A stretch of 26,942 nt of DNA. Source: a virus. Of this stretch, positions 1-26,942 are shown one piece after another (the stretch's first letter is position 1; the number at the start of each line of letters is the position of its first letter). Below the pieces are notes generated by a model. That model was not told the DNA's origin and ran no database searches. It saw only the letters and a program-made list of their open reading frames with translations. Both the position numbers and the translations under genes were made by a program. Location of the stretch: positions 1 through 26,942 of the IMG/VR virus record IMGVR_UViG_3300023245_000088; one strand, 5' to 3'.

Positions 1-21
1 AGTATGACCCCTCTTTTTTAG
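1..21 (+). CDS. possible 3' end of an upstream gene (partial)
   Basis: The frame beginning at base 1 reads a few codons and stops with TAG at 19-21, just where the ribosome-binding site of the next gene begins. In so compact an operon this is probably the tail of an upstream coding region cut by the window edge. Only six codons are visible, so nothing can be said of its product. Confidence 0.25.
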   Translation, partial: SMTPLF

Positions 22-29
22 GAGTTTTG

Positions 30-263
30 ATGGATTATAAACTAGAGAAAAGAATATGCTTATCAAAGAATTGTAACAAAACATTCAAGACCTTCCCCAA
101 CAGTCCGGCAATCTTTTGCCAAAAAAACTGTCAATATGTCAACGGGAACAAAAAGAAATCACACCAAGAAATAAAAGAGTTCCATGGAAAATTTGTAAGA
201 GCTGCACTTAAAAAAAACCAAGGAGTAGGTTATGGCAAGAGGAACATCTGCACAGGCTTATAA
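30..263 (+). CDS. small zinc-ribbon-like protein
   Basis: This is a 77-residue basic protein. Four cysteines (C10, C15, C30, C34) form a CX4C-X14-CX3C pattern ending in FCQKNC, which resembles small zinc-ribbon proteins that phages often carry; no specific function is recognised. The ATG at 30 is chosen over the TTG at 27 because TAGGAG at 19-24 gives a spacing of 5 bases to the ATG and only 2 to the TTG. The C-terminal half is rich in Lys, which fits nucleic-acid binding, but this is inference. Its last 32 bases overlap the next gene, whose ribosome-binding site lies inside it, so the two are probably translated together. Confidence 0.65.
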   Translation: MDYKLEKRICLSKNCNKTFKTFPNSPAIFCQKNCQYVNGNKKKSHQEIKEFHGKFVRAALKKNQGVGYGKRNICTGL

Positions 264-489
264 TTCAATTCTTCCAAGTCTGGGAGATAAACAAAAAGAA
301 GTTCTGAGAGTAATTAGAAATCACAAAAGAGGGATCTCACTGTTTGAGCTACCCGATCAACTTGGTTGGCCGATCAATGCCATTTCTGGCAGAGTCACAG
401 AGCTATCCCAAAAGGGTCTTATCAAGGCCGATGGGACAAAGGTCAATCCCCACACTGGAAGAAAAGCGACGATCTGGCGAATAGTTTAA
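232..489 (+). CDS. small winged-helix DNA-binding protein
   Basis: This 85-residue protein is nearly all one winged helix-turn-helix domain. A first helix region (about residues 19-30, KQKEVLRVIRNH) is followed by a helix-turn-helix with LGWPINAISGRVTEL (about 44-58), then a short wing, KGLIKADGTK, and aromatic-basic residues at the end. The pattern LGWPxNxxSGRVxEL is common in small phage proteins annotated as MarR-like or helix-turn-helix proteins. The role is likely transcriptional or DNA-processing control, but the target is unknown. AGGAG at 221-225 lies 6 bases before the ATG. It overlaps the preceding zinc-ribbon gene by 32 bases, and a structured gap of about 130 bases follows before the sigma-like gene. 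Confidence 0.7.
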   Translation: MARGTSAQAYNSILPSLGDKQKEVLRVIRNHKRGISLFELPDQLGWPINAISGRVTELSQKGLIKADGTKVNPHTGRKATIWRIV

Positions 490-620
490 GGGCTTAGTAT
501 TCAATTAAAGAAATGGACAACGGCTCTCTCGTTTTTGATGAGGGGAAAGAGCCGCATCCACTAAGGTAAGTAGATAAATCTGCCTTACTCTCGACAATAG
601 TTTTGCGGGAGTATTTGAAT
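490..620 (+). promoter_or_regulatory. structured intergenic leader before the sigma-like gene
   Basis: This 131-base stretch is the largest non-coding gap in the window. It contains a perfect 7-bp stem, CGGCTCT (521-527) with AGAGCCG (548-554), with a possible inner CTC/GAG pairing. A second hairpin pairs GTAAG (566-570) with CTTAC (584-588), with AGA/TCT inside. No T-run follows the first stem, so it is not an intrinsic terminator. No convincing -35/-10 pair is visible. The gap ends with GGGAG at 607-611, 9 bases before the ATG at 621. A leader controlling expression of the sigma-like gene and the late operon is plausible but is inference. Confidence 0.4.
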
Positions 621-1406
621 ATGGCAAGTCCAAAGAAGCCAACACTTGACGAAGTGCTGGATTATGCGGAACCCAACATAAAGAATTTCATCTCAAAAGA
701 GGCCAAGGGTCTGCCTTTTGAGCAAATTGAGGAAATTCTGCAGGAAGGGTTCGTCAGAATAATAAAGGCTTATGAAGGTCTTGATCCAGAGATGGGTTGG
801 AAGGCTTTTGTATATAAACACGCCAGAGGTGCGGTTCTTGATTACTTAAAAGGTGGTCATGGATTTACTGAGGAAAGGTGGTCAATAGCAAAACCGGAAG
901 AACATAATTCACGAAACGTCAGCAAGATCCGAAGTAGATTGGGCTTGGTGAACGAAAAAGGTGAGGATATGTCCGTCGATTTTGTCCTGGGGATGAACGG
1001 CGAGTTTGATGAGTTTGTGGACAAGCTCAAAATAAACTGGGATCTGGTATCTCGGTTGGCTAGTAATGACATCGGAGTGAATGTTTTTAGTAGATACATC
1101 CAGGGGTTTTCCATTGAGGAAATATCTCACCGACTAAGGCTCTCAAGAGCTCGAATCGGTCAAATTTTGGATGAATTTATATCTCGTTTTGATGATCCTA
1201 ACTGGAATTGGAATCCACGATTTCAACAAATTTGCTTCGCTTTTGGGCTCTCTGAGCTTTTATGCTACCCACCCGATGACAATGGGAAAGGCTGGTCTTT
1301 TGTTCCAGTCAACATTTTCGACACGACACCACTCCCACCAGAGGAAGATCCACAACTAAGCTTTTTAGTTTTAATCGAGGATGGGGATGGCAAAGAAAAA
1401 GAGTAA
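621..1406 (+). CDS. sigma-70-family-like transcription factor, probable phage late sigma
   Basis: This 261-residue protein has a sigma region 2-like segment at about 35-77. There LDPEMGWKAFVYKHARGAVL parallels the DPxxxxFxxYxxxRIRGAxLDxLR stretch of sigma-70/FliA-type factors. A region 4-like helix-turn-helix lies at about 155-183 (RYIQGFSIEEISHRLRLSRA, then RIGQIL). Region 3 is not recognisable, and about 70 acidic, aromatic and Pro-rich residues follow region 4. By family knowledge such proteins direct RNA polymerase to alternative promoters. Lying directly before the terminase and overlapping it by 20 bases, it probably drives the late genes. ATG 621 has GGGAG 9 bases upstream; a TTG at 603 is less likely. 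It could instead be a sigma-derived regulator that does not recognise promoters. Confidence 0.72.
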   Translation: MASPKKPTLDEVLDYAEPNIKNFISKEAKGLPFEQIEEILQEGFVRIIKAYEGLDPEMGWKAFVYKHARGAVLDYLKGGHGFTEERWSIAKPEEHNSRNVSKIRSRLGLVNEKGEDMSVDFVLGMNGEFDEFVDKLKINWDLVSRLASNDIGVNVFSRYIQGFSIEEISHRLRLSRARIGQILDEFISRFDDPNWNWNPRFQQICFAFGLSELLCYPPDDNGKGWSFVPVNIFDTTPLPPEEDPQLSFLVLIEDGDGKEKE

Positions 1407-2076
1407 GAAGAAAGCGACAAAAAAGAAAACCAAAAAATCTGTGAAGAAGCCACAGAAAAAGGTCCTTACTCAACTTCAAGAGAACTTCTTGAGGGAATAC
1501 GTCGTTGTCCGTAATGCCACAGAAGCAGCCAAAAGAGCTGGCGTTCAAGGTAACAATCTCAAACAAAGAGGCCACCAGATTCTCCATGATCCATTGGTTC
1601 AAGAGAAACTAAAGACCTTTACCACAAGAAAATGGAACGAACGAATCGGAGCTTTTGATCGGATGTTGGATCGCCTTGAGTTCATAGCTTGTGATGATTT
1701 TGAAGAAGCTGACATCACCGATGTTGTTAAGTGGAGCAAAGATGATGTGATCTCAATGACTCTTTATGAAGACATCTCCCCACAGGCCAGGAGATCTATT
1801 AAATCGCTCAAACAGGTGATTTCTAAGAGTGGGGATATGGGAGTGGCCGTTGAAATGAAGGACACTGGTCAAGCTCTGGCGGCCATGAAAATGCTTGGAG
1901 ATTATTTAGGACTCAAAGAATACATGAAAGAAATGAAAGCAAGGGAGAAGGAAGTACATGAGAAAGCTCAATCAGGCACTCGTGAAAGAACTGAATCAAC
2001 TAGAATGGAGCGACTTCTTGATAATGCTAGACTCTACAAAGAGCGAGCAGGATCAAAAGGATCTGATAATTCATAG
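1387..2076 (+). CDS. terS: terminase small subunit
   Basis: This 229-residue protein recognises phage DNA for packaging. Residues 27-75 carry the small-terminase helix-turn-helix pattern: LTQLQENFLREY, then NATEAAKRAGV (43-53), then LHDPLVQEKL, typical of the Terminase_2-type family. Residues 3-25 are extremely basic, with 15 Lys in 23 positions, an H1-like tail not usual in the family. The C-terminal third is charged and helical, consistent with oligomerisation. GAGG at 1377-1380 is spaced 6 bases from ATG 1387; ATG 1381 abuts the ribosome-binding site and is less likely. It overlaps the sigma-like gene upstream and the large subunit downstream by 119 bases. Confidence 0.88.
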   Translation: MAKKKSKKKATKKKTKKSVKKPQKKVLTQLQENFLREYVVVRNATEAAKRAGVQGNNLKQRGHQILHDPLVQEKLKTFTTRKWNERIGAFDRMLDRLEFIACDDFEEADITDVVKWSKDDVISMTLYEDISPQARRSIKSLKQVISKSGDMGVAVEMKDTGQALAAMKMLGDYLGLKEYMKEMKAREKEVHEKAQSGTRERTESTRMERLLDNARLYKERAGSKGSDNS

Positions 2077-3616
2077 GTGCGCGGAGGATATTAGAGGCTT
2101 CGCGGTTCTCTTTTTCCCCCACTACTGCACAAGGAAGTTCAATGTTTTTCACGAAGATAGTTTTCAGAATTACAAATGGGCCGAGAAGGATGTGCGACGA
2201 GTTCGCGCTGCGCCTCGTGGAGCAGCAAAATCTACGCTCGCCTGTCTCATTAAGCCGATTCACGACGTCTGTTATGACCTGGAAAAGTTCATTGTCGTCA
2301 TATCGGCAACAACTGCGCTGGCAAATAAAAAGCTCAAGAATGTTCGGCAGGAGATACAGTTCAATCCTTTTTTGGCTGATGTTTATGGAACTTTCTTTCC
2401 AATTAAAAAGCCAGGGGCACAAGAATTTGAAGCCCATTCAGACATCTCTTCAACATACTTTGTGGCGTTGGGAAAGGGGTCTGCAGTTCGAGGAATCAGT
2501 ATCGGACAATATAGGCCAACTAAACTTGTATGCGATGACGTCGAGGACGCAAGAGAAGTTCTCAATGAAATGCTACGGCAGAAAGATAATGACTGGTTTT
2601 TTGAGGATGTTCTTAAAGCTGGTGACACTGGTACTAACGTGGATTTCGTCGGAACGGTACTTCACCCCGAATCTCTATTAAAGAAGCTCCTACAAAATCC
2701 TAGATATGATGTGATGCCAGTTTATCAATCCATTATGGAGTGGTCACAACATGAAGACCTTTGGGAGAAGTGGCGAGAGATCTACAGGGACATTGATCTC
2801 AAAGATCGAGCTGGAAAGGCAAACGCCTTCTATAAAGAAAATGAAGAGAAGATGGTCGGTGGCACTGTCGTCATGTGGCCTGAGAAAGAGTCCTATCTGG
2901 ACCTTATGATTGAGATGGAAGAAATCGGCCGACGAGCTTTTATGAAAGAGAAGCAGAATGATCCGGTTGGCGCAAATGACACAATCTTCGAGAACTTTCA
3001 TTGGTACAGAGAAGAACAAGACGGACTGCGGATCGAGAGCAATGGAGCTCTTATCCCATGGAAAAATCTTCTTTCAGTGGGGGCTATTGATCCCGCCACT
3101 GGTCAAAATGGTTCCAAAGTCCGAAAAGGTAAGCTGCCGGATTATACTTGTATTCCATTGGGCTACAAAGACCTCAAGAAGAGACTTTTTGTTCACCATG
3201 ATTTTACAAAACGGGTGTCCCCGTCGAAGGCAATAGAGGAGATTTTTAATCTTTACGACAAATATGAGTTTGAGAAATTTGCTGTAGAGACCAACTTATT
3301 CAGAAACTTGCTGCTTCCTAACATCAGGGATGAGCAGAAGCGCAGGGAGAAGAAGACAGGTAGTAGTTTTAAAATATCGTTTTATGATGTGGTTCAAACG
3401 GAAAACAAACACGAGAGGATCTATAGAATGGAGCCTAAAGTGAATCATGGCTGGATATTATTCAATAGGGCATTGAGTGCTCCTTTTAAGAATATGTTTA
3501 GAGATTTTCCTTTTGCAGATCACGATGATGCACCGGATGCCGTCGAGATACTGTGGAACTTAATTCATAACCGATACAAACCATCAGCAATGAACGTCAA
3601 TGTGATGAACAGGTAG
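1958..3616 (+). CDS. terL: terminase large subunit (packaging ATPase and nuclease)
   Basis: This 552-residue protein is the DNA-packaging motor. The Walker A-like loop is APRGAAKST (85-93). Walker B is KLVCDDVED (189-197), with adjacent Asp residues and E196 as likely catalytic carboxylate. The C-terminal RNase H-like nuclease shows its three acidic clusters: AIDPATG (D378), AVETN (E444) and DHDDAPDAV (D521-D527). This order and size are typical of terminase large subunits. ATG 1958 is preceded by AAGGA at 1948-1952, 5 bases away, and starts inside the small-subunit gene. An alternative ATG at 2024 would still leave a 53-base overlap but has a poorly spaced ribosome-binding site. Confidence 0.95.
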   Translation: MRKLNQALVKELNQLEWSDFLIMLDSTKSEQDQKDLIIHRCAEDIRGFAVLFFPHYCTRKFNVFHEDSFQNYKWAEKDVRRVRAAPRGAAKSTLACLIKPIHDVCYDLEKFIVVISATTALANKKLKNVRQEIQFNPFLADVYGTFFPIKKPGAQEFEAHSDISSTYFVALGKGSAVRGISIGQYRPTKLVCDDVEDAREVLNEMLRQKDNDWFFEDVLKAGDTGTNVDFVGTVLHPESLLKKLLQNPRYDVMPVYQSIMEWSQHEDLWEKWREIYRDIDLKDRAGKANAFYKENEEKMVGGTVVMWPEKESYLDLMIEMEEIGRRAFMKEKQNDPVGANDTIFENFHWYREEQDGLRIESNGALIPWKNLLSVGAIDPATGQNGSKVRKGKLPDYTCIPLGYKDLKKRLFVHHDFTKRVSPSKAIEEIFNLYDKYEFEKFAVETNLFRNLLLPNIRDEQKRREKKTGSSFKISFYDVVQTENKHERIYRMEPKVNHGWILFNRALSAPFKNMFRDFPFADHDDAPDAVEILWNLIHNRYKPSAMNVNVMNR

Positions 3617-3644
3617 ATTCACGAAAGACCAGTGAGGAAAATTT

Positions 3645-5129
3645 ATGTTTAATTGGGGTAATAAGAAAAAAGGTGGCTATTCACGCAGCCGATCTGGAGC
3701 AAGGCAGAGGAACAACCTTGGTATCATTGGGCTTCCTAATGACAAGAAAAAGCTGAAGTTCAGAGATGAAAAGCTGGAGCTCCTTGATTCCTATTATGAA
3801 AATACTCAATACGATCATTTAATGGATTGGGAACAAGATTGCTATGCTGACAACACTCACATTCCTATAAGAAAGCGATGTCCTAGAATTAAAATGCCTA
3901 TTGCTAAGATGATGGCCTCAAGGCTTACATCTATGCTTATTGGTGGGGATGCTTTTCCTGATTTAAGAATTGACGATATGCCAGACGAGCAAGAGTTCAT
4001 CAAGGCTGTGGTCAGAGAATCTCGTATAAAATACAGAATCCTAGAGCCATTTAAAAGAATGATAAATTGTGGATCAGCTTTTGTTCGCTTCTACATATCT
4101 GGTGGAACAATGAAAATGGAGCACTTCAGCTCTAAATACTGTTACCCCACTTTTGATGAATCAGATCAACTTGAAAACGTGGTCATAAAATATGTCTTTG
4201 AAGATCCTGACGAGACAGACAATGACGGTAACTACCAAAAGAAGTGGTTTAAGATGGAGCTCACCAAAATGAGTGAAATCATTTATGACACTCCCAATTT
4301 CGATCCAGACTCTACAGATGAGCCTGAGTTCACCGTTGTTGAGCAAGTGGACCATGAACTTGGATTCGTCCAGGGAACTTGGTTCAGGACCTCTGAGGAT
4401 CGTCATAGCATCGATGGTTATTCAATGATTGCTGACTGTTTGGATTTCATTGACGAGATGTGCTACTCGCTATCTCAATCCTCCACAGCGGTTCAATACA
4501 ACCAAGATCCACAGCTTGCTTTCAACTCCATGGATGAAGATGAAATGGAGAAAGTAATAAGATCAGCAGCTAAATCTTGGAATCTTGGAAGAGAGGGAAA
4601 AGCCGAGTTCTTGGAATCCAACCTCTCTGGTGTTGAAAAAGCTATAGAGCTTCGAGACAAGTTCCGTCAGAACATTCAGGATGTAATGAGAATCCTATTG
4701 ATGGACCCTGAGAAAATGGTGGGGAACGCTCAATCTGCTAAAGCTATGGAGGTTCTTCATGGCCCTATGGTGGATCTTGTTCGTGAGATTCGTGGGGTTA
4801 TTGAACCACAACTCAAAGAGCTCTTAATCAAAATGGAAGTGGCAATCCTCAGAGCTAATGAACAGGGAATGGATATTCCTTTCGATATGCCCCCAGGTTG
4901 GCAGCCCGAAACAATAATATTCAGTATTAAGTGGAAACCAATATTTCCGGAGACAATAGAAGATCAACAAAAAAGAGTGAGTCTTGTCATAAGTGCAAAG
5001 ACTGGCGGGTTCCTTTCTCGTGAAACTGCTCTTAAGAATGTTGCTGATATTTTCGGAGTGGAAGACATCGAACTCGAAATGAAGATGGTTGACGATGATC
5101 CAGTGACTAATCCATTCGGAGGATTTTAG
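3645..5129 (+). CDS. portal protein
   Basis: This 494-residue protein lies directly after the large terminase and has the size expected of a portal, the dodecameric ring at the capsid vertex through which DNA is packaged. Residues about 77-103 (KRCPRIKMPIAKMMASRLTS, then MLIGG) resemble the conserved early segment of phage portals, and the middle alternates helical and beta-rich stretches. A helical region around GVEKAIELRDKFRQNIQDVM followed by MRILLMDPEKM and the sequence QSAKAMEVLHGP fits the stem and wing of portals. The first 30 residues are basic and low-complexity. GAGGA at 3634-3638 lies 6 bases before the ATG. Its TAG stop overlaps the GTG of the next gene by one base. Assignment rests on position and motifs together. 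Confidence 0.8.
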   Translation: MFNWGNKKKGGYSRSRSGARQRNNLGIIGLPNDKKKLKFRDEKLELLDSYYENTQYDHLMDWEQDCYADNTHIPIRKRCPRIKMPIAKMMASRLTSMLIGGDAFPDLRIDDMPDEQEFIKAVVRESRIKYRILEPFKRMINCGSAFVRFYISGGTMKMEHFSSKYCYPTFDESDQLENVVIKYVFEDPDETDNDGNYQKKWFKMELTKMSEIIYDTPNFDPDSTDEPEFTVVEQVDHELGFVQGTWFRTSEDRHSIDGYSMIADCLDFIDEMCYSLSQSSTAVQYNQDPQLAFNSMDEDEMEKVIRSAAKSWNLGREGKAEFLESNLSGVEKAIELRDKFRQNIQDVMRILLMDPEKMVGNAQSAKAMEVLHGPMVDLVREIRGVIEPQLKELLIKMEVAILRANEQGMDIPFDMPPGWQPETIIFSIKWKPIFPETIEDQQKRVSLVISAKTGGFLSRETALKNVADIFGVEDIELEMKMVDDDPVTNPFGGF

Positions 5130-5665
5130 TGGCTAAAAAGAAGGATGAAAATAAGCGCGTAATATTTCGACGGATCGGTGGTCGTTTAGTTCCTATTACT
5201 GTGGCCGCTGGTGTTGGTATTGAGGCTTCGAGAAGAAGAACGCTTTCTAATCGTGGGAATCTAAAAATAACAGAGAGAAGATCCATCCTTAGTTCTACAA
5301 CAACTATAAGAGCTAAGAAAAAGGTCAATGGTTTATTCAGAACAAATGTTGGTATTGCTACATTCTCAAAATCAACAAAAGGAAGAGCAAATATCAATTT
5401 ATTTGCTTCCTCTGATAAGAAATCAACAGCCAGTTTATTTGTGGCTATGAATAAGAGTGCTAAGAGGCAGGGCTTTAAAACATTCACTGCACTTCTAGCA
5501 AACCCATCATTGCCAAAAGTTTTTAAGGCAAGGGGCGGGAAATTAATTTCAACATCTAAAAGCGGTAAAAAATTAATCGGTGCAAAAGCTGCGTCTGGTG
5601 AAATAACTCGTTTTTTAAATAAAGCTGGAAGAGCTGGAATAATGGCATTGATGAGGGTGAGATAA
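5129..5665 (+). CDS. basic head-region protein with FRRIxGRxVPI box, member A
   Basis: This 178-residue, very basic protein has no recognised function. The N-terminus is Lys-rich, then residues 12-23 read IFRRIGGRLVPI, a box shared with the next gene (VFRRIRGRIVPI) and with the protein at 10362 (KFIRKNGRIIPI). The rest is rich in Ser, Thr, Lys and Ala, without an obvious enzyme motif. It starts at GTG 5129, overlapping the portal stop by one base; GGAGGA at 5118-5123 is a strong ribosome-binding site 5 bases upstream, which decides the start. Its position between portal and MuF-like protein suggests a capsid-internal or ejected DNA-binding protein. This is inference from basicity and context; a role in assembly is equally possible. 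Confidence 0.7.
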   Translation: MAKKKDENKRVIFRRIGGRLVPITVAAGVGIEASRRRTLSNRGNLKITERRSILSSTTTIRAKKKVNGLFRTNVGIATFSKSTKGRANINLFASSDKKSTASLFVAMNKSAKRQGFKTFTALLANPSLPKVFKARGGKLISTSKSGKKLIGAKAASGEITRFLNKAGRAGIMALMRVR

Positions 5666-6264
5666 TGGAAAAGAAAAAACAGGTTGTCTTCAGAAGAATC
5701 AGAGGTCGCATTGTTCCCATTAAGTTGTCAAAAGCTCAAAGAGCTCGACTCAATGAGGGTTCTGCCGGAGCTGGAATAATGGCTGGTGGAGCTGCGGTTG
5801 GTATTGGTGCAGGAGCATCTATAACCAAAGCTGAAAGATTCCTAAATCGAAAGTCTGCCAGAAATGTTAGAGCTTCAAAGCTTTTCAAATCATACAAATC
5901 AAATCACAGACAGATGTCTTTCTTTGGTCATAGTAAAACTACAAAGGCCAATCTCCTTCTTAATAAATCGAGAAAGAAAGTCAGACTTGGTAAATCATTG
6001 GTTCCTCCTGTTAAGAAATTCGGCAAAGGTACTGCAGCTTTCTTGGTTGGTTATGGAGCTTCCAAGGTGGTGAGAGCTACTCATGGAAACAAAAATGAGA
6101 CTGTCGATGCGGTAGTGGGGGCCACTATTGGTTCTGCTGCCTATAATCCTAGAGGGACTTCAGAATTTCTTTACAAGTTGGGTGGCAATCCTAAGAAAAC
6201 AGGTAAAGCCGCATGGAGAACAGCCAAAGCAATCATAAGGTTAAAAACTAAAATCAAACTATGA
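5665..6264 (+). CDS. basic head-region protein with FRRIxGRxVPI box and Gly/Ala-rich segment, member B
   Basis: This 199-residue protein shares the N-terminal box with its neighbour (VFRRIRGRIVPI, residues 8-19). Unlike member A, it has a Gly/Ala-rich hydrophobic segment at 32-53, including AGIMAGGAAVGIGAGAS, and further small-residue hydrophobic stretches near FLVGYGASKVV and VVGATIGSAAY. Between them are long Lys/Arg-rich linkers. Such a pattern of glycine-rich, membrane-compatible segments plus high basicity is seen in some virion proteins that cross membranes during DNA ejection. The function here is unproven. ATG 5665 overlaps the TAA of the upstream gene, with GAGGGTG in front; the stop overlaps the next ATG (ATGA). 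It may be a distant duplicate of member A. Confidence 0.7.
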   Translation: MEKKKQVVFRRIRGRIVPIKLSKAQRARLNEGSAGAGIMAGGAAVGIGAGASITKAERFLNRKSARNVRASKLFKSYKSNHRQMSFFGHSKTTKANLLLNKSRKKVRLGKSLVPPVKKFGKGTAAFLVGYGASKVVRATHGNKNETVDAVVGATIGSAAYNPRGTSEFLYKLGGNPKKTGKAAWRTAKAIIRLKTKIKL

Positions 6265-7091
6265 GCTTTTTCGAGAATAATAAAGTGGAGACTCTTGCAC
6301 AGTCTCAAGCCGAGGAAGTGCAGGAGCTCAATAAACGAGAAGTAAAAAAGATGATGGTTCTATATAAGAGAGTCCGTCTTGAACTTATTGATCGTCTCAA
6401 TTCAATGCCAAAGGGAACTTTCACAGCTCAGAGAATGAGATCGTCTTTAATTCAAATTGATGCTGCTTTGCTGGAAATGCAGAGAGTTCTCGGAAAAGGT
6501 ATTCAAGAAAGCTCCATGATTCTTGGTGAGAGATCATCTGAGGATCTAATCAAAGAGCTCAACACTTTTGACAAAGAGTTCACTGGAGCTGTTACCCCAC
6601 TCAATCTGGATTCAGCAGTGGTTGCCTCTAAGACTTCCAACTTCCTCTTTGAGAGACACCAGTCGAGTCTCACAGCTTACAGCAAAGCTTTAAGACAGGA
6701 CTTTGCCATGGAGCTCTCAGAAGCTGTTTTAATTGGTAAATCTAATTATGAAGTAGTGGGAGAGTTGGCTCAAAAGTTTAAAGGTGAACAGTGGAAGCTG
6801 GAAAGAATAGCCAGAACAGAGCTCCACAATGTCTACAACATAGCAAAAATGGAAAATATGAAAGAGGTCAGGGATTCTGGAGATATGCCGGATCTGATGA
6901 AAACTCTCTTTCATCCAATGGATTTAAGAACTGCCAAAGATTCAAAGAAGCTTAATCGAGAGAATCCAAAGATTCCTATTGATAAGCCTTTTAAATTTAA
7001 GTGGGGAGATCAGGAGAGGGTATTTATGGCCCCACCAGATAGGCCAAACGATAGAGCTATCTTGCTTCCCTACCGCAAGGACTGGAAATAA
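6261..7091 (+). CDS. MuF-like (SPP1 gp7-like) minor head protein
   Basis: This 276-residue protein has the C-terminal signature of the phage Mu F / SPP1 gp7 head morphogenesis family. RIARTELHNVYNIAKMENM lies near residues 183-200, and VFMAPPDRPNDRAILLPYR sits close to the C-terminus. These proteins bind the portal and are incorporated in the head in few copies, affecting DNA ejection. The N-terminal two-thirds is helical and charged. It starts with an ATGA overlap (6261-6264) on the upstream basic protein, and the 51 bases after it lead to the scaffold gene. No polymorphic toxin domain is fused after the MuF domain; the protein ends right after it. Confidence 0.82.
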   Translation: MSFFENNKVETLAQSQAEEVQELNKREVKKMMVLYKRVRLELIDRLNSMPKGTFTAQRMRSSLIQIDAALLEMQRVLGKGIQESSMILGERSSEDLIKELNTFDKEFTGAVTPLNLDSAVVASKTSNFLFERHQSSLTAYSKALRQDFAMELSEAVLIGKSNYEVVGELAQKFKGEQWKLERIARTELHNVYNIAKMENMKEVRDSGDMPDLMKTLFHPMDLRTAKDSKKLNRENPKIPIDKPFKFKWGDQERVFMAPPDRPNDRAILLPYRKDWK

Positions 7092-7142
7092 ATCGGCATG
7101 AGTCGATATGTAGAAACTAACAACTAACGGGAGGAGACTCGT

Positions 7143-7883
7143 ATGTCAGGAACAAACGATGACGACAAAAATAAGAACGATGCTGGCGCTGGCGCTGGTG
7201 GCGAAGGTGGAGCTGCTGATAAAGGTGGTGAAGCTGGAGGAGATAAAGGTGGAGAACTTAATCCGAATCCAAACCCTAACCCTGGTGGCGACGGTGGAGA
7301 AGGAACTGAGTTTGATTATACCGATCCTGTAAAGGTCGAGAAAGAACTCAAAAAACTCCGCAAGGAAAATGCCTCCCGTAGAGTATCTGGCAAGGACGCT
7401 AACGAGAAGTTAGCTGCAATGGAAGAGACTCAAAGAAAGTTAAAGATCGCTTTGGGAATTGAAGAAGAAGAAGATCCAGCCGAACAAGTGGAAACTCTTA
7501 GATCTCAAAATGAAGCTTTACAAATGGAAATACAGCTCAACTCGATTGCGAGTGATTTGGAAATTCCTGCAAAGAATCAAAAATACTTTAAGTTTTTGAT
7601 TCACGACAAACTGAGTGAAATGGAAGAAGGCGAGGAGCTTTCCGACGATGATCTTGAAAAAATCGCGCAGGAAGTAAAGGGAATGGGTGGCGCAGCTCCT
7701 GGTTCAACTGGTGTGAACAGTGGCGGTCAAGGTGGTGGCGGTAAAGCCCCAGCTAAAGGTGGAGATATGACTGTGGAACAGTTTGCTAAAATGTCTCTGA
7801 CTGAAAAATCATCCCTCTACACAAAGAATCCAAAAGAGTATGAGCGATTATTTTCATCAGCAAAAGAAAAAGGATTAGTTTAA
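7143..7883 (+). CDS. capsid scaffolding protein
   Basis: This 246-residue, acidic protein lies immediately before the major capsid gene, as scaffolds do. It has a low-complexity Gly/Ala/Asp N-terminus with an NPNPNPNP stretch (about 41-48). A charged coiled-coil core (about 62-125) includes KVEKELKKLRKEN and AEQVETLRSQNEALQMEIQL. A Gly-rich linker follows, then a short C-terminal segment (about 209-246, MTVEQFAKMSLTEKSSLY), likely the capsid-binding end. Scaffolds of this type guide procapsid assembly and are then lost. GGGAGGAG at 7129-7136 is a strong ribosome-binding site 6 bases before the ATG. No separate prohead protease is seen nearby, so release without proteolysis is likely (inference). 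Confidence 0.85.
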   Translation: MSGTNDDDKNKNDAGAGAGGEGGAADKGGEAGGDKGGELNPNPNPNPGGDGGEGTEFDYTDPVKVEKELKKLRKENASRRVSGKDANEKLAAMEETQRKLKIALGIEEEEDPAEQVETLRSQNEALQMEIQLNSIASDLEIPAKNQKYFKFLIHDKLSEMEEGEELSDDDLEKIAQEVKGMGGAAPGSTGVNSGGQGGGGKAPAKGGDMTVEQFAKMSLTEKSSLYTKNPKEYERLFSSAKEKGLV

Positions 7884-7897
7884 CTAAGGAGAATTAA

Positions 7898-8803
7898 ATG
7901 AGTGCAACTCAAGCAAGTGATGTGGCCTTCGTGCCAAAGGTGTGGTCCGACCATATTAATGCCTATTATGACAGAAAAATGGGATTAGGTTCGTTGGCCG
8001 TTATGGATAAAACTCTTCAATCAGAGCCAGGGGAAACTGCAAACTTTCCTTATTTCAAGACTATCGGTGCAGCTCAAGAGCCTGCAGAAGATGAAGGTCT
8101 GGAAGTCGAAGCTCTCCAAGACGATGCGTTCAGCGTAACCGTCAAAGAGATCGGGAAAGCTGTTGGTTGGAAAGACAAATCAAGACGCAAGTCTTCAGCG
8201 AACAAAAAGGGAATCAGACCTAATGGTATTCAAGAAGGTGAAGCTCAACGTCAAATCTCGCGTGTATTCGCTGAGAAAGTTGATGCTGATATTATTACAG
8301 AGATTAATAGTGTCGGAAATTACTCCGCTGGTTATGTGGCTACTTCTTCAACTCACACTTGTACTGTGCAGAAGATTTTACAGTCTAAGATTACCGCTTT
8401 CGGTGACAAGCAAAGTGATGCCTTGGCAATCGCAATGCACTCTCAGGATTTCTTATCCATGATGACGGACACTACTACTGGCTTTCTAAAAGCTGATGCT
8501 AATGATCCTTTTTATGGTCGTCCTGGTTTCGAGGGTCGTTTACTTGGAATGGCGTTGTTCACTTTGGACACTATGCCTTCGGTCACTATTGATTCGACTG
8601 CAGCCCATTACCATTTCATATTCAAAGCCAACCCTTTTGGGATTTATATGGCTGAAGATATGGACCCAGAAATGGATCGTGACATTCTCCATCGTGAGAC
8701 AATCTTGGCAGCCACTATGTGGTACGGAGTGCTTGCACTTCATGGCAAGGTAGCAACCGATGATAAGAGAATTGCTCGTGGAGCTTTCTGCGTATCAGCT
8801 TAA
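7898..8803 (+). CDS. major capsid protein, N4-gp56-like family
   Basis: This 301-residue protein follows the scaffold. It resembles the N4-gp56 family of HK97-fold capsid proteins: an N-terminal VWSDHINAYYDRKMGLGSLA (about 13-32), a Gly-rich strand with GETANFPYFKTIG (about 46-58), the KEIGKAVGWKDKSRR segment in the middle (about 87-101) and a C-terminal stretch with DRDILHRETILAATMWYGV. About 300 residues is a usual size for the family. AAGGAG at 7886-7891 is an optimal ribosome-binding site 6 bases before the ATG, as expected for the most abundant virion protein. An intrinsic terminator follows within 10 bases, allowing higher expression of the genes up to this point. Confidence 0.88.
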   Translation: MSATQASDVAFVPKVWSDHINAYYDRKMGLGSLAVMDKTLQSEPGETANFPYFKTIGAAQEPAEDEGLEVEALQDDAFSVTVKEIGKAVGWKDKSRRKSSANKKGIRPNGIQEGEAQRQISRVFAEKVDADIITEINSVGNYSAGYVATSSTHTCTVQKILQSKITAFGDKQSDALAIAMHSQDFLSMMTDTTTGFLKADANDPFYGRPGFEGRLLGMALFTLDTMPSVTIDSTAAHYHFIFKANPFGIYMAEDMDPEMDRDILHRETILAATMWYGVLALHGKVATDDKRIARGAFCVSA

Positions 8804-8806
8804 TTT

Positions 8807-8843
8807 GAGTGGGGGCTCACAAGCTCCCTCTCTTCGCTTTTTT
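8807..8843 (+). terminator. intrinsic terminator after the capsid gene
   Basis: A hairpin pairs GGGGGCT (8811-8817) with AGCTCCC (8822-8828), with one G-T pair and a CACA loop. It is extended by GAG/CTC across a T-T mismatch. A run of six T lies at 8838-8843, five bases beyond the stem, so the terminator is probably partial and lets some transcription continue to the decoration gene. Confidence 0.6.
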
Positions 8844-8868
8844 GTTTAATATTTAGATAGGAGATTTT

Positions 8869-9255
8869 ATGTCTTTAAGTAATGAAAGCAATCCGCAGGT
8901 TGCTGTAATCCCTTTAGGTTCTCTGGCAACAGATGACGTTCAGGTTCCTGCAATTCACTTCCGAAAGGCAGTGAAAATTTTAAGTGTGAAGCTTGTCAAT
9001 GGTGCTGCCATTACTGCTTCTGATACTAACTTTGTTCAAGTTGGCCTTCAGCACGTTGGCGGCAACGTCATAGCTGAGATTGACACTCGTGCAGCCCATG
9101 AAAATGCGCTTGTTAAGAATGTTGGTAAGGCTTTAAACGTGAGCGCGGTTGAGGATGATGTTGCTGCTGGGTCTAACCTAGAAGTGGATTATCAAGAAGG
9201 TGGAACTATTGCCCTTACGAGCGCAGTTCTATTAATCGAATACTTTAACAAGTAA
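8869..9255 (+). CDS. probable capsid decoration (minor head) protein
   Basis: This 128-residue protein is rich in beta-prone Val, Ile and Ala stretches, with no Cys or enzyme motif. It lies directly after the major capsid gene, the usual place for head decoration or stabilisation proteins. The sequence runs through KAVKILSVKLVNGAAIT and FVQVGLQHVGGNVIAEIDTR and ends in LTSAVLLIEYFNK, suggesting a small beta-sandwich. Family assignment cannot be made by eye; the role is inferred from size and position. ATAGGAG lies 5 bases before the ATG. The gene is isolated between two intrinsic terminators, which would set its dosage separately from the capsid gene and the connectors. Confidence 0.6.
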   Translation: MSLSNESNPQVAVIPLGSLATDDVQVPAIHFRKAVKILSVKLVNGAAITASDTNFVQVGLQHVGGNVIAEIDTRAAHENALVKNVGKALNVSAVEDDVAAGSNLEVDYQEGGTIALTSAVLLIEYFNK

Positions 9256-9258
9256 TCC

Positions 9259-9284
9259 AAAGCGGGGTTAATTCCCCGCTTTTT
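9259..9284 (+). terminator. strong intrinsic terminator
   Basis: AGCGGGG (9261-9267) pairs perfectly with CCCCGCT (9274-9280) around a TTAATT loop, flanked by AAA on the left and a TTTTT run on the right (9280-9284). This is a textbook rho-independent terminator just after the decoration gene. The A-run/T-run symmetry may allow some bidirectional function, but no minus-strand gene is present. Confidence 0.85.
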
Positions 9285-9300
9285 AAAATGGGAGGTTCCT

Positions 9301-9573
9301 ATGGGAGCAACAATGTCGAGAAGACGAATGAAAGATAAGAAGAATAAAAAAGCAAAGACTATGAAAAAAGTCGCTGCTGAAGTAACAAAACCAACGACTA
9401 TGAAAAAAGTCGCTGCTGAAGTAACAAAACCAACGAAGAAGAAGACCAGTAAAAAGGCTCCTGCTTCAAAGAAGAAAACAACCAAGAAGGCTGCTACTTC
9501 TAAAAAGAAAACCACTAAGAAAGTCAGTGGGGTTCCTCCGAAAGAAGAAACCAAAACGACTGAGTACAAATAA
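9301..9573 (+). CDS. histone H1-like Lys-rich protein
   Basis: This 90-residue protein is one-third lysine (30 of 90), with repeated KKT, KKA and SKKKTTKK motifs and no hydrophobic core, resembling the C-terminal tail of histone H1 and bacterial H1-like proteins. Residues 20-45 contain two exact copies of a 13-residue unit, TMKKVAAEVTKPT, encoded by a perfect 39-bp tandem duplication (9357-9395 and 9396-9434). It is probably disordered and binds DNA by charge. Whether it is packaged in the head or acts in the host is not known. ATG 9301 has GGGAGG 5 bases upstream and follows a strong terminator, so a promoter close to it, or read-through, is needed. Confidence 0.72.
   Translation: MGATMSRRRMKDKKNKKAKTMKKVAAEVTKPTTMKKVAAEVTKPTKKKTSKKAPASKKKTTKKAATSKKKTTKKVSGVPPKEETKTTEYK
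9357..9435 (+). repeat. 39-bp perfect tandem duplication
   Basis: Bases 9357-9395 are repeated exactly at 9396-9434, with the match extending a base or two beyond. The unit is 13 codons, so it preserves the frame of the H1-like gene. Perfect identity at third positions points to a recent duplication. Confidence 0.95.
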
Positions 9574-9589
9574 GCCTTAAGGGGGAATG

Positions 9590-9943
9590 ATGGCTTTTTC
9601 TGAAACAGAAAAGGTGAAGATCCTAAGATATATAGGATGGCCGCCAACAACAATAGTTAGCACTTCCCTTGATTATTCCAAGATTGTATCTGATCGCCTT
9701 ACAAACGCCAGCACTCCCACACAGGGAATCGTGAGAGAACTGTTGGACCGAATTGAGAACCTTGACGAGAAACTCGACAAGGCTATCTGCAGGGCGGGTG
9801 TGAAGCAAATTGATGACATCACTTTAAGAGATAATGAGATCGACATTCTCAGGAAGGAACGTCGAAAGATTTTCCGAGAAATCGCTCTGCTTGTTAATAT
9901 TAAAATGATGGGTAGTGGAATGATGGGAGCTGTCTGCGTATGA
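9590..9943 (+). CDS. probable head-tail connector protein
   Basis: This 117-residue protein has a short N-terminal segment, EKVKILRYIGWPP, then LDYSKIVSDRLTN, and a long charged coiled-coil-like region: GIVRELLDRIENLDEKLDKA, then LRDNEIDILRKERRKIFREI. The C-terminus is Met/Gly-rich. Proteins of this form commonly follow capsid genes in phages and are annotated as head-tail connectors or head completion proteins; that comparison is from general knowledge, not a search. ATG 9590 is preferred over ATG 9587 because AGGGGG at 9580-9585 would leave only one base before the latter. Its stop overlaps the next ATG (ATGA). Confidence 0.55.
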   Translation: MAFSETEKVKILRYIGWPPTTIVSTSLDYSKIVSDRLTNASTPTQGIVRELLDRIENLDEKLDKAICRAGVKQIDDITLRDNEIDILRKERRKIFREIALLVNIKMMGSGMMGAVCV

Positions 9944-10359
9944 GTGGAATAGTTGATGATCTAAAAGGTTGCTCTGACGATATTCTTGGAATCCGAGATG
10001 ACATTGGTGCAGCTAAACAGAAGGTCTTTTTTGTAGAACGTCGTTGGTCTGGCACAGAGCTGGGTGATGGATCTTATCAAGACAAGCCAAAGGATCGGAT
10101 GCTTCCTTCCCCACGAGTCGTGGAGTTCAAACATCAGCTTGGCATCAGAGAGGGTGGAGCCGTTAAGCAAGGGGATATTCTCTTGAAGATGGTTTCTAAA
10201 AACATATATCCAGACAAAGCCGATCTGGAGTTTGCTGGATTAGATAAGAACGTCGAAAAGTTTTATGAGATTGGTGAACGATTGTACCGACCTATTGCGA
10301 TTACTGAGAAGCATCTTACTTGGTTGATTCTTTGTCGTCCAGTATCAGGACAGAGGTAA
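9940..10359 (+). CDS. probable head-tail joining (head closure) protein
   Basis: This 139-residue protein sits in the connector segment. After an N-terminal helix (about 1-28), the rest is beta-rich, including SPRVVEFKHQLGIREGGAVK, then QGDILLKMVSKN, and ends with LTWLILCRPVSGQR. A small beta-barrel protein here is expected to close the portal and join the tail, as head closure proteins do; no specific family is certain. It begins in an ATGA overlap with the upstream connector gene, which implies coupled translation, and ends three bases before the ATG of the third FRRI-type protein. It could instead be a stopper-like protein. Confidence 0.5.
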   Translation: MSGIVDDLKGCSDDILGIRDDIGAAKQKVFFVERRWSGTELGDGSYQDKPKDRMLPSPRVVEFKHQLGIREGGAVKQGDILLKMVSKNIYPDKADLEFAGLDKNVEKFYEIGERLYRPIAITEKHLTWLILCRPVSGQR

Positions 10360-10361
10360 TA

Positions 10362-10871
10362 ATGAAAAAGAAAATGAAACCCAAAGCTGGATCAAAGGGA
10401 ACAGTAAAATTCATCAGGAAGAATGGTCGAATCATTCCAATCACTGTTAAATCCAGTAAGAACTCAACCGCTATTAAAAAAGGTAAATCCATCAAGATCG
10501 AAAAGAATAGTGATATTGATAGGGCCGATAAAAACTATAAAAGCAAAAGAGGAAAAGCTACCGCAGCCGGTGGAGCAGTAGCTGGTGGGGCCGCACTAAG
10601 ACACGTTAGTCATGGAACTAAGGGAACTCTCAAGAAATCGAAAGCTGGAAAGAGACTCAAATACTTAGGGAAGATGGCTAAAACATCAAGAGGAAAAAGT
10701 GGACTAATATTCGCCGGAGCCGCTGCTGTTGGTGGAGCTGCTCTTGGAAGAATGTTTGGATCTCAATATGCCAAAGCTTCTGAAGGAGCAAAACTAGAAA
10801 AGAAATATGGGAAAAAACCAACCATAGCCACAATAAAAAAAGCATCAAAAGCAAATAAAACAGGACTCTAA
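10362..10871 (+). CDS. basic protein with FxRxxGRIIPI box and Gly/Ala-rich segments, member C
   Basis: This 169-residue, highly basic protein is the third member of the group at 5129 and 5665. Its box, KFIRKNGRIIPI, lies at 16-27 after a Lys-rich start. Two Gly/Ala-rich hydrophobic segments follow, at 66-79 (ATAAGGAVAGGAAL) and 114-129 (GLIFAGAAAVGGAALG), separated by Lys-rich linkers. The second segment could span or insert in a membrane. Function unknown; the pattern suits a virion protein that is packaged with DNA and interacts with membranes at ejection (inference). ATG 10362 is chosen because GAGG lies 5-6 bases upstream; an in-frame upstream start at 10320 would lie inside the preceding gene. 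Confidence 0.68.
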   Translation: MKKKMKPKAGSKGTVKFIRKNGRIIPITVKSSKNSTAIKKGKSIKIEKNSDIDRADKNYKSKRGKATAAGGAVAGGAALRHVSHGTKGTLKKSKAGKRLKYLGKMAKTSRGKSGLIFAGAAAVGGAALGRMFGSQYAKASEGAKLEKKYGKKPTIATIKKASKANKTGL

Positions 10872-10880
10872 GGGGGAACT

Positions 10881-11039
10881 ATGAATAAAAAAGTAGGTGG
10901 AAAAAAGGCGTTGAACAACTTGGAAATAGTTAGTCATCCACAAAACAACAATGCTGGAAGTGCCAGAAATGGAAAGGCTCGTCCTTGTAATCCAGGCCAC
11001 AAGCCAAAGGATTCAACGGCGGCGGTCCCTGGTAAATAA
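10881..11039 (+). CDS. 52-residue hypothetical protein
   Basis: A short open frame fills the gap between two genes exactly. The ATG at 10881 is 4 bases after AGGGGG (10871-10876), and its TAA at 11037-11039 overlaps the next ATG by one base, the coupling seen throughout this operon. The product is basic and polar, with Asn-rich (HPQNNNAGSARNG) and Pro/Gly stretches (RPCNPGHKPKDS) and a single Cys. It has no hydrophobic core and is probably disordered. I do not recognise it. Translation is likely because of the strong ribosome-binding site and exact packing. Confidence 0.65.
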   Translation: MNKKVGGKKALNNLEIVSHPQNNNAGSARNGKARPCNPGHKPKDSTAAVPGK

Positions 11040-11503
11040 TGAGTACAAAGACGGTTCGACTTGAAGACTTTGCCAAAACCCTAGAGGTGGATGGAAAGCA
11101 GAGACAGGAAGATTTCAGGAAAGCGGTTGTTCGTGGAACTATGAGATCCATTCCTCAACTTGTGGAGAAATCCCCTGTCGATACCGGATTATATGCTGCC
11201 TCGTGGAGATTCGAGGAAAAAGAGTGGGGAGCTATTATTGGAAACTTTGCTCCCCATGCTGCAATCATAGAGGACGGAGCTCGGCCATTCACGCCACCAA
11301 TGGGACCTCTACTTGCCTGGGCGAAAAGGGTTTTAAAAGATCCTAGCACCCCACCTAACTACTCAAGTGCAGTCTGGGGTCTTGCCAAAGGAACTCAGTT
11401 AAAAATTCAAAAGTATGGGATGAAACCAAAGCACATTCTGCAGAATCACATCCCAGAGATTTTGGAGAACATTAAAATGGAATACGAGAGGCTTGTAAAA
11501 TGA
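11039..11503 (+). CDS. HK97 gp10-like head-tail / tail completion protein
   Basis: This 154-residue protein contains the core seen in the HK97 gp10 family of tail completion proteins: SPVDTGLYAASWRF (about 45-58), GAIIGNFAPHAAIIEDGARP (about 63-82), then FTPPMGPLLAWAKR. Members join the tail tube end to the connector. The N-terminal helix and the C-terminal helix ending LENIKMEYERLVK complete a usual length. Its ATG overlaps the TAA of the 52-residue gene and its own stop overlaps the next gene (ATGA at 11500-11503). This protein and the next one together mark the switch from head to tail genes. Confidence 0.8.
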   Translation: MSTKTVRLEDFAKTLEVDGKQRQEDFRKAVVRGTMRSIPQLVEKSPVDTGLYAASWRFEEKEWGAIIGNFAPHAAIIEDGARPFTPPMGPLLAWAKRVLKDPSTPPNYSSAVWGLAKGTQLKIQKYGMKPKHILQNHIPEILENIKMEYERLVK

Positions 11504-12111
11504 GCGATGAAAGAGCTGTGAACGCAGTACAGAAAGCCATTATTAAGCATCTGGAGGATGAGTTTCCAGGTATTGAATCCGTTATTGATGGTTTTCCGAA
11601 TCCTAATGAAGAACTAGAATATCCAGCCGCATCTGTAATGATGAAAGATCCGATCATGGATCTGGCGATTAATGAATACACCATATCAAAATCCTCGGTC
11701 ACAGCACCAACAACAGGACAAACAGGAACTAAGTCCAAGATCTTGAGGGTTTATGGTGAATACACTTTAGAAATGCAAATAGATTTGTGGGCTAAGTATA
11801 AGCCTCAACTAAGAACTCTTATGGAAGATTTCGCTCGACTATTTAATCCCTCGATTGGAAGGACAGGGATCTCTGTGCAACTCGAAGAGTATCACGAGGA
11901 ATATGTCACCTTTACTTTAGAAAGGTTTAGGATTGTTGAGGGAGATGCTGAATCTCAAAGAAATGAGTGGAGAGCAGTGGCTACTGTTTCGGCTGGATGT
12001 CGAGCGATTAAGGAGCACCTAGAATATCTCATGCACACAGTCGAGAACAATATAGAAACACCAGATGAAATCGAAGGCGAGGATGACCCAAGCTATTTCG
12101 GTATTATCTAA
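11500..12111 (+). CDS. probable tail terminator protein
   Basis: This 203-residue protein lies between the gp10-like protein and the sheath, the standard place of the tail terminator that caps the tube and stops tail growth. Sequence features fit: an N-terminal helix (VQKAIIKHLEDEFP), a beta core with YGEYTLEMQIDLWAKYKPQL (about 86-105), a helix RTLMEDFARLFNP, and further strands. The C-terminal tail (about 185-203) is acidic, with DEIEGEDDPSYFG. Assignment is from order and general similarity. It begins in an ATGA overlap and is followed by AAGGAG for the sheath gene. Confidence 0.62.
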   Translation: MSDERAVNAVQKAIIKHLEDEFPGIESVIDGFPNPNEELEYPAASVMMKDPIMDLAINEYTISKSSVTAPTTGQTGTKSKILRVYGEYTLEMQIDLWAKYKPQLRTLMEDFARLFNPSIGRTGISVQLEEYHEEYVTFTLERFRIVEGDAESQRNEWRAVATVSAGCRAIKEHLEYLMHTVENNIETPDEIEGEDDPSYFGII

Positions 12112-12126
12112 AGCAAGGAGATTTAT

Positions 12127-13932
12127 ATGCCTGGAATTTTTCGGTCTACAGATCCTACAGTTTGGGATGACATAGATGGAATTTATATCAATGAGGTGAC
12201 TCCCCCTCCTAGTGTAGTGGGAGCCGCCGCAAACGTAGCCATTTTGGTTGGACAAACTGAGCGAGGCCTACCAGCCTTGACTGAGCTTGCCGGAACCCAA
12301 GATTTCTACGAGCGATTTGGTAGAAATTCAACATTCGGAGCTCACACAGCTCTATTAAACAAAAAAATGGGACGGATTAAGTTGCTTCGAGTAGTTGCTT
12401 CTGATGCCGTTACTGCTTCTAAAACTTTCGACTCAAAGCTGACCTTTACGGCCAAGCAAGGAGCTGGGATTTATGGAAACAGTCTTCAAGTAAAAATCGA
12501 GGAAGCTTCAAGCTCTCGTCAGGAAGTTCATACAATCGCTTGTGTGGCTGATAGTTCTGATGATCTTGATGGAACTTACTTTATCATTCCTGATGAAGTT
12601 GGAACAGTGGCCTTTTGGATTGATACCGATAACAGTGGAACAACAGTTCCCGCTCATGGTGCCGATCGTGCTGTTGAAATCACAACCATTGGAACTGATG
12701 ATGCTGATACAGTAGTGGCGACGAAAGTGGCCGCAGCTATTCAAGCGGATTCCAAGTTCACTGCAAGTGCTGCAAGTGCAACAGTGACAGCGACATTGGT
12801 AGCCTACGGGCCAACAGATGATGCTCTTGGTTCTGGAACTGCTGGTTTCACATTAACTCGCACAGTTCTAGGCGTTAATACTGGGAGGAAGTACACCATT
12901 AGAGATAATGGAGCAAGCGCACAACTTACAGAAGAAGTTTTCGATGATGTGTTAATCGCTGCGATCACTGCACTCACTTTTTCAGGTTCAATTATGGCAA
13001 GTGTTGTTGTTGATTCAGCAAGTGCAGAGCCAGCACTTCAGGCTTTCACAGCTTTGGAAAATGGAGCAGAGGGAACTGTGGCAGACACAGATTATGAAAC
13101 AGCAATCGCTTTGGCGGCTGTCGAGAAGTCTGGGAATGTGATCTTTTTAGATGCTTACACTGATGCAAGAAACGTCTATCTCAAAACCCATGTGGCGGCG
13201 ACGACTGACAAAATTGCAGTTCTTGGTGGTAGTTCAACTCAGACTTTTGCTGAGTGGCTCGCGGATCTTGACAACTATCGGGATACTGATGGTCGAATGG
13301 TCTACCCTTTTGGTTGGGTTGAGACTCTCATTAGTGGGGTTCTAACGTACACAAGTCCTACAGCATGGTTGGCTTCAATCTTTTCTCAGACAACTCCTTA
13401 TAAGAGCCTGAGCGCGGTTGAGAACGCTTCAATGTTGGCGGCTGTTACGTCTTTAAAGAATCCACTTACTAGAGCGCAGCAAGTTCAAGCAGATGCGGCT
13501 GGTGGTCTAACTCTTGAGTTTGATGAAGACTTTGGATACTTGGTGAAAAATGCTGTGGTCACACAGATTGCCAATAGCCAAAAGGTGACAATTCTTCGTC
13601 GAAGAATGACGGATTTCTTAACTTCTAGTGTCGGAACTTATCTTAAGAATTACTCAAACGCTGTGAACTCTGTGGAGAATAGAGTAGCGGTTAAGGGTGC
13701 GATCTTGGATTTTGTTAATCGACTGGAAGTGGATGGAATCTTGCCAAAAGATTCAGATGTCCAAGGTGGAACGGCTAAATTGGTGGATGTCGAGTCCTTG
13801 AACACCAACAGCTCAATCGGTCAGGGATTCTTTAAAATATCTTGGAAACAAAGAATTTACAGCTCAATGAGGTACATCGTGCTTTCGGTTGAAGTTGGAA
13901 CTTCTGTAGTTGTAACCGAGCAAAGCGCGTAA
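12127..13932 (+). CDS. contractile tail sheath protein
   Basis: This 601-residue protein is the sheath that contracts to drive the tube into the cell. The N-terminus (GIYINEVTPPPSVVGAAANV, then AILVGQTERGLPALTELAG) and the C-terminal domain (KISWKQRIYSSMRYIVLSVE, then VGTSVVVTEQSA) match phage sheath families. Between them, about residues 135-265, an insertion rich in Thr, Ala and Asp (FWIDTDNSGTTVPAHGADRA, then DADTVVATKVAAAIQADSKF) is probably a surface-exposed domain seen in many sheaths. AAGGAG is 6 bases upstream of the ATG. Being followed by a tube gene within 10 bases supports the call. Confidence 0.9.
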   Translation: MPGIFRSTDPTVWDDIDGIYINEVTPPPSVVGAAANVAILVGQTERGLPALTELAGTQDFYERFGRNSTFGAHTALLNKKMGRIKLLRVVASDAVTASKTFDSKLTFTAKQGAGIYGNSLQVKIEEASSSRQEVHTIACVADSSDDLDGTYFIIPDEVGTVAFWIDTDNSGTTVPAHGADRAVEITTIGTDDADTVVATKVAAAIQADSKFTASAASATVTATLVAYGPTDDALGSGTAGFTLTRTVLGVNTGRKYTIRDNGASAQLTEEVFDDVLIAAITALTFSGSIMASVVVDSASAEPALQAFTALENGAEGTVADTDYETAIALAAVEKSGNVIFLDAYTDARNVYLKTHVAATTDKIAVLGGSSTQTFAEWLADLDNYRDTDGRMVYPFGWVETLISGVLTYTSPTAWLASIFSQTTPYKSLSAVENASMLAAVTSLKNPLTRAQQVQADAAGGLTLEFDEDFGYLVKNAVVTQIANSQKVTILRRRMTDFLTSSVGTYLKNYSNAVNSVENRVAVKGAILDFVNRLEVDGILPKDSDVQGGTAKLVDVESLNTNSSIGQGFFKISWKQRIYSSMRYIVLSVEVGTSVVVTEQSA

Positions 13933-13941
13933 GGGGGATTT

Positions 13942-14364
13942 ATGTCAGCAAGTTTAAGAGGCCATCAGGGTCAATTTAAAGTTTATGAAAATGGTCAACC
14001 TGTGGAGCCCATTCCACTAACGAGTGTTGATATTAATCAAGACTCTTCCTTTTCCAAAACCTTCTATGTAGGGAATGGTATTCCAGAAGGGGATCAGGTT
14101 ATTGAGGGCTTTTCGGGAACACTAGAAATGGAAGTTAAGGACGACAAGGTGGAGAGATTCATTGATGCCTTAATCACAAACAACCTCAACGGGATTGGGG
14201 TGAGTGATTATTCAATGATCTCAACTGAGCAGTATGCCAATGGGCAAAATGCTTCTTATGTTTATTATGATTGCCAGTTTAGGCTCTCAAAAAGACAGGG
14301 CGGTTCAAGAGACAAGATGACAAAGCGTCTTGATTTCCAATGTAGCGGAAGACAACGATTGTAA
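13942..14364 (+). CDS. tail tube protein
   Basis: This 140-residue protein directly follows the sheath gene, the fixed position of the tube protein in myoviruses. It is beta-rich: GHQGQFKVYENGQPVE, SVDINQDSSFSKTFYVGNG, and FSGTLEMEVKDDKVERFIDA (about 53-72) followed by a Tyr-rich strand, ASYVYYDCQFRLSKRQGG. Size is typical of contractile-tail tube proteins. AAGGGGG lies 5-6 bases upstream of the ATG. The function, stacking as hexamers around the tape measure, is known of the family. Confidence 0.82.
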   Translation: MSASLRGHQGQFKVYENGQPVEPIPLTSVDINQDSSFSKTFYVGNGIPEGDQVIEGFSGTLEMEVKDDKVERFIDALITNNLNGIGVSDYSMISTEQYANGQNASYVYYDCQFRLSKRQGGSRDKMTKRLDFQCSGRQRL

Positions 14365-14389
14365 TTTAACAATTTAAACGGGAGACAAT

Positions 14390-14800
14390 ATGTCTGGAAA
14401 AAATAGGAATAATCAAAATGCTGGGAGTGGTAACAACAACCAGCAAGAACAACAAGAAGTTTATAGCGTAGTTTTGAACAATGGTGCGGAGAATGAGAAA
14501 ACAGTATTTCTTCGCAAAATGAAGATTTCTTTTAAAGGGATGGCTATGAAAGCGGCCCTTTCGAGATCTAACAATGACCGAAATCATGCTATGGCGATTC
14601 TTGATGAAGAAATTATGAAACTTTTACTTGTTTCTATTGATAGCAAGGAAGTATCAGCTTCGCAAAAAGAAGACTTAGATAGTCTTTTCGAGCCTGCTGA
14701 GTTCTGGAAACTTCTTGAAGTTCTCGGCCAGATTACAGGAATGGATACAGAAGGGGATACAGCCCCCCTGGTGAAGATCGCCTTTACTGGGAAACGATAG
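14390..14800 (+). CDS. tail assembly chaperone, short form
   Basis: This 136-residue protein lies between tube and tape measure, where tail assembly chaperones are encoded (lambda gpG equivalent). The first 22 residues are low-complexity Asn/Gln. Then come VYSVVLNNG, the segment RKMKISFKGMAMKAALSRSN, and an acidic helical C-terminus. It ends at TAG 14798-14800, but the -1 frame continues open to 14925 and encodes a typical T domain, so a longer fusion is expected by programmed frameshift. GGGAG at 14380-14384 lies 5 bases before the ATG. Confidence 0.8.
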   Translation: MSGKNRNNQNAGSGNNNQQEQQEVYSVVLNNGAENEKTVFLRKMKISFKGMAMKAALSRSNNDRNHAMAILDEEIMKLLLVSIDSKEVSASQKEDLDSLFEPAEFWKLLEVLGQITGMDTEGDTAPLVKIAFTGKR

Positions 14801-14925
14801 TTTGGATCTGTCGATATACGAGTCTCCGTCCGAAAGATATTCACGCGATGGAGCCTTGGCAGTTTAAAACTGTCATCGACAAGCTCAATGAGATTCTTGA
14901 AGAAGAATCAGGGGGAGATGAATGA
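14719..14925 (+). CDS. tail assembly chaperone T-domain, reached by -1 frameshift
   Basis: The -1 frame relative to the short chaperone is open from 14719 to the TGA at 14923-14925. Its last 40 residues contain WICRYTSLRPKDIHAMEPWQ, then FKTVIDKLNEILEEESGGDE, a pattern typical of the T half of phage tail assembly chaperones, with no start codon well placed before it. The shift must occur between 14719 and 14800. The best candidate is the C6 run at 14763-14768, where a CCC codon (14765-14767) can re-pair with CCC one base back; this would give a fusion of about 178 residues. The fusion protein binds tape measure and tube during tail assembly. The stop overlaps the tape measure ATG. Confidence 0.78.
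   Translation, partial: SSRPDYRNGYRRGYSPPGEDRLYWETIVWICRYTSLRPKDIHAMEPWQFKTVIDKLNEILEEESGGDE
14763..14768 (+). promoter_or_regulatory. candidate -1 slippery site (C6 run)
   Basis: Zero-frame codons are GCC CCC CTG. A P-site proline tRNA on CCC can slip back one base onto CCC, but the A-site Leu codon would not re-pair, so this is not a canonical XXXYYYZ heptamer. An alternative weak site is GGGAAAC at 14789-14795, which is out of phase for tandem slippage. The exact site needs experiment. Confidence 0.45.
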
Positions 14926-16781
14926 GCGCACCTTTAGCATATAAGGTTTTAACGGAGTTTAGGTTTGAGATCGGTAGTGCCGTGACCAACACCAGAACTC
15001 TCGCCGGAGAGGTCAACAAGATCTCGGATGCTGCTGGTAATGCTCAACAAGCTCTTACTGGTGTGGGAGTCTCACTCGTTCAAAGTTTTGGCGTAGGTTA
15101 CTTGACTGTAGGTGGAACAATTTTTAAGGCTTTTATGGCCTCAGAGAAGTTTTACCAATCTCAGTTAAAGTTATCCAACATCTTCTTATCAAAAAAGTTC
15201 TTTGAAGGTCCACAGGCTTTCCAACAATCCATGCACGCATCTGCTGACGCTTTGGAGAGAATGAAAAATACTGCAAGGCAGTTTTCTCTTCCAGCAGGAG
15301 CTCTTGCCGGATTGTCGAGTTCTGTGGGCGCGGCTTTAACATCGGGGGGTCTTGATGATTCCTCTTTGACTAAGTCAATCGACCTTTCAAGAGCATTTTT
15401 GAAATCAGCACCAGTATTGATTCCAGGGCAGGACCCAATGGCATCACAAGGCCAGCTTATGAACTTAGTTTCTGGGCGAGCCGATATTGGTGGAACACTT
15501 GTCCAAAGATTAATGGATGAGACAGGGGCCATGAAGCCCTTTTCAGGAAGAGGTGGGGCTGGAAAGTTCAACGCTCTCGAACCTTCAAAACGACTTGATG
15601 TTTTGACCAAATCACTGGATCAGTTCTCCAAACAGGTTGAGGTGAACACTGCCATTGCTGGGTCATTTTCAGGTCAAATGCAAAGGATGAGAGACAACCT
15701 CTTCAGTATGTTTTCAATTTTCCGAAAGATCGGAGATGCGATTCGCGTTCCACTTACTGATATTCTTTTGAATATTAATAACTGGCTGGAAACTCATGGC
15801 GAGAAGATAGCTAACAACATGGCTGAGATGCTTGAGAGAATCCTCAAGGACCCCATCAAGCTATTTGTAAACCTTGAGACTCTAAAAGGTATGGGTGGGG
15901 ATTTCAGTGCAGCAGGGGCTTTTATAAAGACTCTGGCGCATCTTGAATTTGCTGGCTTTGCTGCTGGAGCTCTTGGTGGAGCTGGATTACTGGGCGGGTT
16001 TTCGGTAATGGCTTCAAAACTTGGGAAAAGTATTCATAAGATTGTCGCGTGGTTCATACCACTTGGGAAAATGGCTTCTGGTGGGATGATTTCTCACATA
16101 GGAAAGCTATTCATGGCCGTTGGTCGTCTTTTTGGGTTCCTTTTCTTTATGCTTCAAACTCTGACAATGGCAGGAGCCAAGGCTGGAGTTCACAACAAAT
16201 TATGGATGGCTGAAAATGCCTCCAAGGTTTCTGAGGTAATGGTCAAAATGGGTAAAGCTTTCTCAGCTCTACTCTATCCAATTACTGCAGGAATGGACGC
16301 TTTGGCTGAAGTGATCTCATGGTTCTTTCGATTAGATTTCACCGGTGGAATCTTGATAACTGTGTTTAGTGCTTTAGCTTCAGTGATGGAGTTTTTAGGA
16401 AAAGCAGTCTTAAGGATCTTTGGGTTCATTCAGGGTGTGGTGGATATGCTCACTCAGATCCCTTTAAATCTTGGGAGCTTCTTCTCTGGTGATATTGGCT
16501 TTGGGGATATGCTCGGTCAAATGGGTGACACCTTCATGCGAGGTTTTGACCATCATTATAACAAAATTTATGGTGATGAAAATCAGGTTCCATTCGCACC
16601 AGGAAAAGGCAAGACCTCAAAAAACACGACCTATATGAATGTGAATATGTATAACGAGTTTAAGGAGCAAATGGAGCCAGATAGGATTGCTTTTACACTC
16701 CAAGAACAACTTTTCAAGGCGGCTACTAACCCTAGAGGGACCAAACGTCGATCATTTCAGAGAGGATCATTGAAAAAATAG
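14922..16781 (+). CDS. tail tape measure protein
   Basis: At 619 residues this is the longest tail gene and follows the chaperone frameshift pair, the usual tape measure position. It has Ala/Gly-rich helices (LAGEVNKISDAAGNAQQALT near the N-terminus). Several hydrophobic segments follow, near residues 335-360 (FAGFAAGALGGAGLLGGFSV) and around GRLFGFLFFMLQTLTMA, FSALLYPITAGMDALAEVIS and GILITVFSALASVMEFLG, expected to insert in the host membrane during ejection. It determines tail length; with roughly 1.5 angstrom per residue this suggests a tail of about 90 nm, an estimate from helical extension. The C-terminus is basic. The ATG overlaps the TGA of the T domain; GGGGGAG is just upstream. Confidence 0.88.
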   Translation: MSAPLAYKVLTEFRFEIGSAVTNTRTLAGEVNKISDAAGNAQQALTGVGVSLVQSFGVGYLTVGGTIFKAFMASEKFYQSQLKLSNIFLSKKFFEGPQAFQQSMHASADALERMKNTARQFSLPAGALAGLSSSVGAALTSGGLDDSSLTKSIDLSRAFLKSAPVLIPGQDPMASQGQLMNLVSGRADIGGTLVQRLMDETGAMKPFSGRGGAGKFNALEPSKRLDVLTKSLDQFSKQVEVNTAIAGSFSGQMQRMRDNLFSMFSIFRKIGDAIRVPLTDILLNINNWLETHGEKIANNMAEMLERILKDPIKLFVNLETLKGMGGDFSAAGAFIKTLAHLEFAGFAAGALGGAGLLGGFSVMASKLGKSIHKIVAWFIPLGKMASGGMISHIGKLFMAVGRLFGFLFFMLQTLTMAGAKAGVHNKLWMAENASKVSEVMVKMGKAFSALLYPITAGMDALAEVISWFFRLDFTGGILITVFSALASVMEFLGKAVLRIFGFIQGVVDMLTQIPLNLGSFFSGDIGFGDMLGQMGDTFMRGFDHHYNKIYGDENQVPFAPGKGKTSKNTTYMNVNMYNEFKEQMEPDRIAFTLQEQLFKAATNPRGTKRRSFQRGSLKK

Positions 16782-16790
16782 GGAGGGTCT

Positions 16791-17966
16791 TTGGGAATAT
16801 TGAACGATACTCTAGCCACAGGACTCAATAGCCTTGGAGTTAATACCTCCAAAGTTGTGAATGTTCCTGAATACGTTGGTGGAGATTTCCCTGACGGGCT
16901 TGTAATCACTCAAATAATTAATAACAAAGAAGAAGAGGATCGGGATGGCGTACCAGTCAACTTAGTTCTAAGAGGAACTTTTGCTCCTCATCAACCATGG
17001 GAATGGGGTGGAGAGCAGCAGATCGTCAAGGAATACTATTCAGGAAACGATCTCCCTTCAGTTCAGGTCTTGGGACCTCGTGAATCTGACATCCCCATTA
17101 AAGGGACTCTCAAATCCAAATTCTTCAAACAACAGGATTCTCAAAATCTCAGGCTGGCTGCAGAAGCCTATCAGCAACAACTGGATCTCCTGAGAAAAAG
17201 AGGAAATTTGATCAAAATTGAGCTGGGTGAATGGCAACGATATGGCTATATCAAACAGACTTCATTCAAAATGAGAACCAGAGCTGACATTGATTATGAA
17301 CTGGATTTCATGGTGATCTCTGAAGAAAAGCCAGATTTCTCTAAATTCACTGAGCGATCAGATGATGATTTAAAAGCTCCAAATAAGGCTCTAATAGATG
17401 CTGCAGCTTCTCAGCTTTCAGCATCAAGAACCTTCCCCACTGAGATGACTCAATCGGTGGCTGATCTATTGAATGACCAGATCTCTGCTGTGGCTGATTC
17501 GATTGCCATTGTGACTGATTTCGTGAATGGGATTCTCACAGATGCCGAGCAACTTGAAGCGGCTGCTTCCAGAGCTGTTGGATTGATCCGATATGCCAGA
17601 TCTCAAATAGCTACTGCTTCCAGAAGGATTGGGGCCATTTCTTACTCTGTTTCAAACCTTGGAGCAACTGCAGCCACAGAGGCTCAGAAGTCGGTGGCGA
17701 GCATTGAGAGCTTGAACCATATTGGTCAAACAAGGCTGACTTTCACCTCACTGGCTCAAAGATTGGCAGCCATGCAGCAGAAATTCGCAGCCTTGGCTTT
17801 CACATTGCCACTTGAAAGGTATCTGGTCCGAGAAAACGATACTCTCCAGAAAATCTCAATCAGGTACTACAACACCACTGACAACTGGACTGTTATTTAT
17901 GACCACAATGATCTCGCTACAAGTGAGCTCACCAAGGGACAGATCCTAGAAATTCCGAGGCTCTGA
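16791..17966 (+). CDS. LysM-containing baseplate / tail tube connector protein
   Basis: This 391-residue protein ends in a LysM domain (about 343-391: RYLVRENDTLQKISIRYYN, WTVIYDHND, GQILEIPRL), the arrangement of gp53-like/LysM proteins that link the tube to the hub in contractile tails. The N-terminal half is beta-rich (NLVLRGTFAPHQPWEWGGEQ), the middle a long helical Ala-rich segment (about 200-310). The start is an unusual TTG at 16791, with GGAGG at 16782-16786 four bases before it; a second TTG at 16800 is too far from that site. Its TGA overlaps the next ATG. LysM here is probably structural rather than for peptidoglycan degradation; no catalytic motif is seen. Confidence 0.78.
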   Translation: MGILNDTLATGLNSLGVNTSKVVNVPEYVGGDFPDGLVITQIINNKEEEDRDGVPVNLVLRGTFAPHQPWEWGGEQQIVKEYYSGNDLPSVQVLGPRESDIPIKGTLKSKFFKQQDSQNLRLAAEAYQQQLDLLRKRGNLIKIELGEWQRYGYIKQTSFKMRTRADIDYELDFMVISEEKPDFSKFTERSDDDLKAPNKALIDAAASQLSASRTFPTEMTQSVADLLNDQISAVADSIAIVTDFVNGILTDAEQLEAAASRAVGLIRYARSQIATASRRIGAISYSVSNLGATAATEAQKSVASIESLNHIGQTRLTFTSLAQRLAAMQQKFAALAFTLPLERYLVRENDTLQKISIRYYNTTDNWTVIYDHNDLATSELTKGQILEIPRL

Positions 17967-19390
17967 TGGGAATATTTTATCCCCAGGCGGCTGTCACAAT
18001 GAAACTAAGGCTAGAGGACTATGTTAGGGACTCCAACTCACTGGAGTTCTATGAGTTCACAGTTCTAGCCAAATCAGTCACTGTCACAACAAATTCCTAT
18101 TTTGAAGCTGATACTTTTGAGTGTTCGATTGAATATAAGAACTTCCCTTTTGATCCCAGAGCGATTCGAGCTTGTGGGGTCACGATCCACGTTGAGGATA
18201 TGAAAAAGCTATATGGTGAGGATGGGAAAAGGGTTGAAATTGTACCAAATAAAGCAAATACCATATTTCAGGGCTTTGCTGATGATGACTCAATCAAGTT
18301 TGATGACTCAAGTCGGACAGTAGTTTTGGAAGGTAGAGATTTCACATCTCTTCTCATTGATGCTCCCTATTTAAAAGGGAATTATCCAGTCACTCAAAAG
18401 GTTGATGTAGCTATCCAGAGCTTGCTTTCAGAGCTCCCAGCTACCGCCCAGCTTCTCGTAAATAATCGGGTTGGGGATTTGCCTACACTGAGTAAATTCT
18501 GGGATGACAAGCAACCTGGATCTGGAAGAAAGAATGTCAGAAAAGATCAATCCTATTGGGATCTGATTCAGTCGATCATTGCTGATGCTGGTTTAATTGC
18601 CTACATTGAGCTCGACAAGTTGGTGATCTCAAAGCCAAGGATTCTCTACGATAAATCAAACGCCAAAGTCTTTATTTATGGTCACAATATCAAATCACTC
18701 AAATTCAAGAGAAAGCTTGGTCGTCGTAAATCTTTCAATCTCCGATTAACTGCTTTCTCCTTTAAAAATAAGCTTCCAATATCGGCCAAAATACCTGAAC
18801 AGGCCACTTCAGAATGGCTGGAGAGAAACAGCTATCTAGCAAAGCCAATAAAAGAGCTCAAGTTCGATACTGAGGGAAAGCCCATTGATGACAATAATCA
18901 AAGGCCAGCTCCTTATATTTCATTCAGGATTCCAAATGTGGCCGATCAAAAGCAACTGATCGCCATGGGTGAGGAATTGTTTGAGGAAATTGCAAGGCAG
19001 GAGATAGAAGGGGACTTCACAACTAGAGAAATGAGCATCTATTATCAGGAGCTCAATCAAGATGGCTTCCCAAATTCTAAAAGCCAAGTTCAGACTTTTG
19101 ATGTTTTAAGTCTAAGAGCCGGAACTCCTGTGGCAATAGTTTTGGATGATAAGGATCTAAAGAAAGCCACTAAGATCGAAAACAAGAAACAGAGAGAGGC
19201 CTATCTAACAGCTAGAGGCTATATTCCAGCTATTGCTGCAGCTCTGGCTGATTCTTTGGGGAAATATTCAAATGTTTTTTACACAAAAGGTTATCGACTC
19301 AGAGTGGATGCTCAAGACGGAGTGACCTTTGATGTGAACTTCCTCAATTACATAGATGTGGATGAAAAATTTGCGGAGTTTGCCAAATGA
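17966..19390 (+). CDS. baseplate hub protein (gpD / gp27-like)
   Basis: This 474-residue protein lies between the LysM protein and the spike, as hub proteins do. It is beta-rich with several hub-like segments: TVTTNSYFEADTFECSIEYK (about 37-56), TIFQGFADDDSIKFDDSSRT (about 98-117) and VVLEGRDFTSLLIDAPY. In the middle QSYWDLIQSIIADAGLIAYI (about 193-212) is followed by a Lys-rich stretch (SLKFKRKLGRRKSFNLRL). Late segments such as FYTKGYRLRVDAQDGVTFDV match the final barrel of this class. Start ATG overlaps the upstream TGA; the end forms an ATGA overlap with the spike gene. Function: trimeric hub carrying the spike (family knowledge). Confidence 0.75.
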   Translation: MGIFYPQAAVTMKLRLEDYVRDSNSLEFYEFTVLAKSVTVTTNSYFEADTFECSIEYKNFPFDPRAIRACGVTIHVEDMKKLYGEDGKRVEIVPNKANTIFQGFADDDSIKFDDSSRTVVLEGRDFTSLLIDAPYLKGNYPVTQKVDVAIQSLLSELPATAQLLVNNRVGDLPTLSKFWDDKQPGSGRKNVRKDQSYWDLIQSIIADAGLIAYIELDKLVISKPRILYDKSNAKVFIYGHNIKSLKFKRKLGRRKSFNLRLTAFSFKNKLPISAKIPEQATSEWLERNSYLAKPIKELKFDTEGKPIDDNNQRPAPYISFRIPNVADQKQLIAMGEELFEEIARQEIEGDFTTREMSIYYQELNQDGFPNSKSQVQTFDVLSLRAGTPVAIVLDDKDLKKATKIENKKQREAYLTARGYIPAIAAALADSLGKYSNVFYTKGYRLRVDAQDGVTFDVNFLNYIDVDEKFAEFAK

Positions 19391-19998
19391 TAGATATGGA
19401 AGGCTGGAAACAGGTACTCGATCAGGATGACGTTCACATCACTATTGGGCAGATCACAAAGCTGCTGATGGCTGATGATCGTTCAGTTCTTAGGGTTCAA
19501 GTGGCTATGTTTCCAGAAATGGAAAGAGAGTTTATTTGCAGGATGAGCTGGGAAGCTGTGGGACCTGAAGCTGGATTCTTCCAATTTCCCAACACTGGTG
19601 ATCTGGTTATCATTGGGATTCCAGACGCTGATGAATCCATCCCTTTTGTGATCTCAAGACTGACTTCAAAAGAAGACCAGATCCCACTTAATGCGGTTGA
19701 TGGTCATTCTGTTTTAAAGGCTATGGCTGGAAAGAAGATGTTTGTCACTTCAGACACCAAGATCCTTCTATCAAAAGCCGACGCTGATCCAACAGAGAAT
19801 CTGGTCCTGGGACAAGTCCTAAAGACCTTTCTTTCTGACTGCTTAACTTTGCTAATTTCTCACACTCACATATCAAGCCAACCAGGATTCTCAACAAGCC
19901 CACCGGAGAACGCCTCCGACTTCAGTGATCTAAAATCTGATCCTGTCGATAATGAAGGAATATTGAGCGATCTTGCTTTCACAGAGAAGGGGGACTGA
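19387..19998 (+). CDS. baseplate spike protein, OB-fold (gpV / gp5 N-terminal-like)
   Basis: This 203-residue protein has an OB-fold-like N-terminal half (VLRVQVAMFPEMEREFICRM, then FFQFPNTGDLVIIGIPDADE) and, near the C-terminus, a run after an amphipathic helix with SHTHISSQPGFSTSPPENA. Paired His residues and the SPP motif are typical of phage spike/baseplate assembly proteins of the gpV type. The spike pierces the outer membrane. It begins with ATGATAG overlapping the hub stop (ATGA at 19387-19390) and ends in a TGATG overlap with the next gene. No lysozyme domain is fused. Confidence 0.7.
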   Translation: MIDMEGWKQVLDQDDVHITIGQITKLLMADDRSVLRVQVAMFPEMEREFICRMSWEAVGPEAGFFQFPNTGDLVIIGIPDADESIPFVISRLTSKEDQIPLNAVDGHSVLKAMAGKKMFVTSDTKILLSKADADPTENLVLGQVLKTFLSDCLTLLISHTHISSQPGFSTSPPENASDFSDLKSDPVDNEGILSDLAFTEKGD

Positions 19999-20231
19999 TG
20001 CCATTATCAAATGCGGGAATGGCCGCTGCAATTAAAGCAAAGTTATTAACTGGAAAAGGTGAGGCTGCTCAAGACGACGCTGAACTAGACATCCTTTGCG
20101 ATGCCATTGGTGCTGCAGTCGTTGAATATATTGTCGCAAATGCTGTGGTCCCTATTGGAATTGCTGTGGCGACAACAGGATCAGCATCAGCTCAAACAGG
20201 AGCTACCACCTCTACAGGGAGCATCACTTAA
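19998..20231 (+). CDS. small baseplate-region hypothetical protein
   Basis: This 77-residue protein has an Ala-rich helical N-terminus with AAAIKAKLLTGKGEA, a segment DILCDAIGAAVVEYIVANAV (about 31-50) and a Gly/Ser/Thr-rich end with SASAQTGATTSTGSIT. Small genes of this type are common between spike and gp25-like genes in Mu- and P2-like phages, and their function is not settled. The ATG overlaps the spike TGA and the TAA overlaps the gp25-like ATG, so it is tightly coupled to both neighbours. It could be a baseplate component or chaperone. Confidence 0.6.
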   Translation: MPLSNAGMAAAIKAKLLTGKGEAAQDDAELDILCDAIGAAVVEYIVANAVVPIGIAVATTGSASAQTGATTSTGSIT

Positions 20232-20629
20232 TGGCTAGTATTATAGAAGTATTCAAAAGAGATTTAGCCTTTGTGGGGGATTTCATCAAGACCCCAACTG
20301 GTGACATCGACACAGTGACAGGTTTGAGAAATTTCAAAGATGCTCTTTTTCGTCGATTAATCACAACACCAGGAAGCTTGGTTCATCGCCCTGGTTATGG
20401 AGTGGGGGTGAAATCATACAAGAATAGTATCAACAGCCTTGCGAAAAGAGAGAAGTTGGCGAGAACAATAAAGCAACAATTTGAACAAGACCCCAGAACT
20501 GTTGAGGTTGTTTCCATAGGTTTTACTTTTGATGACTATAAGCCGGAAACGATCAAGGTCCATACAACTGTGGAGGCTGTAGGTTATGGGAAAGTCGATA
20601 TTGAATTTAGTCCGTTTGGAGGATTGTAA
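20231..20629 (+). CDS. baseplate wedge protein, gp25 / gpW-like
   Basis: This 132-residue protein matches the gp25-like wedge family (T4 gp25, P2 gpW) in size and pattern: a start rich in Asp and Phe (FKRDLAFVGDFIKTPTGDID), VTGLRNFKDALFRRLITTPG (about 34-53), then the signature SLVHRPGYGVGVKSY (about 54-68), a Lys/Arg helix (KREKLARTIKQQFEQDPR) and a beta end. In contractile tails it anchors the first sheath ring to the baseplate. ATG overlaps the upstream TAA, and the TAA overlaps the ATG of the J-like gene by one base. Confidence 0.87.
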   Translation: MASIIEVFKRDLAFVGDFIKTPTGDIDTVTGLRNFKDALFRRLITTPGSLVHRPGYGVGVKSYKNSINSLAKREKLARTIKQQFEQDPRTVEVVSIGFTFDDYKPETIKVHTTVEAVGYGKVDIEFSPFGGL

Positions 20630-21786
20630 TGGCATTAAAAAGTCAATCAGAGCTCTTACAGCTCTTCATAGACGAGCTTCAAGCGAGAGATCCGAGCCTG
20701 ACCGACGACAACGAGGGCTCAAAACTCGACGTATTGGGGGGAGCCTTCTCGGTAGCTGTGGCAGAGAGCCAGAGAACATCAATCGAAGAGTTCAAAAAAA
20801 CCTACATAGATACATCCGAAGGTGACAACCTTGAATTTCTTTTGGTGGATCACTTTGGAACTGCCTTTGCTAGAACAGCGGCAGTCGAATCAACTGGAAC
20901 AGTAACTTTCTCAAGGGCCAATACTGCAGAGGGGAACGTAACAATCCCCGTTGGAACTATCATATCCACAGAACAAAATGCTGCTGGTAACTCGACACGA
21001 TTCGAGGTGATTTCAGAGGTCATTTTAACAGGGACCACAATAGATGCCTCAGTGAAAGCCATTATTGCTGGAACTGCTGGAAACGTGAACGCTTCAACTG
21101 TCATTGTTTTAGAAAGTTCTCTCACCGATTCCTCAGTAGTGGTGACAAATGCCACTGCTTTTGGAAGTGGAACAGAGACTCTCACCGATGCTCAATATAG
21201 ACAATTTGCAAGAAACCTTCTTTTATCACTTCGAGGGGCAACTCTGGATGCCATCGTGGCAACAGCTTTGACTGTGCCTGGAGTGACTACTGTCACAGGA
21301 ATTGAGTTCTCTCAATATGTGAAGGAATGGAATATTTCTACAGATGCAGCGGTTGGAGATTATTTCAAAATATCTCGTGTGAAGCTCTACATTGCCGATG
21401 TTAATGGTGCAGCAAGCGCCGGCCTTTTGGCACTTGTTGAGACAGCCATCGAGCCTGTCAGAGCTGCTGGTGTGAATATTGAGGTTCTGGCTGCAATCGC
21501 AGTGAATCTTAGTTGGACTTCAGCAATTACTTTAAATCCTGCGGGTCCTAATTATGGGACTTTTGTTTCTAATCCACAGGCCATTCTCGATACCATGCAG
21601 CTATATCTTCAAGGTTTAGCGATTGGAACTGATTTTGATAAGTCGGTGGCTGATGCTTACCTTCTAAGCCTTTGGGGTGGATCTGGAACTGGTGATCTCA
21701 CAGCTTTTGCGACTACAATTCCGGTTGGTGATGTGGCAGCGGCAGCGAATGAGAAAATAATCCCAGGAACAATGGCGGTTGTGTAA
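20629..21786 (+). CDS. baseplate assembly protein J-like (wedge)
   Basis: This 385-residue protein follows the gp25-like gene, and its sequence fits the J-like family: an N-terminal region QSELLQLFIDELQARDPSLT, then GSKLDVLGGAFSVAVAESQR. The family-typical beta-region follows with TGTVTFSRANTAEGNVTIPV, a V-P-x-G-T-I motif, TAGNVNASTVIVLES, and LTDAQYRQFARNLLLSLRGA (about 184-203). Its partner is the I-like protein next door; together they form wedges around the hub. Start and stop codons overlap neighbours by one base (TAATG). Confidence 0.87.
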   Translation: MALKSQSELLQLFIDELQARDPSLTDDNEGSKLDVLGGAFSVAVAESQRTSIEEFKKTYIDTSEGDNLEFLLVDHFGTAFARTAAVESTGTVTFSRANTAEGNVTIPVGTIISTEQNAAGNSTRFEVISEVILTGTTIDASVKAIIAGTAGNVNASTVIVLESSLTDSSVVVTNATAFGSGTETLTDAQYRQFARNLLLSLRGATLDAIVATALTVPGVTTVTGIEFSQYVKEWNISTDAAVGDYFKISRVKLYIADVNGAASAGLLALVETAIEPVRAAGVNIEVLAAIAVNLSWTSAITLNPAGPNYGTFVSNPQAILDTMQLYLQGLAIGTDFDKSVADAYLLSLWGGSGTGDLTAFATTIPVGDVAAAANEKIIPGTMAVV

Positions 21787-22412
21787 TGGCTCTCACTCAA
21801 TCTAATTGGTACGACAGACTCAAAGCATGGGTTCCTGGTTGGATGTTCGAGGGAGATGATGACGTTGTTTCTGATGCTGTTTTTTATGCAATGGCTAAAC
21901 TTATTTCCACTATGGATGAGGAAAGAGCAGAGCTTTTGCTTTTCACTTTCATTGATTCCTCAACGACTCCATATTTGGAGCTCCTGGGGGATGAGAGATC
22001 TGTTGATCGCTTAAATGGGGAGTCAGATGCTCTTTACCGTCAGAGAATTAAAACTAGAAATATAAGCTCAAAATGTTCTTATCCTGAGATTGATGCGATT
22101 GCTCAAGATGCAATGACTGTGACTGTTGTTGTGAAGGAAGACCAAAAGTGGGGCTTATTTTGTGATGCTGGTTCCTACTGTAATCGTGGGGATATTGTCT
22201 TCACTTGCATTCAGAATGGAGGCTTTTCAGTTATTATTGACCAGTTTTCTGATTCTGATGAAGTCACAGCAATGATCGAATCTATACAAAGAAACAAAGC
22301 CTTTGGCGTTTTATACCGAGTCGTCGAAAGGTACAAGGTTGAAAACTTTCTTCTAACTGAAGAGGGTGATGAGTTAATAACAGAAGAGGGTGATCTTCTC
22401 ATTGGTGGTTAA
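21786..22412 (+). CDS. baseplate tail protein I-like
   Basis: This 208-residue protein follows the J-like gene, in the place of P2 gpI, and has a comparable helical N-terminus (WYDRLKAWVPGWMFEGDDDV) and LYRQRIKTRNISSKCSYPEI (about 79-98). Its last residues repeat: LLTEEGDELITEEGDLLI, a beta-hairpin-like TEEGD motif frequent at the ends of phage tail proteins. The DNA behind it shows the 12-base unit at 22359-22370 again at 22383-22394. It probably connects wedges to the fibres. Start overlaps the J-like TAA; the stop TAA lies one base before the fibre ATG at 22414. Confidence 0.7.
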   Translation: MALTQSNWYDRLKAWVPGWMFEGDDDVVSDAVFYAMAKLISTMDEERAELLLFTFIDSSTTPYLELLGDERSVDRLNGESDALYRQRIKTRNISSKCSYPEIDAIAQDAMTVTVVVKEDQKWGLFCDAGSYCNRGDIVFTCIQNGGFSVIIDQFSDSDEVTAMIESIQRNKAFGVLYRVVERYKVENFLLTEEGDELITEEGDLLIGG

Positions 22413-22413
22413 T

Positions 22414-23550
22414 ATGAATAAAATTATTTTTGTTTTACTTATGACTTTAGCTTTAACTAGCGAGATTTCTTTTGGAGCACAGAAGAAAATAAGTGATCTT
22501 GATGCGATTGCTAATTCTCAGATTGCAACAAGTGATCTGATAACTGTAGTTGATATTGATGGCACGATTAAGGCTAAGAAAATGACTTTCTCTGAACTTG
22601 ATCTTAGATGGCTTGCATCCCCTTTTTCTACGGCTACATCTACTACTGGAATACTTTTTGATAATGAAGCTTATGCAGAGTTTCAAGAGTCTACTGCTAG
22701 CGGTGACAACTATGTAAGGATTAAAGCTCTTGCGACTCTAGGTGGAGATTATACTTTAACTTTACCCCCTGATGATGGTACTTCAGGTCAAAAATTGACC
22801 ACTGATGGATCTGGAGTTCTTACTTGGGAAACTGTAGTCGCTGGGTTTTCTGGCGGAGATTTCTTTGATGAGTACACAGCTAAAACAGCAAACTATACAG
22901 TTCTTGATACTGATTATGTTCTTATGGGTGATTCTTCTGGTGGAGCTTTTACTTTTACACTTCCCTCTGGTTCATCGGGTCAAAGAATTGTCATAAAGAA
23001 AACAGATACATCATTTAACATTGTTAATGTCGGTGCAATAGCCGACTTAAATACTCAAGGTGAGTCAGTAACAATGATTTATACAGGGGCCGCTTGGATA
23101 GTTGAAAGTCGATATGTTCCAAGTGGATGGACAGCTTACACTCCTGTCACAAATTGGTCTTCAGCAGCTTCAACGAATACTGGAATGTGGAAAAGGATTG
23201 GCGATTCCATAGTCATTCGACATTATTTAGTTTTGAATGGAGCACCCACTGGAAACTACAGCCTTGATCTGCCGAGTGGACTCACTATTGATACAACAAA
23301 GGCAATGGGAAACTATACTTACTTAGCAAATGTTCATGGTAACGTTAGTTTTAATGCTGGATCACAATATGGTGGTAACTTGTCGGGAAGTGATTCAAAT
23401 ACTTTTTCCTGTAGATACATGACCTCACCTGGATCAAGTAATCCAGTCTCTTATTCTAATTGCTCACCTACAGCACCAACAACATTTGCCAATGGTCACA
23501 TTGTATTCGCAGTAAGCCATCCAACACCAATTGATGGTTGGGAAAACTAA
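22414..23550 (+). CDS. tail fibre-like protein with N-terminal signal-peptide-like segment
   Basis: This 378-residue protein begins with a classical Sec signal pattern: Lys at 3, a hydrophobic core IIFVLLMTLALT (4-15), then SEISFGA with a possible cleavage after SFG or SFGA. Next is a fibre N-terminal segment, KKISDLDAIANS, followed by two beta-rich domains (around YTLTLPPDDG and FTFTLPSGSSGQRIVIKK). A C-terminal domain begins with GWTAYTPVTNWSSAASTNTG and WKRIGDSIVIRHYL, similar to C-terminal domains of other phage and bacterial fibre proteins. ATG 22414 is preferred over an in-frame upstream start at 22390, which lies inside the I-like gene; GGTGG is 5 bases upstream. Receptor binding is the likely role. 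The signal sequence is odd for a virion protein. Confidence 0.68.
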   Translation: MNKIIFVLLMTLALTSEISFGAQKKISDLDAIANSQIATSDLITVVDIDGTIKAKKMTFSELDLRWLASPFSTATSTTGILFDNEAYAEFQESTASGDNYVRIKALATLGGDYTLTLPPDDGTSGQKLTTDGSGVLTWETVVAGFSGGDFFDEYTAKTANYTVLDTDYVLMGDSSGGAFTFTLPSGSSGQRIVIKKTDTSFNIVNVGAIADLNTQGESVTMIYTGAAWIVESRYVPSGWTAYTPVTNWSSAASTNTGMWKRIGDSIVIRHYLVLNGAPTGNYSLDLPSGLTIDTTKAMGNYTYLANVHGNVSFNAGSQYGGNLSGSDSNTFSCRYMTSPGSSNPVSYSNCSPTAPTTFANGHIVFAVSHPTPIDGWEN

Positions 23551-23559
23551 GGAGATTTA

Positions 23560-24444
23560 ATGTCACGAAGAAATTTCACAGAAGGTGTTGAGGTAAAATA
23601 CACAGATTTAAACTCAATCACTTATAATCTGGAAAGACAGCTCTATGATCGTATTTTACGACAAATAGTTTCCAATGATGTAACTGGTTTCTGGAAAAAT
23701 GGATTCTTTGTTACTCGTGTAGATGCTGACACTATAGCTGTGGCTCCTGGAATTGGTTATGAAATTGATGTCACTCAAGTTTCCCCACAAGCTCAAGGAA
23801 GGCCAATTGTAAATCTGGCTTCTTTTAATCTCGATACTACAGCCGCCGATGGATCTAACCCAAGAATTGATCTTGTTGTCACAAAAACAGCCTTTATTGA
23901 TGAAATCTCAGAGACTCGACGCTTTAAGAGCACAGATGATGCCGTCGTAGCTTCTGAGAGCCGCGTGGTTCAACGGGATTGGTCAAACGCCACTATCATT
24001 GTGGCAGGAACCCCCGCTGGATCTCCTGTGGCTCCTGCGGTCCCTGCTGGCTACACTAAAATTGCTACTCTTGCTATTACAGCGACAACAGGAATCGCAG
24101 TAAGTGGAGCCGTAACAGATAACAGAACTATTTTGACAATTATCGGTGATGGTGGAACAGAAACTCCAGATCCAGGTAATTATCCTGTGACTTTGGATTC
24201 TTCAAAAGATCAATATACATATTTTGTAAACTCAGCAGCAGCTAGAACAATAACTTTACCAACACCAGCCGCTGGTTTTGAAGTGACTTTTATTGATAAA
24301 GATGGACTGATGGATCTCAATGCTCTGACAGTAGAATCTCCAGGGTCCGAAAGTATTAATGGAAGTGCTTTTGATTTTCTTTGTGAGGTTCCTTATGGGA
24401 CTTGGACTTTCTACTCAGACGGCAACAATTATTTTGTAAAATAG
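23560..24444 (+). CDS. tail fibre / receptor-binding baseplate protein
   Basis: This 294-residue protein starts FTEGVEVKYTDLNSITYNLE, a common opening for baseplate-attached fibre proteins. Middle strands include FFVTRVDADTIAVAPGIGYE and RIDLVVTKTAF, followed by a Pro/Ala-rich linker, TPAGSPVAPAVPAGYTKIAT. The C-terminal domain (about 207-294; ARTITLPTPAAGFEVTFIDK, then WTFYSDGNNYFVK) shares its pattern with the middle of the preceding fibre protein (TFTLP..GQRIVIKK..W). No catalytic motif is seen. GGAG at 23551-23554 is 5 bases before the ATG, and the next gene follows within 10 bases. It probably forms part of the host recognition apparatus. Confidence 0.65.
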   Translation: MSRRNFTEGVEVKYTDLNSITYNLERQLYDRILRQIVSNDVTGFWKNGFFVTRVDADTIAVAPGIGYEIDVTQVSPQAQGRPIVNLASFNLDTTAADGSNPRIDLVVTKTAFIDEISETRRFKSTDDAVVASESRVVQRDWSNATIIVAGTPAGSPVAPAVPAGYTKIATLAITATTGIAVSGAVTDNRTILTIIGDGGTETPDPGNYPVTLDSSKDQYTYFVNSAAARTITLPTPAAGFEVTFIDKDGLMDLNALTVESPGSESINGSAFDFLCEVPYGTWTFYSDGNNYFVK

Positions 24445-24452
24445 GAGTTTAA

Positions 24453-25787
24453 ATGGGCAATGTTGTAAGAAAAATTTTTAGACATAGTGATTTGGTAGCA
24501 AATACCCCATGGAGAGCCCCTGGTGGTGTGAGATCAGTTCGAGTCATTGGGTTTAGAAACCGAAGACCCATTGATGCTGGCGATCACGTTCTTTTCTCAG
24601 AGTCTTCCAACATTATTGCATGGGGAAGAAATGTAAATGGACAAGTTGGTGATGATTCCAGCGTAACTCCATATTCAAGTCCTGTGATTGTTGTCGGAGA
24701 TGTATTCAACAGAAGCATTGTTGATGTCTCTGCTTCTCTTGATAGTGATGGAGCAAATGGTACTTCAATGGCTCTTACTTTTGGTGGACAGATTTACGCT
24801 TGGGGACTGAACGATCATGGTCAGCTTGGTCTTGGGGATGTAACAGCCAGATCTAGTGCGACTCTTATTAGTTATGATAAAAAATTCATTGCGGTTCAAT
24901 CAAACCAATCTTCTTACGCTATTGATGACAAAGGGGATATGTACGCTTGGGGATTAAATACCAGTGGTCAACTTGGCGTCAACGATACTACTCCAAGATC
25001 AACTCCCACTCTTGTAAATGGTGGAATTAAATGGACTCAAGTCTCAGCAGTTTATGGGTCATCAGTTCATGCTATTGATGAAAAAGGACATCTGTGGGGT
25101 TGGGGATTAAATGCCAGTGGTCAACTTGGTGATGGAACAAATACCAGCCGATCAGTTCCTAAATTAATTGATGGATCTAAACCTTATAAGCAGGTAATCA
25201 GTGGAGCCTTTCATCACATGGCGCTAGATTTTAGTGGAAATGTCTATTGCTGGTCTGATAATACTTTTGGTCAAATGGGAGATGGAACTCAAGTGACTAA
25301 ATCAGTCCCCACCCTTGTACTTGGTGGACATAATTTTATTCAAGTGGCTTCTGGTCAGGGTTGTAAAGTTGGAATGACTACCTCTGGAGCTCTTTATTGG
25401 TGGGGTCGAGGGACTTATGCTTTTGGTGGAATAACTGGTACAGATTATTCTTCTCCAGTATTAGTCGATAGTGCTTTAAGTGATTTTAGCTTTTCAACAG
25501 CAATGAAACTTTATGCTGGAACTAGAACAATGTTTGTTGTTGATAATAACTGGGATGTTTATTCCTGGGGAGCTTCAGCTCATGGTGAGCTTGGTTCTGG
25601 AAATGCACCAGTAGAATTTGCAAGTAGTCCGGTGGCTGTTGTTGGTCCACAAAGATCATTCAACTCTTTCACCTTGGCACTAAGATCAACAATTATTGAT
25701 GTAAAAGGTGGATACTTATACCGACCAAAAGACTTTTTCGATATGGTTGGTCCATGCGAATATGTTGCCCTAGAATACGAATCATAA
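24453..25787 (+). CDS. RCC1-repeat beta-propeller protein, probable fibre or receptor-binding protein
   Basis: This 444-residue protein is built of RCC1-type repeats. Seven units can be counted: AWGRNVNGQVGD, AWGLNDHGQLGL, AWGLNTSGQLGV, GWGLNASGQLGD, CWSDNTFGQMGD, a degenerate WWGRGTYAFGG and SWGASAHGELGS, each with a following SxPxLV-type strand. Seven units are what a complete propeller needs. About 45 N-terminal residues (MGNVVRKIFRHSDLVANTPW) may attach it to the baseplate. RCC1 domains mediate protein or membrane contacts; in this place, after two fibre genes, ligand or receptor binding is likely (inference). Repeats 3 and 4 share 29 bases with one mismatch, implying recent expansion. 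GGAG precedes the ATG. Confidence 0.82.
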   Translation: MGNVVRKIFRHSDLVANTPWRAPGGVRSVRVIGFRNRRPIDAGDHVLFSESSNIIAWGRNVNGQVGDDSSVTPYSSPVIVVGDVFNRSIVDVSASLDSDGANGTSMALTFGGQIYAWGLNDHGQLGLGDVTARSSATLISYDKKFIAVQSNQSSYAIDDKGDMYAWGLNTSGQLGVNDTTPRSTPTLVNGGIKWTQVSAVYGSSVHAIDEKGHLWGWGLNASGQLGDGTNTSRSVPKLIDGSKPYKQVISGAFHHMALDFSGNVYCWSDNTFGQMGDGTQVTKSVPTLVLGGHNFIQVASGQGCKVGMTTSGALYWWGRGTYAFGGITGTDYSSPVLVDSALSDFSFSTAMKLYAGTRTMFVVDNNWDVYSWGASAHGELGSGNAPVEFASSPVAVVGPQRSFNSFTLALRSTIIDVKGGYLYRPKDFFDMVGPCEYVALEYES

Positions 25788-25811
25788 ACCATTTTAAACG
25801 GGAGATTAAAA

Positions 25812-26774
25812 ATGGACAAAATACTAATGCCAGCGGATCTAATTCCGTCTTTTCGAGTTAGCCAAGCCTTTAAAAAAGGAACTCAAAGTAAATTCTTAAT
25901 CACTACCTGGGGAGGTTTGGGCGACCAAGCTTGTGCAGAGCCAACTTTGCGCTTTGCCCTGGAGAACTTCAAGGAAACTGAGATAAGTCTTTGTAGTCAG
26001 CATCCTGAGCTCTTTACTCACCTAAATTTTAAAGAGGTCATTCCATGGTCTGAGATCAACAATGTTCGAGAGAATTATTTGGTCTTTGATACTATCGTTC
26101 CTCCTAGCCATTTACTGTGGCAGTTCTTTAGTCATTGCGTGACCCATTGTGTGGACTTTGCTTCTATGTGTGCCTTCAGAACTCAATTGCCAGTGGCCGA
26201 TAGATGCCTCCAGTTGCCAGACTATGAGCTTCCAGAGGTGGTCAAAGGTATTGATTGGGATAAAGCCGTTATGATTCATCCTGGACGACATTGGAGGTCT
26301 AAAACATTTCCAAAAACTTGGTGGGATCGTACGATTGCAGCCGTTCAAGCTCGTGGTTTCCAGCCTGTCATTATTGGTAAAGAAACCGATGATAATAGAG
26401 GGACAGTTGATGTTCATGTTGCAGAAGGCGTGTTGGACTTGAGAGAGAAGCTTTCGCTCAAAGATTTAGTGGCTGTTTTAAAATCTGCTAAGTATGTCTT
26501 GAGCAATGATTCTTCACCGATACACATTGCAGCCGCAGGTTCGGCGCATATCTTCTTCATAGCGAGCTGTAAACATCCTGATTATATCACTCACTGGCGT
26601 AATGGCGAGTGGGGATGGAGAATGAAAAATTTGGGGCTAGATGGAATCTGGAACTACATAAACCAAAACCCTTCTGTAGATCAAGAGGTGTCGGTTGAAA
26701 AACTCCCTGATGGAGTTATGGAGAAACTTCTTCCTGAACCTAGCTCGGTGGCTGATGCAATAGCCAGTGTTTGA
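25812..26774 (+). CDS. family 9 glycosyltransferase (heptosyltransferase-like)
   Basis: This 320-residue protein resembles GT9 enzymes such as ADP-heptose:LPS heptosyltransferases. The N-terminal domain has TTWGGLGDQACAEPTLRFAL (31-50). The second starts with HPGRHWRSKTFPKTWWDR (156-173), then VIIGKE and the late signature VLSNDSSPIHIAAAG (about 229-243), where D233 and H238 match the nucleotide-sugar-binding Asp and His. The donor may be a nucleotide-heptose or another sugar; this cannot be told from sequence. Its place directly after the fibre genes suggests modification of fibres, or of host surface sugar to block superinfection. CGGGAG at 25799-25804 precedes the ATG. Confidence 0.82.
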   Translation: MDKILMPADLIPSFRVSQAFKKGTQSKFLITTWGGLGDQACAEPTLRFALENFKETEISLCSQHPELFTHLNFKEVIPWSEINNVRENYLVFDTIVPPSHLLWQFFSHCVTHCVDFASMCAFRTQLPVADRCLQLPDYELPEVVKGIDWDKAVMIHPGRHWRSKTFPKTWWDRTIAAVQARGFQPVIIGKETDDNRGTVDVHVAEGVLDLREKLSLKDLVAVLKSAKYVLSNDSSPIHIAAAGSAHIFFIASCKHPDYITHWRNGEWGWRMKNLGLDGIWNYINQNPSVDQEVSVEKLPDGVMEKLLPEPSSVADAIASV

Positions 26775-26796
26775 ACCGATAGAGGTAGGAGACATC

Positions 26797-26942
26797 ATGG
26801 AAGATGACAAAAAGAAACCGGACTATAAAACAATAGGAGTGAGTGGAGCCAGCGGAGCCACTCTCATTGGACTTCTTATGTATTTCCAAGGTCAAGGGAT
26901 CGACATGATCTCTAAAAACATTGATGCCAATAATAAAGTAAT
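26797..26942 (+). CDS. small membrane protein, 5' part (cut by window edge)
   Basis: The ATG at 26797 follows AGGAG (26787-26791) by 5 bases. The visible 48 residues start with charged EDDKKKPDYK and then a Gly/Ala/Leu-rich hydrophobic segment (about 13-29: IGVSGASGATLIGLLMY), followed by a polar end. A small, single-span protein here could be a holin, spanin-like or superinfection protein; lysis genes commonly follow fibre genes. With the rest missing no family can be assigned. Confidence 0.6.
   Translation, partial: MEDDKKKPDYKTIGVSGASGATLIGLLMYFQGQGIDMISKNIDANNKV

Follow-up and report, generated by a model that had tools for sequence, protein, structure and literature searches.

In phage T4, the internal proteins and the ADP-ribosyltransferase Alt are diverse proteins that carry a short targeting peptide and are packaged and injected, and this peptide sits at the N-terminus, from which the gp21 protease cleaves it (PMC3012670, PMC5694885, PMC5512222). 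In phage P1, an N-terminal stretch targets DarB to the head, and the first 30 residues suffice to bring a reporter into the capsid (PMC9024508). The polyvalent early-phase effectors (Iyer et al. 2017) include ADP-ribosyltransferase (ART), GNAT and metallopeptidase domains, have their genes beside those of portal and terminase, and are predicted to be injected (PMC5512222). The MuF polymorphic toxins, a family treated in PMC5576092, have toxin domains that are delivered via a head protein encoded beside the portal gene. A literature search, which mostly covered journals other than subscription journals, returned no paper with the motif described below and only the targeting sequences of T4, P1 and giant phages.

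The window, i.e. the whole analysed stretch of 26,942 nucleotides (IMG/VR virus record IMGVR_UViG_3300023245_000088), encodes three proteins with a short terminal tag. Their genes occupy two of three slots in the head region, which are bordered by the following features:

2081..3616, within the ORF 1958-3616, plus strand: large terminase (PHROG 38, E 7e-78), upstream border of slot 1 (TerL-portal).
3645..5129, plus strand: portal protein (PHROG 64, E 7.5e-25), border of slots 1 and 2.
5129..5665, plus strand: tagged putative cargo protein 1, N-terminal tag and GNAT-fold body, 178 aa, GTG start.
5165..5197, plus strand: tag core FRRIGGRLVPI of protein 1, residues 13-23, left joint of the cassette swap.
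5205..5682, plus strand: exchanged cassette between the tags of genes 5129 and 5665; L003/L002 have about 789 unrelated bases in its place.
5665..6264, plus strand: tagged putative cargo protein 2, N-terminal tag and long Gly/Ala-rich helices, 199 aa.
5689..5721, plus strand: tag core FRRIRGRIVPI of protein 2, residues 9-19, right joint of the cassette swap.
6261..7091, plus strand: stand-alone MuF-like minor head protein, 276 aa, border of slot 2 (portal-MuF); PHROG minor head/head morphogenesis families at E 1e-5 and weaker, Pfam Phage_Mu_F at E 2e-4, under its cut-off.
7143..7883, plus strand: scaffolding protein (PHROG 172/233, E 2e-5), candidate tag receptor.
7898..8803, plus strand: major capsid protein (PHROG 544, E 1e-22; tree), clade marker and candidate receptor.
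9940..10359, plus strand: connector-region protein, assigned by synteny, upstream border of slot 3 (connector-neck1).
10362..10871, plus strand: tagged putative cargo protein 3 in the connector-neck1 slot, N-terminal tag, Lys-rich linkers and two Gly/Ala segments, 169 aa.
10410..10442, plus strand: tag core FIRKNGRIIPI in protein 3, residues 17-27 when numbered from the ATG at 10362.
11039..11503, plus strand: neck1/tail completion protein (PHROG 5, E 2e-9), downstream border of slot 3.

The core F[RI]RxxGRxxPI is present in frame in all three proteins, whose box is written as F[RI]RxxGR[IV][IV]PI, and the earlier note was thus right that they share an N-terminal box; its version begins one residue before the Phe of the core, which is a trivial difference. 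A degenerate DNA pattern of the core has exactly three matches in the window and none in 100 dinucleotide-preserving shuffles. BLASTP among the three proteins aligns residues 6-26 with 2-22 (E 3e-5) and 11-25 with 15-29 (E 0.007), and it detects no significant similarity among them beyond the box, so that their divergence after the box, also claimed before, holds. With an HMM of the box, about 200 strong boxes were found, while reversed sequences gave none of at least 8 bits, and the 14-residue consensus of the tag is [VI]xF[IR]R[IKV][NRG]GR[IV][IV]PI[KR]. Profile searches revealed no such box among the described PHROG and Pfam families. The tag is predicted to form a beta-hairpin: the AlphaFold2 model of the 5665 product has a hairpin followed by helices (pLDDT about 97 across residues 11-20), and that of the 5129 product has strands at 13-16 and 19-22, here with low confidence.

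Could the box simply be a DNA-binding hairpin, with basic proteins riding the packaged genome into the head? The predicted hairpin is amphipathic, box and bodies are rich in Arg and Lys, and the tagged proteins are very basic (median pI 11.2), all of which would suit such a role. However, the invariant positions of the tag are not all basic but also hold F, G, P and I, a composition more in keeping with specific docking to a protein, and a general DNA binder would be expected to serve non-head genes too, whereas no box was found outside the head region. We therefore regard DNA binding as an improbable function of the box. An AT-hook reading was dropped, as the consensus has no RGRP core.

The bodies behind the tag are of very different kinds. 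The AlphaFold2 model of the 5129 product (pLDDT 81) has only GNAT proteins as Foldseek top matches (E 1e-4), with a VIA-align superposition of Z 10.9 and rmsd 2.6 over 111 residues, and all four members of its body family are tagged. The acetyl-CoA loop RxxGxG/A is missing (SDKKSTASL, as compared with KKFRKQGLA, REFRGEGLS and KSERGKGIS in relatives), and this protein is therefore filed as a GNAT fold and not as an active acetyltransferase. The 5665 family is near-universal and single-copy: a body-only HMM has 62 matches in 61 contigs, 57 of them with a strong box. Its box columns are the most conserved ones, and the bodies share about 20-30% identity with the window protein, which has no Pfam match, a weak PHROG 11169 match over the box only, and no convincing Foldseek match in the PDB (best E 0.45). 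For the body of the 10362 product, a homologue search found none outside near-identical contigs. Long Gly/Ala segments occur in two of the three proteins, as noted before, namely in those from 5665 and 10362.

Tagged bodies are single-domain proteins (median 171 aa). In related phages they include ADP-ribosyltransferases (ART-PolyVal, E 2.6e-14 and 2.9e-11, above the Pfam cut-off), GNAT domains above the Pfam cut-off, and probable metallopeptidases with a weak Tox-MPTase4 match (E 0.0026) and an HExxH motif. L072/L086 had been taken for kinases from motifs seen by eye, and L075 for an ADP-ribosyltransferase; the former have no PDB-sequence or Pfam support and the latter no Pfam support, and these assignments were given up. 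An early clustering merged most bodies via Ala/Gly/Lys-rich sequence; the stricter version gave 131 clusters from 176 bodies, many of which were later merged into the 5665 family by profile searches. The idea in the earlier note that the bodies could be DNA-binding or membrane-active ejection proteins thus survives in part. The helical, Gly/Ala-rich 5665 product could be an ejection protein and possibly belongs to a membrane conduit, but the GNAT fold of the 5129 product, the ADP-ribosyltransferases and the probable metallopeptidases do not agree with it.

The tag is found in about 60 related contigs of uncultured contractile-tailed phages, with up to nine boxes per phage. Among 180 non-redundant boxes, 153 lie at most 25 residues from the N-terminus and 26 at most 20 residues from the C-terminus (median distance 3 aa), and a single one lies at neither end; terminal placement in 179 of 180 compares with about 34% expected under uniform placement. 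All 242 counted boxes are on the structural-gene strand in the head region: 125 in the portal-MuF slot, 52 in the connector-neck1 slot, 15 in the TerL-portal slot, 48 beside slot genes at contig edges, and 2 between capsid and connector genes. In contigs that were fetched solely by their capsid protein, a box is present in 17 of 21 portal-MuF slots and in 13 of the 14 contigs that span both slots. Some slot proteins have no recognisable tag, and several have weak boxes just under the threshold. A scatter over random positions or outside head regions, which the earlier note had named as the result that would speak against it, is not what the profile search returned, as the boxes are terminal and confined to head-cargo slots. 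Its location of the window proteins in separate parts of the head region also stands, with two genes between portal and MuF and one between the connector gene and neck1. When 257 Gb of cellular genomes were scanned for the exact pattern, a search that degenerate boxes could escape, there were 14 matches, and no box-like gene contained any of them; as about 13 chance matches are expected (an estimate for even base composition), the box occurs there only at chance level. A tblastn search of INPHARED with the 5665 protein and two box peptides, insensitive to such short peptides, found no tagged protein.

Two of the three slots border the portal gene and the third borders neck1. The tag might therefore dock proteins at the portal, neck or tail side, or recruit them to the assembly site, with no entry into the capsid interior. 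Against this, the bodies are enzyme types known from injected head cargo, they are very basic and not obvious connector folds, and the tail module contains no tagged gene among the 242 counted boxes. Such docking is in our opinion unlikely, though it is the strongest of the alternatives. Still less probable is a role as propeptide or processing site, with removal during head maturation. The gp21 protease does cut the targeting sequences of T4, but searches of 13 records for prohead proteases of the S78, S49 and ClpP types gave no match that passed the cut-off (that for S77 lacked a positive control), and C-terminal tags stop 1-5 residues short of the stop codon.

Tag and body can be separated in several ways. 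Homologous GNAT bodies are tagged N-terminally in some proteins and C-terminally in others (E 3e-41 and 4e-36 to the N-tagged profile). A metallopeptidase-like body (E 2e-17) carries the box in G004 and a different N-terminal tag in L145, whose lineage is nested inside the box clade in the capsid-protein tree; this case of tag replacement comprises two contigs of one lineage. Between the window and L003/L002, both flanks of the exchanged cassette are 99.6-99.7% identical, i.e. a cargo exchange has been caught between near-identical phages. Judged by these alignments, cargo genes are naturally swapped at the tag.

As the joints of this recent exchange lie in box DNA, the box might be without any protein function and be retained because its short stretch of DNA homology lets genes be shuffled. 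This is already contradicted by the codons. The within-genome codon match at box residues is 0.400, compared with 0.397 predicted from codon usage, so that selection on the protein, and not recent copying, keeps the boxes; amino acids are conserved while synonymous codons are no more alike than usage predicts, which indicates selection on the peptide and not on DNA identity. We give this explanation next to no credence. The expectation that boxes of one genome resemble each other was dropped, as same-genome boxes are hardly more alike than others (0.709 versus 0.693 identity, permutation sd 0.009).

Our preferred reading is that the terminal beta-hairpin tag sorts unrelated late proteins into the head for injection, with a receptor that binds it at either end and with tag DNA that serves as exchange joint, and we consider this likely. 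The common sorting signal that the earlier note had suggested for divergent head proteins is strongly supported by the terminal position, the slots, the end-switching, the body swap and the tag swap, while packaging, injection and a receptor are what we infer from them. During assembly, late proteins with nothing else in common would be sent into the head by the tag. There a procapsid receptor, for which the scaffold, MuF, the portal and the capsid protein are candidates, would recognise the hairpin whether it is N- or C-terminal. On infection, the tagged proteins would enter the new host cell together with the DNA and exert their function there. Cargo of the first type would be the near-universal helical Gly/Ala-rich protein (5665 in the window), and cargo of the second type would be variable effectors such as the GNAT-fold protein (5129 in the window), ADP-ribosyltransferases and probable metallopeptidases. 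Since the conserved tag sits at gene ends, its DNA also acts as a joint for cargo exchange. The scaffold was at one point singled out as tag receptor, as it is the lowest-scoring core protein in two contigs with the other tag. This signal vanished after correction for capsid-protein distance, and in these two contigs neither scaffold nor MuF then stands out.

A wider proposal, for which we see the balance as even, is that a clade-wide, position-independent and uncleaved hairpin label delivers separately encoded effectors, in place of fusions to MuF or among the effectors, with its DNA as exchange joint, that other hairpin tags (e.g. GEGSRGGKIIGHTKSGKPIY) serve likewise in other phages, and that head assembly generally includes a layer of short cargo tags, which has had no name so far. 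Phage proteins that are injected with the DNA mostly go unrecognised because they diverge too fast. As the tag is conserved, injected cargo may become findable from sequence alone, and any small gene with the tag is a candidate cargo gene, including undescribed takeover or counter-defence enzymes. The receptor of one hairpin would offer a direct route to how heads load protein, and if the tag works at either end in a reporter fusion, it would provide a simple means of loading proteins into a phage particle.

How does this compare with the known systems? Encapsulins, which are bacterial compartments without DNA or injection, use short terminal cargo-loading peptides to load unrelated enzymes into an HK97-related shell, and the likeness to the tag lies in a short terminal peptide on unrelated enzymes. 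The MuF toxins differ in that the MuF-like protein of the window is a separate 276-aa ORF and the putative effectors are separate tagged ORFs; in Microbacterium phage TurboVicky, a relative by its capsid protein, a long ORF after the portal gene is annotated as a VIP2-like ADP-ribosyltransferase. With the polyvalent effectors, the tagged proteins have in common ART and GNAT domains above Pfam cut-offs near portal and terminase genes (the metallopeptidase match is weak), but those are multi-domain polypeptides, whereas here they are separate, small and single-domain. P1 DarB is one very large protein studied by experiment, in contrast to the many small tagged proteins known from genes alone. 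The likeness to T4 is a short terminal peptide common to unrelated proteins, here mostly N-terminal. Unlike in T4, where packaging is established, the tag occurs at either end, is a predicted beta-hairpin, extends across a whole phage clade and comes without a detected protease of the classes searched. Short N-terminal capsid targeting is thus already known from T4 and P1, and the best reading by analogy is that these phages, with no prohead protease detected, use a variant of it that would work at either end of the cargo.

The earlier note had described three basic head-region proteins of the window as sharing an N-terminal box, and both the proteins and their boxes are present as claimed:
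5129..5665, plus strand, first box gene
5665..6264, plus strand, second box gene
10362..10871, plus strand, third box gene

The window holds three matches to the box-core pattern, against none in any of 100 shuffles, and outside the box no similarity is common to the three proteins. The gene order of this 26.9-kb virus record is terminases, portal, two box genes, MuF-like gene, scaffold, capsid protein, connector genes, third box gene and neck1, followed downstream by a contractile-tail module (sheath, tube, tape measure and baseplate genes). Tail genes were named from PHROG matches and gene order; the sheath had no match in the PHROG comparison, and its identity rests on size, position and reading of the sequence by eye. 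Three further window proteins were noted by eye:
9301-9573, 90-aa Lys/Ala-rich protein with KKxxKK repeats after the capsid genes, histone-H1-like, no family match in PHROG or Pfam
24453-25787, 444-aa protein closing the tail module, RCC1-like repeats (WGLNxxGQLGxGD), perhaps a tail fibre or decoration
25812-26774, 320-aa protein resembling a heptosyltransferase-type glycosyltransferase (HPGxxWxxKxFP...SNDSSPIHIAAA), no PHROG match

Relatives fetched by capsid protein bear more boxes than the window, up to eight or nine in contig L009. A DNA pattern for FxRxNGR[IV][IV]PI matched 43 IMG/VR stretches, at least 40 of which are genes with terminal boxes. Run on 257 Gb of cellular genomes (bacteria and archaea), it gave 14 matches, none box-like. 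Another pattern, written for FRR[IV][RSG]GR, matched 36 stretches. A profile made from 144 distinct box peptides gives a clean separation from reversed sequence. Only one of 180 non-redundant boxes is non-terminal, C-terminal boxes end at a median of 3 residues ahead of the stop, and four proteins have boxes at both ends. All 242 counted boxes lie in the head region on one strand with the core genes, whose order is identical across about 60 contigs, and nearly all of them occupy three slots: TerL-portal, portal-MuF and connector-neck1. Because a search by box would favour contigs that have one, contigs were also fetched by the capsid profile alone; a box is found in the portal-MuF slot in 17 of the 21 new contigs covering it, and 13 of 14 contigs covering both slots have at least one. 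As for the exceptions, the box of L150 is just under threshold, and L145 and L174 bear another tag.

A gene with a C-terminal box often lies directly 5' of one with an N-terminal box, so that about 59-83 bases, spanning the gene border, separate the two boxes, and a family of about 171-179 aa has a box near both ends, the C-terminal copy preceded by a Q-x-FDNxG motif:
Box pairs (C-terminal/N-terminal): L081 843/920, L085 1859/1918, L050 5295/5360, L084 2816/2893, L026 6193/6276, and others
Both-ends family: L098:9421-9933; L077:5049-5445 region; L094, 27264-27663 of G002

The bodies are diverse, and nearly all tagged proteins are very basic (99% above pI 9.5). Structure comparison assigns the model of the 5129 protein to the GNAT fold (858 chains at Z >=5, best Z 10.9), its hairpin being modelled with low confidence only; as the acetyl-CoA loop, kept in relatives, is missing, acetyltransferase activity appears doubtful. 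Above the Pfam cut-off are ART-PolyVal domains in L050 (E 2.6e-14) and L116 (2.9e-11) and GNAT domains in L050 and L146. Several small families consist of HExxH proteins, whose library matches are weak (Tox-MPTase4 E 0.0026). With the box left out of the search, the 5665 body has 62 family members in 61 contigs, about one per phage, and 57 of them carry a strong box. In the family alignment, only the box residues G and P are invariant; F, R and I of the box and a single body glycine are near-invariant. In the 5665 model, long helices come after a hairpin predicted with confidence (residues 7-20, pLDDT about 86-97), and the PDB gave no convincing relative; the Gly/Ala-rich helices suggest that the protein may line a membrane channel.

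Tag and body behave as separable modules. One GNAT-like body family is tagged N-terminally in L086, L088, L143, L026, G010 and L031, and C-terminally in L161, L049, L146 and L050. The window and contig L003 are 99.7% identical over window positions 16-5204 and 99.6% over 5683-11716, whereas their DNA from the box of gene 5129 to that of gene 5665 is unrelated (478 vs about 789 bases). In the alignments, box DNA is mosaic at both joints of this exchange: identity continues across the first box up to 5204, with few box differences, and restarts within the second near 5710. L002 has the L003 type of this allele and L006 that of the window. Box codons within one genome agree no more often than expected from codon usage, so these boxes are not recent copies; the peptide is under selection.

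In L145, a metallopeptidase-like body with box-tagged homologues in G004, G005 and L071 (E 2e-17 to 4e-11) begins with GSRGGKIIGYFKTGRPIY in place of the box; in L174 as in L145, the proteins of the 5665 type have the same, GSRGGKIIGYFKTGRPIY-like start. As these contigs form a supported pair nested within the box clade of the capsid tree, a change of tag on at least two proteins appears to have taken place in one lineage. A different repeated motif, GEGSRGGKIIGHTKSGKPIY, stands in place of the box in this lineage. Dozens of further contigs from uncultured phages have it too, N-terminally and internally and often in several copies per protein or genome, and it would seem to be a further tag or module of this kind. 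Related observations are:
L145, frame starts 1748 and 4104; L174, frame 4208; also L207-L275: GEGSRGGKIIGHTKSGKPIY motif
L211:2-2755, 918-aa protein with GEGSRGGKIIGHTKSGKPIY, in which NUDIX and mCpol domains pass the Pfam cut-off and an S-adenosylmethionine lyase match stays below threshold; resembles a counter-defence protein
L249, 694-1308, 1312-1869 and 6787-7413, minus strand, among tail-like genes: common N-terminal stretch like RILSMYSNADEIL, then a GHTKSGKPIY motif
L249, 4438-5625: TnpB-like transposase ORF by eye

The tagged enzymes are of kinds known in injected polyvalent proteins (PMC5512222). As such enzymes are encoded beside the portal and have their terminal peptide in common with a small helical Gly/Ala-rich protein, the best explanation would be that tagged proteins are loaded into the head and then delivered with the DNA, presumably through a receptor, for which our test pointed out no candidate. 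No S78, S49 or ClpP protease was found above the cut-off in 13 records, and many tags are C-terminal, which makes tag removal unlikely.

Capsid targeting sequences are already known, and the proposed loading may be likened to that of T4 internal proteins (PMC3012670, PMC5694885) and P1 DarB (PMC9024508), which are loaded by such sequences. A clade-wide hairpin tag usable at either end of many small effectors, doubling as exchange joint, was not found in the searched literature; its roles in packaging and injection are putative. Microbacterium phage TurboVicky, a relative by its capsid protein, has as the gene between portal and scaffold a long ORF annotated as VIP2-like ADP-ribosyltransferase, and no box was found in its fetched head-tail region, whereas the window clade has separate tagged effectors; from this difference we infer that the clade separated such effectors and added a tag to each.
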